This document shows positions 1 through 64,000 of a stretch of 64,000 bases of DNA, one piece after another (within the stretch, counting starts at the first letter, position 1; each line of letters begins with the position of its first letter). The position numbers and the translations under genes were made by a program. The notes under the pieces are model-generated. The model was not told where the DNA came from and searched no databases. It saw only the letters and a list, made by a program, of their open reading frames with translations. The stretch is from Rhizobium sp. CB3090 (GTDB taxonomy: Bacteria; Pseudomonadota; Alphaproteobacteria; Rhizobiales; Rhizobiaceae), in NCBI RefSeq assembly GCF_029714285.1, contig NZ_CP121664.1, positions 372,001 to 436,000 of the forward strand, given 5' to 3'.

Positions 1-223
1 AGTCATCATTCTCGATCGTGACGGAAAAGGCGCGGTCCGTTGAGCTTGCCCCCACCCAGCCCACCAGCTCGCCAGCGCCATGAACACCGAATGAGAAGAG
101 ACCGCGGCTGTCGGTACTGAGAGGCCGATAGAAATTGTCCTGCTTTTCACCGTTAAGCCATTCGGACACTTCGCCGGTTGTGAGTGCCGTCGCCTCGAGT
201 TTAAGCGTCAAAATTTCGGTCAA
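1..223 (-). CDS. Hypothetical protein, N-terminal part, runs off left edge
   Basis: An open frame on the minus strand runs from a TTG at 223 to the window edge, about 74 codons without a stop. An in-frame TAG lies three codons upstream of the TTG, so the start is constrained to this TTG or a later codon. The peptide begins MTEILTLKLEATALTTGEVS and includes a Gly/Val/Phe-rich stretch (LFSFGVHGAGELVGWVG). I do not recognise the family. The codon choice looks coding, but the ribosome site (GTAGGGC) is weak. Confidence 0.4.
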   Translation of the reverse strand, partial: MTEILTLKLEATALTTGEVSEWLNGEKQDNFYRPLSTDSRGLFSFGVHGAGELVGWVGASSTDRAFSVTIENDD

Positions 224-759
224 CTTGCCCTACCCAATCACTGTTTTTTGTCGCGCGCGCTCGCAGTGACGGCAAACAACTGGCCCCCTGTCAGCTACTA
301 ACGAAAAATTGATTGACCTCAAATAGCCTTTTCTGGCTATTTCGCTCATGTCTTCTTCATCGGACGAAGCGATTTGACCTTTGAGCAAATTCGCCGCTCA
401 TGGCGCTATCAAGACGCGTATCAGTGTTTCGATGCGGTCCGTCTTTGCTCGGGGATTAACAGCGAGGCATGGCAATGGATGTAGCTTCCACAATATGGCG
501 CTCGATCCAAGTTCCTTGCCGAGCAATCGCCCCAGCCAAATATCAAGTCCGCTTCCTCAATCACCGCCGGCGGATAGAGCCTGCCTTATGCCGCTCACCT
601 TTCTGGCGAGGGGCCGCAAAGTATGAGAACCAAGGCGATGTCTCTCCCAGTCGTATGGCGACACTTTCGCTCCTACGAACAGCGGTACGATCCTGCTCGC
701 CGTTCATCGCGGGGATCGAACATCCATTGCGCTAGATCGCGCTGCTGCGCTTTTGAAGG

Positions 760-1200
760 ATGATATCATGCCCTCTACATGCTGCACGGCTCTATAACGG
801 CTTCTGGTGCACGCGCGACCGCAGCCTGCTAAGTCAGCCTAGCGCCGATGCCGCCAAAGTGCGGATGTATGAATTGTTTGGAAACGACTTGCAAAGCGTG
901 GGGCCTTCTTTCGGATATAACCTCCCACTCTACGTGTGGTGCGCGGAAGTCTTAAAGGATTTTTTAGCTCGCCGTGCGCCCCTACCGAACCTTCAGTTGG
1001 ATCGGAGCCGTTATCAGGGGGAGATGTTGCTTATCGCAGCAGGGAACGATGTCATATTCTCTCCGGCGATGGGCAAAGCTATCGTTTCAGCCTATCCCAA
1101 AGCACGATTCTTATTGGTTCGAGGTGGCCACCGGCTGGATCTGATCACGGGTACCACCGTTCCGTTCGCCGAGCGTACTTTTTGCATGGCCTCCGCGCGC
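760..1200 (+). pseudogene. Possible alpha/beta-hydrolase remnant
   Basis: The frame from 760 contains a stretch resembling the C-terminal acid and histidine loops of alpha/beta hydrolases: LLIAAGNDVIFSPAMG, then VSAYPKARFLLVRGGHRLD. In such folds the Asp and His would be catalytic residues. A shifted frame at about 776 reads YMLHGSITASGA, which could be the oxyanion-hole HG region, so the gene may have been broken by frameshifts. No nucleophile elbow (G-x-S-x-G) is visible in frame. Assignment is tentative; it could be chance similarity. Confidence 0.25.
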
Positions 1201-1623
1201 ATGACACAACCGTGCTCCTGGACTTCCCCCGTCAGCCAGCCGGCGTTCGCCGGAGTGAAAGAGCAACGGAGCCGAGCGCATGTCTGGCGTGACCCGTTTG
1301 CCGAGCCAGCCGAATTTTCCAGCACGCTGTCGGTTCGACGGTCCTCGCAACTCCCACCGCCTTCATGAAAGCGGAGCGCAAGGAGTGGGGCAGTCGGTCC
1401 CGCTTCCCCTTCGGGCCACTTTGTTGAAGCTCCTGCGGCTGCTCCCGGTTCCGCTCCTTGCGCGTCGAGAATTCCCGAAATCCCGGCCTGCGGCCGGCGC
1501 TGTGCTGATTTCTCTGATACTCTCCATTTTTGCAGTATTGTGCCTGCCGACCACAAGTCGGGGTAGGCTTGTGACTGCTGCCCGCAACTGCCACATCTTG
1601 ATTCTGCTCCATGCGGATTGAAT

Positions 1624-1639
1624 GTGGTTGCGTAACCAC
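1624..1639. promoter_or_regulatory. Inverted repeat upstream of antitoxin (likely autoregulatory operator)
   Basis: GTGGTT-GCGT-AACCAC is an inverted repeat with 6-bp arms and a 4-bp spacer, ending 17 bp before the antitoxin ATG at 1657. Phd/YefM antitoxins normally repress their own operon through such palindromes, so an operator role is inferred from position. Confidence 0.5.
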
Positions 1640-1656
1640 GAAATTGGAGGCTCGCC

Positions 1657-1911
1657 ATGACCGTCACCACGCTTTCAGGACGAGAACTCAATCAGGATCT
1701 TGGCCGCGCAAAGCGCGCCACCAAGGATGGGCCTGTGATCATCACCGAGAGGGGACGGCCTGCGCATGTTCTCCTGTCGTTCGACGAGTATAAGCAGCTT
1801 ACGGGCAAAATGCGGACGCTCGGCGACATGCTGGCGCCGGCGGGGGCCGAAGACATCGATTTGCCGCTCCCGCAACGCACGGAACACACCCAACCGGTCG
1901 ACCTGTCCTGA
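1657..1911 (+). CDS. Phd/YefM-family antitoxin (left module)
   Basis: An 84-residue protein of the Phd/YefM antitoxin family. The N-terminal DNA-binding part reads TTLSGRELNQDLGRAKRATK, followed by the family pattern GPVIITERGRPAHVLLS and a variable toxin-binding tail. It should neutralise the toxin encoded next door and repress the operon. A strong ribosome site (GGAGG) precedes ATG 1657. The stop overlaps the toxin ATG by one base (TGATG at 1909-1913), typical of coupled translation. It has the same length and layout as the antitoxin at 10265-10519, so the two modules are paralogues. Its cognate toxin is frameshifted, so this copy may survive as an orphan antitoxin or anti-addiction gene. 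Confidence 0.85.
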   Translation: MTVTTLSGRELNQDLGRAKRATKDGPVIITERGRPAHVLLSFDEYKQLTGKMRTLGDMLAPAGAEDIDLPLPQRTEHTQPVDLS

Positions 1912-2279
1912 TGCTATTGCTCGATACCAATGTCGTATCCGAACTGCGCAAGGTTGCAAGCGGCAAGGGTGATCCCAATGTCGCGGTCTGGAACGAAACC
2001 GTCGATCCTGCCGAGAACCTTCATTTCATCTGTCGTCCTGCACGAGCGGGAAATTGGCGTTCGGCTGGTGGAGCATAATGATCCGGCCGCATCCTACCTC
2101 TGGACGAGGCGGCGGCCGTCCAGGCGGCCCAATGGCATGTGCCCGATCCCAAACCGGTCAACGACGCCTATATCGCAGCGACAGCCTTCATCCGTCGCAT
2201 GACGCTGGTCACACGCAACGTCAAAGATTTCGAGGGCATGAGAGTTGCACTCGTCAATCCGTGGAAGCATTCAATATAA
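1911..2279 (+). pseudogene. VapC-like PIN-domain toxin, frameshifted
   Basis: The frame opens MLLLDTNVVSELRKVASGKG, the PIN-domain start with its first metal-binding Asp. It is continuous through LHFI at about 2030, then must shift to continue with SSVVLHEREIGVRLVEHNDP. It shifts again to finish with NDAYIAATAFIRRMTLVTRNVKDFEG and VNPWKHSI at a TAA (2277-2279). The late part contains the C-terminal motif TRNVKDFEG typical of FitB/VapC RNases. Two or more indels therefore separate the conserved blocks, and no single frame gives a full-length toxin of about 138 residues. The intact relative is at 9846-10268. Confidence 0.8.
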
Positions 2280-2590
2280 TCTTCCTAAGAATCCCACGGC
2301 GATCGCTCGTATGATCTGCGAACAACAATCATTGCATCGCGCTTGAGGATGGAAGCGGCGCGCTCGCATGCGCAGTTGAACATGTGAAAATCGCCTCCCC
2401 GCGCGCGGATGCATGGGAAGAAGATCAGCCAGGGCGAGATCGGCACGTGCGTTCCGCCGAGATCAGTTCAGATCTGCCGAGATGCGAACGGAATCTCGGC
2501 ATGACCGCGAGCTTCCGATGGCCAAAGGCGATCGGACCTGCTGCTTCCCGCACGGCGGCATGACTGCGCTATTCCTTCTGTTATCCGAGA
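2280..2590. other. Intergenic, no gene recognised
   Basis: About 310 bp between the broken toxin and the 3' end of the MocR-type regulator. A short frame at 2413-2607 on the plus strand has no family features and overlaps the regulator's end. Nothing else is supported. Confidence 0.5.
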
Positions 2591-3994
2591 TTAAAGTTTA
2601 TGTTTAATAGCCTGGCTGAGGCGCTTTGCGCCCTCAACAAGAGTGGTGGGGTGGCCTGCGAAAGTTAGCCGCAGGAACGAGCCTTCTGGGTCCGCGGGAA
2701 ACCATGCGCGACCGGCGCTGATGAAAACACCGTTCCGGGCCATATCCGCAGCGAGCGCGACATCGCAGACGTGATCCGGCAAGCGCAGCCAAAGGTGCAT
2801 GCCTCCGGTCGGCACCTGAAACGTCACGCAATCCCCCGCTTCCTCGCGCAGCGCGCCGACGAGTATATCGCGCCGCTCGATTAGGGCAGCGCAGGCGGCC
2901 TTGAGATGACGCTTCCATCCTGGCGCGGAGACAACGGCCAAAGCCGCCGCTTGCAAGGGGCCGGCCACAAAGAAGTCTTGACTAGCGCGAGCCACCTTCA
3001 GCCGTGCCAGGGCCGCTCCTCGTGCCATGACGGCTGCGACCCTCAAGCCGGGTGCAGCCGATTTGGCAAGGGACCTAATATAAACAACGTGTCCATGGCG
3101 ATCACCCGTCGCAAGCGGAGCCGGTGCATTGCCTGTCAGGTCGAGATCGCGCGCCCAGTCGTCCTCGATGATGAAGGCGCGCGCCTCTGCCGCGATGTCG
3201 AGGACGGCAGCTCGCCGCTCAATCGACGTCACGACGCCCGACGGATTGGAGAAGGTTGGTTGGCTGTAAAAGACCCGGGCCCCCGTCTGTTGGAAGGCGT
3301 CCTCCAGCAGTTCCGGTCGCACTCCGTTTTCGTCCATAGCTACGGGAATGACTTCAAGACCCGCCGCCCGGGCAGCCGAAATGGCGCCAGTATAGGTCGG
3401 GGTCTCCACAAGGATCGGACGTCCAGGCGGCACGAGTGCCCGTAGGGTCGCAGTGATCGCCGCCTGCCCGCCGTTGCATATGATGACGTCATGGGGCGAA
3501 AATACGGCGCCGTTTCCGATCTCGCGCGAGAACCACGCTCGCAATGACTGAAGACCCTCAATCGGCAGTCGATCCCAAAGATCGACACCACCTGCGGCTC
3601 GACGGAGCGCATGTGCCAGAAGGCCAGACGCCTGTAGATCGGGCGGCAGGTAGCCCATGTTCAAGATCAGGCCGTCGGCTGGTGGAAGTGTCAATGAAGC
3701 TTCAAAAAAACCACCGTCTTCACGCGCAGCTCCAAGTGCGACAGATTGCCAAGATAAGTCGACAACTTCGGAGGGACCCGCGGGCGTTTCGCGAACGAAG
3801 GTTCCTTGGCCTGGACGGGGCTCGATCAGGCCTTCGCTGACGAGTTGGGCAAATGCTCGCTCCACCGTCGCGGGACTGACATGGAATTCCTTCATAAGAG
3901 AACGCACGGAAGGCAGTCGCAGCCCGGGCTTTGCCGAGGCTATCTCCCTGCGCAGCGATTGTGTAACGGCCAATAGTCTGTTATCTACTTTCAT
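2591..3994 (-). CDS. MocR/GntR-type regulator with aminotransferase-like domain
   Basis: A 467-residue regulator with an N-terminal GntR winged helix (about residues 10-75: RLPSVRSLMKEFHVSPATVERAF, then LIEPRPGQGTFV). A fold-type-I PLP aminotransferase domain follows, with the Lys motif SLAKSAAPGLR. MocR proteins sense PLP-amino acid adducts and control amino-acid or vitamin B6 related genes. The ATG at 3994 is chosen because the winged helix needs these residues; a TTG at 4000 is also in frame. The start codon overlaps the divergent transporter's ATG (CATG at 3992-3995) and neither has a good ribosome site. An inverted repeat (3980-4010) is centred on this point, suggesting autoregulation. 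It is probably the local regulator of the 3993-9478 gene set. Confidence 0.9.
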   Translation of the reverse strand: MKVDNRLLAVTQSLRREIASAKPGLRLPSVRSLMKEFHVSPATVERAFAQLVSEGLIEPRPGQGTFVRETPAGPSEVVDLSWQSVALGAAREDGGFFEASLTLPPADGLILNMGYLPPDLQASGLLAHALRRAAGGVDLWDRLPIEGLQSLRAWFSREIGNGAVFSPHDVIICNGGQAAITATLRALVPPGRPILVETPTYTGAISAARAAGLEVIPVAMDENGVRPELLEDAFQQTGARVFYSQPTFSNPSGVVTSIERRAAVLDIAAEARAFIIEDDWARDLDLTGNAPAPLATGDRHGHVVYIRSLAKSAAPGLRVAAVMARGAALARLKVARASQDFFVAGPLQAAALAVVSAPGWKRHLKAACAALIERRDILVGALREEAGDCVTFQVPTGGMHLWLRLPDHVCDVALAADMARNGVFISAGRAWFPADPEGSFLRLTFAGHPTTLVEGAKRLSQAIKHKL

Positions 3995-4010
3995 GAGCAA
4001 GATAGATAAC
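3980..4010. promoter_or_regulatory. Inverted repeat over the divergent start codons
   Basis: GTTATCTA (3980-3987) and TAGATAAC (4003-4010) are perfect 8-bp inverted arms with a 15-bp spacer. The spacer contains both proposed start codons of the regulator and the transporter. The centre-to-centre distance of 23 bp places the arms about two helical turns apart. I infer a binding site for the MocR regulator. A site here also raises the possibility that the transporter really starts at GTG 4044. Confidence 0.5.
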
Positions 4011-5252
4011 GCTACTGATCAAAAAAGGGAAACGCTTTCGCTTGTGACGCCTGTTACAGCCGAGACGAACCAGAGGCTGCTTGATTGGTTGCCGGCGAGC
4101 GTTCTAGTGCCCTATCTCATTACCGCCATTGCACTCGCTCTCGCTTATGGTTCAAGCTTTCTGCTTGTGGACGTTATGCGATCCGCAGGCTTTCAGGCAT
4201 CTGCCGCCGGAGGCGTCGTTAGTGCAGGAACCATCGCGACCCTGGTCGGTGCCATTTTCGCGGGGCGGCTGGCGGAATATACAGGTATTTTGCCGCTCGT
4301 TGCCGTCTCTTCTCTTGTCATGGCGGCCGCAATGACCAGCTTTGCCCTGGTCGGAACTGGCGGTCTGGCGTTTGCCTATACCGGTGGCGTCCTGCTCGGT
4401 TTTGGTTGGGCGGTCTGTTACACGCTCGCCCCAATCCAACTCATTGATCGCCTCAAACCTTCCGCTCGCTTGGAAGCTCTCACTCTCCTTTCAGGATCCC
4501 AAATGCTCGGCATCGGCGGATCAGCTCCGCTGGGTCACTTCATTGCTGACCAGATCGGTGATCCCGGTGCCGCTTACGCATTTTATGCCGTCTTCTGCGT
4601 GGTGGCTGCGGTATTCGCCATGTTCGTACAGACGCGTTTGAAGCGCCAGCCGCAACTTTCCGCACGCGCCGTTGCTCTCTCCGTCCCAACGAGCCTGTCC
4701 ATTTTACGTGGTAAAACGGTGTTGCCGGTGATCATGATGGGAATTGGTGCTTGTACATTCGCTGGTCTGTCCACGTTTCAAAGCATATATGCCGCATCGC
4801 GAGGACTTTCACCCAATGTCTTCTTTCTGACATTCACTGTCACGACGGTCGCATTGCGGTTTTCGCTCGCGTCGATGATCGGAAAATTGCCGCTCGGTCG
4901 CCTGGCGCTCGCTCTCTTCGTAACAACACTGATTGGGATCGGACTTCTGGTTTTGAACTCGGGAAGCGCGCTGCTGTATGTCGTCGCCAGCGTTCTCTTT
5001 GCCGTAGGCTACGGCCTCACCTATTCCACCTTGAACGCCATGGTGGTGAACCTTGCTGGCGATCGTGGCCTGTCGATCGCCGTCGCCTCCCAAGTCTTCG
5101 CGCTCGCTTATTTTGCGGGATCGTTCGGCTTCCCGTATTTCGGCGGCATATTAATTGCAGCTCATGGCATCGACGTTGCAATGCTCGTAATGGCAGGGCT
5201 GGTCGCTATCAACATCGCTATCATCAGCCAGACAGTTTGGAGGCCGATGTAG
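3993..5252 (+). CDS. MFS transporter (candidate exporter of the cluster product)
   Basis: A 419-residue major facilitator protein with about 12 hydrophobic segments, beginning with LVPYLITAIALALAYGSSFLL and ending with VAMLVMAGLVAINIAIISQTVW. The substrate cannot be read from sequence; by position in the gene set it may export the N-hydroxylase/cupin product. ATG 3993 overlaps the divergent regulator's start and lacks a ribosome site. An in-frame GTG at 4044 follows AAAAAAGGGA with a long 13-nt spacing and would leave room for a promoter, so the start is uncertain. The N-hydroxylase gene follows after 84 bp on the same strand. Confidence 0.85.
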   Translation: MSKIDNATDQKRETLSLVTPVTAETNQRLLDWLPASVLVPYLITAIALALAYGSSFLLVDVMRSAGFQASAAGGVVSAGTIATLVGAIFAGRLAEYTGILPLVAVSSLVMAAAMTSFALVGTGGLAFAYTGGVLLGFGWAVCYTLAPIQLIDRLKPSARLEALTLLSGSQMLGIGGSAPLGHFIADQIGDPGAAYAFYAVFCVVAAVFAMFVQTRLKRQPQLSARAVALSVPTSLSILRGKTVLPVIMMGIGACTFAGLSTFQSIYAASRGLSPNVFFLTFTVTTVALRFSLASMIGKLPLGRLALALFVTTLIGIGLLVLNSGSALLYVVASVLFAVGYGLTYSTLNAMVVNLAGDRGLSIAVASQVFALAYFAGSFGFPYFGGILIAAHGIDVAMLVMAGLVAINIAIISQTVWRPM

Positions 5253-5336
5253 GAAACCGATCTCGTTATGATTTTCCCCCAATGCTCGATCGGTTACCGC
5301 GCTTAAAGGAAATTTTTTGACCATAGGAAAGATTCT

Positions 5337-6581
5337 ATGGAAATTCTGGATCTCATCGGCATAGGCATCGGGCCCTTCAATCTTAGTCTTGCTGCACTGG
5401 CACATCCGACGCGCCTGCGCACGATTTTTTTCGAAAAGGAATGCAGCTTCGTTTGGCATCCGGGACTGCTGCTGCCAAATAGTCGCCTGCAGGTATCTCC
5501 GCTGAAGGACTGCGTGACGCTTGCAGATCCCACCAGTCCGTTTTCTTTCCTCAACTATCTTGCAACGCACGGACGACTTTACAGTTTCCTGAACCGGCGC
5601 GACGCAACGACGTCACGTAGTGAGTTCACAGACTATTTCCAGTGGGTTGCGCATCACTTGCCCAGCCTTCGGTTTGGCGAGGAAGTCACCGACATCGCCA
5701 AATTCGACAAGGGTTACCGCGTGACGACGAGTCGAGATGACTATCACGCACGCGCGGTTGCGATCGGGGTGGGTGTCGTTCCGAAAATCCCCGAATGCGC
5801 CAAACCCTGGCTGGGCGATAAGGTCTATCATGTGGCGAGCTATCTCCATCAGTCACCAATCGGTGTGGGTGAACGCGTAATGGTTGTCGGCGGCGGCCAG
5901 AGCGGTGCGGAGGTCGTCGAACACCTGTTGGGCAATCCCGATGTGCGCAAGATCATATGGGTGACATCACGGGCGAACCTGTTCACGAGGGATGACAGCG
6001 CTTTTGTCAACGTGGCGTACACGCCGTCTTACAGCCAGCGCTTTCATTCGCTGCCACTTCAGGAGCGTCGGGCTATCGTCGATGAAGAGTTGCTCACCAG
6101 CGACGGCATTTCAGCGGAATTGTGCAATCGCATCTATGAAATTATCTATCATCGCAGCGCGAGCGGCTATAGCGACGATATCATTCAGCTGCTGCCCGCA
6201 GTCGTTATGAAGGAGTTGTCTCCTCATCCACATGGTTGGCAAGCGCTGTTGGCCTCGCGTGGCGCCCCTTTGCGAACAGTAGAGGCCGATCGTATCGTTC
6301 TCGCCACCGGTTTTCAGCCTCGCTCGCTTCCGTTCATCGATCGCCTATTGGCTTCCGCCGCCATCGAAGATGGCCTGCCGGTCGTAGATGAAGATTACGC
6401 CGTTCAATTCAACGACAGTTCCCCAGGCCACGTGTATCTGCAGAACCGGACGCGCGTCCAAAGTGGCTTGCAGAGTGTGAATTTGTCACTCGTAGCGTAC
6501 CGAAATAGTCGCATCGTCAATAGCCTGCTTGGGCGTGATCACTATGCGAACGTCCCAGATCGGCAGATCTTCGGGGGCTAG
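5337..6581 (+). CDS. L-lysine/L-ornithine N-monooxygenase (SidA/IucD family)
   Basis: A 414-residue flavin N-hydroxylating monooxygenase. It would use FAD, NADPH and O2 to hydroxylate the side-chain amine of lysine or ornithine in the cytoplasm. The FAD motif is GIGIGPFNLS (G8 to S17). The NADPH motif is VGGGQSGAE (G185-G190). The family's late motif LATGFQPRSLPF starts near residue 322. Length fits IucD/PvdA enzymes (about 430). It is usually a siderophore enzyme, but no NIS synthetase, NRPS, acyltransferase or TonB receptor is nearby. Instead a cupin and a MetRS-like gene follow, the partners of N-hydroxylases that feed N-N bond formation. A ribosome site AGGAAAG precedes ATG 5337. Lysine versus ornithine preference cannot be told. 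Confidence 0.9.
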   Translation: MEILDLIGIGIGPFNLSLAALAHPTRLRTIFFEKECSFVWHPGLLLPNSRLQVSPLKDCVTLADPTSPFSFLNYLATHGRLYSFLNRRDATTSRSEFTDYFQWVAHHLPSLRFGEEVTDIAKFDKGYRVTTSRDDYHARAVAIGVGVVPKIPECAKPWLGDKVYHVASYLHQSPIGVGERVMVVGGGQSGAEVVEHLLGNPDVRKIIWVTSRANLFTRDDSAFVNVAYTPSYSQRFHSLPLQERRAIVDEELLTSDGISAELCNRIYEIIYHRSASGYSDDIIQLLPAVVMKELSPHPHGWQALLASRGAPLRTVEADRIVLATGFQPRSLPFIDRLLASAAIEDGLPVVDEDYAVQFNDSSPGHVYLQNRTRVQSGLQSVNLSLVAYRNSRIVNSLLGRDHYANVPDRQIFGG

Positions 6582-6756
6582 ATTGATTACCATGCAAGAT
6601 ACAAGAGGATCGATCATTCTCCGCAAGAGCAATGCAGCTCGCCGAACAGCAACGTGCACAAGGATAAACGGGCGACATTTCCATGATCCTGCAAACTGCC
6701 TGGCCCGACCGGTGCAGCTTTGTCAGGCAGATCAATTCTGATGAGGAGACTTACCC

Positions 6757-7536
6757 ATGTTAACTGCAGCACAAAAAGCAACATGGCATAAAACTGGATA
6801 CGTCAAGTTAGAGGAATTTTTCGACCAGGAAAATCGTGAACGTCTCTCAACTCTCGTCGAAGATATTTCGCGCTGGGACATAAGTGACGACAAATGGTTG
6901 ATGTGGTTCGAGAAAACGACGGACAACAGAAAGATAATTTCCAAGGTCGAGAACTTCCTTGAATTTAATGCCCCTCTGCGTGATCTGATGCTGGCTGATC
7001 ACCGGATCAAGTCCATCGTCGAGTCCTTGCTGGAGGAAGATGCCCGGATGCTCAAAGAGCTGTTGATCTTCAAATATCCCGACAGTGGCGGCTATCGCCC
7101 GCATCAGGACATCTACCATGTCCCACATAAGCTGCCGGACCGGATGGTGCATGCGATTGTTGCAATCGGCATCGACGATTCCGGCCCGGACAACGGAGGC
7201 CTTTTCTTCAGCCCTGCAAATCATAAGAAGGGTGTATTCCCGATGGATGCCGGCGGCGTGATTTACCCCGACATCGCGGAAACGTTCGCCTGGGAGCCGG
7301 TATCATGGAAGGCCGGCGACATTTTCATCTTTGACGATTATGCGCCTCATTATTCAAAACCTAATAAAAGTGAAAATTCGCGAAGGGTAATTTACCTGGT
7401 GTTCCAGCGCGCCTCCACCGGAGGGCCAACGCGGGCCGAGTACAACAAACTCAAACGCGCCTACAACCCTCCCGAGGGCAAGGTCTCCGACATCGACGAA
7501 CTCAAGCCCCCGAACGGCATTTTCTATCGCGAGTGA
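6757..7536 (+). CDS. Phytanoyl-CoA dioxygenase (PhyH) family Fe(II)/2-oxoglutarate oxygenase
   Basis: A 259-residue protein of the PhyH family, which also includes free amino-acid hydroxylases and ectoine hydroxylase. The iron facial triad is visible as H116-Q-D118 (in YRPHQDIYH) and H198 (in DDYAPHYSKP). R209 or R210 is placed to bind 2-oxoglutarate. ATG 6757 is preceded by GAGGAG. It sits between the N-hydroxylase (175 bp upstream) and the cupin (21 bp downstream), so hydroxylation of an amino acid precursor or of the hydrazine product is inferred. The gene looks more AT-rich than the catabolic operons farther right, which suggests acquisition by transfer. Confidence 0.85.
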   Translation: MLTAAQKATWHKTGYVKLEEFFDQENRERLSTLVEDISRWDISDDKWLMWFEKTTDNRKIISKVENFLEFNAPLRDLMLADHRIKSIVESLLEEDARMLKELLIFKYPDSGGYRPHQDIYHVPHKLPDRMVHAIVAIGIDDSGPDNGGLFFSPANHKKGVFPMDAGGVIYPDIAETFAWEPVSWKAGDIFIFDDYAPHYSKPNKSENSRRVIYLVFQRASTGGPTRAEYNKLKRAYNPPEGKVSDIDELKPPNGIFYRE

Positions 7537-7557
7537 AGCACCGGATGAGAGGCAGAC

Positions 7558-7887
7558 ATGTATACGAAACAGATCGACGGCTCAATCATGCGCCCGGAGT
7601 ATGGCGTTCTGGTCTGCCGATTGCTTGAACATCTGCCGCAGACGGTCGCAACGGGCTTCGGCACATCGATTGTGGAGGTGGTGGCGAACGGTGCAGTCGA
7701 TCTTCATTCGCACCCAGAGCATGAACTTTGGGTGTTGATCTCGGGCAGTGGCGTGTTCGAGGCCGACGGCGAAACCACGGAGGTCAGTGGGAACACGCTG
7801 CTCTACATAGGGCCACACCAAAGGCACGCTATCAAAAACAGCGACCCTGAAACCAGTCTAAAGTTCCTTTCGATATGGTGGGATTGA
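7558..7887 (+). CDS. Small cupin protein, candidate N-N bond-forming metalloenzyme
   Basis: A 109-residue single-domain cupin. Motif 1 gives H50, H52 and E56 (DLHSHPEHELW) and motif 2 gives H90 (GPHQRHAI), so all four metal ligands are present. In known actinomycete hydrazine synthetases (for example Spb40 of the s56-p1 pathway) a zinc-binding cupin fused to a MetRS-like domain rearranges an amino-acyl hydroxylamine ester into an N-N bond. Here the same two parts are separate: the MetRS-like gene starts 1 nt after this stop. The neighbouring N-hydroxylase would supply the hydroxylamine. As an isolated sequence it could be any small cupin; the functional call rests on context. Confidence 0.75.
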   Translation: MYTKQIDGSIMRPEYGVLVCRLLEHLPQTVATGFGTSIVEVVANGAVDLHSHPEHELWVLISGSGVFEADGETTEVSGNTLLYIGPHQRHAIKNSDPETSLKFLSIWWD

Positions 7888-7888
7888 C

Positions 7889-9478
7889 TTGAGCGCAAAG
7901 CAACAAACTTATTTTGCCTGCTCTGCGCCCCCATGCCCGAACGGAAAGCTGCATCTTGGGCATATTGGAGGGGTGTACCTGCTGACAGACGTGTTCGTAC
8001 GCTACCAGCGTATGGTAGGCAATACTGCCTACCACGTAACAGGTGCGGATGAACATGGCACTTACACGCTGTTGAAAGCCCGCAAGCTTGGCAGGCCGGT
8101 TGATGACGTTGCACAAATGCACATTGACGAAATCCTGCATTGTCTGCGGGTAGTGGATATTGAGCCGGACGTATTTGTCAGGACTTCCAGCGAAGATCAC
8201 AAAGAGCGGAGTCTCGCGATTTACGATCAACTAAGAGCCTCAGGTAACATCGAGCTGCGGGACGGAGAGCAGTTGTATTGCGAGACGTGCGGAGAGTTCG
8301 CAGCAGACTCACTTGCGATCGGACGGTGCCCGGCTTGCAATGCGGAAACAGATAGTAACCTTTGCGAAGTTTGTGGCCTCGCGCTGCAGCACAATCTACT
8401 ACACAATCCTATCCACACCGCATGCGGCTGCAGCCTTATTTTGCGCCCGATCCGCCAGGTGCATTTTAACCTCAAGAAATTTGCTCCAGCGCTTGATGAC
8501 GCCATTGAGACCAGCAGATGGCCGGAGACCATAAAATGCAAAGAACACGACTGGTTACGGACAAAATTGCGGTCATTGCCAATGTCGCGGCATTTCGATC
8601 GTGGTGTGACTTTGAGCTCCCCGCCAGATGTGGCAGGTCAAACTCTACTGACGTGGTTTGAAGGATTGTGGTGCTACGAGACTGGAATCGAACGCATCTG
8701 CAAGCAAAATGGTGCAGATCTTGACGGCATTATGCGTGAGCCGGATACGAAACTCGTATTTTTCATGGGTCAGGATAACCGATTTTATTATACGATCGGC
8801 GTCACTGCTGGTTTGTTCGCGCGTGGTTACGCAATTCCAGACAATCATGCGATCCAGGACTTTTATAAACTCGAAAGCGCAAAATTTTCGACTGGCCGCG
8901 ACCATGCTTTGTGGGCTGACGAGGTGGTTGCAGACATCGATACGAACGTGCTGCGCTACTACCTAGCCAGCATTGCAAAGCCATTTGGCAGAAACGACAA
9001 CAATTTTCTGATCGAGGGGCTGGTTCAGGCGGCGGTGCGCATTGATGCTTTCGAAACGGCTTTGCGCCGACACGCTGGATATAACGAGACGTTGGGGGTC
9101 GACAAACTCACGCGCGAGCAGAACCATAATGCTAAACGGTATTGCGAAGCCATGGAGGACACGCGCGTTTGGGATGCTCTAAATGCTTTAAACGCTTTTT
9201 TCGACGCTGCGAGTTTTTCAAGGACAGGTACCTTGGTCAGCGCAACGGAAATTTCGGTATTCCTGAGCCTTCTTTATCCTGTGACGCCTACACTTGCGGC
9301 TCGCTATGGTGCTTGCTTTTTCGGAACCGGATGGCGACCCGGGTTCTATGACGACCCTATCCAGCCAAGTTCAGGCTCACGGAAACCGATTGATTTTGCC
9401 CGATTTGCACACCCGGTTCCCGCCGCCTTTATTGCAGCTTACGAAAAACGATTCAGGCAACCACAGCCGGAGGCGTGA
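7889..9478 (+). CDS. Methionyl-tRNA-synthetase-like protein, candidate amino-acyl activating half of a hydrazine synthetase
   Basis: A 529-residue class I synthetase relative. The HIGH signature is H22-L-G-H25 (NGKLHLGHIGG). CxxC pairs C131/C134, C147/C150 and C159/C162 form the MetRS zinc insertion. The KMSKS loop is replaced by K332-F-S-T-G-R-D-H. The C-terminal part lacks a recognisable anticodon-binding N..W signature. It should activate an amino acid as adenylate and load it on a hydroxylamine rather than on tRNA. The start is TTG 7889, 1 nt after the cupin stop, so the two are probably translationally coupled. A duplicate resistance-type MetRS is the main alternative, but the altered KMSKS loop and the neighbours argue against it. 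Last gene of the set. Confidence 0.8.
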   Translation: MSAKQQTYFACSAPPCPNGKLHLGHIGGVYLLTDVFVRYQRMVGNTAYHVTGADEHGTYTLLKARKLGRPVDDVAQMHIDEILHCLRVVDIEPDVFVRTSSEDHKERSLAIYDQLRASGNIELRDGEQLYCETCGEFAADSLAIGRCPACNAETDSNLCEVCGLALQHNLLHNPIHTACGCSLILRPIRQVHFNLKKFAPALDDAIETSRWPETIKCKEHDWLRTKLRSLPMSRHFDRGVTLSSPPDVAGQTLLTWFEGLWCYETGIERICKQNGADLDGIMREPDTKLVFFMGQDNRFYYTIGVTAGLFARGYAIPDNHAIQDFYKLESAKFSTGRDHALWADEVVADIDTNVLRYYLASIAKPFGRNDNNFLIEGLVQAAVRIDAFETALRRHAGYNETLGVDKLTREQNHNAKRYCEAMEDTRVWDALNALNAFFDAASFSRTGTLVSATEISVFLSLLYPVTPTLAARYGACFFGTGWRPGFYDDPIQPSSGSRKPIDFARFAHPVPAAFIAAYEKRFRQPQPEA

Positions 9479-9845
9479 CTTTGATCCTGTCTATCGCAGC
9501 GAGATCTGCACGGCGTTTTGACAGAGTCGAGTATTCAACTGCGCGCCGCGCACGGGGCATTAGGTAACCTTCTTATGCAGCGTTCGGCCGATCCTCCGGC
9601 AATTCCTCGATCACCGTACCCTCTTTGGACCGGATCTGGCGCCGCGGCGCGATCGGGTTGGGAACGTGCTCGTGCGATGAGTGCTTTGTTAACGAGATCG
9701 ATTTGTCATCGTTCCATAGCCCAAGGTGGCGACTAAACTTCTCATTTGCTACCTTTTAGCCGCAATAGCGTGGCATCGGAAAATTGGCAATCTCAGCGAT
9801 GACACCGAAAAAGACATCAGCTCGCGAGTATCCACGCGCCTGATG
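9479..9845. other. Intergenic with a short open frame of unknown origin
   Basis: About 370 bp between the MetRS-like gene and the right toxin-antitoxin module. On the minus strand an open frame without a Met (about 9755 to 9573) ends with HVPNPIAPRRQIRSK, then EGTVIEELPEDRPNAA and a TAA. It reads like the C-terminus of a real protein, but I cannot name it. It may mark the scar of an insertion or deletion at this junction. No clear terminator hairpin was seen. Confidence 0.3.
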
Positions 9846-10268
9846 TCATTCGCACCATGGATCGACGACGACCACGCCGGTACCATCGAAATCTTGAACA
9901 TTCCGTGTGACCACAGTTAAACCGTGAGCCAGCGCGGTCGCCGCTATCAAGGCATCGGCTTCGTTGCGGCGATCTGGGATATGTAAGTGGGCACAACGCG
10001 TTGCTATCGCGTCATCTATTGACAGAACTCGCTCTGCGAACTCAGGGCGGACACGGCTGTCCATCCATGCCCGCAGGCGAGAACCTTGGGAAACGTCTCG
10101 TCGCTGGATGCTTAATATCCCGCGCTCAAGTTCCAAAATCGTAATCGCGGAAATGAATAGGTCGTTGGAGTTTTGAGCACCGACCCACTTCGTCACATTC
10201 GGATCAGCTTTACCGTCTCCGACTTTACGCAGCTCGGAGACGACGTTTGTATCCAGCAGATACTTCAA
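9846..10268 (-). CDS. VapC/FitB-like PIN-domain toxin (right module)
   Basis: A 140-residue PIN-domain ribonuclease toxin. The N-terminus MKYLLDTNVVSELRK carries the first catalytic Asp and a Glu. A middle Glu is in ITILELERG. The C-terminal acidic cluster lies in RRNEADALIAATALAHG and TRNVQDFDG. It would cleave RNA unless bound by the antitoxin. Its start overlaps the antitoxin stop by 4 nt (10265-10268), giving translational coupling. It closely resembles the broken toxin at 1911-2279, and the two modules bracket the N-hydroxylase/cupin set in opposite orientation. Confidence 0.88.
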   Translation of the reverse strand: MKYLLDTNVVSELRKVGDGKADPNVTKWVGAQNSNDLFISAITILELERGILSIQRRDVSQGSRLRAWMDSRVRPEFAERVLSIDDAIATRCAHLHIPDRRNEADALIAATALAHGLTVVTRNVQDFDGTGVVVVDPWCE

Positions 10269-10519
10269 GACAGATCGACTCCGCGAGGTGCAATTTCGGC
10301 TCGGGGTGGATCGAAATCGATGGCTGACAAACCGGGCATTGAAAGAGCATCGACAAGATTGCGGCGCTTGCCGGTCAAGCGCTCGAACTCGCTGTAGGTC
10401 ATCAACACATGGGACGGCTTCCCGCGATCCGTGATAACCACGGGCCCTTTATTGGCAGCCTTCTTTGCCCTACTCACGTCGTGATTCAACTCCCGGCTAG
10501 ATAAACTCGTGATGCCCAT
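10265..10519 (-). CDS. Phd/YefM-family antitoxin (right module)
   Basis: An 84-residue antitoxin with the family pattern SLSSRELNHDVSRAKK, then GPVVITDRGKPSHVLM. I chose ATG 10519 over an in-frame ATG at 10531. GGAGG sits just upstream of 10519, inside the longer frame, and this gives exactly the length and ribosome-site layout of the left antitoxin (84 residues, GGAGGCTnnnnATG). The operator-like repeat at 10531-10548 then lies directly upstream. It should bind the toxin at 9846-10268 and repress the operon. Confidence 0.87.
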   Translation of the reverse strand: MGITSLSSRELNHDVSRAKKAANKGPVVITDRGKPSHVLMTYSEFERLTGKRRNLVDALSMPGLSAIDFDPPRAEIAPRGVDLS

Positions 10520-10530
10520 AGCAGCCTCCA

Positions 10531-10548
10531 TGTAGGAACATGCCTACA
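10531..10548. promoter_or_regulatory. Inverted repeat upstream of right antitoxin
   Basis: TGTAGG-AACATG-CCTACA has perfect 6-bp arms and a 6-bp spacer, starting 12 bp upstream of ATG 10519. By analogy with other Phd/YefM operons it is probably the autoregulatory operator. Its sequence differs from the left module's repeat (GTGGTT/AACCAC), so the two modules may not cross-regulate. Confidence 0.5.
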
Positions 10549-10803
10549 TATAGGATATTGTTTGCTGCGAGGCAATGCCCGCCTTGAACCACTTAGTTTG
10601 AACCGACCGGCCCAGATTTTAAATGCCCCAGTCTGCCTGGGAGTGTGTGATCATTTCCGCTTTCACTTGTCTCGGCGTCGGATTGGGAACATAAGGTTGT
10701 CGTAGTTCGGGATGCTGCCCCGTTAACTCAAATGAAAGTCAAAGGATCGGCGTTTGCGTCGAGCAATCTTGTCGTGTCCGGCAGTAGGGGCGTATAAGAC
10801 GCT

Positions 10804-11412
10804 ATGACGTCTGATTCAAAGATTTTTGTCGGCCTAAGACCGACGCGGAAGAAACCGGCTGAACATCGCGAAACAAGTGGCCCGAGATGCCAATGGGACG
10901 GGTGCGACAACCAAGGCATGCATCGCGCTCCCGTAGGAGCAGATGCTGAGGGGCTGTATTTGCTGTTTTGCCGTAGCCACGCAAAAGAGTACAGCGAGGG
11001 CTACAATTATGTGACGAAACTGTCGAACCCTGTCACCGCCCGCTACCAGAGAGAAGCGGCAAGTGGCAGCCGTCCTAGCTGGGGCGTTAGAGTCAATCAC
11101 TCTTCTGAAACGCCCCTCCCCTCCTCAATTCGCTCCGGGACCGCGAAAACGATCAATGCAAGAAAAAACGCTATACAAAGGCAAGCGGCGAAAGCGGTCG
11201 TTCAATCCCGCAAACTTAAGGTGCTGGAAGCACAAGCATTCGAAACTCTCGGTCTTTCACCGAGCGCAACGCCGGATGAAATTAGAAGCCGTTACAAGCA
11301 GAGGCTCAAGATGCACCATCCCGACGCAAACGATGGAGACCGCACATCGGAGGAGGCACTTCGGGCGACGATTGACGCCCATAGAATCCTGAAGCTCAAT
11401 GGCTTCTGTTAG
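10804..11412 (+). CDS. J-domain protein with N-terminal Cys/His region
   Basis: A 202-residue protein with a C-terminal J domain (about residues 140-202): AFETLGLSPSATPDEIRSRY, then the HPD motif in KMHHPDAND, which stimulates Hsp70 ATPase. The N-terminal half carries CQWDGC and, further on, FCRSHAKEYSEGYNY. Its Cys/Cys/Cys/His pattern could bind zinc. This arrangement is known in alphaproteobacterial J-domain proteins. It stands alone on the plus strand and is unrelated to the flanking accessory genes. It probably marks the boundary of the island. Confidence 0.85.
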   Translation: MTSDSKIFVGLRPTRKKPAEHRETSGPRCQWDGCDNQGMHRAPVGADAEGLYLLFCRSHAKEYSEGYNYVTKLSNPVTARYQREAASGSRPSWGVRVNHSSETPLPSSIRSGTAKTINARKNAIQRQAAKAVVQSRKLKVLEAQAFETLGLSPSATPDEIRSRYKQRLKMHHPDANDGDRTSEEALRATIDAHRILKLNGFC

Positions 11413-11556
11413 GTGCGATACCCACTGGAGCGCCTTGAGGGGATATGAACCGGCAACGCCTAACTCAGACGGTTTAAGTACTTGAAAAGGCCGACTTCGG
11501 GGCATAACAGCTATTTATGGAACTTGCCCCTCGGTCGGGAATGCCGGAATGGCACA

Positions 11557-12441
11557 TCAGCCCATGCGTTCGGAGGCGTGGCTTCCGGGGCTGGCGGGGA
11601 AGACGACGGTGCGGTTGGCGTCGAGGAAGGTGCGGAAGTGGATATGCGCATGGATGGCGCGGGCCAGCACCTGGCTTTCGACATCGCGGCCGATCGAGAC
11701 ATAATCCTCGGCCGACTGCGCATGCGTGATGCGGACCGTGTCCTGCTCGATGATCGGACCTTCGTCGAGATCGCCGGTGACGTAATGTGCCGTCGCCCCG
11801 ATCAGCTTGACGCCGCGCTCATAGGCCTGCTTGTACGGGTTGGCGCCTTTGAAGCTCGGCAGGAAGGAATGGTGGATGTTGATGATCTTGCCCGACATCT
11901 TCTTGCACATGGCGTCCGACAGCACCTGCATGTAGCGGGCCAGCACGATCAGTTCGGTGCCTGTCTGCTCGACGAGGTCCAGCAGTTGCGCTTCGGCCTG
12001 CGGCTTGTTGTCCTTCGTCACCTTGATGTGGTGGAAGGGGATGTCGTGGTTGACGACCACCTTCTGGTAGTCGAAATGGTTGGAGACGACGCCGACGATG
12101 TCGATCGGCAGCGCGCCGATCTTCCAGCGGTACAGCAGGTCGTTGAGGCAATGGCCGAAGCGCGACACCATCAAGAGCACCTTCAGGCGCTCGCTGCCGT
12201 CATGCACTTCCGCATCCATGCCGAACCTCTCGTAGATCGGCTTGAAGCCTTCCTTGATCTCCGCAAGGGTGGCGCCCTCTTCGGAAATGAAGCTGACGCG
12301 CATGAAAAACTTACCGCTATCGAGGTCGTCGAACTGCGAACTGTCGATAATGTTGCAACCCTTTTCGGCGAGATAGGTCGAAATCGCCGCCACGACGCCG
12401 CGCGTCGACTTGCAGGTTACCGTCAGCGTATAATTTTTCAT
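11557..12441 (-). CDS. purU: Formyltetrahydrofolate deformylase
   Basis: A 294-residue protein with an N-terminal ACT domain (LTVTCKSTRGVVAAISTYLA) and a C-terminal formyltransferase-fold hydrolase domain. The motif HHSFLPSFKGANPYKQAY and, later, GATAHYVTGDLDEGPII contain the family's catalytic His and Asp. It hydrolyses 10-formyl-THF to THF and formate. It is the last gene of the minus-strand block with ligM- and metF-like genes. There it would regenerate free THF and discharge the methyl carbon as formate. The gap to the ABC ATPase upstream is 93 bp. Confidence 0.93.
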   Translation of the reverse strand: MKNYTLTVTCKSTRGVVAAISTYLAEKGCNIIDSSQFDDLDSGKFFMRVSFISEEGATLAEIKEGFKPIYERFGMDAEVHDGSERLKVLLMVSRFGHCLNDLLYRWKIGALPIDIVGVVSNHFDYQKVVVNHDIPFHHIKVTKDNKPQAEAQLLDLVEQTGTELIVLARYMQVLSDAMCKKMSGKIINIHHSFLPSFKGANPYKQAYERGVKLIGATAHYVTGDLDEGPIIEQDTVRITHAQSAEDYVSIGRDVESQVLARAIHAHIHFRTFLDANRTVVFPASPGSHASERMG

Positions 12442-12534
12442 GTTTCACCAGTTGAGATGAAGGTTCGGCTTTGCAAAGACGAAGCCCCGAAGGGCAGGAA
12501 GAGACAGAGCAGCGTCGCGCCGGTTCGACGCCGG

Positions 12535-13248
12535 CTACGAAGATCCAACAGCAGGCAATCCCAGGTGACGCTCGAGCATAGTCTTGTCGGAGGCAAGCTC
12601 GGCAGATTGTTCATCGAGGACGATCTTTCCCTGGTCGAGAACGACGACACGCTCGGCAAAGGTTAGAGCAAGGGAAATGTGCTGTTCGACCAGCACGATC
12701 GTATGACCGCGCGCGGAAAGTTCTCGGAAAACCGCCATCAGCATTTCGCAAATGACCGGCGCCAATCCCTCGAGCGGCTCGTCAAGCAGAATTATCTCGG
12801 GCCTGCCAAGCAGTGCCCGAGCGATCGACAGCATCTGCTGCTCGCCGCCGGACAATTGCCGCCCGCCATTGTGTCGGCGCTCCTTCAACCGGGGAAAAAG
12901 GTCATAGGCCTCCTTCAGGCTTGCGCCGTTGCGGAGCCCGGCAATCAGGTTTTCCTCGACCGAAAGCGAAGGAAAAATGTCGCGTGTCTGCGGAACGATG
13001 CCGATGCCCAATCCGGCCCTTGCGTGAGCCGGTAGAGCGTTTAGCACCTGACCTTTGAAATGTACGGTCCCGGCATGTTGGCGCGTCTGACCCATGATCG
13101 TCGAAAGCGTCGTGGTCTTTCCAACGCCGTTTCGTCCGATGATCGCGAGGCGCTCGCCCTTGGAGACGCAAAGCGACATATCGCGGATGATGTGGGTCTC
13201 GCCATACCCGGCGACCACGCCCCTCAATTCCAGGAAAGGATCACGCAT
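12535..13248 (-). CDS. ABC transporter ATP-binding protein, LivF family
   Basis: A 237-residue ATPase of the branched-chain amino acid/amide type. Walker A is GRNGVGKTT, the signature is LSGGEQQMLSIARALLG and Walker B is IILLDEP. I chose ATG 13248, which begins at the conserved core and overlaps the LivG-type gene by 8 nt. A longer start at 13278 would lie inside that gene. With its partner ATPase and two permeases it energises uptake of the ligand bound by the protein at 15905-17074. Confidence 0.9.
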   Translation of the reverse strand: MRDPFLELRGVVAGYGETHIIRDMSLCVSKGERLAIIGRNGVGKTTTLSTIMGQTRQHAGTVHFKGQVLNALPAHARAGLGIGIVPQTRDIFPSLSVEENLIAGLRNGASLKEAYDLFPRLKERRHNGGRQLSGGEQQMLSIARALLGRPEIILLDEPLEGLAPVICEMLMAVFRELSARGHTIVLVEQHISLALTFAERVVVLDQGKIVLDEQSAELASDKTMLERHLGLPAVGSS

Positions 13249-13990
13249 GGGCGCCACCCAGATACAGCTCCTGGACACGTCGATCCGCCGTCACCTCTTC
13301 CGGCCTTCCTTCCATCAAAACGGCTCCGTTCACAAGCACGATGATTCGATTGGCAACCTCGAAAACCAGTTGCATGTCGTGCTCGATGATTAGCACGGAG
13401 AGGTCCGGCGGCAGACGCTTGATAGCTTCGACGATCAGATGGCTTTCCGTGGAGGGAACGCCCGCAGCCGGTTCATCAAGGATGAGTATCTTCGGTTTGA
13501 GGGCCAATGTCAGCGCCAGTTCGACAAGCCGCTGTTGTCCGTAAGCCAGGCTTCGCACCTGGCGGTCAGCCAGCGGCGTCAGCCTGAAATCGATCAGAAG
13601 CTCACAGATCTCTGCCTCGATCTCCTGTCTGCGATCCGCGCTGCAGAAAATCCTGGACGTCAGCCGCTCCCGTTCGAGCATGGGCAAGCGCAGATTTTCC
13701 CGGACGGTTAGATCCTTGAAGAGATTGGTAATTTGAAAGGTCTTGGCGATGCCGGCGCGCACGCGCGCCGCCTCGGACATTCCGGCAATGTCATGACCGT
13801 CGAGCAAGATCGACCCCGAGCTGGGCTGGAGAACGCCGGTTATCAGATTTGCGAAAGTTGTCTTGCCGGCGCCGTTGGGACCAATGAGCGCCGTCCTCGA
13901 CCCGGGCGGCAAAGTGACCGTAACGTCGCGGGCCACCTGCAGCCCGCCGAAACTTTTGCACAAGCCGCTGATTGCCAATCCTTGCGTCAT
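13241..13990 (-). CDS. ABC transporter ATP-binding protein, LivG family
   Basis: A 249-residue ATPase with Walker A GPNGAGKTT, the LivG-typical insertion FKDLTVRENLRLPML and Walker B ILILDEPAAG. The signature is degenerate (SLAYGQQRLVELALTLA in place of LSGGQ), as is common in LivG. It forms a heterodimer with the LivF-type ATPase, whose start it overlaps by 8 nt. Its start touches the stop of the permease gene at 13990. Confidence 0.9.
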   Translation of the reverse strand: MTQGLAISGLCKSFGGLQVARDVTVTLPPGSRTALIGPNGAGKTTFANLITGVLQPSSGSILLDGHDIAGMSEAARVRAGIAKTFQITNLFKDLTVRENLRLPMLERERLTSRIFCSADRRQEIEAEICELLIDFRLTPLADRQVRSLAYGQQRLVELALTLALKPKILILDEPAAGVPSTESHLIVEAIKRLPPDLSVLIIEHDMQLVFEVANRIIVLVNGAVLMEGRPEEVTADRRVQELYLGGAHA

Positions 13991-14979
13991 CAGTCCCTCC
14001 TCCCGAAGGTGCGGATGAGGCGGTCAGGCAGCGAAATTAGTCCCTGTGGTAGCGCGAACACCACGATCAGGAGCATCGCACCGATGACGAACAACCAATT
14101 GAACGGATCAATGCTGGCTGCCACGTGATGGACGACCATGAATATCAAGGTGCCGATGATCGCGCCGTAAAGCCGCCCGGCGCCGCCGAGGATCAACATC
14201 ACCATGACGTCGGCGGAAAGAGAGAAATTGAATACCTCGATACCAACAAGTCCTGTAACCTGAGCCGCAAGCGCCCCAGCCATTCCTGCGATCGCGCCTG
14301 CCAAGACATAGACCGTGACCTTGCGGCGATAGACAGGTGTGCCCATTGCGCGCATCCGGCTTGAGCTCCCCTTTATTCCCCGAAGCGCAAGCCCGAATGG
14401 GGAGCCGACAACGAGGCGACAAAACAGCAAGACGCCAAACAAAATACAGACGCTGTAGATGAAGGCGACCTGGCCGACGAAATCGAACTCGAACCGCCCG
14501 AAGATCGGAGAAACGGTTATCCCCGCCAAGCCATCTGCGCCGCCTGTCAGCCACCGAGCCTTCGAGGCGGCCTCCTGAAGAACCATGGCAACTGCGATCG
14601 AGATCATCAGGAGGGTCATGCCATTGGTGCGCATGAGAACAAGACCCGACAACCAGGCGATCAGCGCGCCGGCCAAAGCGCCGACGAGAAGCCCAACCAG
14701 CGGATCGGAAGAGATATGCAATGCGACGAGGCCGGCGGCATATGCGCCGCATCCGTACATCGCCGCGTGCCCCAGGGTCGCAACGCCCGCATATCCGAGG
14801 ACGAGATCGAACGACAGGACGAACACCATCATGATCACGATGCGCGTCAACAGCGCGAGATCATAGGGAAACAAGAAGAAGGCTGCACAGGCTGCGAGAA
14901 CGACGATGACCATCGGCCAGATCGAACCGACGGAAAACGCACGAATAAGGGCGGAAGGTCGGCGTGCTAGCTCGGTCAT
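13990..14979 (-). CDS. ABC transporter permease, LivM family
   Basis: A 329-residue membrane protein with about 9-10 hydrophobic segments and the LivM signature GYAGVATLGHAAMYGCGAYA followed by a conserved Gly-rich block (MLILGGAGRLYGAIIGT). It forms the channel with the LivH-type permease, whose gene it overlaps by 4 nt (14976-14979). Confidence 0.9.
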   Translation of the reverse strand: MTELARRPSALIRAFSVGSIWPMVIVVLAACAAFFLFPYDLALLTRIVIMMVFVLSFDLVLGYAGVATLGHAAMYGCGAYAAGLVALHISSDPLVGLLVGALAGALIAWLSGLVLMRTNGMTLLMISIAVAMVLQEAASKARWLTGGADGLAGITVSPIFGRFEFDFVGQVAFIYSVCILFGVLLFCRLVVGSPFGLALRGIKGSSSRMRAMGTPVYRRKVTVYVLAGAIAGMAGALAAQVTGLVGIEVFNFSLSADVMVMLILGGAGRLYGAIIGTLIFMVVHHVAASIDPFNWLFVIGAMLLIVVFALPQGLISLPDRLIRTFGRRD

Positions 14980-15839
14980 TGGGCCCTCCCCATCAGGCCG
15001 TTAGGGCGCAGAGCAAGCACTGCGATAATCGCGAGAAAGAAGAATATGGTGCCGACATCGGGCAGCATGTAGCGGCCGAACGTATCCAGGACGCCGAGCC
15101 CAAGAGCGGCGCAAAAGGATCCAAGCACGCTTCCAAGGCCGCCCACCGCTACGACGATGAGAAACAGGACCATGTAGCGCAGCGGGTAGTAAGCTTCGAT
15201 CGGCAGTAATTCCGCACCCAAGATGCCGCCCAGCGCGGCAAGGCCGGCACCGAGACCGAAAGCGATCAGATAAATTCGCGAGGTATTGATCCCGAGCGAG
15301 CCTGCGGCGTTCTTGTTGTCGACGGCTGCGCGAAGGTAAATGCCGAACCGGGTTTTTTCAATCAGCAGCCAGAGACCCGCCAGGACGAAGATGCCGGCGG
15401 CAATGACGACGACACGATGGAATGGGAGAGTTCTGAAACCGAGGTCAACAGGTGCGGCGAACAGGTCGGGGCTGCGGATCGGAAGAATCGTCGAGCCAAG
15501 GAACACGTTTACGGTGGCAATTATCAGGAAGACGATCCCGACGGTTGCCAGCACCTGCCCCAACTCGTCAAATCCGTAGATATGGCGATAAAGCACCCGC
15601 TCCATCGGCGGGGCGATGATTACGACAACGAGCACCGCAGCCATCGAAGCTGAGAGGAAAGACATTCCAAATGACATCGTCAGCACATGCGCGAGCGCAC
15701 CGCCCATCAGCGCAAATCCGCCATGTGCCAGATTGATGACACGCATCAGGCCCATCGTAATCGAAAGACCGACGGAAATCATGAACAGGATCATTCCATA
15801 TGACACGCCGTCGACGAGGATGCTCAATAGGACCGACAT
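14976..15839 (-). CDS. ABC transporter permease, LivH family
   Basis: A 287-residue membrane protein with the LivH signature VINLAHGGFALMGGALAHVL near the N-terminus and VVAVGGLGSVLGSFCAALGLG later. It has about eight hydrophobic segments. It lies 65 bp downstream of the binding-protein gene and is coupled to the LivM-type gene by a 4-nt overlap. Confidence 0.9.
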   Translation of the reverse strand: MSVLLSILVDGVSYGMILFMISVGLSITMGLMRVINLAHGGFALMGGALAHVLTMSFGMSFLSASMAAVLVVVIIAPPMERVLYRHIYGFDELGQVLATVGIVFLIIATVNVFLGSTILPIRSPDLFAAPVDLGFRTLPFHRVVVIAAGIFVLAGLWLLIEKTRFGIYLRAAVDNKNAAGSLGINTSRIYLIAFGLGAGLAALGGILGAELLPIEAYYPLRYMVLFLIVVAVGGLGSVLGSFCAALGLGVLDTFGRYMLPDVGTIFFFLAIIAVLALRPNGLMGRAQ

Positions 15840-15904
15840 TCACGAAGCCTTCGACAAAACAGGAGCGGCCTTGGCGTGGTGGCACCGCCTCCACGCCAAT
15901 CACA

Positions 15905-17074
15905 TCATTGATCGAATCCGAGATCCGGCACATTCGGGATCGTTTCGAACTCACGGTTCACCAAATGACCGTCCGGTGCGCGTTCGACGCGTCTGAGATA
16001 GACGTTCTGCACCACGTGCCGCGAGGCCGGATCGATCTTGACCGGTCCCCTGGGACTTTCCCACTGCATTCCCTTTGCGGCTTCAAGCGCCTTTGCCCCG
16101 TCAGAACCGGCGGCCTCGATCATTTTATAGATCAGATGGACCCCGTCATATGCGCCGACGGATGCCATGTTGGCGCGCGAACCCGGATGGAGTTCATTCA
16201 GTTTTGCAATGAAGCTTTTATTGAGGGGAGAGTCGTGGGCGTCGGAGTAATGATAGGATGTCACCAACCCGATCGCCTGATCGCCGAGGGCGTCGATTGT
16301 CGTTTCATCGGTTTCGCCAGTCCCATAGAAGGCGATCCCTGCGGCCTTGAGCCCATTTTCGTTGTACGCCTTTGTGAATGCGAAGGTCGCGGGTCCTGCC
16401 GGCAGGAACGTGAAGACCGCATCGGCGCCGGAATCCTTGATCCGCTGCATGAATGGCGCAAAATCCGTTGTCTGCAGCGGCATCCTGATGTGCTCGACGA
16501 TCTTCCCGCCGTTCTTCTCAAACGCCTTGGAGAAGGCGGTCTCGGCATCAATGCCGGGGTTATAGTCGGAAACAGCGGTTACGACCTTCTTGGCACCGTT
16601 CTTGGCCGCCCATTCACCTTCCGGCTGCGAGATCTGCCACAAAGTGAAGCTCGTTCGTAGGAAGTATTCCGACTGCTTGTTGATCGAGGATGTGCCGGCG
16701 TTGAAGATCACGGCAGGCACCTTCGCCTGCTTGATCAGCGGCGCGACTGCGATCGCGTTGGGCGTGAAATCAAAGCCAGCGAGATATTTGACGCCGTCGC
16801 GGACCAGAAGCTCTTGGGCCGCGGCCTTGCTTGCATCGGCGTTCGGGCCGCCAACGTCCTTGTAGATGAACTCCACCTTGTGGCCCGCAATTTCGTCCCC
16901 GTGTTCTGCCACGTAAACATCGATAGCTTCCCGAAACTGCTTTCCCCAGATCGCATTCGGACCCGAAAAGGTCGCGATCACGCCCACTTTGATCGTGTCG
17001 GCGAACGCGGCATTGCTCCACACACCGGTTGCGGCGGTCAGCGCCGCAAAAAGCGTCCATTTGATGAACTTCAT
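15905..17074 (-). CDS. ABC transporter periplasmic binding protein (amino acid/aromatic type)
   Basis: A 389-residue type-I periplasmic binding protein. The signal peptide is KFIKWTLFAALTAATGVWSN with a probable cut after AAFA. The mature protein begins DTIKVGVIATFSGPNAIWGK, typical of LivK/AmiC-like proteins. Binding proteins of this family also carry aromatic acids, so with the ligM/metF genes upstream a methoxylated aromatic or similar methyl donor is a plausible ligand. A promoter-like TTGACA (17180-17175) and a 19-bp inverted repeat (17154-17172) lie about 80-105 bp upstream, so it probably has its own regulated promoter. Confidence 0.88.
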   Translation of the reverse strand: MKFIKWTLFAALTAATGVWSNAAFADTIKVGVIATFSGPNAIWGKQFREAIDVYVAEHGDEIAGHKVEFIYKDVGGPNADASKAAAQELLVRDGVKYLAGFDFTPNAIAVAPLIKQAKVPAVIFNAGTSSINKQSEYFLRTSFTLWQISQPEGEWAAKNGAKKVVTAVSDYNPGIDAETAFSKAFEKNGGKIVEHIRMPLQTTDFAPFMQRIKDSGADAVFTFLPAGPATFAFTKAYNENGLKAAGIAFYGTGETDETTIDALGDQAIGLVTSYHYSDAHDSPLNKSFIAKLNELHPGSRANMASVGAYDGVHLIYKMIEAAGSDGAKALEAAKGMQWESPRGPVKIDPASRHVVQNVYLRRVERAPDGHLVNREFETIPNVPDLGFDQ

Positions 17075-17153
17075 CGTTGCTCCTCCCCACCGGCAAAGCG
17101 GCCGGCACGCATCTTGGCGCGCGATGCGCCAAGGATCTCCTCCAACAAGATGT

Positions 17154-17172
17154 TAGTACGGAATCCGTACTA
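17154..17172 (-). promoter_or_regulatory. MarR-type operator in the promoter of the binding-protein gene
   Basis: TAGTACGGA-A-TCCGTACTA is an inverted repeat with perfect 9-bp arms around one base. Read on the minus strand, TTGACA (17180-17175) lies 2 bp upstream and TACTAA, a possible -10 element, lies 16 bp downstream of it inside the repeat's far arm. A repressor bound here would occlude the polymerase. Related repeats lie at 19911-19929 and 20521-20539, on either side of the marR gene. Confidence 0.65.
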
Positions 17173-17314
17173 TTTGTCAATCGCCGCCGACCAGTAGGTC
17201 TCAGTCGTTGCGACACAAAGCCTCCGAGTGATGCGCCCCGACGAGAAGCGCTGCATCCTCTCAGGGACATTCAAATATGGTCATACATCCTGACCAAAAG
17301 AGAGGATCTTGGAC

Positions 17315-18187
17315 TTAACCGCCGTTGCGGTAGCGCAGGATCCAGTTCGCCGTCTTCGCTATCCCCCCGAACGGATAAAGATGAAGCCGCACGTCGCCGT
17401 AACCGGGACTAGCCAATGCTTCGGCATACTCGTCGACCAGACCGTCCGGCCCGGCGCTCGTCAGAAGTTGGGTGAGAGAAACGCCGTATTTCCGCAAGAC
17501 CGTCGTCGAAGCCGAAACACCGCAGAGGGCGGCGAACCGCAAAAGCGTCTTCACGCTGGCCGGGCCCGGGATCCCCACCTGGATCGGGACGTCGATACCG
17601 CCGCGGCGAATTTTCGAAATCCAAGTTAGAATCGGTTCGCAGGAAAAGCTGAACTGGGTAGTAATAGACCACTCGAGCCGTGCCTTTTCCAGGATTGCGC
17701 GCTTTTCCGCCAGTGCGGCATCCAGCATGCGGCTGTCTTGGAGGCGGTGACCCTCCGGGTGACCGGCGACCGATACGTGCTTGATGCCAAACCGTTGCAG
17801 GACCCGGCTTCGAAGGATCGAAGCGCTGTCATGGTAAGGCCCCTTGGGTGGATCGGCGTCGCCCGCAAGAACGAGAACCCTCGTGACCCGCCCGTGCTCC
17901 GACCAGCCCGCCATCAGATTGTGCAACTCGGCCTCGGACCCCAATCGCCGGGCGGCGATATGCGGCATGGGTTCGTATCCGGCGTCGCGTATCGATTTCG
18001 CAGCAGCAATGCGAGCAGAGTGCTGCTCGGTCGCCAGAAACGGCAGGTACACGATCGTCCCCGTCGGGATTTCGCGCGCCATGCTCCCGAGCTGCGCGGC
18101 ATCTTTTGTGGTGACCTCGAGTGAAAATCGATCGAGGACATCGATATTCCTGCCTTGGCACGACACTGCATTTGACGTCATCGACAT
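17315..18187 (-). CDS. metF: Methylenetetrahydrofolate reductase-like protein
   Basis: A 290-residue FAD-dependent TIM-barrel protein of the MetF family. Recognisable blocks are FSLEVTTKD near the N-terminus, VLVLAGDADPPKG, VAGHPEGHRL and FSFSCEPILTWI. MetF interconverts 5-methyl-THF and 5,10-methylene-THF. Next to a LigM-like demethylase it would work in the oxidative direction to recycle methyl-THF, as in the ligM-metF arrangement of Sphingobium. I chose ATG 18187 (a second ATG follows at 18181); the longer upstream frame has no family similarity. It is a divergent catabolic paralogue rather than the housekeeping enzyme. It lies about 108 bp downstream of the ligM-like gene. Confidence 0.85.
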   Translation of the reverse strand: MSMTSNAVSCQGRNIDVLDRFSLEVTTKDAAQLGSMAREIPTGTIVYLPFLATEQHSARIAAAKSIRDAGYEPMPHIAARRLGSEAELHNLMAGWSEHGRVTRVLVLAGDADPPKGPYHDSASILRSRVLQRFGIKHVSVAGHPEGHRLQDSRMLDAALAEKRAILEKARLEWSITTQFSFSCEPILTWISKIRRGGIDVPIQVGIPGPASVKTLLRFAALCGVSASTTVLRKYGVSLTQLLTSAGPDGLVDEYAEALASPGYGDVRLHLYPFGGIAKTANWILRYRNGG

Positions 18188-18294
18188 GACCCCTGCCCGT
18201 TCACCAGCCGGTAGACGGGACTCGCCGTTGCATGAGGTTTGGATACGAAGGTGAGGCTGGGCAGACCAGCTCACCTCGCTTTGTGAAAACCGCC

Positions 18295-19710
18295 TTAAGC
18301 GATCGCCGCCCGTTTCAGCTTTTGAACGAAACTGGCATAGGGAACCGGCGCGACAGTCGCCCGCACCTGAAATTGCGCGTGTCGTTCGACGTGCGGTTTT
18401 CGCGATCCGCCGCCGGGCTCCCCCCAAAGCAGCACCACCTCGGTTCCAGGCGTGGTGCTTTGCGCATCGAGCATCGCAAGAGAAAGCATCGCCCCCTCGT
18501 TGTTGCTGTATCCGCAGTGGCACGAATGACCGACGAGCTGGCCATCCGCACCGCGCACTTCATCGAACTGCGGCCAGCCATAATAGGCAACCGGAAAATC
18601 AAGCGCCTTGTAGCGAGGACCTTCGCCAAACTGCGAGGCGAAGATTGCCGAGATATCGTCTGGATTCCAGACGAGCGTGACCTTGTTTCGGCGCTTCTCG
18701 GCCGGGAAACGCTCCAAGGCTTCGCGTCCGATGAAATTATGGTCGAACTTCAGGATGTGGCCGTAGCCGAGATCCCAGGGCGTGACATAATAGTCCTCGA
18801 TGTTGCCGGAGAGGAAGCTGCCGCCCAGCTGCGCATTCGCCTCCCAGCCGTTCCCCGAGAGCCATTCTCGGTAATCCCGCAACTCCTCCCCGGTATAGAT
18901 TCCCGGCAGGGGGTAAGGCATCCAGCCGAATTCGAAGATGGTGCTGAAATAGGTCTTCGTGCCGCCCTGCTTGAGACCGTACTTCTCGCCCGCAGCAAGA
19001 AAAGCCGACCGGACCTTGTCCATGTCCTCGTAGGGACCAGACAGCTCGGCGCCTAGATGACCTGCCATCCCGTGCCGAAGAACGAGAACGTCGCAACCGG
19101 CTATTTTGACCTTTGCCGTGCGAAAGAACGCGATTTCCGGCGCACCGCCCTCGACCACGTCGTGGAAAATCTGGCCGGCGCTGGGTCCTTCGAGCTGAAA
19201 GCGGTAAAACCACCTTTTGCCCTTCGGGTTGTAGGGGGTCGGATCGTCGCGCTCGATCGTGACATTGTAGTTGCCGCGTTCAGCATTGTACTGAACCCAA
19301 TTCAAGACGGGCATGCCGCTGATGAGCTCGAAGGTTTCTTCCCCCAGACGGTAAACGACGCAATCGCCGATCACGTGACCGCGAGGCGTGCAAGCGACGA
19401 ACTGCTTTGCCCGATCGGTCGTGAAATTGGCCAGGCTGTTGATACCGACCCGCTCGAGCAGCTTTAGCGCGTCCGGCCCCTTGAGCATCAATTCCGGCAT
19501 GTGATGCGACTGATCGAACAGAATGGCGGTTTCACGCCAAGCCCGCTGCTCATCACGCCAGTTGGTGAACTCCGGAGGGATGAACGCAGCAGTCAGGCCG
19601 GTGCGAGCCCTATAGTGGGGCGCAAGAGTGTCGTTATGGAAATAATCGACGAGATCAGACTTTTCGTCGACAAGATTCTGCAGCGATTTGCCGCCATTCG
19701 CCTTCACCAT
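18295..19710 (-). CDS. ligM: Tetrahydrofolate-dependent O-demethylase, LigM-like (GcvT family)
   Basis: A 471-residue aminomethyltransferase-fold protein of the same length as LigM, the vanillate/3-O-methylgallate O-demethylase. The N-terminal blocks FIPPEFTNWRDEQRAWRETA and LFDQSHHMPELMLKGPDALK match that family, as does the C-terminal PYASFVQKLKRAAIA. It would move an aryl methyl group to THF, giving 5-methyl-THF and a phenol. A DMSP demethylase-like role is an alternative for GcvT paralogues. Downstream metF and purU genes provide the methyl oxidation branch. GGGAGGAAA lies upstream of ATG 19710. The promoter region is shared with the divergent marR gene and contains an operator-like repeat. 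Confidence 0.85.
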   Translation of the reverse strand: MVKANGGKSLQNLVDEKSDLVDYFHNDTLAPHYRARTGLTAAFIPPEFTNWRDEQRAWRETAILFDQSHHMPELMLKGPDALKLLERVGINSLANFTTDRAKQFVACTPRGHVIGDCVVYRLGEETFELISGMPVLNWVQYNAERGNYNVTIERDDPTPYNPKGKRWFYRFQLEGPSAGQIFHDVVEGGAPEIAFFRTAKVKIAGCDVLVLRHGMAGHLGAELSGPYEDMDKVRSAFLAAGEKYGLKQGGTKTYFSTIFEFGWMPYPLPGIYTGEELRDYREWLSGNGWEANAQLGGSFLSGNIEDYYVTPWDLGYGHILKFDHNFIGREALERFPAEKRRNKVTLVWNPDDISAIFASQFGEGPRYKALDFPVAYYGWPQFDEVRGADGQLVGHSCHCGYSNNEGAMLSLAMLDAQSTTPGTEVVLLWGEPGGGSRKPHVERHAQFQVRATVAPVPYASFVQKLKRAAIA

Positions 19711-20051
19711 GATGCGAGTTTCCTCCCCCGCCCGTTAAAAACTTCCGTAACAACAAATCTGCCGAACGTTCTTCGGCACGACCGTCACTCGGCACTCCAC
19801 ACCGCCGACAGCGCGCTAACGCCATGACTCGTACACTCTGTTGCTGTAGGTTTTAGCCAAACGCCGCCCGATTCCTCCTCCGCCGAAGGTGCTATCTTGC
19901 CAACACACTTTAGTTCGGATACCTGACCATATAATCGTGTTTTGACGGCTGTCAACAAGTTTGACGGAGGACTGGAAAAATGTGGCGACATCCCCTTATC
20001 GTTCCGCGAAATCGCCTTTTGCTAAGGGCGGGCGCGGGCTAGGAAGAGAAC
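19711..20051. other. Divergent intergenic region between ligM-like and marR genes
   Basis: 341 bp of regulatory DNA. On the minus strand TTGACA at 19955-19950 is followed after 16 bp by TATATG (19933-19928), a fair promoter for the ligM-like gene. The -10 part overlaps the operator-like repeat at 19911-19929. A small inverted repeat TTGAC-GGCT-GTCAA (19942-19955) covers the -35. No gene is seen. Confidence 0.5.
19911..19929 (-). promoter_or_regulatory. Second MarR-type operator (ligM/marR divergent region)
   Basis: TAGTTCGGATACCTGACCA matches the perfect repeat at 17154-17172 at 12 of 19 positions, including TAGT, the central GG and CC, and the AC near the end. It is a degenerate inverted repeat overlapping the likely -10 region of the ligM-like gene. 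Inferred target of the adjacent MarR protein. Confidence 0.45.
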
Positions 20052-20510
20052 ATGATTTTACGGAACGCATGGCGGCGCAACAATATCGGTCGCCGCATGA
20101 ATGAAGCGGTCAGGCTCTTTGAGAGCCGCATCGTCGATCATCTAAGGGAAAACGGGCACAACGAACTTACCGCTGCCCACATCAACCTCACGAGAAATCT
20201 CGACGAGGATGGCACTCGCCTCACTGAACTTGCAAGACGAGCCTCGCTCACAAAGCAGTCGATGAGCGAGCTGGTCGACCAGGTCGAACAAACTGGACTT
20301 ATCGAGAAGCGACGGGATCCGACCGATGGCCGGGCCAAGCTCGTCTGCTTTACGGAAACCGGCATGGAATGGCTCGAGGCCTTTCATCAGAGCCTCGAAG
20401 TAGCGGAAAAGGAGATGCGGCAACAATTGGGCCCGGCGCTGGTCGATCTGTTGATCGAGGCTCTCGGGAAATACGTCGATGGTCAGGAGCATGGCGAAGC
20501 GCAGGACTAG
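20052..20510 (+). CDS. MarR-family transcriptional regulator
   Basis: A 152-residue MarR protein. The winged helix reads TRLTELARRASLTKQSMSEL and the wing LIEKRRDPTDGRAKLVCFT. N- and C-terminal helices form the dimer interface. It is divergent from the ligM-like gene and is flanked by two copies of a 19-bp repeat, with a third, perfect copy in the transporter promoter. MarR repressors typically release DNA when they bind phenolic ligands, so an aromatic inducer is likely. A ribosome site AGGAAGAG precedes ATG 20052. Confidence 0.9.
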   Translation: MILRNAWRRNNIGRRMNEAVRLFESRIVDHLRENGHNELTAAHINLTRNLDEDGTRLTELARRASLTKQSMSELVDQVEQTGLIEKRRDPTDGRAKLVCFTETGMEWLEAFHQSLEVAEKEMRQQLGPALVDLLIEALGKYVDGQEHGEAQD

Positions 20511-20520
20511 TCGAACCATT

Positions 20521-20539
20521 TAGTCTGGTTTCCATACTA
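20521..20539. promoter_or_regulatory. Third MarR-type operator, 10 bp after marR
   Basis: TAGTCTGGTTTCCATACTA shares TAGT, GG, TCC and TACTA with the perfect site at 17154-17172 in the same 19-bp register (14 of 19 identical). The flanks extend the symmetry (TTTAGT...ACTAAA, 20519-20541). It lies just after the marR stop and before a probable TRAP-binding-protein remnant, not before an intact gene. Confidence 0.5.
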
Positions 20540-20544
20540 AATCT

Positions 20545-20634
20545 TGGTGGCTACCCGCGGATCTGGAGGCTATTGCCAAAGCCGGTGACGCTCAGGTCGA
20601 ATGCGGCAAGGCCTACAGCGAGGCCGCCAGGTGA
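20545..20634 (+). pseudogene. C-terminal remnant of a TRAP-type solute-binding protein
   Basis: The frame ending at TGA 20632-20634 reads WWLPADLEAIAKAGDAQVEC and then GKAYSEAAR. The block W-x-LPADLxAI followed by an AYSEA helix is typical of DctP-family TRAP binding proteins near their C-terminus. No start or upstream part is present, since a stop lies at 20521-20523. It is probably what is left after deletion of a transporter gene downstream of the MarR operator. Confidence 0.3.
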
Positions 20635-20655
20635 AGGATGTTCAAGTTGATCAGT

Positions 20656-21447
20656 CTATTGCTGGGCGGCGCTCGCAAGACCCGGCCAATAATGGCCCTC
20701 CGGCGTCGGCCGCTTTCCGAAAATCGCCTGGCCGACGCGAATGATGGTCGCACCTTCTCCGATTGCCTCCTCGAAGTCGCCGGTCATGCCCATGGAAAGG
20801 CCGGCGATGCCGAGGTGGTATTTTGATGCCTCGTCCCGAAGACGCCGTAGCAAAGCGAAGCATGGCCGCACCCTGGCCATTTCGGAGCTGAACAATGCCA
20901 GGGTCATCAGACCTTTGGGCCTGAGACGAGAAAACTGCTCGAGGGCGTCCAGGAAGGGCAGGAGCGCGTGCGGCTCGAGGCCAAACTTGCTGTCCTCCCC
21001 GGAAGTGTTGATCTGCACATAGACATCGAGAAAACGGCCTTCACGCTCAAGTCGTCTATTGAGAAGATCGGCCAGCCGGAGGCTGTCAAGGGCATGGAAC
21101 TCGCGAGCAAAAGTCGTGAGGTATTTGACTTTGTTGGTTTGTAGATGCCCTACGATCGTCCACTCGATGGCCAGATCGTCAAGCGCGTCCCGCTTTGCCA
21201 TCGCTTCCTGAATTTTGTTTTCGCCGAACGAGCGGATGCCGGCTTCGAAAGCATATCGCAAGATATGAGCCGGGACCGTCTTTGTGATGGGGAGCAGTCG
21301 CACGGAGCCGCGATCGCGCCCGCTTCGGGCACACGCACGGGCAATCCGCTCCTCGACCGCCGCCAGATTGGTGGAGATGGTCGCGAGCGGATCGGGGCCG
21401 AAGCGTTCGACGTCCTCAACAGAAAGCGGCTCATGATTGCTACTCAT
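20656..21447 (-). CDS. YggS/PROSC-family pyridoxal-phosphate homeostasis protein
   Basis: A 263-residue single-domain PLP-binding protein of the alanine racemase N-terminal fold. The PLP lysine lies in LLPITKTVP, followed by FGENKIQEAM, VGHLQTNKVKY and the C-terminal GLSMGMTGDFEEAI. It buffers PLP and affects amino-acid and keto-acid metabolism. ATG 21447 gives the normal family start; the longer frame has no similarity. Rhizobia usually carry another chromosomal copy, so this is likely a paralogue. It is probably cotranscribed with the LysE-type exporter 11 bp upstream. Confidence 0.88.
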   Translation of the reverse strand: MSSNHEPLSVEDVERFGPDPLATISTNLAAVEERIARACARSGRDRGSVRLLPITKTVPAHILRYAFEAGIRSFGENKIQEAMAKRDALDDLAIEWTIVGHLQTNKVKYLTTFAREFHALDSLRLADLLNRRLEREGRFLDVYVQINTSGEDSKFGLEPHALLPFLDALEQFSRLRPKGLMTLALFSSEMARVRPCFALLRRLRDEASKYHLGIAGLSMGMTGDFEEAIGEGATIIRVGQAIFGKRPTPEGHYWPGLASAAQQ

Positions 21448-21458
21448 TGTGCCGGCCT

Positions 21459-22130
21459 TTACCCTCCGGTCGTCATGTAGCCAGCAGCTTCGATGACTGC
21501 ACCCCGAAGCAATGCGAGGCCAGCGCTCGCGAAAAACAGGGCAAGAACGCCGTCGATCCAGCGTTGCGCACCTGTGTAGAATCTCGATATCGGCGGGTAG
21601 GAAAAAACGATCGCGTATCCGCCGAAGATTGCAACCGACAGCACGGCGCATCCGAAGAGAATGACGAAAGGCATGTAGGAGGGTGCGCCCGGCTGAAGGC
21701 CCAGTGAGATTGTCGCGACCCATGCCATGATCGCCTTGGGGTTAGCTACATGGATCAGGACACCTCGGCGATAAAGCTTCCCGAGATCCGCGCGCGAGGA
21801 TGGCGTTTCAGTGGGGCTCCCCAGATCCTTACCCGTAACGGCCGACCGAGCGGCACCGGCCGCTAGGTACAGGAGATAACACCCACCGATGAACTGAATG
21901 ATCGTCAATGCTTGTGGATAGGCAAGCAGCAGTGCCGCCAACCCGGTCGATGCCAGAACGGCCCACGTCCATGAGATGGAAACGACCCCGGCAGCGAGCG
22001 CCAACGCCGCCGCGCGGCCGCCTCTCATCGCCGTATTCATGATCGCCAAGTTGCTCGGGCCGGGGCTTGATGCACCGAGGACGTAAGCCATATAGGCGAT
22101 CATCACGGAATGCACAGGCGATATGTCCAC
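21459..22130 (-). CDS. LysE/RhtB-family amino-acid exporter
   Basis: A 223-residue inner-membrane protein with about six hydrophobic segments. The family signature is ASSPGPSNLAIMNTAMRGGR near residue 20, and a later block is HVANPKAIMAWVATISLG. LysE/RhtB proteins export amino acids or small metabolites. It lies in the same direction as the hydroxyquinol-type operon (132 bp downstream of the tautomerase-like gene) and just upstream of yggS. The substrate is unknown. Confidence 0.88.
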   Translation of the reverse strand: MDISPVHSVMIAYMAYVLGASSPGPSNLAIMNTAMRGGRAAALALAAGVVSISWTWAVLASTGLAALLLAYPQALTIIQFIGGCYLLYLAAGAARSAVTGKDLGSPTETPSSRADLGKLYRRGVLIHVANPKAIMAWVATISLGLQPGAPSYMPFVILFGCAVLSVAIFGGYAIVFSYPPISRFYTGAQRWIDGVLALFFASAGLALLRGAVIEAAGYMTTGG

Positions 22131-22262
22131 GGGTCAAAACCTCAGTGTCATGGCGAAAGCGCCTTTGTCTGTCACCATTATCGCCAAACTGGACGATTGA
22201 CGATGTCCAGATAGCAGAATTCCAACTGGGCCAGTTCGGATATGGCGAAGGCTTCCACGAGC

Positions 22263-22595
22263 CTATTTCAATGCAACGTAGGTTTCCGGGTCTAATGCGG
22301 AAGCACGCACTGCAACATGTGTCCCACTGACCTCAGCCACCATTCTCTGCAGTTCTCCGCATAGACCGAGAATGACCTCTCGCGACCGATCGGGCTTGGG
22401 AAGGATGCTCAATTCCACATTGATTGGCGGTTGACCGTTGATCGCGATGACCGGCAGGATTGCGAACTGGCAAGCGGATCTATCGACCTTCAACTGCCGG
22501 CACAGCATGTCGCGGATTGGCGAGAGCGCCTCACGCAAAGCGCTTCGGCATTCGTCAGGCAAACTATCGTCCAGGAAAATCTTTAAGTTGGGCAT
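22263..22595 (-). CDS. Tautomerase-like small protein
   Basis: A 110-residue protein starting MPNLKIFLDDSLPDECRSAL, resembling the 4-oxalocrotonate tautomerase/CHMI group. The Pro directly after Met would be the catalytic N-terminal base. A ribosome site (GAGGAG) precedes ATG 22595. It is the last gene of the aromatic operon, 11 bp after the intradiol dioxygenase. The classical hydroxyquinol pathway needs no tautomerase, because maleylacetate enolises spontaneously. It may speed that step or handle a substituted ring product. Confidence 0.6.
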   Translation of the reverse strand: MPNLKIFLDDSLPDECRSALREALSPIRDMLCRQLKVDRSACQFAILPVIAINGQPPINVELSILPKPDRSREVILGLCGELQRMVAEVSGTHVAVRASALDPETYVALK

Positions 22596-22606
22596 GTCTG
22601 TTCTCC

Positions 22607-23446
22607 TCAACCAGGTGTCAACACGAAATCGAAGGTGGATTGCCACTGAGTTCGGCCGTTTGTTGCCGGCTCAAACGGTGCGATTAGCGACGTCTTGACG
22701 CCAAAGACAGTGTCGGAGCCGAGGTAGGGATCATCGCCGACAAAGGTATGAGTGACGAGCTTCTGAAAGCCCGCTGCCGTGACCAGGTAGTGCATGTGAG
22801 CAGGACGATATGGGTGGCGGCCGAGACGATTGAGCATCTGCCCGACCGGCCCGTCATCAGGAATAGGATAGGAAACCGGCTTGATGCCGATGAAGCTGTA
22901 AGACCCGTCAGCGCCGGTGGCGAAGATGCCGCGGTTGTTCCACTTCGGCTGGAATTCCGGCTGCTGCACATCGTAAAAGCCGTCGGCATTGTCCGACCAA
23001 ACGTCGATCCGCGCACCTTCGACCGGTCTGCCGTCGAGGTCGATAACCCGCCCTTGATAGAGGCAGCTTTCCCCCTTGCCGTCCAGACTGATCGTGTCGC
23101 CCATCGATCGGATAGGTGCGCCGTCCACATGAAAGGGCCCGAAGACCGTATTCTCGGTCGCCCCGGGTGGGCGGCGATTGTTGATTGCATCGACGAGCAT
23201 GGAAAAGCCGAGCGTATCGGAAAGCAGAATGAACTCTTGCCGTTCGCCGCTGCAAATCTGACCGGTCTTGGTCAGGAAGTCGATGCCGACCTGCCATTCC
23301 GCCTGCGTCAGGTTAATTTCCTTGGCGAAGGCATGCAGGTGCTTGACGAGGCACGCCATCACCTCCCGGATACGCGGGTCGGTGGTCTCGCCCATGCACC
23401 CATTGACGGCTTCCGCCGACCGTTCTTCGGTAAAATACTGGGTCAT
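22607..23446 (-). CDS. Intradiol ring-cleavage dioxygenase, hydroxyquinol 1,2-dioxygenase type
   Basis: A 279-residue non-haem Fe(III) dioxygenase. The N-terminal helical dimerisation domain (residues 1-95) is of the catechol/hydroxyquinol type and precedes the beta-barrel that starts near ENTVFGPFHVDGAP. Iron ligands are the Tyr of DGFYDVQ, the Tyr of SYPIPDDGPVG and two His in HPYRPAHMHYLV. It should cleave hydroxyquinol to maleylacetate. The adjacent maleylacetate reductase supports hydroxyquinol over catechol. GGAGGAACGAG precedes ATG 23446. Confidence 0.88.
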   Translation of the reverse strand: MTQYFTEERSAEAVNGCMGETTDPRIREVMACLVKHLHAFAKEINLTQAEWQVGIDFLTKTGQICSGERQEFILLSDTLGFSMLVDAINNRRPPGATENTVFGPFHVDGAPIRSMGDTISLDGKGESCLYQGRVIDLDGRPVEGARIDVWSDNADGFYDVQQPEFQPKWNNRGIFATGADGSYSFIGIKPVSYPIPDDGPVGQMLNRLGRHPYRPAHMHYLVTAAGFQKLVTHTFVGDDPYLGSDTVFGVKTSLIAPFEPATNGRTQWQSTFDFVLTPG

Positions 23447-23542
23447 CTCGTTCCTCCGTTGTTCTGAGGTTTGCAATCGGCGGTGTGGTTCCGATTGACG
23501 GAAACTCGCCGACCGTCGCAAGGCCATGCAATGCGAGAGGCA

Positions 23543-24604
23543 CTACTCAGGACGCCTCCCCTCCCAAGCCTGCTGCAGAAGTTCCCGGATCCCTGCCCGT
23601 TCGATCGGACGCGGGTTCCAATAGGGGCTCTCCACGGCGAGATCGGCCGCCCTGTCGAGATCGTTTTCGGCAAGTCCGATATCTTTCAGTGCGAGCGGCG
23701 CACCCAGCGTTACGGCAAAGTCGTATAATCCTCCGCCGATCGATCCATCGAACATCTCTGCCACCGGAGCCAACGCCGAAGCAGCGGCTGCAGCGTTGTA
23801 GGCGGCCGAATGTGGCAGTATGATCGCATGCGTTTCGGCATGCGGAAGGTTGAAGCTACCTCCCAGAGTGTGGCAAAGCTTGTGGTGCAAGGCCATCCCG
23901 ACCTGGGCCAACACCGTGCCGCAAAGCCACGAACCGAACTGCGTTTCCTCACGCGTCATGAGGTTGCCGGGTTCGGCAAACACGCGCGGCAAGCCGTCCT
24001 TGAAGATCCGGATACCTGCGAGTGCCAGTTGATCCGAAAGCGGATTGCGATCCTGGGCGTATAGCGCCTCCACGGCATGCGCCATGGCATTGAGCCCACT
24101 GGTGACCGTCAGCTTGGCCGGCAATGTCACAACCAGCTCGGGATCGTAGAGAACGACCTCCGGCTGAACCTTGAGCGAGCGGAGGGTCTCCTTTACTCCG
24201 GCTATGGTCTGCCCCAGCACCGGTGTCGCCTCGGACCCGGCATAGGTCGTCGGCAGCACGATCTGTGGCAGATCCGTACGTAGCGCGATCGCCTTGGCCA
24301 GCCCGATTGTCGATCCACCGCCGATCGCGACAAGGCAGTCGGCGCCAGCCGCGACGCTAAGAGCTGTCTCGGTGACCTCCAAGGGCGTATGCATGGCGGC
24401 GCGGCTGAAAAGGGCGTGGGCAAGCGGCCCCAGAGCCTCGAGCAACATCTCGCCCAGCGATATTTGCTCGGGTGTCGTCAGGACCAGCGCCCGCGAGAGG
24501 CCGAGCCTCCGTAATTCCTCGCCGACTGCGTGGCGAAGCCCGGCACCGAGGCATATCCTGACCGGCGGATGCAGGGGGTCGAATCCGGCATAGAACGCTC
24601 TCAT
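23543..24604 (-). CDS. Maleylacetate reductase
   Basis: A 353-residue iron-alcohol-dehydrogenase-fold enzyme. It starts MRAFYAGFDPLHPPVRICLG and has the nucleotide loop AIGGGSTIGLAKAIAL, the block PTTYAGSEATPVLG and the His-rich segment GMALHHKLCHTLGGSFNLPH. It reduces maleylacetate to 3-oxoadipate with NADH. It lies between the FAD hydroxylase (3 nt upstream) and the intradiol dioxygenase (96 bp downstream), giving consecutive steps of the pathway. Confidence 0.92.
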   Translation of the reverse strand: MRAFYAGFDPLHPPVRICLGAGLRHAVGEELRRLGLSRALVLTTPEQISLGEMLLEALGPLAHALFSRAAMHTPLEVTETALSVAAGADCLVAIGGGSTIGLAKAIALRTDLPQIVLPTTYAGSEATPVLGQTIAGVKETLRSLKVQPEVVLYDPELVVTLPAKLTVTSGLNAMAHAVEALYAQDRNPLSDQLALAGIRIFKDGLPRVFAEPGNLMTREETQFGSWLCGTVLAQVGMALHHKLCHTLGGSFNLPHAETHAIILPHSAAYNAAAAASALAPVAEMFDGSIGGGLYDFAVTLGAPLALKDIGLAENDLDRAADLAVESPYWNPRPIERAGIRELLQQAWEGRRPE

Positions 24605-24607
24605 CGA

Positions 24608-25816
24608 CTACACCGCCTTTTTCACGAAACCGGCGATCTGGCGGTAGCTTGCGGCCACCTCCTCAAGCTCGGCCGCGGAAATCAAATCTTCGATCCGATC
24701 CTCTGGCCCCTTGACGCGAGCAGCAGCGATGTCGAGGACCCGTTCTGGTCCGGATTTGCGGTTGTTCAAGACCACGTTGGTGGTGATTGGCCGCCGCAGC
24801 GCCTCATAGGCCAATAGCCCCTGCGGTCCGGGCCGTTCGGCCAGAGCATCGGCAAGCGCCCTTCCGTCCAGGATTGCCTGCGAGGCGCCGTTTGCTCCCA
24901 TCGGGTACATGGGATGGGCAGCATCGCCGAGAAGTGTCACCCGTTCCTTCGTCCACCAAGGCAAGGGATCGCGATCGATCATCGGGTACTGGGTGATCTT
25001 CTGCGTGTTTTTCAAAAGGGTGGGAATATCGATATCGGGCATACGGAAGCCGAAATATTCGGAGATGAAATCCCGCTCGGCCTCCCGGGTCCAGTCGGCT
25101 TCTTCGGCAGCGCGCGGGTTGTCGTGACGAATCTCGGCAACCCAGTTGATCAGGGCTTCGCCCTTTCGGGCCGCTCGCCCGCTGATCGGATAGCAAACGA
25201 ATTTGACATCATGGTCGCCGGCAATGAACATGGTCCGTCCATCGGCAAAGGGCGCCTGCACGTTGGCACCGCGCCACATCATGGTGCCTTCGTAGTGCGC
25301 CGGCCCTTCGCCGGGATGAAGCTGTTCGCGCACCTTCGAGCGGAAACCATCTGCACCAATCAGCAAATCACCGTCGCAGGACGACCCGTCCGCAAAGCTT
25401 ACATGGACGCGATCGTCGTCCTGCGTGAAGCCGGCAACGGCCTTCCCGGTGATGACGGCGTCCTCGCCGAGGCGGGTACGAACAGTATCGAGCAGAAGAA
25501 ACTGCAATTCGCCCCGATGGATCGAATATTGTGGATATTCAAATCCTGCTTCGACGCAGCGGGGGTCCGACTGGATCAGATGCCCGAAGCGGGTGCGATA
25601 TTCAATGGCGCGAGTGCGGATCGCCATCTCGTCGAGTGCATCGCCGAGACCAACGCCAAATAGCACGCCGGAGGCATGCGGCATCACGTTGATGCCGACT
25701 CCCAGCGGCTGCAATGTATTGACAGCTTCAAAGATCTGAACCTCGAAGCCTTTTTCATGGAGGCAGAGTGCCGCAGCCAATCCGCCGATACCTGCGCCCG
25801 CTATAATGATCTTCAT
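24608..25816 (-). CDS. FAD-dependent aromatic hydroxylase (salicylate/4-hydroxybenzoate 1-hydroxylase type)
   Basis: A 402-residue class A flavoprotein monooxygenase. The motifs are GAGIGG (residues 7-12), the DG motif LLIGADGFRSKVR and the GD motif LLGDAAHPMYPMGANG. Salicylate-hydroxylase-like members perform decarboxylating ipso hydroxylation. In this operon the expected reaction is protocatechuate (or a 4-hydroxybenzoate) to hydroxyquinol. The start at 25816 overlaps the benzoylformate decarboxylase stop by 4 nt. Substrate choice is inferred from the flanking genes only. Confidence 0.85.
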   Translation of the reverse strand: MKIIIAGAGIGGLAAALCLHEKGFEVQIFEAVNTLQPLGVGINVMPHASGVLFGVGLGDALDEMAIRTRAIEYRTRFGHLIQSDPRCVEAGFEYPQYSIHRGELQFLLLDTVRTRLGEDAVITGKAVAGFTQDDDRVHVSFADGSSCDGDLLIGADGFRSKVREQLHPGEGPAHYEGTMMWRGANVQAPFADGRTMFIAGDHDVKFVCYPISGRAARKGEALINWVAEIRHDNPRAAEEADWTREAERDFISEYFGFRMPDIDIPTLLKNTQKITQYPMIDRDPLPWWTKERVTLLGDAAHPMYPMGANGASQAILDGRALADALAERPGPQGLLAYEALRRPITTNVVLNNRKSGPERVLDIAAARVKGPEDRIEDLISAAELEEVAASYRQIAGFVKKAV

Positions 25817-27456
25817 TGCGAATTCTCCCTAGACGGCATGGGTTTTTCTCGTTTCCCTTCCTCGAAGAGAACAGCGACGGCTTCATCGACGGCGATATCG
25901 ATCAGATTGGGTCCCTCGCTGGAAAAAGCCTTGATCAGCGCCCGATCAAGTTCCTCCGGACGGATGACGCGTTCGGCCTCGCAACCGAAGCCGCGTGCGA
26001 GCGCGACGAAATCGATCCCCGGCAGGTCGATGCCTGGCGGACGTTCGCACTGCATGATCCGGCTGAAGAAGCGCATGGCCCCGTAACCGGAATTGTTCAT
26101 CACCGCAAAAGTAACCGGCAGCTTTTGCTGGACGGCTGTCCAAATACCCTGGATCGAGTACATGGACGACCCGTCGCCGATCAGACAAACGATCCGCTGG
26201 CCGGGGCGAGCCAGGGCAACGCCGACAGAAGCCGGCAGGCTATATCCAAGGCCGCCGCTTGCCATCGTGTAAAAGCTGTCGGCACCGCGCATGGGGAAAA
26301 AGGCCTGCATGGCCGGCCGATGCGACGGCGCCTCCTCGACGACAATCGCATCGGGGGGCAATAGGTCCGAAAGGCGGCTAAGGGCAAAGCCGGGCGGCAT
26401 GGGCGTCGCGGGCATCGGTGTGGGCGGCTCTTTCCGGGGCGCCGGCGGCTCTCGATCGGCGATGTCGGGCAAGGCTAGCAGGAGCTCGGAAAGGGACTTC
26501 GCCATCGCCCCGATCACGCTCTCGCCGACCGGCGCCGAAGCAGCCTCGAGGGGATCGTCGGTCAGGTGCCAAATCAGGGTCCCGTTTGCGAAGAGATCGC
26601 AATGACCTGCCACATGAAAGGTGAACACCGGAGCACCGAAAACGACGATGAGGTCGGCTCCACGCAATGCCTCGGCAAGAGCGCCGGGCGCAGCATGAAG
26701 AAAGCCGGCAAAAAGCGAGTGACGTTCGGGGAAGCTCGCTCGGCTCGACATCGGGCTTGCCCATACCGCCGCCTGTGCCCGTTCGGCAACCGCCACCATT
26801 TGATCGACCGACCCGCTGCGATCGACATCGGGTCCGATGACGAAAACGGGACGCTTGGCCTTTTCTATAGCCACAGCCAAGCGCGCGATCGCCGCCGCGT
26901 CGGGTGCGAACTCACCCGCAACGGCGCGAGGCGCGGGTGCGAAAGTTCTTTCCGTCCAGTCATCCGACGGGATCGACACGAAGGTCGGACCACGCGGATG
27001 TTGCATTGCGATGTGGAACGCCTTTGCGATTGCCGCCGGGACGTCTTCTGCCCTGGCCGGCTCAACGCTCCACTTCACATAGGGCTTGGGAAATTGAGCG
27101 GCTTCCTCCGCGTAGAGATAGGGTCGAAGAGGGAGGATGCTGCGCGCCTGCTGTCCGGCCGTTATCACAAGCGGCGTCTTGTTGCGAAACGCCGTGAACA
27201 CGTTGCCGAGAGCGTGCCCGAGGCCGGCTGCCGAGTGCAGATTGACAAATGCCGGCCGTCCTGTCGCCTGGGCATAGCCGTCTGCCATGCCGACGACGCA
27301 CCCCTCCTGCAGACCGAGGACATAGTCGATATCGTCCGGCCAGTCGTGGAGGAAGGCGAGCTCGGTGGATCCCGGATTGCCGAAGACGCGATCCACGCCG
27401 AAGGAACGCAAAACATCCAGCGTCGCCTCCCGGACTGTCTGAGTATGAGTTGTCAT
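25813..27456 (-). CDS. mdlC: Benzoylformate decarboxylase-like ThDP enzyme
   Basis: A 547-residue thiamine-diphosphate enzyme. Catalytic residues of Pseudomonas benzoylformate decarboxylase are conserved: S30 in NPGSTE, E51 in LGLQEGCVVG, H74 in NLHSAAG and a His in the segment FTFHVAGH. The ThDP motif GDGSSMYSIQGIW is near the C-terminus. It converts aryl-glyoxylates (benzoylformate or a substituted form) to aryl aldehydes and CO2. The aldehyde dehydrogenase gene precedes it by 37 bp. The His and Ser pattern argues against acetolactate synthase or a generic ThDP enzyme. Confidence 0.88.
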   Translation of the reverse strand: MTTHTQTVREATLDVLRSFGVDRVFGNPGSTELAFLHDWPDDIDYVLGLQEGCVVGMADGYAQATGRPAFVNLHSAAGLGHALGNVFTAFRNKTPLVITAGQQARSILPLRPYLYAEEAAQFPKPYVKWSVEPARAEDVPAAIAKAFHIAMQHPRGPTFVSIPSDDWTERTFAPAPRAVAGEFAPDAAAIARLAVAIEKAKRPVFVIGPDVDRSGSVDQMVAVAERAQAAVWASPMSSRASFPERHSLFAGFLHAAPGALAEALRGADLIVVFGAPVFTFHVAGHCDLFANGTLIWHLTDDPLEAASAPVGESVIGAMAKSLSELLLALPDIADREPPAPRKEPPTPMPATPMPPGFALSRLSDLLPPDAIVVEEAPSHRPAMQAFFPMRGADSFYTMASGGLGYSLPASVGVALARPGQRIVCLIGDGSSMYSIQGIWTAVQQKLPVTFAVMNNSGYGAMRFFSRIMQCERPPGIDLPGIDFVALARGFGCEAERVIRPEELDRALIKAFSSEGPNLIDIAVDEAVAVLFEEGKREKPMPSRENSQ

Positions 27457-27493
27457 GTTTTGGATCTCTTAATATCGCGAAATCGCGGTGCCC

Positions 27494-28942
27494 TTAGAAA
27501 GGGTAATGCTGGGGCGCGGTCTCAATGGTGATCCAGCGCAGATCGGTAAACTCAGCAATACCGGCCTGCCCGCCGAAATGACCGAAACCAGACCCCTTCA
27601 CGCCGCCGAATGGCATTTGGGCCTCGTCGTGCACGGTCGGACCGTTGATATGGCAGATTCCGGACTCAATGCGCTTGGCAACGGCAAGCGCCCGAGCCAC
27701 ATCGCGCCCGAACACGGCCGCGGACAGCCCATATTCACTGTGGTTTGCAAGTCGCACCGCGTCTTCGAGATTTGCAGCCCGGATGACCGAAACAACGGGA
27801 CCAAAACTTTCCTCGCCATAAAGCCTCATCTCGTCGGTGACGTGATCGATGACGGTCGCCGGAACGACCGTCCCCGTACGCTCACCGCCGGCAACACGTT
27901 TGGCGCCCTTCCCGATCGCGTCCTCGATCAGATCGACGACGCGCAGCGCCGGAGCCTCGTCGACGAGCGATCCGATGACGACCGGCCCCGATCTGGGGTC
28001 GCCGGCAGGCAATGCCGATACTTTGGCGGCGAGCTTTTCGACGAAGCTGTCGGCCACGGCGGAATCGACAATGACCCGTTCCGTCGACATGCAGACCTGT
28101 CCCTGGTTGATGAAGGCGCCGAAGGCGACAGCAGCAACGGCTGCATCGAGATCCGCGTCATCGAGGACGATAAGCGGCGCCTTGCCGCCAAGTTCGAGCA
28201 CAGCCGGCTTCAGGTGTCTGCCAGCAAGTTCGCCAATGATCCGTCCGACGCGAGTGGAGCCGGTAAAGTTGATACGTTTCACGGCCGGATTCGCGATCAT
28301 ACGCTCGACGATGGCGGCGGCATCTTCCGGCGCATTCGTGACGACGTTGACGACGCCTGCCGGAAAACCGGCCTTGCGGAAGACGTCTCCGATCAGGCGG
28401 TGTGTACCCGGGCAGATTTCCGAGGCTTTCAGGACAACGGTGTTGCCGCAGGCAAGCGGCGTCGCAACCGCACGCACGCCAAGAATGATCGGAGCATTCC
28501 AGGGAGCGATCCCCAGGCACACGCCCGCCGGCTGGCGCACTGACATGGCAATGCAGCCGGGCTTGTCGGAAGGAATTACTTCGCCCGTGATCTGGGTGGT
28601 GAGCGAAGCCGCTTCGCGCAGCATTCCGCTGGCCAGCTTCACGTTGAAGGAAGCCCAAACCTCCGTCGTGCCGATCTCCTTGATCATCGTGCGTACGAAT
28701 TCGTCGCGCATGCCTTCGAAGACGTCGGCTGCCTTCAGGAGATACCGGCGTCGTTCATTCGGCCCGAGTTCCGACCAGCTTGCGAAGGCGGCGCCGGCAG
28801 CGGCGATGGCTGCGTCCGAATCTTCCAGCGTGGCGGCAGGCGCCCTCGTTGCGATTTCCTTCGACAGCGGATCCATGCGGTCGAAGGTCTTCCCATTGCT
28901 CGCGGGGACTTCGCGGTCTCCGATCAGAAGATTTATATTCAT
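27494..28942 (-). CDS. Aromatic aldehyde dehydrogenase (vanillin/benzaldehyde type)
   Basis: A 482-residue aldehyde dehydrogenase. The catalytic Cys is in NQGQVCMSTERVIV and the Glu in LELGGKAPLIVLDDAD. The NAD-binding block is GIAPWNAPIILGVRAVATPL, and INFTGSTRVG is the G-x-x-x-x-G loop. These segments match the vanillin/salicylaldehyde dehydrogenase branch. In the operon it should oxidise the aldehyde released by the ThDP decarboxylase to the acid used by the hydroxylase. Confidence 0.88.
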   Translation of the reverse strand: MNINLLIGDREVPASNGKTFDRMDPLSKEIATRAPAATLEDSDAAIAAAGAAFASWSELGPNERRRYLLKAADVFEGMRDEFVRTMIKEIGTTEVWASFNVKLASGMLREAASLTTQITGEVIPSDKPGCIAMSVRQPAGVCLGIAPWNAPIILGVRAVATPLACGNTVVLKASEICPGTHRLIGDVFRKAGFPAGVVNVVTNAPEDAAAIVERMIANPAVKRINFTGSTRVGRIIGELAGRHLKPAVLELGGKAPLIVLDDADLDAAVAAVAFGAFINQGQVCMSTERVIVDSAVADSFVEKLAAKVSALPAGDPRSGPVVIGSLVDEAPALRVVDLIEDAIGKGAKRVAGGERTGTVVPATVIDHVTDEMRLYGEESFGPVVSVIRAANLEDAVRLANHSEYGLSAAVFGRDVARALAVAKRIESGICHINGPTVHDEAQMPFGGVKGSGFGHFGGQAGIAEFTDLRWITIETAPQHYPF

Positions 28943-28972
28943 GGGTATCTCTCTCAGTGGTGGTTCAGGTTG

Positions 28973-30307
28973 TCAGTTGGAAAGTGGCTCGTCCTTGGTC
29001 TCGCGAACGAAACGCAAGGCAATAACGGCCGCGGCGGCCATGACGAGGTAGTAACAGACGATTGAAAGCGTCGTGCCGGTTGCCGCATAAAGTGCAGTGG
29101 CGATCAGGGGTGCAAGGCCGCCGCCAAGTACGGTGCCGAGTTGTTTGCCGATCGAAACGCCGCTGAAACGGACGCGCGTTGGAAACAATTCCGGAAAATA
29201 GCTGCCCTCAGTGCTAAACATCAGCGGATGAAGCAGCCCGGCAGCCACGATCACCGCGCCCATGACCATCGCGCTATCGCGCGTGGCAAGCAGATCGTAG
29301 AAGAACATGATCGAAACAGCGGCAAGGATGAGACCTGCAAGAAAAAGCCGCTTGCGTCCTATGCGGTCCGACCACGCTCCGATGATGGGCATCGCAATCA
29401 GCGCCACGATATTTGCATAAAGGACGGCCTGCGTGACCACGTCCTTGGGCACGCCGAGTTGCCGGGTGGCGAAGGACAGCGTGAAAATGGCGGTCAGATA
29501 GAAGTACGACGTTTGGGCCATTTCCGCAAAGAGGATGGCCAGAATTGGCCGCGGATGGCTCCTGATCGCCTCGAGAGCGGGTACCGTCGGCGTGTGAGAG
29601 GATTGACGCACCGTTTGGCGAAAAGTCGCGCTCTCTTCGACGCGAAGCCGCATGTAGAGCCCGATTGCGACGAGGATCCCGCTGACGATGAAAGGAATCC
29701 TCCAGCCCCAGGACAACAGGGCCTCTTCAGGTAAGGTCGCCATCGCCATGGCTGCAAGCGACGCCAGCACGACGCCGAGTGGTCCCGCCGCCTGAATGAT
29801 TGCCGCCGACAGACCGCGCTTGTCGCCGGGCGCCGTTTCGATTGCCATCAACCCGGCAGCAGTCGATTCGCCGCCGAGTGCGAAACCTTGAAGAAAGCGC
29901 AGGATAAGCAGAGCCGCGGTTGCGAGAATGCCGACGCTCTCGTAAGTCGGCAAAAGGCCGATGGCCATGGTCGCCAAACCCATGATCAGGAGCGTGCAAA
30001 GCAGGACAGATTTCCGGCCAATGCGATCGCCGAAATGCCCGAACACCAATCCGCCAAGCGGACGGGCGAGAAATCCGACGGCGAAGGTGGCGAATACCGC
30101 CATCGTGGCTGTCAACTGATCGAACTTTGGAAAAAACAGTCGGTCGAACACAAGCGGTGCGATCAGGCCGTAGATGAAGAAATCATACCACTCGATCGTC
30201 GTTCCAATGGTTCCGGCGACCAGGATGCGGTTGCGATCGCGAGCGCTCTGAGCACCTTCGGTCGCTGCGACTGCCTCTATAGAATAGTTCAAATTGTCTG
30301 TAGACAC
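28973..30307 (-). CDS. MFS transporter, metabolite:H+ symporter (MHS) type
   Basis: A 444-residue transporter with the MHS pattern GTTIEWYDFFIYG near the N-terminus and FGHFGDRIGRKSVL in the first cytoplasmic loop. It has about 12 hydrophobic segments. This family imports shikimate, aromatic acids and other carboxylates. I chose GTG 30307, which follows GGGAGGAACCG; a longer frame from 30364 lacks a ribosome site. It is the first gene of the aromatic operon and probably imports the aryl-glyoxylate, acid or a related substrate. Confidence 0.88.
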   Translation of the reverse strand: MSTDNLNYSIEAVAATEGAQSARDRNRILVAGTIGTTIEWYDFFIYGLIAPLVFDRLFFPKFDQLTATMAVFATFAVGFLARPLGGLVFGHFGDRIGRKSVLLCTLLIMGLATMAIGLLPTYESVGILATAALLILRFLQGFALGGESTAAGLMAIETAPGDKRGLSAAIIQAAGPLGVVLASLAAMAMATLPEEALLSWGWRIPFIVSGILVAIGLYMRLRVEESATFRQTVRQSSHTPTVPALEAIRSHPRPILAILFAEMAQTSYFYLTAIFTLSFATRQLGVPKDVVTQAVLYANIVALIAMPIIGAWSDRIGRKRLFLAGLILAAVSIMFFYDLLATRDSAMVMGAVIVAAGLLHPLMFSTEGSYFPELFPTRVRFSGVSIGKQLGTVLGGGLAPLIATALYAATGTTLSIVCYYLVMAAAAVIALRFVRETKDEPLSN

Positions 30308-30726
30308 CGGTTCCTCCCGATTTGATTCCGACCGTCGCGATCGCAAGATTGCGGCCGCGACCAACCGAGCCGGCAGCGCGCCGCCGGTCTGGTCTTAAAG
30401 CTTAGAGGTGTTGGCTTCCTGCCGCTCCTAAGGCGTCCTATGGGACCGTCTCGAACGCTCTGCCCGATGCGATAATGCGTGCAGATTGTCGAAGCCGTCT
30501 CGCCGCCATGAGATTGACCGCCCGTCTTTTCGCAGCGCCTAAAGCCCGCCCGAAACACGCCTGTCAATGGATTGCATAGCTGGTTTCCTCCGCTTGATCA
30601 GAGGCTCACGGTCTGTGTCTCCCGTCTCGCCGTCAGCCCTTGATTTTTCTCAATTTGCTTTTGACTATTGTAATTCTCAATGCACTGAGCTGACTATAAA
30701 TGTCACTTTTTCAAACAGGAGCCGCG
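30308..30726. promoter_or_regulatory. Divergent control region between aromatic operon and araC-type gene
   Basis: About 420 bp without a convincing gene. Two direct repeats TGACTAT occur at 30662-30668 and 30691-30697, 29 bp apart. This is compatible with an AraC-type regulator binding half-sites about three helical turns apart. The stretch 30650-30710 is clearly AT-rich compared with its surroundings, as expected for a promoter. Both assignments are inferred. Confidence 0.4.
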
Positions 30727-31614
30727 ATGGCTGAACCGCAACTGGACCGCGAGCGCTACGTACTCGGCGATGCATCGCAGCACGTGGGCTTCCTGAACTG
30801 CGAACGGATTTCCGAACGCAGCCACATTCATGGTTGGCACGTCGACTCCCACTATCACGAGGGCCTAGCGCAGCTTTTTTTCTTTGCGGACGGCGAGATA
30901 CTCGGTCAGCTCGATTTCGAAGGAGTACGGATCAAGGCGCCGGCCCTAATCTGGATGCCGGCCCTCGTCAGTCACGGCTTCGACTATCCCGAGAATACGC
31001 TTGGATGGGTTATCACGCTGCCGAGTGTGAATCTGGCCCGCCTCGCACATGGAATGCCATGGATCGACACGTGGCTGTCCCGGCCTGCGGCGATATTCGG
31101 CGAGGACTCCCGAGATGGTCTCGCGCAGCTTCGCCCGGTTTTCGAGGAGATCGAGGCCGAGCATGGGCTATGGGGGGAGGAGAGAAGCGCGATCCTCGAG
31201 GCGTTGTTCCGCATCCTTCTTATTCGATTCCATCGCATGTTGCGCGACGCCCGGTCGCGTGAAACGCGTTCGCGTATTCCGCACCTTGCCCTCGTCAGCG
31301 AATTCGAGGCGCTTGTGGATCGCGATCATCTCAAAAACCGGACGGTCAGCGATTATGCCGCCGAATTGTCGGTGACTTCGACATATCTGACGCGATGCGT
31401 GAAGGCGGCAACCGGGCGCACCGCCGGGGAGATAATTCACGATCGACTGGTGCTTGAAGCGCGCAGGCTGATCGTCTTTACCGAGCTTTCAATCGCGGAA
31501 ATTGCCTACAAGCTTCATTTTTCGACACCATCCTATTTTACCCGGTTCTTCACGCAGCTTACAGGTGAAAAGCCGACGACGTTCCGAAGTCGCATGAGGG
31601 CCAATAGAAGCTAG
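30727..31614 (+). CDS. AraC-family transcriptional regulator
   Basis: A 295-residue regulator with an N-terminal cupin-like sensor domain (WHVDSHYHEGLAQLFFFADG). The C-terminal AraC/XylS double helix-turn-helix includes TVSDYAAELSVTSTYLTRCV and SIAEIAYKLHFSTPSYFTRF. The layout matches PobR/HpaA-type activators of aromatic catabolism. ATG 30727 is preceded by CAGGAGCCGCG; an upstream ATG at 30700 is also in frame. It is divergent from the aromatic operon and is probably its activator. Confidence 0.9.
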   Translation: MAEPQLDRERYVLGDASQHVGFLNCERISERSHIHGWHVDSHYHEGLAQLFFFADGEILGQLDFEGVRIKAPALIWMPALVSHGFDYPENTLGWVITLPSVNLARLAHGMPWIDTWLSRPAAIFGEDSRDGLAQLRPVFEEIEAEHGLWGEERSAILEALFRILLIRFHRMLRDARSRETRSRIPHLALVSEFEALVDRDHLKNRTVSDYAAELSVTSTYLTRCVKAATGRTAGEIIHDRLVLEARRLIVFTELSIAEIAYKLHFSTPSYFTRFFTQLTGEKPTTFRSRMRANRS

Positions 31615-31976
31615 TAAGGGATTGGCGTGGAAGCGGGCGCTCGCACCCGCCGAATGAGAGCATGGGAATTGCCGCCGGCCATCCCCAAGTAAAAGCGCCA
31701 GCGATCCATACCGCCCCTCATTGCACGGGTGTGCAACGACCGTCAGCGATTGTCGCGCGATTTGTGGTTCGGATCGAGCCGCAGCGTGTGCTTAGGATGG
31801 ATCCCGCCGTGGGAAACGCGCGCGGAGTGCCTTTGCTTCATCGATTTTGCAGTGTAGGCACTTCGGTTCCAGCGCTCCATAACGCTCACGTCAAAGAAAA
31901 AAACTGCGCGCTAAGGACCCGCCCCGCCGGTGGCGCCGGCGATGCCATCCGATGCAAAGGGGCTTAGCGTTGCCGA
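31615..31976. other. Convergent intergenic region, no gene
   Basis: About 360 bp between the 3' ends of the AraC-type and GH3 genes. A small GC-rich inverted repeat, CGCCGG-TGGCG-CCGGCG (31925-31941), could act as a bidirectional terminator hairpin, but has no T-run. No gene was recognised. Confidence 0.4.
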
Positions 31977-34175
31977 TCAGGGGCGAAGGTTCTTTTCGTC
32001 GAGATCGATTGCAATCTCCCTTTCCGTCTCGGCGGCGTTCCGCCTAACGCTGAAATGGTAAGTTCCGGCTTCCAGCCGCCAGCACTTGGCATCCGTGTTA
32101 AATCGGCTGATCAACCGAGGATCGACGGTCATTTCCGTCGTGCCTGTTTCCCCGGGAGCAAGCTCCAGCTTTGCAAACCCGACAAGCCTCGAGACGAAAC
32201 CGGTAGGCGCGTCGAAACGGGCATAGAGTTGCACGACCTCCGCGCCGACGCGCGGCCCCTCGTTCGTGACGGACACGATCGCCTGCAATTGGCCACCGGC
32301 CTCCCGCAGCACAAGATCGCCATATGAAAAGCGCGTGTAGGAAAGACCATAGCCGAACGGCAAGAGCGGTATCAGCTTTTCGCGCTCGAACCAACGATAG
32401 CCCACATCCGCTCCTTCGATATCGTAAGAAACGTGAACGATGTTGCCGTCGACAGGTACGCCGGGATTGGACACCACTGAAGCCGGATCGATTTGGCCCG
32501 GGCGCGGAAGCTGATCCAAGGAGGCGGGGAATGTAACGGGTAGCCGGCCGGAAGGATTGACATGGCCAAAGAGAACACGAGCGATGGCCTCGCCCCCGCC
32601 GTTTCCGGAGAAGAATGACAGCACGACCGCCGCCACACGGTCGAACCATGGCATTAAGACAGGGCCGCCCGTCTCGAGCACAACGATCGTGGCGGGGTTG
32701 GCCCCTGCCAGCGCGTCGATCAGCACGTCCTGACCGTCCGGCAGGTCCAGGTTAGGAGCATCCATTCCTTCCGTGCGCCAAGCACCGGCAAAAACGATCA
32801 CCGCGTCGGCCCCGCGCGCCGCTTTCGCCGCCGCATCGATATCCTCGCCGTCGAGATACACGATGTCTTCAGCTGCCGCCGCCATTTTGATCGCGTGCAG
32901 GGGCGAAGATGGATGATAAACTTTCGGGATTTGCAGTCCGACAAAGGAAACCCCAGGGAGCTTGACGCTTCCTGTCGGGGTGACAGAGGAGGACCCCCCG
33001 CCAGAAAGCACCCCGAGATCGGCATGTCGGCCGACCACCAGCAGACGCCTCTTGCCCTTAGCAATAGGCAGGGCGGCGTTTTCGTTGCGCAAGAGGACGA
33101 TCCCCGCCTCTGCGGCGCGCTGTGCGATTTTGCGATGGCCATCGTAATCAATGGACCCTCCCCGCACTGCCGGCCGATCGACAGCCCCGATCGCAAAAAG
33201 ACTGCGAAGTTGGCGGCGCAAAGAATCGTTAATTCGCTCCCCCGGCACATCGCCCCGCTCGACTGCGGCCCGCAGCGCTGCGCCAAAGAAATTCTCAGTA
33301 TCGAGATTGGCCCCTGATTGCACGTCAAGTCCGGCGCGAATGGCCTTTTCCGTCGAATGTGTCGCACCCCAGTCGGACATAACCCAGCCGGGGAAACCCC
33401 ACTCGCCCTTGAGCACCGTGTTGAGAAGGAACCCGTTCTCGGATGCATATTCGCCGTTGACGAGGTTGTAACCGGGCATGACGGAGCCAGGGCTGCCGAT
33501 TTCGATGGCAATCTGAAAGGCCAGCAGATCAGATTCACGAAGCGCCGCCTCCTCTATGTCGGCGCTCAGCATCACGCGGCCGGTTTCTTCGGCATTCAGC
33601 ACGAAGTGCTTCACCGTAGAAACCACTGATTGCGACTGGATCCCTGCGATAGAGTTTCCGGCGATGACGCCGGTGAGCAGCGGATCCTCCGATACATTTT
33701 CGAAATTTCGCCCGGCTCGCGGTTCGCGCACGAGATTCGCACCGCCAGCCAGAATAACGTTGAAGCCCTTGGCATGTGCTTCACTGCCGATGAGCGCTCC
33801 TGTCTCGAAGGCGATCGCGGGATCGAAACTGGCCCCCAAAAGCAGCGAAGAGGGCAATGCCGTGGCCGTGTCTCCCGGCCGCACGTCATTGAGATTGCCA
33901 ATGCCAAGCGTCGCATCCGTCTCCTGCCGCGCCGGAATGCCCAGCCGTTCGATGGCAGGAAAGAAGCCGGCCGACCCGAGGGCGCCCTCCGGTTTTTCGA
34001 ATTTTCCGAAAGGGACGGCCATAGGACCGTACAACCAGGAGAACTTCTCGTCATCTGTCATCGTCTCCACTACCATCGCCGCACGGACATCTGGCGAAAG
34101 AGACGTATCCAGCCAGGACCACTTTGCATCCTCTTCCATGCTGTCGATTCCGCGTGGCGGATATGGCAACTTCAT
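31977..34175 (-). CDS. Glycoside hydrolase family 3, beta-glucosidase-like
   Basis: A 732-residue cytoplasmic GH3 enzyme without a signal peptide. The N-terminal barrel contains VVSTVKHFVLNAEETGR and the nucleophile Asp in GWVMSDWGATHS. A C-terminal alpha/beta sandwich and a fibronectin-III-like domain follow (VGAEVVQLYARFDAPTGFVS). I prefer ATG 34175, preceded by AAGGGA, over TTG 34190. It is the last gene of a sugar ABC operon, so it likely hydrolyses an imported beta-glucoside or cello-oligomer inside the cell. Exact linkage specificity is not readable. Confidence 0.9.
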   Translation of the reverse strand: MKLPYPPRGIDSMEEDAKWSWLDTSLSPDVRAAMVVETMTDDEKFSWLYGPMAVPFGKFEKPEGALGSAGFFPAIERLGIPARQETDATLGIGNLNDVRPGDTATALPSSLLLGASFDPAIAFETGALIGSEAHAKGFNVILAGGANLVREPRAGRNFENVSEDPLLTGVIAGNSIAGIQSQSVVSTVKHFVLNAEETGRVMLSADIEEAALRESDLLAFQIAIEIGSPGSVMPGYNLVNGEYASENGFLLNTVLKGEWGFPGWVMSDWGATHSTEKAIRAGLDVQSGANLDTENFFGAALRAAVERGDVPGERINDSLRRQLRSLFAIGAVDRPAVRGGSIDYDGHRKIAQRAAEAGIVLLRNENAALPIAKGKRRLLVVGRHADLGVLSGGGSSSVTPTGSVKLPGVSFVGLQIPKVYHPSSPLHAIKMAAAAEDIVYLDGEDIDAAAKAARGADAVIVFAGAWRTEGMDAPNLDLPDGQDVLIDALAGANPATIVVLETGGPVLMPWFDRVAAVVLSFFSGNGGGEAIARVLFGHVNPSGRLPVTFPASLDQLPRPGQIDPASVVSNPGVPVDGNIVHVSYDIEGADVGYRWFEREKLIPLLPFGYGLSYTRFSYGDLVLREAGGQLQAIVSVTNEGPRVGAEVVQLYARFDAPTGFVSRLVGFAKLELAPGETGTTEMTVDPRLISRFNTDAKCWRLEAGTYHFSVRRNAAETEREIAIDLDEKNLRP

Positions 34176-34283
34176 CGCAATTCCCTTCAAATGCAGACGC
34201 TCGGGCGACTTAGTATGCCGCCTAGGCGGCCGTAGGTCTGCCCTTCAATCCCTGACCGAATTCCGGCCCTGCTTTCGCAAGCC

Positions 34284-35366
34284 TCAATTCGGCATCTGTG
34301 TCGGCTTCCCAATCCTTGCGCCTGTCTCCTTGCAGAATAGCGACATGGCGCTGAGGTCAACTCCGATCTCGAGCTTCTGGCCTGGTCTTGGCAAGTCGGA
34401 CATGCTGGAGCGAACTGACATTTTCTTTCCGCCGACCTCCAACCAGAAGAGCCCTTCTGGCCCCATTTCTTCCGTCATCGTCACCGTGCCCGCGACGCCG
34501 CTTCCATTGCGGAGAAACTGTTCAGGGCGTATGCCGAGAACCACTTCCCGCTGCGCGTAGCGCGCCGGAAGCGACAGGCTAAAACCGCCACCTACGAAAT
34601 CCGATGTGCCTGAGGCATTGGTTCGCAGATCGCCCTCGATGAAGTTCATTGCCGGCGAGCCGACGAATCCTGCAACGAAGAGGTTTGCAGGACGTGCATA
34701 GATCTCGCTCGGCGTCGCCAATTGCTGGATCTTCCCGTCTTTCATCACCGCGATGCGGGTCGAAAGTGTCATTGCTTCGATCTGATCGTGGGTCACATAA
34801 ACCATGGTCGTCCCAAGTTCGGAATGGAGACGCTTAATTTCGTAGCGAAGCTCGTTGCGTAGCTTGGCGTCGAGATTGGAGAGAGGCTCATCGAACAGGT
34901 AGATATCGGCGCTGCGGGCCAAGGCGCGGCCGATCGCGACGCGCTGGCGCTGACCGCCGGACAATTGCGAGGGCTTGCGGTCGAGGAGCTGCGTGATCTG
35001 CAGGAACGCCGCGACCTCATTGACTTTGCGCGCCTGTTCGGCCGCGTTCGCGCCGGCCATCTTAAGTCCAAAGCTGATGTTCTTGCGCACCGACATCGTT
35101 GGATAGAGGGCGTAGGACTGGAACACCATGCCGATACCCCGGCTCTTGGGCTCGGCTCGGGTCACGTCCCGCTCCCCGATATGGATCGTGCCGCCTGTGA
35201 CTTTTGCAAGGCCAGCGATGGCAGAGAGGAGCGTCGACTTACCGCAGCCCGACGGACCGAGCAGGACGAGGAATTCGCCACGTTCAATTTCGATATCGAG
35301 ATGCTCCACGATCTTGTGCGCGCCGTAGGAGATCTCCAGATCCTTCACTGAGACATTCTTTGTCAT
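34284..35366 (-). CDS. Sugar ABC transporter ATP-binding protein (UgpC/MalK family)
   Basis: A 360-residue ATPase with Walker A GPSGCGKST, the signature LSGGQRQRVAIGRAL and Walker B IYLFDEPLSNLDAKLR. The C-terminal regulatory TOBE domain (GIRPEQF region) is typical of MalK/UgpC. It energises the two permeases upstream and lies 4 bp after the UgpE-like gene and 108 bp before the GH3 gene. Confidence 0.93.
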   Translation of the reverse strand: MTKNVSVKDLEISYGAHKIVEHLDIEIERGEFLVLLGPSGCGKSTLLSAIAGLAKVTGGTIHIGERDVTRAEPKSRGIGMVFQSYALYPTMSVRKNISFGLKMAGANAAEQARKVNEVAAFLQITQLLDRKPSQLSGGQRQRVAIGRALARSADIYLFDEPLSNLDAKLRNELRYEIKRLHSELGTTMVYVTHDQIEAMTLSTRIAVMKDGKIQQLATPSEIYARPANLFVAGFVGSPAMNFIEGDLRTNASGTSDFVGGGFSLSLPARYAQREVVLGIRPEQFLRNGSGVAGTVTMTEEMGPEGLFWLEVGGKKMSVRSSMSDLPRPGQKLEIGVDLSAMSLFCKETGARIGKPTQMPN

Positions 35367-35370
35367 CGCT

Positions 35371-36234
35371 TCAGCCTTTCACGGCGCCGGCCGCAATGCC
35401 GCGCACAAAGTATTTGCCTGACATGAGATACACGACAAGTGGAACCAGTGAGGTCAGTATTGTCGCCGCCATGTTGACGTTGTATTCGCGCTCGCCGGTC
35501 GTGGAATTGACGATGTTGTTAAGCTGAACAGTCATCGGCACGCCCTCGCCGCTGCCGAAGACGAGACCGAACAGAAAGTCGTTCCAGATCCCCGTAACCT
35601 GCATGATGACCGCGACGATGATTATTGGCGTGCTCAGGGGCAGCATCACCTGGAAGAAGATCGCCAGGAACCCCGCCCCGTCGACGCGTGCGGCATTGAA
35701 GAGTTCGACCGGCAGTGAGCTGAAATAATTGCGGAAGAGCATCGTCATGATCGGCATCCCGAAGATCGTGTGCACGAAAACCAAACCACTCAACGTCTTG
35801 AACAAGCCGGTGGCCGCCAGCATCTTTGTCAGTGGATAGATGAAGACTTGGTAGGGGACAAAGGCACCCACCAGCAAGGCGCAGAACAGCCAAACGCCAC
35901 CCCGAGGATTCCAGAAGACCAGGGCGTAGCCGTTCAGGGCGCCAACAAAGATCGAAACCAGCACGGATGGAAGCACGATGTTGACGGAATTCCGGAATCC
36001 GACCTGAATGCCGTCGCAGGCAAGGCCTGTGCAAGCCGTTGTCCAAGCTTTGCGCCAGGCATCGAGAGATGGTGCGTGCGGCAAGGCAAAGAGATTGCCG
36101 TCCCGGATTTCAGGCATTGTCTTCAGGGACGTGACCACCATTACATAAAGGGGCAGCAGATAGAACGCGGCGGCCGCAATGAGTACCGCATAGATTCCGA
36201 GACGCCCCCAGGAAAAGGTAGAGTCTTCGCTCAT
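35371..36234 (-). CDS. Sugar ABC transporter permease (MalG/UgpE type)
   Basis: A 287-residue CUT1 permease with about six hydrophobic segments, starting with LGIYAVLIAAAAFYLLPLYV, and a C-terminal EAA-type loop (VELFNAARVDGAGFLAIFFQ). Its ATG directly abuts the stop of the other permease (TGA-ATG at 36237-36232), so translation is coupled. Confidence 0.92.
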   Translation of the reverse strand: MSEDSTFSWGRLGIYAVLIAAAAFYLLPLYVMVVTSLKTMPEIRDGNLFALPHAPSLDAWRKAWTTACTGLACDGIQVGFRNSVNIVLPSVLVSIFVGALNGYALVFWNPRGGVWLFCALLVGAFVPYQVFIYPLTKMLAATGLFKTLSGLVFVHTIFGMPIMTMLFRNYFSSLPVELFNAARVDGAGFLAIFFQVMLPLSTPIIIVAVIMQVTGIWNDFLFGLVFGSGEGVPMTVQLNNIVNSTTGEREYNVNMAATILTSLVPLVVYLMSGKYFVRGIAAGAVKG

Positions 36235-37134
36235 TCAGTGCCTCGATTCCTGTTTGAAATATTGGGAGTGGAGGTAAGGGATCAGCAGTATCAGCACGAT
36301 GAGGAGCATGATCGTGGATCCCGCCATCGCCAGGCCGATGTTTTGCCGCTGGAATAGGAAGTCCATGATGAACTTCGCCGGGACGTCCGTGGCGATGCCC
36401 GGCCCGCCCTGGGTCATCGCGACCACGACATCATAAGCCTTGACCACGCCGATCGCGAGGAGGACTACGGCCGTCGCGATCGTCGGCCTCAGGATTGGAA
36501 GCACGATCGACCAGTAGACCCGCCATGTCGGAATTCCGTCAATTTTTGCTGCCTTCCACAATTCCGTGTCGACCCCTCGCAACCCGGCTAGCATGACCAC
36601 CATAATAAGCCCGGAACCCTGCCAGAAAGCCGCGATGGCGACCGCGAAGATTGCCAGGCTCTGGTCCGTGATCCAGGAGAAAGTGAAATCGGACCATCCA
36701 AGCGAGCGCATTGCTTGCTGGATCCCGAAACCGGGGTTGAGGATCCATTGCCACACAAGGCCGGTGACGATGAAGGAGAGCGCGTAAGGGAACAGGAAGA
36801 TCGAGCGAAGGACCCCCTCGCCACGCACTTTCTGGTCCAAGAAGACGGCAAGCAGAAAACCCGCGACCAGGCAGGAGACCATGAAGGCCGCCCCGAAAAA
36901 GGCGATGTTTCTGAGCGCGAACAGCCAACGTGCCTCAGAAAAGAGACGCTGGTACTGTGCAAACCCTACGAAATTAGCCACGGGCAGCATTTTTGAACCG
37001 GTGAACGAAATGCCAATCGACCATGCCATGGTGCCTAGATAAAAGACGACCACCACGACGAAGAGAGGCACGAGTGCTAGATAGGGGGCGAGAGCACTGC
37101 GCCAGTGCTCGTCAGATTGCTTGCTAGAAACCAT
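36235..37134 (-). CDS. Sugar ABC transporter permease (MalF/UgpA type)
   Basis: A 299-residue CUT1 permease with about six hydrophobic segments and the EAA loop TELWKAAKIDGIPTWRVYWS. GGAGG precedes ATG 37134. A hairpin-forming repeat (37161-37180) lies between it and the binding-protein gene. Confidence 0.92.
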   Translation of the reverse strand: MVSSKQSDEHWRSALAPYLALVPLFVVVVVFYLGTMAWSIGISFTGSKMLPVANFVGFAQYQRLFSEARWLFALRNIAFFGAAFMVSCLVAGFLLAVFLDQKVRGEGVLRSIFLFPYALSFIVTGLVWQWILNPGFGIQQAMRSLGWSDFTFSWITDQSLAIFAVAIAAFWQGSGLIMVVMLAGLRGVDTELWKAAKIDGIPTWRVYWSIVLPILRPTIATAVVLLAIGVVKAYDVVVAMTQGGPGIATDVPAKFIMDFLFQRQNIGLAMAGSTIMLLIVLILLIPYLHSQYFKQESRH

Positions 37135-37160
37135 GTCGATCCTCCAAACTGGATGGGCTG

Positions 37161-37180
37161 AGGCCGGCTTGCGCCGGCCT
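37161..37180. promoter_or_regulatory. Intercistronic hairpin after the binding-protein gene
   Basis: AGGCCGGC-TTGC-GCCGGCCT is a perfect 8-bp stem with a 4-nt loop, 5 bp after the binding-protein stop and 26 bp before the next start. Such hairpins in ABC operons protect the binding-protein mRNA or cause partial termination, giving more binding protein than permease. There is no U-run, so full termination is unlikely. Confidence 0.55.
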
Positions 37181-37185
37181 TCGAA

Positions 37186-38412
37186 CTACCGGGCGAGTGC
37201 CGCCCGGAGAGCCGCAACGGCTTCGTCCACGGTTTGGTTGGTGTTCCAGAAATTAGAAATCACATCGTTCACCGAACCCTGGATATCCGGTGGCAAAAGC
37301 ATTTCCGGATTCGGAACTTGGCGGTTCGGATCGGCGGCAATCTTCATCCCGATCTGGGCACATGAATCCATCGTCTTTCCGTCAACATCGGTTCGAGCCG
37401 GAATGGAGCCCTTGAGAGTGTTGAAATCGATCTGAACCTTGGGCGACAACATGAGCGTCGCGAGACGCTTCTGGGTTGCCGAACGCTGTTCGTCGTCGAG
37501 CTTCGGGAAAATGAAAACGTCGCCGGCGATCATATAGGATGGGTGGCTCCCGAAGCCGGGGATGCAGCCGAAATCAATCCCCGCGTGCTCGCCCGCAGCA
37601 CTGAACTCGCCTTTGGCCCAATCTCCCATGATCTGCACGCCAGCGGTGGCGTTGATGACCATCGCTGTCGCTTCGTTCCAGTTGCGGTTCGGCGAACCAG
37701 CATCGATATAGTTCTTTAGACGCTTGAAATCCGCCAGCACCTGACGGAACTCCGGTGTATCGACAGTAGTCGCTCCCTCCGCACCAAGGAATTTCAGGTA
37801 AAGATCCTTGCCGCCGAAATGCAGCAGCACCGCGTCGAAGGTCAAACGTTCCTGCCACGGCTGGCCGCCCAACGCCAGCGGTGTGACGCCCGACGCCTTT
37901 AGCGCTTCGAGCGCGGCGAAGAATTCTTCCCTTGTCTTCGGCTCACCGGCGATTTTCGCCTTTTCGAATGCGGTCTTCGAATACCAGATCCATGCCGGAT
38001 TATGGACGTTGACCGGGGCGGCGTAGTAATGTCCGTCAACCTTGATGACGTCGCGAATGGGCGCCGGCAGCACCTTGTCCCAGTCCTGCGCCGCGGCGAC
38101 GCTGTCGAGATTAGCCAGCAACCCGCCGTCGATCAGTTCGCGAAACTGGTTGGAAGTGTTGAACTGAGCCATGTCCGGTGCCTGCCCGCCATTGATCGCA
38201 TTGATCGCGTCAAGTCTCGCGGCCTCACCGCCTGCCACAGCCCGATCGACCCAGTCGCCGCCCTCGGCTTTGAAGGCATCCGCGATAACGGAAATCGCCT
38301 TGGACTCCCCGCCTGATGTCCACCAGTGAATTACCTCGGCCTTATCCTTCGCCAAAGCGGTGATAGGCGCCATGCATGCGATGAACGCAGTCGTCAGAAG
38401 CAGTTTTTTCAT
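37186..38412 (-). CDS. Sugar ABC transporter periplasmic binding protein (glucose/mannose-like CUT1)
   Basis: A 408-residue binding protein. The signal peptide is KKLLLTTAFIACMAPITALA, and the mature start KDKAEVIHWWTSGGESKAIS resembles the GtsA glucose/mannose-binding group. It is the first gene of the operon, divergent from lacI-type 38657-39634. I chose ATG 38412, which follows GGGGGAGGAAATCGG. With a cytoplasmic GH3 glucosidase in the operon, a glucose-containing oligomer or beta-glucoside is the likely ligand. Confidence 0.9.
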   Translation of the reverse strand: MKKLLLTTAFIACMAPITALAKDKAEVIHWWTSGGESKAISVIADAFKAEGGDWVDRAVAGGEAARLDAINAINGGQAPDMAQFNTSNQFRELIDGGLLANLDSVAAAQDWDKVLPAPIRDVIKVDGHYYAAPVNVHNPAWIWYSKTAFEKAKIAGEPKTREEFFAALEALKASGVTPLALGGQPWQERLTFDAVLLHFGGKDLYLKFLGAEGATTVDTPEFRQVLADFKRLKNYIDAGSPNRNWNEATAMVINATAGVQIMGDWAKGEFSAAGEHAGIDFGCIPGFGSHPSYMIAGDVFIFPKLDDEQRSATQKRLATLMLSPKVQIDFNTLKGSIPARTDVDGKTMDSCAQIGMKIAADPNRQVPNPEMLLPPDIQGSVNDVISNFWNTNQTVDEAVAALRAALAR

Positions 38413-38550
38413 CCGATTTCCTCCCCCGATGGTTGGTCGATTTTCATAAGAACAATTGCGAGCGCCTCTTGCCATCCGCTCAGGCGTCGGTCGGCTCCAA
38501 GAGTCGTGCTCGCATGAAGGCTGGGTCACATTGGCTTTCCGCATCCGTGT

Positions 38551-38566
38551 ATGGAACCGGTTCCAT
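38551..38566. promoter_or_regulatory. LacI-type operator in divergent promoter region
   Basis: ATGGAACCGGTTCCAT is a perfect 16-bp palindrome of the LacI/GalR operator form. On the minus strand, TTGACA (38592-38587) and CATCAT (38570-38565) form a promoter for the transporter operon, whose -10 end overlaps the palindrome. On the plus strand TTGACC (38601-38606) and TAGTAT (38624-38629) form a possible promoter for the regulator gene. Confidence 0.75.
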
Positions 38567-38656
38567 GATGATGAAGAAATCTGGCTTGTCAACCTTTAAA
38601 TTGACCGCATGGCTGCCGACCTTTAGTATTGTAAAAGACATAAGGAATTTGAACTC

Positions 38657-39634
38657 ATGGCCACGATCAGGGATGTAGCAAAACTCGCCGGAGTCGGGCT
38701 GGGAACCGCTTCCAGAGTGCTGAGCGGTTCGGGGTCCGTCTCGGAATCGGCGAAGCTGGCGGTGCAGGATGCCGTTAGGAAACTCAACTTTCGACCTTCC
38801 TCAACGGCAAGGGCACTGTCGAAAAGGCAGTCCGGCATCATTGGCGTCCTGGCGCCGCTCTTCCATGGGTACTATTATGCGACGGCGATTTCGCTGACGG
38901 AACGACAGATCAGAAGCGCCGGCAAACACATGGTTCTCATGTCCTCGCGCGGTGAAAAAGACAGCCGTTGGGATGACGCGCGGGGCCTCGCCTCACTGAT
39001 GGAACGCAATTGCGACGGAATACTTATCCTCGGCACCGCGCTCAGCGAACGAGAGCTGCTTGCTGCAGCCATTCAGGGTCCAGCCATTGCCATCCTCAAC
39101 CGGCGTATCAACGCACTCGACGAAGCGTGCTTTTCTATCGATCACTTTGCCGCGGGCCGCGCTGTGGGCCAGCATATGCTGGCCCAAGGGCATCGGCAGT
39201 TCGCGACCATCACCGGACCAATGGACATCGAGGATGCGCGTTTGCGGCATGAGGGTTTCGTAGGCGCGCTGAGCGAACGCGGCGTGGCGTTGGACCCGGC
39301 TCTTATCGTAGAGGGCAACTACGAGATGGAGGGAGGCGAGCTAGGCGCGGCTGTGCTACTTTCCGCAGGCAGGCCTTTTACTGGACTGTTTTGCGGAAAC
39401 GACGAAACTGCGATATCAGCCAAAAACAGCCTCAAACGAGCGGGAATTAATCCCTACATCGTCGGGTATGACAACATGTCTCTGCTCGACTATGCGGGTA
39501 TAGAGATCAGTTCGGTGGAAGTTCCGATCGCCGATCTCGTTTCGAATGCATGCGCGTATCTGCTCAATCGCTGTTACGGCGTCGAGGGAGCCGTCAGCCG
39601 CGCGTTTTCCGCCCGTCTGATCGTTCGCGGGTAG
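38657..39634 (+). CDS. LacI-family transcriptional regulator
   Basis: A 325-residue repressor with an N-terminal helix-turn-helix (TIRDVAKLAGVGLGTASRVL) and hinge, then a periplasmic-binding-protein-like sensor domain (IGVLAPLFHGYY, FCGNDETAISA, IVGYDNMSLLDYAGIEISSV). It should repress the divergent sugar operon through the palindrome at 38551-38566 and release it on binding the sugar. A second similar site follows its stop codon. Confidence 0.92.
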   Translation: MATIRDVAKLAGVGLGTASRVLSGSGSVSESAKLAVQDAVRKLNFRPSSTARALSKRQSGIIGVLAPLFHGYYYATAISLTERQIRSAGKHMVLMSSRGEKDSRWDDARGLASLMERNCDGILILGTALSERELLAAAIQGPAIAILNRRINALDEACFSIDHFAAGRAVGQHMLAQGHRQFATITGPMDIEDARLRHEGFVGALSERGVALDPALIVEGNYEMEGGELGAAVLLSAGRPFTGLFCGNDETAISAKNSLKRAGINPYIVGYDNMSLLDYAGIEISSVEVPIADLVSNACAYLLNRCYGVEGAVSRAFSARLIVRG

Positions 39635-39637
39635 CAA

Positions 39638-39651
39638 TGGAAGCGTTTCCA
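39638..39651. promoter_or_regulatory. Second LacI-type operator-like site
   Basis: TGGAAGCGTTTCCA shares the form TGGAA-N4-TTCCA with the operator core at 38552-38565. It begins 4 bp after the lacI-type stop, about 1.07 kb from the first site. It could be an auxiliary operator for looping. Confidence 0.45.
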
Positions 39652-40151
39652 CCCGCCATCTTCCTGCGCTTTCTATCCTGCAAGAGATTGAAGCAGGGAT
39701 GTCAATGTCAAACTGTATGCCGGTGCCGTCAGGTGCTCGGCTTACTGAAGGGTATCAACTAGGTCGCCGGACAGGGCATGACCCAGTGGAACAGGCGCTG
39801 GGCCGCGTGGAACTGCCGAGGCACACCCACCTGAAACGGCCGCGATGGCTGATATTATTCCGATGCCTCCTTTCGGATTAGACGATGCACGCGAATTCAA
39901 GACTCACTTTGCCGGCAGTCTGCCAAAAACCTCTCTCCTGGCAGCATCAAAAACGACAGCACATCGGCGGTTCTGAGGCTGCCGACCTGCTCCGAAAGCA
40001 AAAGCGGGGGATACTTCGCGCGCAGAACTCAATCGGTGTCCGTTCAAACCCATTCGCTGGATTGCTTCTTGTCTCATCAGCGAAAGCCTGTTGAAAGCTT
40101 CCGCTGATGCGAGGGCCGCTCCCTTGTTCCTCGACAAGAGAGCTTCGTCTA
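39652..40151. other. Intergenic, no gene recognised
   Basis: About 500 bp between the LacI-type gene and the convergent MFS gene. Short frames on both strands lack family features and ribosome sites. I see no repeats or terminator with a T-run. Confidence 0.45.
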
Positions 40152-41486
40152 CTACTCAAATTTGCCTTTTGTCTCGGGGACGATGAACGCCCCGATCAGG
40201 TAGATCACGAAGACACCGACGGTAAAAAACGCAAGCGAGGTTGGAATGTCGCTTGGGGTTTTACTCACCAGCGAGGCGAAGGTTGGCGTCATGCCACCCA
40301 GCGCAAAGCCGATATTCCAGGACAAGCCGGTGCCGCTGGCGCGTACAGCAGTTGGAAACCGTTCGTTCAGGAAGATCAGGACAGGTGCATAGCCTGCGTT
40401 TCCGATGAAGGCGATTGCAAGCGCGTAGAGCACGATATGGGTCAGGTCCGTCGTGCCGGCCAGTCCGAGATAGCAGAGCGGCAAAAGAACCACCGCTGCC
40501 GTGCCGACAAGCAGAAACGTCCGCTTTCTGCCGATCTGATCGCTCAGCATGCCGACGAGGACCGATGAGATAAAAGCAGCGACACTGGCGCCCATGAGGA
40601 TGAGAGCGGCGGTGTAGTTCGAGACGCTGTTGATGACCTTCAGAAATGTCGGCATGTATCCCGAGCTGAGATAGTATCCCGCACCGCTGCCGAACGTGAT
40701 GAGGACGTTTACCAAGAGCACGTTGCGGTACCCGCCCGAAAACAGCGTCTTCAACGGGGCGGCGGGTTTTGTAACCTTCCTGGCCGCCTTTTCCTCCTGC
40801 AGTTTTTTGAAGAACGGTGATTCGTCCAGGTTGCGGGAAATATAAAGGCCAAGGACGCTGCTCAGCAGACCGGCAAAGAACATGAAGCGCCAGCCCCATT
40901 GAGCGAACGCATCACCCGGAAAGATGGCAGACGTAACAAGGTAGACGACGGAGGCAAGCAGCGCGCCGATGGCTGCGCCGCCGCCGCCGACCAGACCCGA
41001 CATGAAGCCCCGCCAGTTCGCCGGGACAGCCTCCGTGCCGACCGTGTGAGTGGACGCGACGACGCCGCCGACAAACACGCCCTGAACCAATCTCAGGGCG
41101 AGAAAAAGGATCGGAGCGACTAGGCCGGCTTGCTGGATCGTCGGTAGCGCGCCGAAGGCGGCGGTGCTGACGCCGACGCCGATCATCGCGACGGTCATCG
41201 CACCCTTGCGTCCATGTGCATCGGCGAAATGACCGAAGATCGCCGAGCCGACTGGACGCATGAAGAGCGTGACCGCGAATGACGCGTAGACGGCTGCAAG
41301 CGAAAGGGTCGGATACTCGGACGGGAAGAAAAGTGCCCCGATGACTGGCGCCACATACAAGAGGATGAAGAGGTCGAACAGGTCGAGCGACCAGCCAAGG
41401 CAGGAAACGACAATCGCCCTGCGCCTTTGCTTGGCCTCCATCGCATCGGTGATCAGTTCTGTGGTTTCAATGCTGGAAATAGCCAT
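40152..41486 (-). CDS. MFS transporter, MHS/carboxylate type
   Basis: A 444-residue transporter with WSLDLFDLFILLYVAPVIGA at the start, the first loop FGHFADAHGRKGAM and about 12 hydrophobic segments. It belongs to the proton-coupled carboxylate/aromatic acid branch. GGGGAGGAGACTCAG precedes ATG 41486. It lies 91 bp downstream of a DapA-family lyase on the same strand, so it probably imports that enzyme's substrate. Confidence 0.88.
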   Translation of the reverse strand: MAISSIETTELITDAMEAKQRRRAIVVSCLGWSLDLFDLFILLYVAPVIGALFFPSEYPTLSLAAVYASFAVTLFMRPVGSAIFGHFADAHGRKGAMTVAMIGVGVSTAAFGALPTIQQAGLVAPILFLALRLVQGVFVGGVVASTHTVGTEAVPANWRGFMSGLVGGGGAAIGALLASVVYLVTSAIFPGDAFAQWGWRFMFFAGLLSSVLGLYISRNLDESPFFKKLQEEKAARKVTKPAAPLKTLFSGGYRNVLLVNVLITFGSGAGYYLSSGYMPTFLKVINSVSNYTAALILMGASVAAFISSVLVGMLSDQIGRKRTFLLVGTAAVVLLPLCYLGLAGTTDLTHIVLYALAIAFIGNAGYAPVLIFLNERFPTAVRASGTGLSWNIGFALGGMTPTFASLVSKTPSDIPTSLAFFTVGVFVIYLIGAFIVPETKGKFE

Positions 41487-41577
41487 CTGAGTCTCCTCCC
41501 CTTTTGGCTGTTTGTGCGGGCGGGTTGCCCGCGGTCATAACTGCAGGTCTCTGCGGCCCTTGTCGGTCGACCAGACG

Positions 41578-42453
41578 TCAGCCAAGTTCGCTCAGCAGAT
41601 GCTCGAGCTCTCGGCGGTCTTCGACCGACAACGGGGACTGTGGTGCGATCGGCGAGCCGACATCGAAGCCTTGGATCAAAAGACCCGCCTTGATGCAGGC
41701 CGCCAGATTGAAGCGGGCGAATGCTTCGTTGAGCTTCCACAATCGGCGCTGCACCGCCATCGCCTCGTCCCAGCGACCGCTTGCACAATGTTCGAAGAGC
41801 GCGACGCTCTGTCGGGGTGCGATGCATGCAGGGCCGGCCATCCAGCCCTTGCCCCCGATCATCATGACGGCCGCGGGAATATGCGACGAGGCGGCAAAGA
41901 CGCTGATGTCGTCCCCGCAGCGCTGCATGATCGACAACAGGCGCCCGGTATTGGTCGAAGCGTCCTTGATGCCGACGATGCGCCGGTGAAGCGAGAGCCG
42001 CTCGATCACCGATAGCGTCAAGTCGGATCTCTGGAAGTTCGGGTTCGTGTAGATAACAACCGGAATGTCGACGGCATCGGCAATCGCGGTGAAATATGTT
42101 TCCACCTGCTGTTCCGACAGCGGGAAATAGGCTTCCAGCACTGCCAGAATGCCATCGGCGCCCATGCGCTCGTAGCTCCTTGCCTGGGCGACGGCATCCG
42201 CCGTCGTGGTCGAGGCGACGCCGGCAATGACGGGCACACGGCCTGCGGTGGCTTCGACCGTCGCTTTGACGACAGTGGCGCGCGCACTGTGCGAGAGGTA
42301 GGCGAATTCGCCGGTCGATCCGAGCGGCGCCAGTCCGTGGACCCCCGCGCGGATCAGATGATCGCAAACTCGACCAAGCATTTCCGAATTCACGCTCTCG
42401 TCGCTGTGAACCGGAGTGGCCAGGTACGGAAACACGCCTCTAAAGCTGGACAT
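41578..42453 (-). CDS. DapA-family (DHDPS/NAL) aldolase or lyase
   Basis: A 291-residue TIM-barrel enzyme. Family marks are [12 protein letters not shown] (substrate loop), the Tyr in VIYTNP and the Schiff-base Lys in IVGIKDAS. The substrate loop differs from true dihydrodipicolinate synthase, so a catabolic keto-acid aldolase or dehydratase is likely. It is divergent from a LysR gene and an aldehyde dehydrogenase gene, which could oxidise an aldehyde product. AGGAAGAG precedes ATG 42453. Confidence 0.85.
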
Positions 42454-42660
42454 TTCGTTCTCTTCCTACATGGCGGTGGCACATCTCATTAACTGAATTA
42501 TAAGGGAGGGGTCGAATGCTGTATGTTCGATTGTCGGCAACGCCGCGTGCAGATAAAAGGCATGTCGGGAGGCTGGCGCCCCCCGGTAGCCGGCAAATAA
42601 AAGAACCGCTGCCGGGGCACGGGAAATGGGAGTGCCAGGCCAACAAAAAGAGGAGGTGGA

Positions 42661-43563
42661 TTGGGCGTGATCCAGAGTCAGGCAGTCGTGTATTTTTCGG
42701 AAGTCGTCAGCACGGGGTCTTTGAGAAAGGCTGCCGAAAACCTGCTCATCACGCCGAGCGCCATCAGCAGGCAGATCGCCCAGCTCGAAGATGAACTGGG
42801 AGCGCCACTCTTCTATCGCTCGTCTCGCGGCATGGTGCTGACCGATGCTGGAAACGCTCTTTTACGCTTCGCAGAGGAAAACAGCTCCAGCATCCTTAAA
42901 CTGCGAACGACGATCGACGGGCTCGGCAACCTTACCCGCGGCAGCGTGCGTCTGGCGGTCGTGGAAGCGACGACGAGCGATTTTCTTCCCACCCTGCTTG
43001 CAGAATTTTCACGCGAGCACCCGAATATCCATTTCGAGGTCCGCGTTTGCGGAACACAGGAAATTGCCGACCATGTCTCGGCCGATCGCGCCGACGTCGG
43101 CCTCGCCTTCAATGTGCTGAGCCGTGACGATCTGGTTTTGCAAGGCCGCATGGTCCAACCCCTTCATATCATATGCCGGCCAGGTCATCCGTTGGCGACG
43201 AACCACGCAATGTCGATACGGGACCTCGGGGAAACGGCGGTGGCCTTGCCTGACCGTTCGTTTGGAATTCGCTATCTTGTCGATCAGGCGGCCGAGCGGG
43301 AGAAGGTGGGCCTGAACGTGCGCTATGAGGCGGATTCGCTTCAGTTGATCAAGAAGATCGTCTCACGCTCGGATGTCGTCGGGTTCATGCCGCCACTCAC
43401 ATTCGAAAACGAGCGATCGGCAGGGGCTTTAAGCGCCGTGCAGTTGCTGGATGTGCCGTCGGAACGCTCCACGCTGGATATCGTTACCTCAAGGTATCGA
43501 AACCCGTCGGCGGCAGCCCGGGCGTTCCTGAGCGGAATCCTCATGAGGATCAAAGAGTTATAG
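42661..43563 (+). CDS. LysR-family transcriptional regulator
   Basis: A 300-residue LysR protein. The helix-turn-helix reads GSLRKAAENLLITPSAISRQ, followed by the linker helix and an effector domain (LRTTIDGLGNLTRGSVRLAV onward). The start is TTG 42661 or GTG 42667: AGGAGG at 42651-42656 is 4 nt from the first and 10 nt from the second. It probably controls both the divergent DapA/MFS pair and the ALDH-ferredoxin-molybdoenzyme genes downstream. Confidence 0.88.
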   Translation: MGVIQSQAVVYFSEVVSTGSLRKAAENLLITPSAISRQIAQLEDELGAPLFYRSSRGMVLTDAGNALLRFAEENSSSILKLRTTIDGLGNLTRGSVRLAVVEATTSDFLPTLLAEFSREHPNIHFEVRVCGTQEIADHVSADRADVGLAFNVLSRDDLVLQGRMVQPLHIICRPGHPLATNHAMSIRDLGETAVALPDRSFGIRYLVDQAAEREKVGLNVRYEADSLQLIKKIVSRSDVVGFMPPLTFENERSAGALSAVQLLDVPSERSTLDIVTSRYRNPSAAARAFLSGILMRIKEL

Positions 43564-43658
43564 AGCGTTCGAATTTGGACAACGCCGCGGTGACTTCTTG
43601 AAACTTCCTGTCGCGGACCTCCGGCTGCAAGATGCGGTCAACCAAGGAGGTCTGCACT

Positions 43659-45194
43659 ATGCCACATTCGACAGCGTCACTCATTTCCACGGAAGTCGCC
43701 GAGCTTCCTCGCCAGGAGGTTCTGAAGCAAACCACTGCCGCCCAAACCGACAAGATCCTGTCGCCGTTCGATGGCAGTGTCGTGGGCGAGATGCCGATCT
43801 CGAATTCCGAGGACGTCCAGGCGGCGATCCATCGGTCGATGGCCGCGTACGAGGTTATGCGCAAGCTTCCGCGTTTCGTCAGGGCCGATATCCTCCAGCG
43901 CGCCGCCGAAATCCTCAAGCGCGACCGGGACGAGTTCGTTCGAACCATCGCAGCCGAATCGGGAAAGCCGCTTTATGATGCGCGTGGCGAAGTCTCGCGG
44001 GGCATTTTCAATCTGACGAATGCCGCAAACGAGGCGCGCCGGTTCGGTGGCGAGGAAGTCCCGCTCGACGTCGATGCGGCTGTGTTCGAATACCAGACAA
44101 CCGACAGCGAAGGACGTGCGATCGAGCTCGCGCGGCTCGATCATGAGAGCCTCGCAAAAATGCGTCGGCGCATCGGTATTTCGCGCCGTTTTCCGATCGG
44201 TCCGATCCTCGCGATCTCGCCGTTCAATTTCCCCCTCAATCTCGTCCTGCACAAGGTCGCACCGGCGATTGCGGTCGGCAACAGCGTCGTGCTGAAGCCC
44301 GCACCTCAGACGCCGCTGACCTCGCTTCTCCTGAAACGGGTATTCGACGAGGCGGGCCTGCCCGAAGGCGCCTTGGAAATCTGCCACTGCGCAATCCCCG
44401 ACGCCGAGGCGATGGTCCGTGACGATCGTTTTGCCATGGTATCATTCACCGGAAGCGCGAAAGTCGGCTGGCACATCAAGGATATTGCCGGTCGTAAGAA
44501 AGTGGCGCTCGAGCTTGGTGGAAACGGCATGTGCATCGTTGCGGAAGATGCCGATCTCGACTTGGCAGCCCAGCGCTGCGTTCGTGGCGGAGTGGTTTAC
44601 GGCGGACAATATTGCATCGGCGTCCAGCGCATTCTAGTCCACGAGTCGGTGAAGGAAGCATTCGAGCGCAAGCTGCTCGACCATGTGCATCGCTGCAAGG
44701 TCGGCAATCCGTTGATTGAAGGTGTCGATGTCGGCCCGGTCATCGATGAAGGTTCGGCGATCCGGATCCAGAGCTGGGTCGATGAAGCGATCGCTGAAGG
44801 CGCGCAGTTGCTAACGGGCGGCTACCGCGACGGTGCAGTCGTGCAGCCGACCGTGCTTGCTCATACCCGCCCCGGGATGAAGGTGGAAGACGAGGAGGTC
44901 TTCGGACCGGTGCTGACACTCAACAGTTTCAAGACGTTCGAGGAGGCTATCCAGCGTGCCGCCGATTCCCGGTACGGCCTGCAGGGTGGTATATTCACGA
45001 ACGATCTGCGTCGCGCTTTCCAGGCGCTGGAGGATTGGGATGTCGGTGGTTTGATGATCAACGACGTTTCGATCTACCGTATCGACAACATGCCGTTCGG
45101 TGGCTGGAAACAGTCCGGCTTTGGCCGCGAAGGCACCCGATACGCGATGGAAGAGATGAGCGACATCAAGTTCCTGGTCGTCAACTACGCATGA
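43659..45194 (+). CDS. Aldehyde dehydrogenase family protein
   Basis: A 511-residue aldehyde dehydrogenase. The NAD(P) block is PIGPILAISPFNFPLNLVLH, the Glu lies in VALELGGNGMCIVAEDAD and the catalytic Cys in GGQYCIGVQRILV. The sequence resembles the glyceraldehyde-3-phosphate/lactaldehyde branch. I chose ATG 43659 because AAGGAGG lies 9 nt upstream; an earlier ATG at 43632 has no ribosome site. Substrate unknown; possibly an aldehyde from the divergent DapA-family enzyme. Confidence 0.88.
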   Translation: MPHSTASLISTEVAELPRQEVLKQTTAAQTDKILSPFDGSVVGEMPISNSEDVQAAIHRSMAAYEVMRKLPRFVRADILQRAAEILKRDRDEFVRTIAAESGKPLYDARGEVSRGIFNLTNAANEARRFGGEEVPLDVDAAVFEYQTTDSEGRAIELARLDHESLAKMRRRIGISRRFPIGPILAISPFNFPLNLVLHKVAPAIAVGNSVVLKPAPQTPLTSLLLKRVFDEAGLPEGALEICHCAIPDAEAMVRDDRFAMVSFTGSAKVGWHIKDIAGRKKVALELGGNGMCIVAEDADLDLAAQRCVRGGVVYGGQYCIGVQRILVHESVKEAFERKLLDHVHRCKVGNPLIEGVDVGPVIDEGSAIRIQSWVDEAIAEGAQLLTGGYRDGAVVQPTVLAHTRPGMKVEDEEVFGPVLTLNSFKTFEEAIQRAADSRYGLQGGIFTNDLRRAFQALEDWDVGGLMINDVSIYRIDNMPFGGWKQSGFGREGTRYAMEEMSDIKFLVVNYA

Positions 45195-45212
45195 CCTCGA
45201 TGGGATAACGCC

Positions 45213-45240
45213 GGCTGCCGCGCTCGCGAGCGCGGCAGCC
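45213..45240. promoter_or_regulatory. Perfect palindrome between aldehyde dehydrogenase and ferredoxin genes
   Basis: A 28-bp perfect palindrome (half-site GGCTGCCGCGCTCG) begins 18 bp after the dehydrogenase stop and ends 18 bp before the ferredoxin ATG. As RNA it would form a very stable GC-rich hairpin. There is no T-run, so it probably stabilises or processes the mRNA between the two genes, or partly terminates it. Confidence 0.6.
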
Positions 45241-45258
45241 TTCAAAGGAGGAATTGCA

Positions 45259-45564
45259 ATGCCCGCTATCGTCACAGACAACTGCAACAACTGTCGCTTT
45301 ACCGAATGCGTTTCGGTGTGCCCCGTCGAGTGCTTCCACGCCGACGAAACCATGGTTTACGTCGATCGCGACACGTGCATCGACTGTTGCGCCTGCATTC
45401 CGGTATGCCCGGTCCAGGCGATTTACATGGAAGCTGAACTGCCAGCCGACAAATCGGACTGGATTTCGATCAACACTGAGAAAGCGTCTCAATATCCCGT
45501 CATCACCGGTCGGCATGATGCCCTGCCGGGGGCCGACGAGAAGCGTGCTTCGCTGGGGTTTTAA
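45259..45564 (+). CDS. 7Fe-8S ferredoxin (FdxA type)
   Basis: A 101-residue ferredoxin with C9, C12, C17, C21 and C25 in the first half and C40-x2-C43-x2-C46-x3-C50 (CIDCCACIPVCP) in the second. This is the pattern of one [3Fe-4S] and one [4Fe-4S] cluster with a C-terminal extension. It should carry electrons between the FprA-like reductase (3 nt downstream) and the molybdenum enzyme that follows. AAAGGAGG precedes ATG 45259. Confidence 0.92.
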   Translation: MPAIVTDNCNNCRFTECVSVCPVECFHADETMVYVDRDTCIDCCACIPVCPVQAIYMEAELPADKSDWISINTEKASQYPVITGRHDALPGADEKRASLGF

Positions 45565-45567
45565 GAG

Positions 45568-46956
45568 ATGACAACGGCTGCTCAATCCCGTGGGCCACTT
45601 CGTGTGGCAATTGTCGGAGCTGGCCCAAGTGGCTTTTTCGCCGCCGAGGCCCTGCTGCGTTCCAATACGCCTGTCGAAGTAACCATGATCGACCGGCTCC
45701 CTTCTCCCCACGGTTTGGTGCGAGCCGGTGTGGCGCCCGATCACCCGAAACTGAAGCAAGCCACGCTCGTCTTCGAAAAGATCGCCCAGCTGGAAGGGTT
45801 TCGCTTTTTCGGCAACGTCGAGATCGGACGGACGATCGGAATCGACGATCTGCGGCAAACGCACCACGCCGTCATCCTTTCCTATGGTGCAAGCGAGGAC
45901 CAGCGGATCGGTGTTGCCGGTGAAGATCTTGCCAACAGCCATTCCGCCAGGGAATTCGTTGGTTGGTACAACGGCCATCCCGACTATCGGGACCGCCGCT
46001 TCGATCTGAGCGGCGAGGTCGCGGTCATTATCGGCCAGGGAAATGTCGCCCTGGATGTTGCCCGCATCCTGTCCAAGCCGGTCGATGAATTGCGCAAGAC
46101 CGATATTGCCAGTCACGCGATGGAGGTCCTTGCCGAAAGTCGTCTGCGCGAGATCTACATTGTCGGCCGACGTGGTCCCGCCCAGGCGAAATTCACTTCT
46201 CCGGAGCTGCGCGAATTCGGCACGCTTGCCGGCTGCAGTGCAACGGTGGTGAGCGAAGAGCTGGAGCTCAACGAGGCAAGCCGGGTCGAGGCGACCGACC
46301 GCATGAGCCGGACGATCGCGACCAATCTCGAAATCCTTTCGACCTTCGACAACGCCGGTGACAACGCCAAAGCAAAGCGCTGCCACTTCCGGTTCTTCCT
46401 TGCCCCGCAAGTGATCCTCGGAGACACGCAGGTCCGCGCTATCCAGTTTGCAAGGACCGCACTTTCGGGACCTGCCTTCGATCAGAAAGCGACAGTGACC
46501 GACGAGAGCTGGACGCTGCCGTGTCAGTTCGTTCTGCGGTCTGTCGGCTATCGCGGTGTCGCCGTTGAAGGTGTACCATTCGAGCCGCGCCGGGGCCTCG
46601 TTCCGCATGCCGAGGGTCGCGTGGTCGACCTGGACGGAAAGGTGGTGCCAGGCCTTTACGCAGCCGGCTGGATCAAGCGTGGACCGACCGGTATCATCGG
46701 AACGAACCGGGCTTGTGGCGTTGCGACCGTTGAGACGCTTCTGTCCGATGCAGACCGCCTCGGGACCGACGCGAAGCCCGGCGCGGAGGGTCTGCAGCAA
46801 CTGCTTGAAAAGCGCGGCGCACATCCGACGACCTTTGGCGATTGGCGACAGATCGATCGGGTGGAAATCGAACGCGGCGAGCGGCTAGGTAAGCCGAGAG
46901 AAAAGTTTACGCGGGTCGAGGAGATGCTGGATTTGTGCAAGGCAGCCGCCGAATAG
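45568..46956 (+). CDS. Ferredoxin-NADP+ reductase, adrenodoxin-reductase/FprA type
   Basis: A 462-residue FAD/NADPH flavoprotein. The FAD motif is VAIVGAGPSGFFAAEALL, followed by LVRAGVAPDHPKLK. The NADPH motif is IIGQGNVALDVARIL, and WIKRGPTGIIGTNR is typical of FprA. It transfers electrons between NADPH and the ferredoxin encoded just upstream. Confidence 0.92.
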   Translation: MTTAAQSRGPLRVAIVGAGPSGFFAAEALLRSNTPVEVTMIDRLPSPHGLVRAGVAPDHPKLKQATLVFEKIAQLEGFRFFGNVEIGRTIGIDDLRQTHHAVILSYGASEDQRIGVAGEDLANSHSAREFVGWYNGHPDYRDRRFDLSGEVAVIIGQGNVALDVARILSKPVDELRKTDIASHAMEVLAESRLREIYIVGRRGPAQAKFTSPELREFGTLAGCSATVVSEELELNEASRVEATDRMSRTIATNLEILSTFDNAGDNAKAKRCHFRFFLAPQVILGDTQVRAIQFARTALSGPAFDQKATVTDESWTLPCQFVLRSVGYRGVAVEGVPFEPRRGLVPHAEGRVVDLDGKVVPGLYAAGWIKRGPTGIIGTNRACGVATVETLLSDADRLGTDAKPGAEGLQQLLEKRGAHPTTFGDWRQIDRVEIERGERLGKPREKFTRVEEMLDLCKAAAE

Positions 46957-46993
46957 GCGTTTTTCCAGAAATGATACGGTCAGGAGACCAGCA

Positions 46994-49174
46994 ATGACAG
47001 CGACAGTGATACCGAGCACCTGCAAGGAATGCTACATCGGATGCGGATCGCTGATCCACGTCGACAACGGCAAGATCGTGCGGATATCCGGCAATGCCGA
47101 AAACCCCCACTCCAAGGGGGCGTTTTGCGTGAAGGGGATGAATGCCGCGACGACGGCGCTCGATCATCCCGACCGGTTGCTTTATCCGCTCAAGCGCGTC
47201 GGCGAGCGTGGCGAGGGTCGCTTCGAGCGCGTGACATGGGATGAAGCTTTCGCAGGAATTGCCGAAAAGCTCGGTCATGTCATCAATACCTACGGCAGCA
47301 AATCGGTGGCCGGAGCGGTATCGAACCAGTTCTACGACCGCGGCGTTGCGATGGCGCTTCTTTTGCGCAGCATCGGGTCGCCGAACTACATGATCAACCA
47401 GGATCTCTGTCAGGGCTGCCGGTCGACGGCAGCGACCCTTTCCGGCGTGCCCGGGCTGCCCGGCCACGAATTGAAGGCGTCACGTTGCATCCTTTCGGTC
47501 GGCAAAAGCCCGTCGGATTCCAATATCGTCGAGTGGATGAACATCAAGGCTGCCAAACAGGCGGGCGCCAAACTGATTGTCATCGACCCTAGGCGGTCGA
47601 CCATTGCGCAACAGGCCGACATCTGGCTTGCGCCCAAGCCCGGAACCGACGTGGCGCTCGCCCTTGCGATGATCCAAGTCATCTTCGAGGAAAAACTTTG
47701 CGACGATGAATTCGTCAGCCAATGGTGCACCGGCGTGGACGAGCTCAGAGAACGCGCCGCGAAGTTCAGTCCGGCTGTCGCACAAGAGATAACCGGGGTG
47801 CCGTCGGAAGATATCGTGGCGGCCGCACGTGAGTTCGCAACGACTCGCCCGGGATCGCTGCTCATGGGCCACGGCATCGATGCGCAGGCAAATGGCGTCT
47901 ACACCGCCCTCGCATTCAGCAGTCTTCTGGCGCTGACCGGCAATATCGACAGGCCCGGCACGAACCGCCTCCCGAAGGGGGTTCCCGGTTTTCGCGAATA
48001 CCAGAGCTTCATCCACGATCCGGCGTTCCGGATGCCGGTTGAGCGGGAAGCGGACATCATCGGCGCGAAAACCTATCCGTTCTGGTCCGGACCGGACAGT
48101 TGGGGCCGGGCATGCCATAACCCTTCCGTCATCGAGGCAATGCTCACCGGCGAACCCTATCCGGTGCGCGCCCTCTACGCGAGCGGCGTCAACATCGTCT
48201 GCACCTATCCCGGCATGCAGAACACCATCAAAGCGCTTCGCGGTCTCGACCTCTTCGTCGCCGCAAGTGACCAGATGACGCCGACGGCGGAACTGGCGGA
48301 TTACGTGCTTCCCAAGACGACGCAGCTTGAGGAGGAAGCCGTCTTTGTCGAGGGAAATTGCCTGGCTGCCATCCAGGCGGCCACGCCTCGGCGCGGGGAC
48401 GTGAAGACCGATTTCGAAATTGCCATCGGCCTGCGCGATGCGCTTGCCAAGCGCGGTCTTGTGGAGTTCGACGTTCTTCCCTTTAACAGCCGGCGCGACT
48501 TCATCGATTTCCAGCTGAAGGACAGCGGAATTTCGTTCGACCAGGTCTGCGAGAAGGGCTTTATCGACATACCGAGCGTCTACGAAAGCTACCAGACGAC
48601 TGGTTTCAAGACGGCAAGCGGCAAGATCGAGCTGGCCTCGAGCAAGCTCAAGAATGCCGGATATGACCCGCTCCCCGACTTCCGTGCGCCGAGCTATGCC
48701 AATGTCGATCCCGCCTTCGACATGATCCTGGTGACCGGCATCAGGACGATGGCCTTGCATCATTCGCGCTTCCGAAACCATGCCTGGTCGCGACGTGTCG
48801 CGAACGCTCCTGAGCTTCGCATACACCCGCAAGCGGCAGAGCAGCGCGGATTGGCGGCCGGCGATTGGGCGTGGATCGAGACACCGCAAGGTACGGCGCG
48901 CGTGCTGCTCAAGGTACGCATCACCGACGAGGTGCCGCCCGACATGGTGGCGACCGGGATGGGCTGGTGGTACCCGGAGCTTGCCGGGCCTGATCGCGGT
49001 GCCCTGACATTCAATGTCGAGGCAGCGATACCCTACGGGCCGTACTGGGATCCGATCTCCGGATCCTCGGAATCGCGCAATTGCGCCTGCAGAGTCGAGA
49101 AAGCCGATCCGGCCGACGTTCCGGCGATCAATGGCGAGGATCACAGCCCGGTCGCGCAGCCGGCCGGCGCCTGA
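46994..49174 (+). CDS. Cytoplasmic molybdopterin oxidoreductase (formate dehydrogenase/acetylene-hydratase-like), substrate unknown
   Basis: A 726-residue DMSO-reductase-family enzyme. The N-terminal [4Fe-4S] motif is C10-x2-C13-x3-C17-x27-C45. The candidate molybdenum-ligand segment NQDLCQGCRSTA lies near residue 140. Cofactor-binding blocks include PTAELADYVLPKTTQLEEEA and a C-terminal domain with MALHHSRFRNHAWSR. No Tat signal is present, so it is cytoplasmic. It follows ferredoxin and FprA genes and precedes moaA, so it probably exchanges electrons with NADPH through ferredoxin. An assimilatory-nitrate-reductase or formate-dehydrogenase role is possible, but I cannot assign the substrate. 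Confidence 0.85.
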   Translation: MTATVIPSTCKECYIGCGSLIHVDNGKIVRISGNAENPHSKGAFCVKGMNAATTALDHPDRLLYPLKRVGERGEGRFERVTWDEAFAGIAEKLGHVINTYGSKSVAGAVSNQFYDRGVAMALLLRSIGSPNYMINQDLCQGCRSTAATLSGVPGLPGHELKASRCILSVGKSPSDSNIVEWMNIKAAKQAGAKLIVIDPRRSTIAQQADIWLAPKPGTDVALALAMIQVIFEEKLCDDEFVSQWCTGVDELRERAAKFSPAVAQEITGVPSEDIVAAAREFATTRPGSLLMGHGIDAQANGVYTALAFSSLLALTGNIDRPGTNRLPKGVPGFREYQSFIHDPAFRMPVEREADIIGAKTYPFWSGPDSWGRACHNPSVIEAMLTGEPYPVRALYASGVNIVCTYPGMQNTIKALRGLDLFVAASDQMTPTAELADYVLPKTTQLEEEAVFVEGNCLAAIQAATPRRGDVKTDFEIAIGLRDALAKRGLVEFDVLPFNSRRDFIDFQLKDSGISFDQVCEKGFIDIPSVYESYQTTGFKTASGKIELASSKLKNAGYDPLPDFRAPSYANVDPAFDMILVTGIRTMALHHSRFRNHAWSRRVANAPELRIHPQAAEQRGLAAGDWAWIETPQGTARVLLKVRITDEVPPDMVATGMGWWYPELAGPDRGALTFNVEAAIPYGPYWDPISGSSESRNCACRVEKADPADVPAINGEDHSPVAQPAGA

Positions 49175-49272
49175 ACCTCGCTTGCATCGTCTATTGAGGG
49201 TTTGCCGGGATACGAGCACACGGCTCTGCCGGCTGAGACCGTCGGGGCTCCGTTGGAAGCAGGAAGAAAGCG

Positions 49273-50328
49273 ATGGAAGCGCTCAGATCAGATTTAAGCT
49301 TGGCCAACGCTGAGGTGACGAGATCGGCCACCGCACCACTCGTCGATCCATTCGACCGTGCGATCAGTTATCTTCGAGTGTCGGTGACGGATCGCTGCGA
49401 TTTTCGTTGCACCTATTGCATGGCCGAGCACATGGAGTTCCTGCCAAAGCGGGACCTGCTGACGTTGGAGGAACTCGATCGGCTTTGCTCCGCCTTCATC
49501 GACTTGGGGGTTCGCAAATTACGGGTCACGGGCGGCGAGCCGTTGGTTCGGCGTGGCATCATGGACTTCTTCCGGGCGATGTCGCGCCATCTCGGCCGCG
49601 GCCTGGAAGAACTGACCCTGACCACGAACGGCAGTCAGCTTGCACGGTTCGCGCGGGAGCTTGGCGACTGCGGCGTGCGGCGCGTGAACGTATCGCTGGA
49701 TACGCTGGACCCGGATCGCTTCACGCAGATAACGCGCTGGGGGCGCCTGCCGCAGGTGATGGAAGGGATTGCGGCCGCCAAAGCTGCGGGCATCAGGGTC
49801 AAGATCAATACCGTTGCCTTGAAGGGCTTCAACGAAGACGAGTTGTTTCGTCTGATCGACTGGAGCGCCGGCGAAGACCAGGACCTCACCTTCATCGAGG
49901 TCATGCCGATGGGCGATATGGGCGAACAAGAGCGCCTTGGCCAGTATTGGCCGCTCTCGGATCTGCGTCGGCGAATTGAAGAGCGTTTGACCCTTGTGGC
50001 TTTGAGCGAAACAAGCGGTGGGCCCGCCCGGTATTTTCGGGTGAGCGAAACCGGCCAAAAAATCGGGTTCATCACGCCGCTCACCCATAATTTCTGCGAA
50101 AGCTGCAACCGTGTGCGCCTGACATGCACGGGAGAGCTATTTATGTGTCTCGGGCAGCAAAACCGCGCCGACCTGCGTTCGCCGCTGCGCACAAGCCCCG
50201 ACGATTCGGTGCTTCGCGGCGCAATCCGAGAGGCAATAGCTCACAAACCCAGAGGTCACGATTTCGATTATTCTCGCCGCCGGGTCGCCGGGAAGATGGA
50301 TCGCTTCATGAGCCATACCGGCGGATGA
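49273..50328 (+). CDS. moaA: GTP 3',8-cyclase
   Basis: A 351-residue radical SAM enzyme of molybdenum cofactor synthesis. The first cluster motif CDFRCTYCM is near residue 42. The second cluster is [18 protein letters not shown], and the conserved C-terminal Gly-Gly ends the protein (SHTGG). It converts GTP to the cPMP precursor. It lies 98 bp downstream of the molybdenum enzyme, giving a dedicated cofactor supply. It is probably a second copy, since other moa genes are absent here. Confidence 0.93.
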
Positions 50329-51083
50329 TGCCTACGGGCCGCAGGCACACGACGGACACGGCGAACTGATTTCCCATGCGGATCAGGGCCTGTAGGGCGA
50401 ATGGCTAGAATTCAGCCAGATCGCCGTTTAAGTCGGCTTCCTTCACATCGCTCGATATCGCCCGCCCAGCCATGGTCACCGTTGAGCGGCATTGGTTAGC
50501 TCGGATCGTCAGCCAGCACTGTTCCTGGATAATTGGATGGTTTTCACCGGCCTCTGCGGTATCGGCCGGGCTCGAACTCAATCAGCGATCCCTGATCGCC
50601 GCCGTGCTCAAACGGCGTTCCGGCGTTGTCACAAAGGCAACGCTGCGACCTGATTTTGGCAATTCCCTTGTCGCTTCAGCTACGGTCTAATCCTAAAAAA
50701 GGGGAGCACCTCGAGCTCAAGAAGTTGAAAAGAATCCAGCTCAACTCAGTCGCCGGATAGGCGATTGAGGCCGCAAAGACATGATTTCCAGGACTGCGCG
50801 GACATGGCGCACCATAGCGATCTGACAGACCAAAGCCTGGTCGGCCGGTCCGCGTTGCGGAGTGCGCGGCCATGCCGAAGGGACCTCGACCGAGACCGGT
50901 AGCGCATGCGTGACAAGCATGAACGCCAGAAATCGTGATCTCGCAATGAGCTCTACGAAATCCCGGAGCGGTCGGTCGCGGCCAGCGCTCCTTGGGTGCG
51001 CCTCGGCGCGGGAAAACCGCGCGCACGACGACGCGATCAGTCGAAGCTTTCGCTTCGCCAAAACGAAAAAGGGAGGAACTTTG
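50329..51083. other. Long intergenic region with a repeat copy
   Basis: About 750 bp without a convincing gene. It contains copy A (50625-50784) of an imperfect repeat that is found again directly before the GMC oxidoreductase gene. The stretch after the repeat up to the DUF1097 gene has no recognised content; a long frame through it on the plus strand runs into the DUF1097 frame but has no family similarity. Confidence 0.5.
50625..50784 (+). repeat. Imperfect leader-like repeat, copy A
   Basis: Starts with GTTGTCACAAAGGCAACGC and ends with CCGCAAAGACATGA. Between them it shares TCTAATCCT and GAGnACCTCGAGC with copy B at 52409-52570 in the same order and spacing. The first 17 bases form a near inverted repeat (GTTGTC-ACAAA-GGCAAC). 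It lies about 300 bp upstream of the DUF1097 gene. Confidence 0.7.
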
Positions 51084-51608
51084 ATGAAGTGGCGTTTCGG
51101 AATCAATGTAGGTTTATGGATAGGTGCAACAGTCGGCCTCTATTCCTTTCTCTATGCGCTAACCCCGCTTGGAGCCGCAGGCGTGCTACCGTGCACCTTC
51201 GTGGCGCTGCCCATCTTCCTCAACGGCGGGGCGAAAAAGGAGGAGTTTCTCGGCTACTGCTCGAGCGCGCTTCTTGGGGTCGGTTGGGCTGCCGTTTTCA
51301 TCCACGGAATAGGCTTTGGCATTTCCGAGGGTTTGCCGCCTGCCGTGAGCACCGGCTTGGTCCTCTTCGTGGTCACCGCCATCATCTGCGCATTGCACCT
51401 TATCTTCACGCCGAAGGGCCTGTTCAGCAGCATACCGATGATCTTCGGTGCGGTCGCGAGTACGTTCCTGATCGGCCTCGACAAGTGGTACCTGATCATG
51501 CCGACACTGCTGGGCGGCATCTTGATGGGCTATATCAACAGCCTCGGCTTCAAGCTCGTTGACGCCGACGGACGCTGGCTTTTCCTGACGCGTTCCAACG
51601 TCGCGTAA
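51084..51608 (+). CDS. DUF1097-family membrane protein
   Basis: A 174-residue protein with about five hydrophobic segments, starting MKWRFGINVGLWIGATVGLY and containing FLNGGAKKEEFLGYCSSALL. It resembles DUF1097 inner-membrane proteins, whose role is unknown. I chose ATG 51084, preceded by GGGAGGAACTTTG. It stands alone between the repeat copy A and a convergent P-loop protein gene. Confidence 0.8.
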   Translation: MKWRFGINVGLWIGATVGLYSFLYALTPLGAAGVLPCTFVALPIFLNGGAKKEEFLGYCSSALLGVGWAAVFIHGIGFGISEGLPPAVSTGLVLFVVTAIICALHLIFTPKGLFSSIPMIFGAVASTFLIGLDKWYLIMPTLLGGILMGYINSLGFKLVDADGRWLFLTRSNVA

Positions 51609-51712
51609 AACACTGCAGCTTCATCAGGGTCCGCCCGTCGGCATTCCGATGCCGATGGGCGGACCCCTACATGTCGGCCGCACACTCGCTGCCGGATGCC
51701 GCAATAACCGGA

Positions 51713-52240
51713 CTATGCCGTCGAAATCCGGCTGTTCTGTGCGAATGCGCTGATCTCGGCCCGGTTCGTCAGCAGCACTTTCAGACCCGAATAGGCTTTA
51801 AACAGCCTCGCATGCCCCGAATAACAGGTCGAAGAGTTCTCCCGCCGGCGATAATCTCGCACCCATTCGATCAATTCCTTGAGATCTGCCTCGTTGCCGC
51901 CGCCTTGAACGCCTCGGCCCCTCACATTGGCAACACACTCTTCCTCCGGCAGATCGATCCAGATCAAAGCTGTCACACGATCCAAAACGGCGTTCGCCAG
52001 CCAGCCATAGACCCCTTCCATCAACCAGGTGTCTGCTCTTCCCGCCTCAACGACATCGTCGAATACGCGGCTATTGTCTCTCGCAACACCGTATTGGCCG
52101 GGCTGCCAGCGTAGATCATCGAGATGAATGACGGAGCGTTTGAGGATTGTACCGACCTCGCAGGCAAACCGCGTCTTTCCGGTTCCTCCGTTTCCAAAGA
52201 TCAGGATCCGCTGAAGATGATCTCGTTCATTGGTCAGCAC
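51713..52240 (-). CDS. P-loop nucleotide-binding protein (FlaR/adenylate-kinase-like)
   Basis: A 175-residue P-loop protein. Walker A is FGNGGTGKTRFA near residue 15, followed by VIHLDDLRWQPGQYGVARD, the pattern of FlaR topology-modulation and small kinase-like proteins. LIWIDLPEEECVANVRGRG follows in the middle. I chose GTG 52240, because the family begins just before the P-loop and the upstream extension (to 52501) overlaps repeat copy B and has no similarity. The substrate is unknown. Confidence 0.7.
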   Translation of the reverse strand: MLTNERDHLQRILIFGNGGTGKTRFACEVGTILKRSVIHLDDLRWQPGQYGVARDNSRVFDDVVEAGRADTWLMEGVYGWLANAVLDRVTALIWIDLPEEECVANVRGRGVQGGGNEADLKELIEWVRDYRRRENSSTCYSGHARLFKAYSGLKVLLTNRAEISAFAQNSRISTA

Positions 52241-52408
52241 GCTCTTCTGCCTTCGCCGTAATCCTTTGGAACTCACTACAGAACCGGGACGCGACTTCGT
52301 CGAGGCGATCGAGCCCCCATGGCCGGTGCTATGATCCCGAACGCAGCCAAGCCCGGTGGCAATCGCAGCCACCAAGTGCACAGCGCCACCCGGCTGCTGA
52401 CATTCGGT

Positions 52409-52570
52409 GTTGTCACAAAGGCAACGCAGCGGCCTCATTTCGACAATTCCTTTCGCGCCTCGGGCGCGCTCTAATCCTCGCGAGGGAGGACCTCGAGCCA
52501 AGACATAGATTTCAGAATGAACCAGTTCGACCCAATCGCTGACCGGCGTTTTGGGACCGCAAAGACATGA
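52409..52570 (+). repeat. Imperfect leader-like repeat, copy B (upstream of GMC gene)
   Basis: Aligns with copy A at 50625-50784 over its full length, with identical ends (GTTGTCACAAAGGCAACGC and CCGCAAAGACATGA). It ends 21 bp before the ATG of the GMC oxidoreductase, immediately before the ribosome site. It therefore probably contains that gene's promoter or regulatory leader. Confidence 0.7.
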
Positions 52571-52591
52571 CCTCTAGGAGGAGGGAGCAAC

Positions 52592-54322
52592 ATGACGACA
52601 GGCTATCAAAGTAATTCCAACGAGAACGGCGCGCATGAGGATATTGCGCTTTATTCCGGCGCCATCGACCGGGCGGCATATGTTCGCCAGAAGATCGAGA
52701 GCGGCTTGACGCTTGCTGAAGCGAACGCCGAGGCCGATAACGTCATATCGTCCGCCATCAATCAGAGATACAACAGGAACGCGGTTCGTTCTTCATACGA
52801 TTATATCGTCGTCGGCTCGGGTTCGGCAGGTTCGGTCATTGCCAGACGACTGATCGACAGCGGGAAAGGGACAGTCCTTCTCCTGGAAGCGGGCGGTTCC
52901 GACCAGGTGACCCCCGTGATGCGCCCGGAACTCTGGTACACCAATCCGGGAAGCACGCTCGAATGGGGCCATGTCGCAATGCCCCAGACGCACGTCAACG
53001 GTCGCGCGGTGCCTCTGACGATGGGCAAGGTCATCGGCGGCGGCAGCAGCATCAACGTCATGGCGTGGGTGCGCGGACATAAAACCGATTTCGACAACTG
53101 GGCAGCCGCGGCAGACGATCCCAAATGGGGATACAAGCATGTGCTCGAGATCTACAAGCGCATCGAAAACTGGCAAGGAAAGCCCGATCCGGAATATCGC
53201 GGCGTCGGCGGCCCTGTGTGGGTCGAAACCGCAAAGGACCCAATTCCCCTCGCCCATGCCATGGTCCAAGCCTGCGACCAGGTTGGCATTCCGGCCTACG
53301 AAGACCATAACGGCGTAATGAACGAACGTGATGCGGGTGCTGCCATCTGCAACGTTCTCATCCGGGATGGCAGAAGACACAGCATTCCCTCCGCCTACCT
53401 GCATCCGGTTCTTCATGATCCGAAGCTGACGGTGCTCACCGGGGCCGAAGTCCACCGCGTCACCATGGAAGGCAAGCAGGTAACCGGTGTCCAGTTCTTC
53501 TGGAACGGCCAGCTCCACATGGTCTCGTCGACGTGCGAAACCATCCTGTCGGCAGGCGCGCTGAATACGCCGCGAATTCTCATGTGCTCGGGCATCGGCG
53601 ATCCTTCGAAACTGAACCCCCATGGGATCCTGGTTCGACATGCATTGCCGGGTGTCGGCGAGAACTTCCAGGACCACCCGATCCTTGCCGGCATCAACTG
53701 GGAATATAAGGAAGGCAGTGCCACCCCGCCCCGCAACAATCTCGCGGAAGCAATGTTCGCATACAAGACGGACCCGTCACTCGATCAGCCTGACATCCTG
53801 CCCTGGCTGTTCGAGGTCCCCTATGCAAGCGAAGTCAATTCGCAGATCTATCCGTTGCCGGCGGCCGGCTGGGGGATCCATCCGGGCTTGATGCATGCCA
53901 AGAGCCGGGGACGTATCCACCTGTCGTCCAACGACCCGCGGGACCGCCTGCGCATCGAATCGAACTTCCTCGAGGACCCCGAGGACATTCAGACCTTTGT
54001 TCGCGCCTTCGACATCTGCCGTCAGGTCGCCAACGCACCGGCAATGGACGATTTCCGCGGTCGCGAAATCACGCCCAATCTCAAGGGTGATGAGCTCGTC
54101 AACTTCATCCGCAACGGCGTCATCACCTATCGCCACCAGACCTGCACCTGCAAGATGGGGACCGACGAGATGTCGGTCGTCGACAACAATCTCAAGGTCT
54201 ACGGCCTCGAGGGTCTTCGCATCGCGGACGGCTCGATCATGCCGGAAGTCACCGGATCAAACACAATGGCTCCATGCGTGATCATCGGCGAACGCATGTC
54301 CGAAATTCTCATCTCGCAATAA
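52592..54322 (+). CDS. GMC-family FAD alcohol oxidoreductase
   Basis: A 576-residue GMC oxidoreductase with an unusual 65-residue N-terminal extension before the FAD motif (IVVGSGSAGSVIARRL). Further marks are the GMC signature GKVIGGGSSINVMAWVRGH and the C-terminal active-site segment YRHQTCTCKMG followed by MPEVTGSNTMAPCVIIGERM with His/Asn positions. It oxidises an alcohol to an aldehyde. The aldehyde dehydrogenase gene follows after 17 bp. A strong ribosome site (AGGAGGAGG) precedes ATG 52592. Confidence 0.9.
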   Translation: MTTGYQSNSNENGAHEDIALYSGAIDRAAYVRQKIESGLTLAEANAEADNVISSAINQRYNRNAVRSSYDYIVVGSGSAGSVIARRLIDSGKGTVLLLEAGGSDQVTPVMRPELWYTNPGSTLEWGHVAMPQTHVNGRAVPLTMGKVIGGGSSINVMAWVRGHKTDFDNWAAAADDPKWGYKHVLEIYKRIENWQGKPDPEYRGVGGPVWVETAKDPIPLAHAMVQACDQVGIPAYEDHNGVMNERDAGAAICNVLIRDGRRHSIPSAYLHPVLHDPKLTVLTGAEVHRVTMEGKQVTGVQFFWNGQLHMVSSTCETILSAGALNTPRILMCSGIGDPSKLNPHGILVRHALPGVGENFQDHPILAGINWEYKEGSATPPRNNLAEAMFAYKTDPSLDQPDILPWLFEVPYASEVNSQIYPLPAAGWGIHPGLMHAKSRGRIHLSSNDPRDRLRIESNFLEDPEDIQTFVRAFDICRQVANAPAMDDFRGREITPNLKGDELVNFIRNGVITYRHQTCTCKMGTDEMSVVDNNLKVYGLEGLRIADGSIMPEVTGSNTMAPCVIIGERMSEILISQ

Positions 54323-54339
54323 TCTCGGAGGAATTTTCA

Positions 54340-55812
54340 ATGAATACTCATGTTCAGACGCAATCCAGCTCCACACCCTTAGAGAGCCCGTTCTCCAAGC
54401 ACACCACGTCGCATCTCAGCGCCGAGATGGACGTGTTCGAACCGGCGACGGGGGCTGTGCTGCTGCGTGCCCCATGCGCCACCACTGCCGATGCCGCCCA
54501 GGCGATTGAGCTCGCAAGCGCGAGCCAGAGAGCATGGGCCGGCACCTCATTCGAGGCTCGCGCTGCGATCATGCGTCGCGCCGCTCAAATCTATCAGGAG
54601 CGGCAGGCCGATTTCGTCAACTGGACGGTGCGCGAAAGCGGATCCACGGCAATCAAGACAGGCTGGGAGATCGACGCGGCTGGCGAGCACATTTCCATGG
54701 CCGCCGCATTGCCCATGCAGCCGCTTGGCGAACTGTTTCCGTCCTCGATGCCCGGTCGCACCAACATCTGGCGCCGCGTTCCCGTCGGCGTGGTCGGTGT
54801 CATCACCCCGTGGAATTTTCCAGTCCTTCTGGCACTGCGGTCGGTGGCGCCGGCCCTTGCGCTCGGCAACAGCGTCCTCCTGAAGCCGGACGCCCAAACC
54901 AGCGTTTCGGGCGGGTTGATGCTGGCCGAGGTGTTCCGCGACGCCGGCCTGCCCGACGGCGTTTTCCAGGTCCTGCCCGGCGGTGCTGATATCGGCTCCC
55001 TGCTCGTGGAGGATCCCCGCGTTAACATGGTCTCCTTCACTGGCTCCACGGCGGTCGGCAAGCGCATCGGCGAGACCTGCGGGCGCCTTCTGAAAAAGTT
55101 CTCACTGGAGCTGGGCGGCAACAACGCACTTGTCATCCTGGACGATGCCGACGTGGAAAAGGCTGCGTCGAGCGGCGCCTGGGGAGCCTATCTCCACCAG
55201 GGGCAGATATGCATGCAGACGGGCCGTCATCTCGTCCACCGTTCGATCGCTCAAAAATACATCGAACTCCTGTCTTCGCGCGCAAAGAAGCTTCGCATAG
55301 GCGATCCAACCAAGGAGGGTGTGGAAATCGGCCCGCTGATCAATCAGAAGCAGCTCGACCGGCTGAGCGGGATCGTCGACCGTTCCGTCGCCCAAGGTGC
55401 GAAGATCGTCACCGGCGGCGAGCGGAAGGGGCTGTTTTTTGAACCGACCGTATTGGCGGATGTCCAACCCAGTTCGGAGGCCTTCGTTGAAGAGCTGTTC
55501 GGACCCGTCGCCCCGGTGACGATATTCGATACGGACGAGGAAGCCGCGGCCCTCGTCAACCTTTCGCCGTACGGCCTTTCAACGGCGATCCATACCAAGT
55601 CGATCGGTCGCGGCATGCGAATGGCCGAATTGATCAAGGTCGGCATGGTCCATATCAACGACCAGACCGTCAACAATGAGTTCCAGGTGCCGTTCGGCGG
55701 CCGGGGTTGCTCGGGTAACGGCGGACGCACCGGCGGACCTATCAATCTCGAGGAATTCACCGAGACGCAATGGGTCAGTTTTACGGACTCGCCTATCGAG
55801 TATCCGTTCTGA
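54340..55812 (+). CDS. Aldehyde dehydrogenase
   Basis: A 490-residue aldehyde dehydrogenase. The NAD block is GVVGVITPWNFPVLLALRSV, the Glu lies in FSLELGGNNALVILDDADVE and the catalytic Cys in HQGQICMQTGRHLV. GGAGG precedes ATG 54340. It directly follows the GMC oxidoreductase, so together they should oxidise an alcohol to an acid. PntAB downstream would balance the NADH produced. Its segments resemble the vanillin/benzaldehyde dehydrogenase branch. Confidence 0.9.
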   Translation: MNTHVQTQSSSTPLESPFSKHTTSHLSAEMDVFEPATGAVLLRAPCATTADAAQAIELASASQRAWAGTSFEARAAIMRRAAQIYQERQADFVNWTVRESGSTAIKTGWEIDAAGEHISMAAALPMQPLGELFPSSMPGRTNIWRRVPVGVVGVITPWNFPVLLALRSVAPALALGNSVLLKPDAQTSVSGGLMLAEVFRDAGLPDGVFQVLPGGADIGSLLVEDPRVNMVSFTGSTAVGKRIGETCGRLLKKFSLELGGNNALVILDDADVEKAASSGAWGAYLHQGQICMQTGRHLVHRSIAQKYIELLSSRAKKLRIGDPTKEGVEIGPLINQKQLDRLSGIVDRSVAQGAKIVTGGERKGLFFEPTVLADVQPSSEAFVEELFGPVAPVTIFDTDEEAAALVNLSPYGLSTAIHTKSIGRGMRMAELIKVGMVHINDQTVNNEFQVPFGGRGCSGNGGRTGGPINLEEFTETQWVSFTDSPIEYPF

Positions 55813-55857
55813 CGTCTCAAAACGGGCGTCTTCAATCGAAGATCTGATCGGCGAATA

Positions 55858-55908
55858 ACCCTTGGCCTGGCGCGTCATCCGCTCTCGGATATGCGCCAGG
55901 CCAAGGGT
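55858..55908 (+). terminator. Strong stem-loop after the aldehyde dehydrogenase gene
   Basis: ACCCTTGGCCTGGCGC (55858-55873) and GCGCCAGGCCAAGGGT (55893-55908) form a perfect 16-bp stem with a 19-nt loop. It starts 46 bp after the dehydrogenase stop. There is no clear T-run, so it may be a weak terminator or an mRNA-stabilising hairpin separating gmc-aldh from pntAB. Confidence 0.6.
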
Positions 55909-56072
55909 GCACGCCGATGCCCATCAGACTTGCGTGCACGACGCGCAGGTCGAGATCCCACGGACATTTTGGCCTGCCGGCTTTGTGCCCTCCGCACGCT
56001 GGCGCCCCTTGTCCAATGAGCCCGCGCCAGCGGCCGGGCGCTTACAAACGAATTTGACGTGGAGGCAGAAAT

Positions 56073-57647
56073 TTGAAAATCGGCGCTTTAAAGGAAAGCC
56101 TTCAGGGAGAGACGCGCGTTGCGATCACGCCGTCCTCGGCCGCCCATCTGAAAAAGCTCGGTCATGACGTCCTGGTCGAATCCGGCGCCGGCGCCGACGC
56201 GGGCTTTTCCGATGCGGCCTATCAGGCGGCCGGCGTTACTGTCAAATCGAGTGCGGCAGAGCTCGTCAATTACGTGGACGTGGTGGTCAAGGTTCGCCCG
56301 CCGAGCCATGCCGAGATCCAACAGATGCGCCCTGGCCAGACGCTGATTTCGCATTTCTGGCCGGCACAGAACGCCGAATTGCTGGAGACGGCGCGCAACC
56401 AGGGCATCACCGCGATCGCCATGGACATGGTGCCGCGCATTTCGCGGGCGCAGAAGATGGATGCGTTGTCGTCGATGGCGAATATCGCCGGCTACCGTGC
56501 GGTCATCGAGGCGGCGAACAACTTCGGCCGGTTCTTTACCGGCCAGGTGACGGCCGCGGGCAAGGTGCCGCCTGCCAAGGTGCTGATCGTCGGCGCGGGC
56601 GTGGCCGGTCTTGCGGCGATCGGCGCCGCGACCTCGCTTGGCGCGCAGGTCTACGCCTTCGACGTTCGCCCGGAGGTCGCCGAGCAGATCAACTCGATGG
56701 GGGCACAATTCGTTTATCTCGACTTTGCGGACGCGCAGACCGACGGCGCTGCGACGGGCGGTTATGCAGCACCCTCGAGCCCGGAATTCCGCCAAGCACA
56801 GCTCACGAAGTTTCGCGAACTCGCTCCGGACATGGATATCGTAGTTACCACGGCATTGATCCCCGGACGCCCGGCGCCAAAGCTCTGGACCGAGGATATG
56901 GTCGTTGCGATGAAAACCGGGTCGGTCATTGTCGACCTCGCCGCCGAGCGGGGCGGCAATTGCGACCTGACCGTTGCCGATGAACGCATCGTCACCGAAA
57001 ACGGCGTCGTCGTCATTGGCTATACCGACTTTCCCTCGCGCATGGGCGCGCAGGCCTCGGAGCTTTACGGCAACAACATCCGCCACATGCTTGCCGACCT
57101 GACCCCCGGCAAGGACGGTGTCCTGGTCCAGAATATGGAAGATGACGTCATCCGCGGCGCCACGATCACTCATGACGGCGATGTGACGTGGCCGCCACCG
57201 CCACCCAAGGTCGCGGCCATTGCGGCGCAGAAGCCCAAGGAGAAGCCGAGGGAGCTGACCGCCGAGGAGAAGCGCCTGAGGGACGCCGCCGCATTCAGGG
57301 CCCAGACCCGATTGCAGCTTTCGCTCCTGGCGCTTGGAGCGGTCCTGATGTTGCTTGTCGGCTGGGTCGCGCCGCCGAGTTTCCTGGCGCATTTCATTGT
57401 CTTCGTGTTGGCCTGCTTCGTGGGCTTCCAGGTCATCTGGAGCGTCAGTCACTCGCTGCACACGCCCTTGATGGCGATCACCAACGCGATCTCGTCGATC
57501 ATCGTCGTTGGCGCGCTCCTTCAGATCGGATCGGGCGCGTGGCTCGGCGTGATCCTCGGCGCGCTGTCGGTCCTGATGGCCGGCGTCAACATTTTTGGCG
57601 GCTTCCTGGTTACGCGCCGGATGCTCGCCATGTTCCAGAAGTCGTAA
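56073..57647 (+). CDS. pntA: NAD(P) transhydrogenase subunit alpha
   Basis: A 524-residue protein with the NAD-binding alpha1 domain ([18 protein letters not shown], then [20 protein letters not shown] and [12 protein letters not shown]). A charged linker ([20 protein letters not shown]) and a C-terminal membrane part of about four segments (alpha2) follow. In some alphaproteobacteria alpha1 and alpha2 are separate genes; here they are fused as in E. coli. The start is TTG 56073 after GGAGG. It couples hydride transfer between NADH and NADP+ to proton flow. Confidence 0.94.
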
Positions 57648-57654
57648 GGAGGAC

Positions 57655-59097
57655 ATGATGGAATTCGGAGTAAGCACCGCCGCCTATGTGGTCGCGGCCG
57701 TCCTGTTCATCCTGTCGCTGGGTGGACTGTCTGGGCAGGAAAGCGCCAAACGCGCTGTCTGGTATGGGATCATTGCAATGGCCCTGGCCGTTGCCGCAAC
57801 GCTGTTTGGTCCCGGGGCGGGTAACTGGCGGTTGTCATTGGTCATGCTCCTCGTCGGCGGCGCGGCGGGCTGGTTCGTAGCCAAGCGCGTCCGAATGACC
57901 GAGATGCCGCAGCTGGTCGCCGCCATGCATAGCCTCGTCGGCCTTGCCGCGGTGCTGATCGGCTTCAACGCAGAACTGGAACTCGGTCGCGTGATCGCCG
58001 CCCGTGCCGCTGATGCGGCAGCCGAGTTCCACGGTTTTGCCGCGGTGCTTGCCCATAAAACGCCGGCAGAGATCGCCATGCTGAAGGTCGAGGTCGCGCT
58101 GGGCATCTTCATCGGCGCCGTGACTTTCACCGGTTCGATCGTGGCATTCGCAAAGCTTGCCGGCAGGATCGACGGCAAGCCGAAGAAACTGCCTGGCGGG
58201 CATTTTCTGAACGCCATCGCCGCCATCCTGACCCTTGCCGCAGTCATCCTCTATTGCTCGGTCGGCAACCCGGTGCTGTCGTTGCTGATCATCACCGTGC
58301 TTGCGATGTTCATCGGCTATCACCTGATCATGGGTATCGGGGGCGCCGACATGCCCGTCGTGGTATCGATGCTCAACAGTTATTCGGGCTGGGCTGCGGC
58401 GGCCATCGGCTTCACGCTCGGCAACGATCTGCTGATTGTCGTGGGTGCTCTCGTGGGCGCCTCCGGCGCGATCCTCAGCTATATCATGTGCAAGGCCATG
58501 AACCGCAACTTCCTCAGCGTCATCCTTGGCGGCTTCGGCAGCGAGGCCGGCCCGGCGATGGCGATCGAGGGCGAACAGGTGGCGATCGACGCCGATGGGG
58601 TCGCGGCGGCTTTGAAGGAAGCGGAAAAGATCATCATCGTCCCGGGCTACGGCATGGCGGTGGCGCAGGCGCAGCAGTCGGTCAGCGAGTTGACGCGCAA
58701 GCTGCGCGCCAAGGGGAATAACGTCCGCTTCGCGATCCACCCGGTCGCGGGCCGTCTGCCGGGCCACATGAACGTGCTTCTGGCCGAAGCCAAGGTACCC
58801 TACGACATCGTTCTGGAGATGGACGAGATCAACGAGGAATTTCCCTCCACCGATGTGGTGATCATCATCGGCTCGAACGACATCGTCAACCCCGCAGCGC
58901 AAGAGGATCCGAACAGCCCGATTGCCGGAATGCCAGTGCTGGAAGTCTGGAAGGCCAAACAGGTCTTCGTCAGCAAACGCGGACAGGGCACCGGCTATTC
59001 TGGAATAGAGAACCCGCTTTTTTACAAGGAAAACACCAGGATGTTTTATGGCGATGCCAAGAAATCGATCGACGCCCTATTGCCGATGATAGACTGA
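57655..59097 (+). CDS. pntB: NAD(P) transhydrogenase subunit beta
   Basis: A 480-residue protein with about nine membrane segments and a C-terminal NADP-binding domain ([20 protein letters not shown], then [20 protein letters not shown] and the end [11 protein letters not shown]). AAGGAGGAC precedes ATG 57655, with a second in-frame ATG at 57658. It lies 7 bp after pntA and forms the complex with it. It probably supplies NADPH from NADH made by the dehydrogenase genes upstream. Confidence 0.94.
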
Positions 59098-59172
59098 TCT
59101 CCGGCACCGCCACGATGGATTTGTCCATCCGCTCCGCGCGGATGGACCCTCGCATTTTTAATGGAGCGTGGA

Positions 59173-59664
59173 ATGAACAGATATACCGAACACCTTGAGC
59201 CCGCGATGGCGATTGATTGAGCCTCGCTCAGCCCGCAGAAGGAAGTCGTCCGCACATTCTACAAGGACATGTGGGATCACGCTGACATCTCGCTGATCCC
59301 GGAAATTTTTCATAAGGATTTTACGTTCAGAGGATCGCTCGGCCCAGCTCTCGTCGGACACGATCAGTTTGCAGATTACGTCCGTTGGGTGGCGGGCTCG
59401 CTTGACGCCTACACCTCCGACATACTCGCGATGGTGGAAGAGGGAAACCTGGTGTCCGGAAAGCTCCGTTTTCACGGATTTCATCGCAAACCGCTCTTCG
59501 GCCAGGCTCCGACGGGGCGACATGTCTGGTGGTATGGCGCACCTATCTTCACATTCGACGGACCCAAGGTCCGCGATCTTTGGGTGCTTGGCGATATTCA
59601 CGGGCTGATTGGCCGGCTGACTGACGGCGAAGCCAAGGGACCCGAATTCGCAATCAGCGCCTGA
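59173..59664 (+). pseudogene. NTF2/SnoaL-like protein with in-frame TGA near the N-terminus
   Basis: A SnoaL-like fold protein. ATG 59173 has a ribosome site (GGAG), but after 15 codons (MNRYTEHLEPAMAID) an in-frame TGA at 59218-59220 interrupts the frame. It then continues with ASLSPQKEVVRTFYKDMWDH, whose helix belongs to the fold. The next ATG is at 59269, within that helix; a start there would give 131 residues lacking part of helix 1. So the gene is either a recent nonsense pseudogene, a shortened gene, or affected by a sequencing error. The role of this ester-cyclase-like family here is unknown. Confidence 0.65.
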
Positions 59665-59801
59665 ACCGCATCGGGACGCAAGCGAGCCTCGGCACTTTGC
59701 TCAAGGTCTGCGGTTCAAACTTCGTCAACCTCGCTGCCCGCAAAGCCGGCCGCGATCAACGCCTTGATCCACATCCTCATCATCACCTGCTGCGCGCAGT
59801 A

Positions 59802-61418
59802 TCAGGCATCTTCGAGGACCATGGCTGCTCCTTTCGAAGCGATCATGGCCGTCGGCGTGTTCGTATTGCCTGATGTGATGGTCGGCATCACCGACGCGTC
59901 GATCACACGCAGCCGATCGATTCCACGGAAGCGAAGTCGATCGTCCACCACGGACATTGGATCGCTCGAAAGCCCCATCTTGGCGGTTCCGACCGGATGG
60001 AAAATCGTGGTGCCGATATCGCCGGCAGCCTTGGCAAGCGAGACCGCGTCATCGCCGACCGTGGGGCCTGGCAAATATTCCTCGGGACGGTAAGGCTTGA
60101 GCGTTCCCTGCGCCATTAGCCTGCGCGTGACACGGATGGCATCGGCCGCCACCTGCCTGTCTTCGTCGGTGGCGAGATAGTTGGGCCGGATCTCCGGCGC
60201 CTCCAGGACGGCTTTCGACTTCAATCGCACCGTTCCCCGCGACGTCGGACGAAGGTTGCATGCCGCAACCGTGATGGCCGGAAAGCGATGCAGGGGATCG
60301 CCGAATTTGTCGAGCGACAGCGGCTGAACGTGGAACTGGATGTTGGCGCGTTCCTGGCTCGCATCCGAGCGGGTGAATATGCCGAGTTGCGATGGCGCCA
60401 TGGTGAGAGGTCCGCGGCGGCGCAGCGCGTAGTCGGCTCCCATCCAGGCGCGATGGGCCAGCGAATAGTAGCTTTCGTTGAGCGTGCGGATCCCGTGAAC
60501 CTTATAGATCGCCCTTTGCTGGAGATGGTCCTGCAGGTTTCGCCCGACGCCCTGCTTGTCGAGCACGACGTCGATGCCGAGCGGTGCCAGCCATTCGCCA
60601 GGCCCTATTCCGGAGCGGTGCAGGATCTGCGTCGATCCGATCGATCCCGACGACAGGATGACCTCGCCCTTCGCCCGCGCTTGCAAGGTTTCCCCGCCAC
60701 GGGAGAATTGAACGCCGATCGCCCGGCCGTTTTCGACCATCAGGCGATCGACCGTGACCTGGGTTTCAAGGCGCAGGTTCGGACGTGACAGCGCGGGTTT
60801 GAGAAAGCCGCGCGCCGACGACCAGCGACGTCCGCGTTTCTGGTTGACGTGAAAATAGCCGACACCCTCGTTGTCGCCAGTGTTGAAGTCCGGCACCTTT
60901 CGGATCCCCATTTCGGCGGCTGCAGCCGCGACCGCATCGAGAACGTTCCAAGAGATGCGCGGCGCTTCGATCCGCCATCCGCCGCCGGTACCGTGGTGCT
61001 CGCTGTCGCCCAGGAAGTGGTCCTCCAGCCGCCTGAACGCCGGCAGGACGTCATCCCATCCCCAGCCGGAGAGACCGAGCTGCCGCCAATGATCGTAATC
61101 GGCGGCCTGGCCACGCATCGAGATCATCGCATTGATCGCGGATGAGCCGCCAATCACCTTTCCGCGCGGATAGGCAAGTGCGCGTCCATTGAGGCCCGGC
61201 TCCGCCTCCGTCTTGAACAGCCAGTCGGCGCGGGGATTGCCGATCGCAAACAGGTAACCGACGGGAATGTGAAACCAGATCCAGTTGTCCTTTCCGCCTG
61301 CTTCCAGCAAAAGCACGCGCTTGCGGGGGTCTTCCGAAAGCCGGTTGGCGACGATACAGCCGGCCGTTCCGGCCCCCACGACGATGTAGTCATATTCGCC
61401 GTCGAGCTGCTTCACCAT
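59802..61418 (-). CDS. GMC-family oxidoreductase (choline dehydrogenase-like)
   Basis: A 538-residue GMC flavoprotein. The FAD motif is [20 protein letters not shown], the GMC signature [20 protein letters not shown], and the C-terminal catalytic region HPVGTAKMG, followed by [20 protein letters not shown]. It resembles BetA-like alcohol dehydrogenases, but lacks betB/betC neighbours. It is read in the same direction as the DapA-family gene and the peptide ABC ATPase, so they may form one operon entering from the right. Confidence 0.9.
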
Positions 61419-61553
61419 ATTTGTCCTCCCCGCCGGATCATTTGCTTTGCCGAAGAACGAGCTTGTCTATCGCTCATTTGTCTTCGCCCGGCGTAACCTG
61501 CTCATGTTGTTGATTGCCCGCCTTGAGGGCGAGCATGTTTTGATAGTCCGCAA

Positions 61554-62453
61554 TCAGCGAAGGAGGTCAGCCGGAAGGGTGGCGAGCACCGCCTCGACTT
61601 TTGCTCTTGCCAGCTGGGCGAGAGGCAGGATCGGCCTTGGCGGCTTGGCGCGTATAGCGCGACGCTGCTCGGCGATTGCATAGACCACCCGCAGGCTGGA
61701 GAACTCCTTGAACAGCGACCAGATCGGCTCGAGCGCTGCGTTGAGGCGGCGTGCCTCGCCGGCGTCATTTCGTTGCGCCGCCCGAACGATTGCAAGGCAT
61801 GCGTTCGGAAAAAGCCCGCCGAGGACGCTGTACCAGCTCGACGCTCCGGAAAGGAGACCCTCGGTGGAATTCCAGTCGCCGCTATAGCCGAGCGAAAAAC
61901 CGTCGCGGACGACCGCTTTCAAGGTGGCGTGGTGCGCTCCAATCTCGGTCGGCCCTGGCGCCGGGCTCTTTACCGCGACGATGCCCTCGATGCGGCTCAA
62001 TCGCCCGATGAGCTCGGGGCTGAATGTGAAATGCGTGGTTCCCGGATTGTCGTAGATGCAGATCGGCAATCCGCTCTCGCGCGCAACGCTTGAGAAATGC
62101 TCGAACACTTCCCCTTCGGTGAGAGGCGTATAGGACACGGGTGCCAGAAGTCCGGCACTCGCCCCCGCAGTCTTCGCATCCTGAGCGAGCCGGACGGCAT
62201 CGTCGGTCCTCAGCGCGCCAATGCCAGCGATGATCGGCACGTCGCCGGAGACCACGACCGCCGCCTCGGTGGCGCGTCGCCGCTCTTCCCGCGACAGATA
62301 CATATAAGATCCGGTGCTGCCGAGAAGCCCGATCGAGTCGACCTTGGCCTCGACGAGCGGCAGTACCAACTCACGAAGGGCGCCAAGGTCGATGCTGCCG
62401 TCTTCATTGGCGGGGGTGATCGGAAAAGCGGAGAGACCGTCGGGATATGACAT
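61554..62453 (-). CDS. DapA-family (DHDPS/NAL) aldolase or lyase, second copy
   Basis: A 299-residue TIM-barrel enzyme. Family marks are LLGSTGSYMYLSREERRR, the Tyr in ICIYDNPGTTHF and the Schiff-base Lys in IVAVKSPAPG. The loop after the Lys (SPAP) departs from both true DapA (KEAT or KDAS) and the copy at 41578-42453, so its substrate probably differs. It lies 17 bp downstream of the peptide-type ABC ATPase and 135 bp upstream of the GMC gene. Confidence 0.83.
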   Translation of the reverse strand: MSYPDGLSAFPITPANEDGSIDLGALRELVLPLVEAKVDSIGLLGSTGSYMYLSREERRRATEAAVVVSGDVPIIAGIGALRTDDAVRLAQDAKTAGASAGLLAPVSYTPLTEGEVFEHFSSVARESGLPICIYDNPGTTHFTFSPELIGRLSRIEGIVAVKSPAPGPTEIGAHHATLKAVVRDGFSLGYSGDWNSTEGLLSGASSWYSVLGGLFPNACLAIVRAAQRNDAGEARRLNAALEPIWSLFKEFSSLRVVYAIAEQRRAIRAKPPRPILPLAQLARAKVEAVLATLPADLLR

Positions 62454-62470
62454 CGTCTGTACCCTTTCTG

Positions 62471-64000
62471 TTAGGCCGTAAGAGCGTTGGCGAATTCGAA
62501 GGCCTGGCCGGGGGCTGCCTCGAACAAAGCCTTCGTATAGGGATCCTTGGGAGATGCGAAGAGTTCAGCGGTCGGGCCTTGCTCCACCACCTTGCCGCTC
62601 TTCATGACGAGGATACGATCGCAGATCTGCGCTGCGACCCTGAGATCGTGCGTGATGAACAGCATGGCAAGGTTGAACTTCTGGCGCACGTCCTCCAGGA
62701 GCTTAAGAACCTGCGCCTGCACTGAGACATCGAGCGCGGAGACGGCTTCGTCGGCGATCAGGATTTCCGGTTTCATGGCCAACGCGCGGGCAATGCAGAT
62801 ACGCTGGCGCTGACCGCCGGAGAACTGGTGCGGATAGCGATCGAGCGCGTCGGGAGACAGGCCGACCAGAGACATCAGCTCGCGTGCGTTGGCGCGCGCC
62901 GCTTCCGGTCTCGTTCCGAAGTTGACCGGACCCTCGACGATCGAGGCGCCGACAGTGCGTCGCGGATTGAGCGAGCGATACGGATCCTGGAAGACGATCT
63001 GACAGCGCTGACGGTGATCGCGCAATCGCTTCTCCGGCAGCTTTGCGATGTCGTTTTGCCCGGTGATGATCGCGCCCGACGTCGGATCGATGAGCCTTGC
63101 GATGCACCGCGCGACGGTCGACTTTCCGGAGCCCGACTCCCCGACGATGCCAAGCGTCTCGCCCGAGCGGATGCGCAGATCGACCGCATTGACGGCATGG
63201 ACACCTGCACCTTTCTTGATCAGATGCGCGGCGCCGTAAACTTTCGAGAGCTTCGACGTTTCGAGACGAACCGGGCCGGTATTTTCGCGCCGCTCCGGTG
63301 GATCGATTTTCGGCACAGCATCGATCAGCAACTTCGTATAGGGCTGTTCCGGCGATCTGAGCACCCGGGCGGCGGTGCCTTGTTCTATCAGTTTTCCTCG
63401 CTGCATGACGATGACACGATCGGCAATGTCGGCCACGACGCCAAAGTCGTGCGTGATGAACAGAACACCGGTTCCACGGCGCTGCTGCACCTCGGCGATG
63501 AGTTTCAGGATCTGCGCCTGCGTCGTCACGTCAAGCGCGGTCGTCGGCTCGTCTGCGATCAACAATGCCGGATCGAGAATGAGTGCCTGGGCGATCATGA
63601 TGCGCTGGCGCTGGCCGCCCGAGAGCTGGTGCGGATAGGATGCGTAGATGCGCGGCGGGTCGGGAAGGTGGACCGCCTCCATGATCGACAGGACTTTTTC
63701 CTTGCGCTCAGCCGGCTTGAGGTCGGTATGGATGCGAAGTACCTCATCGATCTGCTCGCCGCAGGTGACGACCGGATTGAGAGCCGTCATCGGCTCTTGA
63801 AAGATCATCGCCATGCGTGTACCGCGAAGTGCCCGCAGTCGCGCCGGCGATGCCTTGAGCACATCTTCGCCCTCAAGCAGTATCTGGCCGCCTGTTGCCG
63901 TCAATCCTTTGGGCAGAAGCCCCATGACGGCATGCGACGACACTGACTTACCGGATCCCGATTCGCCGACGATGCAAACGATCTCGCCTGCATTGACGGC
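62471..64000 (-). CDS. Dipeptide/oligopeptide-type ABC transporter with two ATP-binding domains, partial at right edge
   Basis: The frame is open to the window edge. Beyond the first internal Met (63943) it continues with AVNAGEIVCIVGESGSGKSV, so the first Walker A is intact and the true start lies outside. It has two ABC domains in one chain (DppD-DppF or GsiA-like). Domain 1 has the signature LSGGQRQRIMIAQAL and domain 2 has Walker A GESGSGKST with FSGGQRQRICIARAL. It energises a peptide/opine/nickel-type importer whose permeases must lie to the right. The DapA-family gene starts 17 bp after its stop. Confidence 0.93.
   Translation of the reverse strand, partial: AVNAGEIVCIVGESGSGKSVSSHAVMGLLPKGLTATGGQILLEGEDVLKASPARLRALRGTRMAMIFQEPMTALNPVVTCGEQIDEVLRIHTDLKPAERKEKVLSIMEAVHLPDPPRIYASYPHQLSGGQRQRIMIAQALILDPALLIADEPTTALDVTTQAQILKLIAEVQQRRGTGVLFITHDFGVVADIADRVIVMQRGKLIEQGTAARVLRSPEQPYTKLLIDAVPKIDPPERRENTGPVRLETSKLSKVYGAAHLIKKGAGVHAVNAVDLRIRSGETLGIVGESGSGKSTVARCIARLIDPTSGAIITGQNDIAKLPEKRLRDHRQRCQIVFQDPYRSLNPRRTVGASIVEGPVNFGTRPEAARANARELMSLVGLSPDALDRYPHQFSGGQRQRICIARALAMKPEILIADEAVSALDVSVQAQVLKLLEDVRQKFNLAMLFITHDLRVAAQICDRILVMKSGKVVEQGPTAELFASPKDPYTKALFEAAPGQAFEFANALTA

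Follow-up and report, generated by a model that had tools for sequence, protein, structure and literature searches.

The stretch of DNA analysed here, referred to as the window, spans 64,000 nucleotides of Rhizobium sp. CB3090 (NZ_CP121664.1, positions 372,001 to 436,000) and carries a block of six genes at positions 2591-9478. A MocR-type regulator (2591..4000, minus strand), in which a GntR domain accompanies an aminotransferase-like, PLP-binding domain, is divergent from five plus-strand genes. These encode an MFS transporter, presumed to be an exporter (3993..5252; Pfam MFS_1), an FAD/NADPH-dependent amino-acid omega-N-hydroxylase of the SidA/IucD type (NMO; 5337..6581; Lys_Orn_oxgnase, E 1.6e-102), a PhyH-type Fe(II)/2-oxoglutarate oxygenase (6757..7536; PhyH, 7.2e-34), a stand-alone cupin (7558..7887; Cupin_2, 8.7e-11) and a stand-alone MetRS-like protein (7889..9478; tRNA-synt_1g, 2e-69), the last two being the putative N-N-forming and amino-acid-activating halves of a pair. 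The initial annotation had described the same block, and the open reading frames of the window agree with it in coordinates and strands, and the Pfam matches in the families named; no internal stop codon occurs in any of the six genes, and the cupin and MetRS-like sequences are two separate proteins, not a fusion. Short intergenic gaps (84 bases after the MFS gene, 175 after NMO, 21 after PhyH and 1 after the cupin) suggest a single operon running from the MFS or NMO gene through the MetRS-like gene. The first in-frame ATGs of the divergent MocR and MFS genes overlap at 3992-3995, so the MFS gene probably starts at 3993. This overlap lies inside an inverted repeat, GTTATCTA-N15-TAGATAAC (3980..4010), found by sequence inspection and likely a candidate MocR operator; its arms are identical in Rhizobium sp. 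CCGE531 and partly retained in Mesorhizobium (L014, L015). The block is flanked by two vapBC-like toxin-antitoxin pairs in opposite orientation (1654-2270 and 9846-10531; 39-49% alike), and the left toxin gene looks broken, its alignment running through more than one frame. No Rfam family reached its gathering score in the window, and no tRNA gene was found there.

The order MocR-MFS-NMO-PhyH-cupin-MetRS is also found in CCGE531 (91-96% identity; 93% for MocR) and in Mesorhizobium amorphae (71-82%; 78% for MocR). A variant order, NMO-MFS-PhyH-cupin-MetRS with an added PLP enzyme, occurs in the Ralstonia group (L016, L017), Pseudomonas (L019, L020) and Bradyrhizobium (L021). Retention of gene order across relatives indicates that the block is not a chance neighbourhood, and the presence of relatives outside rhizobia, in Ralstonia-group and Pseudomonas strains, indicates that its chemistry is not bound to nodules as such. 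Against relatives, dN/dS ranges from 0.04 to 0.22 for the genes where it could be estimated.

The Lys/Orn-type N-hydroxylase gene is co-located with the cupin and MetRS-like genes. Compared with PDB chains, NMO retains the Lys of LQVSPLKD, the Asn of DDSAFVN and the Ser of NLS, like MbtG and PvdA, at positions which we take to bind the alpha-amino acid in PvdA/SidA; different residues occupy them in 6xbb, DfoA and the putrescine enzyme, and all nine aligned NMOs of such clusters keep the three. Their retention suggests that the NMO substrate is probably an amino acid. By analogy with several characterised pathways in which lysine is used, this amino acid would be the likeliest; a diaminobutyrate enzyme is also described, and eight pocket residues are mentioned in connection with amino acid specificity (sections available of the review PMC11705231). 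The motif SDG was rejected as a marker of hydrazine N-hydroxylases because SDGI also occurs in 39 of 81 more distant homologues.

SidA/IucD enzymes serve siderophores in most cases, and the top-scoring PDB match of NMO overall is 6xbb, which is presumably a cadaverine N-hydroxylase and not a lysine enzyme. Both points would suit a product that has no N-N bond but is N-hydroxylated or a hydroxamate (an aminoacyl-hydroxylamine or something siderophore-like), the cupin doing something else, as would the report that PyrN without an active cupin yields an N-acyl hydroxylamine (available text of PMC8664883). Such a product is nonetheless highly improbable, given that in the lineages examined the NMO gene is repeatedly found with the cupin and MetRS-like genes and that siderophore synthetase, acyltransferase and NRPS families are absent among the 28 window proteins scanned against Pfam (E 1e-3 or E 1e-8 by batch; a set that takes in the whole six-gene block and its two nearest downstream neighbours), which bears out the earlier statement that siderophore genes are lacking beside the N-hydroxylase. 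The cupin itself also argues against it. Its metal-site pattern, H/D-x-H-x3-E ... H, is complete (H50, H52, E56, H90), and the four residues fall at the PyrN positions, including the Glu reported as essential in PyrN/RHS1 (residues as given in the available text of PMC8664883). All four are present in 38 of 39 full-length cupin matches, the window copy (L001) counted, and in 11 of 12 distinct sequences; the sole exception, H90Y, is located in a broken cluster (L018).

The MetRS-like protein has a MetRS-like fold with HIGH- and KMSKS-type ATP-binding motifs (HLGH, KFSTGR). Its Pfam and NCBIfam matches are MetRS families, and by phmmer score it stands slightly nearer to Pyrococcus MetRS, the top match (157.5 bits), than to PyrN (144.8), as would be expected of a spare or antibiotic-resistant MetRS with unrelated neighbours. 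This explanation is extremely unlikely, since all seven listed NCBIfam methionine--tRNA ligase models score below their cut-off (best 247 bits vs 587), a separate housekeeping MetRS is present in the same genome, the nearest fold is that of PyrN (37.0, vs 32.7 for housekeeping-type MetRS) and the gene is conserved together with cupin and NMO genes. Identity to the PyrN domain is approximately 23% over the fold. An unrooted tree likewise places the MetRS-like clade outside housekeeping MetRS, as had been anticipated, and also does not join it to the fused hydrazine synthetases. Tyr301 is aligned with an Arg of PyrN that, as a guess, binds Glu.

The block is thus, with high confidence, a hydrazine pathway, and its enzymes very probably link one amino acid to another by a nitrogen-nitrogen bond; the housekeeping MetRS elsewhere in the genome, the fold, the tree and the cupin residues uphold the original preference for this pathway over a siderophore or a spare MetRS, and the plain sequence score gives no clear preference. 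Of the three outcomes named in the initial annotation as refuting it, none was encountered in the material examined. The reactions, substrates and export we infer as follows. NMO would form a hydroxylamine from the side-chain amine of lysine, the most likely substrate, or of another basic amino acid, and the MetRS-like protein would activate a second amino acid with ATP and pass it as an ester onto this hydroxylamine. Because this ester is unstable, the cupin, with its putative metal site, would then rearrange it to give a dipeptide-like hydrazine held by an N-N bond. PhyH, in which H116-x-D118 and H198 are invariant (structure model of medium confidence, pLDDT 77.8), may hydroxylate this product or cleave it via hydroxylation next to nitrogen, and would thereby fill the role that an FAD oxidase of the Spb39/Tri27 type has in actinomycetes. 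The MFS transporter would export the product, and MocR would control the operon.

Relatives of the block differ in their accessory enzymes. A stand-alone PLP aminotransferase-like enzyme is encoded directly after the MetRS-like gene in L014-L017 and L019-L021, representing Mesorhizobium, the Ralstonia group, Pseudomonas and Bradyrhizobium; its nearest curated models (YczR, MppQ, PdxR and GntC, three proteins scanned) are all below cut-off. It was not found beside the cluster in Rhizobium loci. A search for such a partner elsewhere in the CB3090 genome gave no orthologue, the best match being MocR itself (32%), which suggests that the Rhizobium pathway may be shorter.

Among known systems, PyrN and RHS1 are zinc cupin and MetRS-like hydrazine synthetases that share with the window a MetRS-like fold, a lysine-bearing KFSTxR loop and a linked N-hydroxylase, and in Rhodococcus (RHS1) the cupin and MetRS-like parts can likewise be separate proteins (PMC8664883, available text). 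The s56-p1 pathway (Spb38-Spb39-Spb40) and its relatives, which make hydrazinoacetic acid, likewise combine an N-hydroxylase with cupin and MetRS-like parts; in the window, by contrast, these parts are separate proteins and PhyH stands in place of the FAD oxidase (PMC11705231, available sections). FAD oxidoreductases of L056, L066 and L067, presumed to be of the Spb39 type, found no homologue in window positions 1-16000 when used as queries (E 1e-3). The parallel drawn initially with s56-p1 accordingly holds for the N-N step but not for the subsequent oxidase, and the lysine and glycine joined there are only candidate substrates here. The albofungin genes Afn8/Afn9/Afn18 also encode a MetRS-like protein, a cupin and a lysine N-hydroxylase individually, within a polyketide cluster of actinomycetes that includes a hydrazine transferase; PhyH, present in the window, is not mentioned in the passage on these genes (PMC11705231).

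The chemistry is of a known kind and the make-up of the pathway is new: PhyH takes the place of an FAD oxidase, a MocR regulator and an MFS transporter are attached, and the genes lie on a symbiotic replicon. The initial annotation had regarded such clusters as undescribed in this group. The enzyme class is already on record in rhizobia through one table entry, Q8KGM6 of Mesorhizobium japonicum R7A, among identified hydrazine synthetases (Table 2 of the 2024 review PMC11705231), and fused versions occur on other rhizobial plasmids; the present cluster type, its PhyH and its tie to symbiosis were not found described in the openly accessible literature searched. In the texts available, a rhizobial hydrazine synthetase is named only in that table, and not in PMC8664883, PMC5011921, PMC3557214, PMC13061610, PMC3538637 or PMC7643969. 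The string 'rhizobi' is absent from the main text on hydrazine synthetases (PMC8664883), and 'hydrazin', 'N-N bond', 'cupin', 'tRNA synth' and 'phytanoyl' from that on the M. loti NifA regulon (PMC3538637).

Adding to the initial annotation, the contig that carries the window (C3) also contains three NodA genes and NifH, which places the block on the symbiotic replicon of this bean-type nodule bacterium, with roughly 106 kb between it and nifH. Among 394 genomes sampled evenly across the family, the MetRS-like gene (called at E at most 1e-60) is present in 5 and NodA in 23 (two weakly), with NodA in all five carriers. Within the genus, 19 of 148 genomes have the MetRS-like gene and 65 have NodA, which is present in 19 of 19 carriers (hypergeometric 3e-8, a value that ignores shared descent of plasmids). 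Plasmid records containing at least 80% of the MetRS-like protein number 37, of which 36 are from Rhizobium and one from Mesorhizobium. Control by a nod box was considered and rejected for the window cluster, since the nod-box consensus gave no match in the window; plasmid p42d has two nod boxes, with 2 and 3 mismatches, but both are away from the cluster and not positioned to drive it.

Many bean-associated copies are damaged. Remnants of the cluster lie between nodA and nodD2 in the three Phaseolus plasmids examined. The phaseoli-type nodA occurs in 23 Rhizobium genomes, 17 of which carry the MetRS-like gene (two split, one a fragment); full PhyH, cupin and MetRS-like frames are found in 10 of these 17 and not in the other 7 (NMO being covered only in part). 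On p42d of CFN42, NMO, PhyH and more than half of the cupin are lost, with an IS3-like element at the site of loss by open reading frame inspection, and two Phaseolus loci (L034, L035) lack MocR and have a cut MFS gene. These losses would be expected of a decaying passenger of symbiotic plasmids, a former hydrazine pathway without function in its present host. For the window this is very unlikely, as all six genes are open both here and in CCGE531, with dN/dS of 0.06-0.21 between the two, and a functional hydrazine pathway remains the preferred reading. The MetRS-like gene is also absent from six genomes with a window-like NodA set (G526, G430, G413, G434, G432, G475); together with its breakage in many Phaseolus plasmids, this indicates that the cluster is dispensable for nodulation and sporadic. 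IS3-type insertion sequences lie at the left end of the cluster in L034 (11208-12310, annotated) and L026 (12643-13833, from open reading frames), both of them Phaseolus plasmids on which MocR is missing, as are some or all of the upstream genes.

A related gene set occurs in Lotus-type bacteria (L059, L065). These loci resemble the window in their PhyH (79-80% identical), in pairing an N-hydroxylase with a hydrazine-synthetase-like protein and in their location on a nod/nif replicon or island, but they differ in having another N-hydroxylase (35-36%), a fused cupin-MetRS protein (29-30% over the MetRS part) and a NifA/sigma54-type promoter, of which none was found in the first 16 kb of the window. 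L059 contains five matches to TGGCACG-N4-TTGC with no more than one mismatch, and three of these have a TGT-N10-ACA at most 200 bases upstream (mean 0.01 and maximum 1 in 100 shuffles), and such NifA/sigma54-type sites also number three in L065 and one in L013. The site preceding the N-hydroxylase gene in L059 and L065, TGGCACGTTCGATGC, is identical over 15 bases to the promoter of msi280 (Table 1, PMC3538637), a gene annotated as 'L-lysine 6-monooxygenase' (Sullivan et al. 2013, PMC3538637). In the published data available, this promoter is strongly active in bacteroids: msi280::lacZ nodules gave 371.6 units in R7A and 7.3 in a nifA2 deletion, compared with 6.4 and 10.0, respectively, without the fusion, and the msi280 mutant is marked Fix+ (PMC3538637). 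Expression of the Lotus-type set thus appears to come on within nodules that fix nitrogen. Judging from the matching promoters, R7A would carry PhyH and a fused synthetase behind msi280, and Q8KGM6 would be the fused cupin-MetRS protein of this locus.

NifA control was rejected for the window copy, as positions 1-16000 contain no -24/-12 site with TGT-N10-ACA (at most one mismatch); NifA regulation is hence a property of the cousin. A sigma54-like site upstream of NMO in L034 (12894, one mismatch) was also discarded, lacking TGT-N10-ACA within 200 bases upstream. In L059, a NifA-type promoter (7354) precedes a radical SAM/SPASM gene (7702-8556) that is itself upstream of the Lotus-type hydrazine genes; an identical promoter sequence in R7A is reported to face no annotated gene (available text of PMC3538637).

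A hydrazine pathway on nod/nif replicons would, if true, introduce an unlooked-for class of small molecules into the nodule, and the exchange of the oxidase for PhyH suggests a second chemical route by which the N-N product is used. Hydrazines are reactive compounds, seldom found in nature, that bind to PLP enzymes. On a speculative reading, to which we give limited credence, a hydroxylated or PhyH-released hydrazine amino acid would be a dedicated symbiosis metabolite of root-nodule bacteria. In Lotus mesorhizobia NifA would switch the pathway on alongside nitrogenase, on bean plasmids it would travel between nodA and nodD2, and in the window strain the PLP-binding MocR would sense the hydrazine through its reaction with PLP and open the exporter. 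PhyH would then represent a novel kind of hydrazine-processing enzyme, its gene having recombined into that of the FAD oxidase and supplanted it.

Other arrangements of these enzymes occur on rhizobial plasmids. Sinorhizobium meliloti SM11 carries a fused cupin-MetRS, an N-hydroxylase and an FAD oxidoreductase beside NRPS genes on the accessory plasmid pSmeSM11b (L066, 4624-12669), matched by five other Sinorhizobium records. Another N-hydroxylase, FAD oxidoreductase and cupin-MetRS cluster lies on R. rhizogenes pC5.7b (L067, 1-12033), surrounded by TauD-type dioxygenase, dapA-like, PEP-mutase-like and MFS genes.
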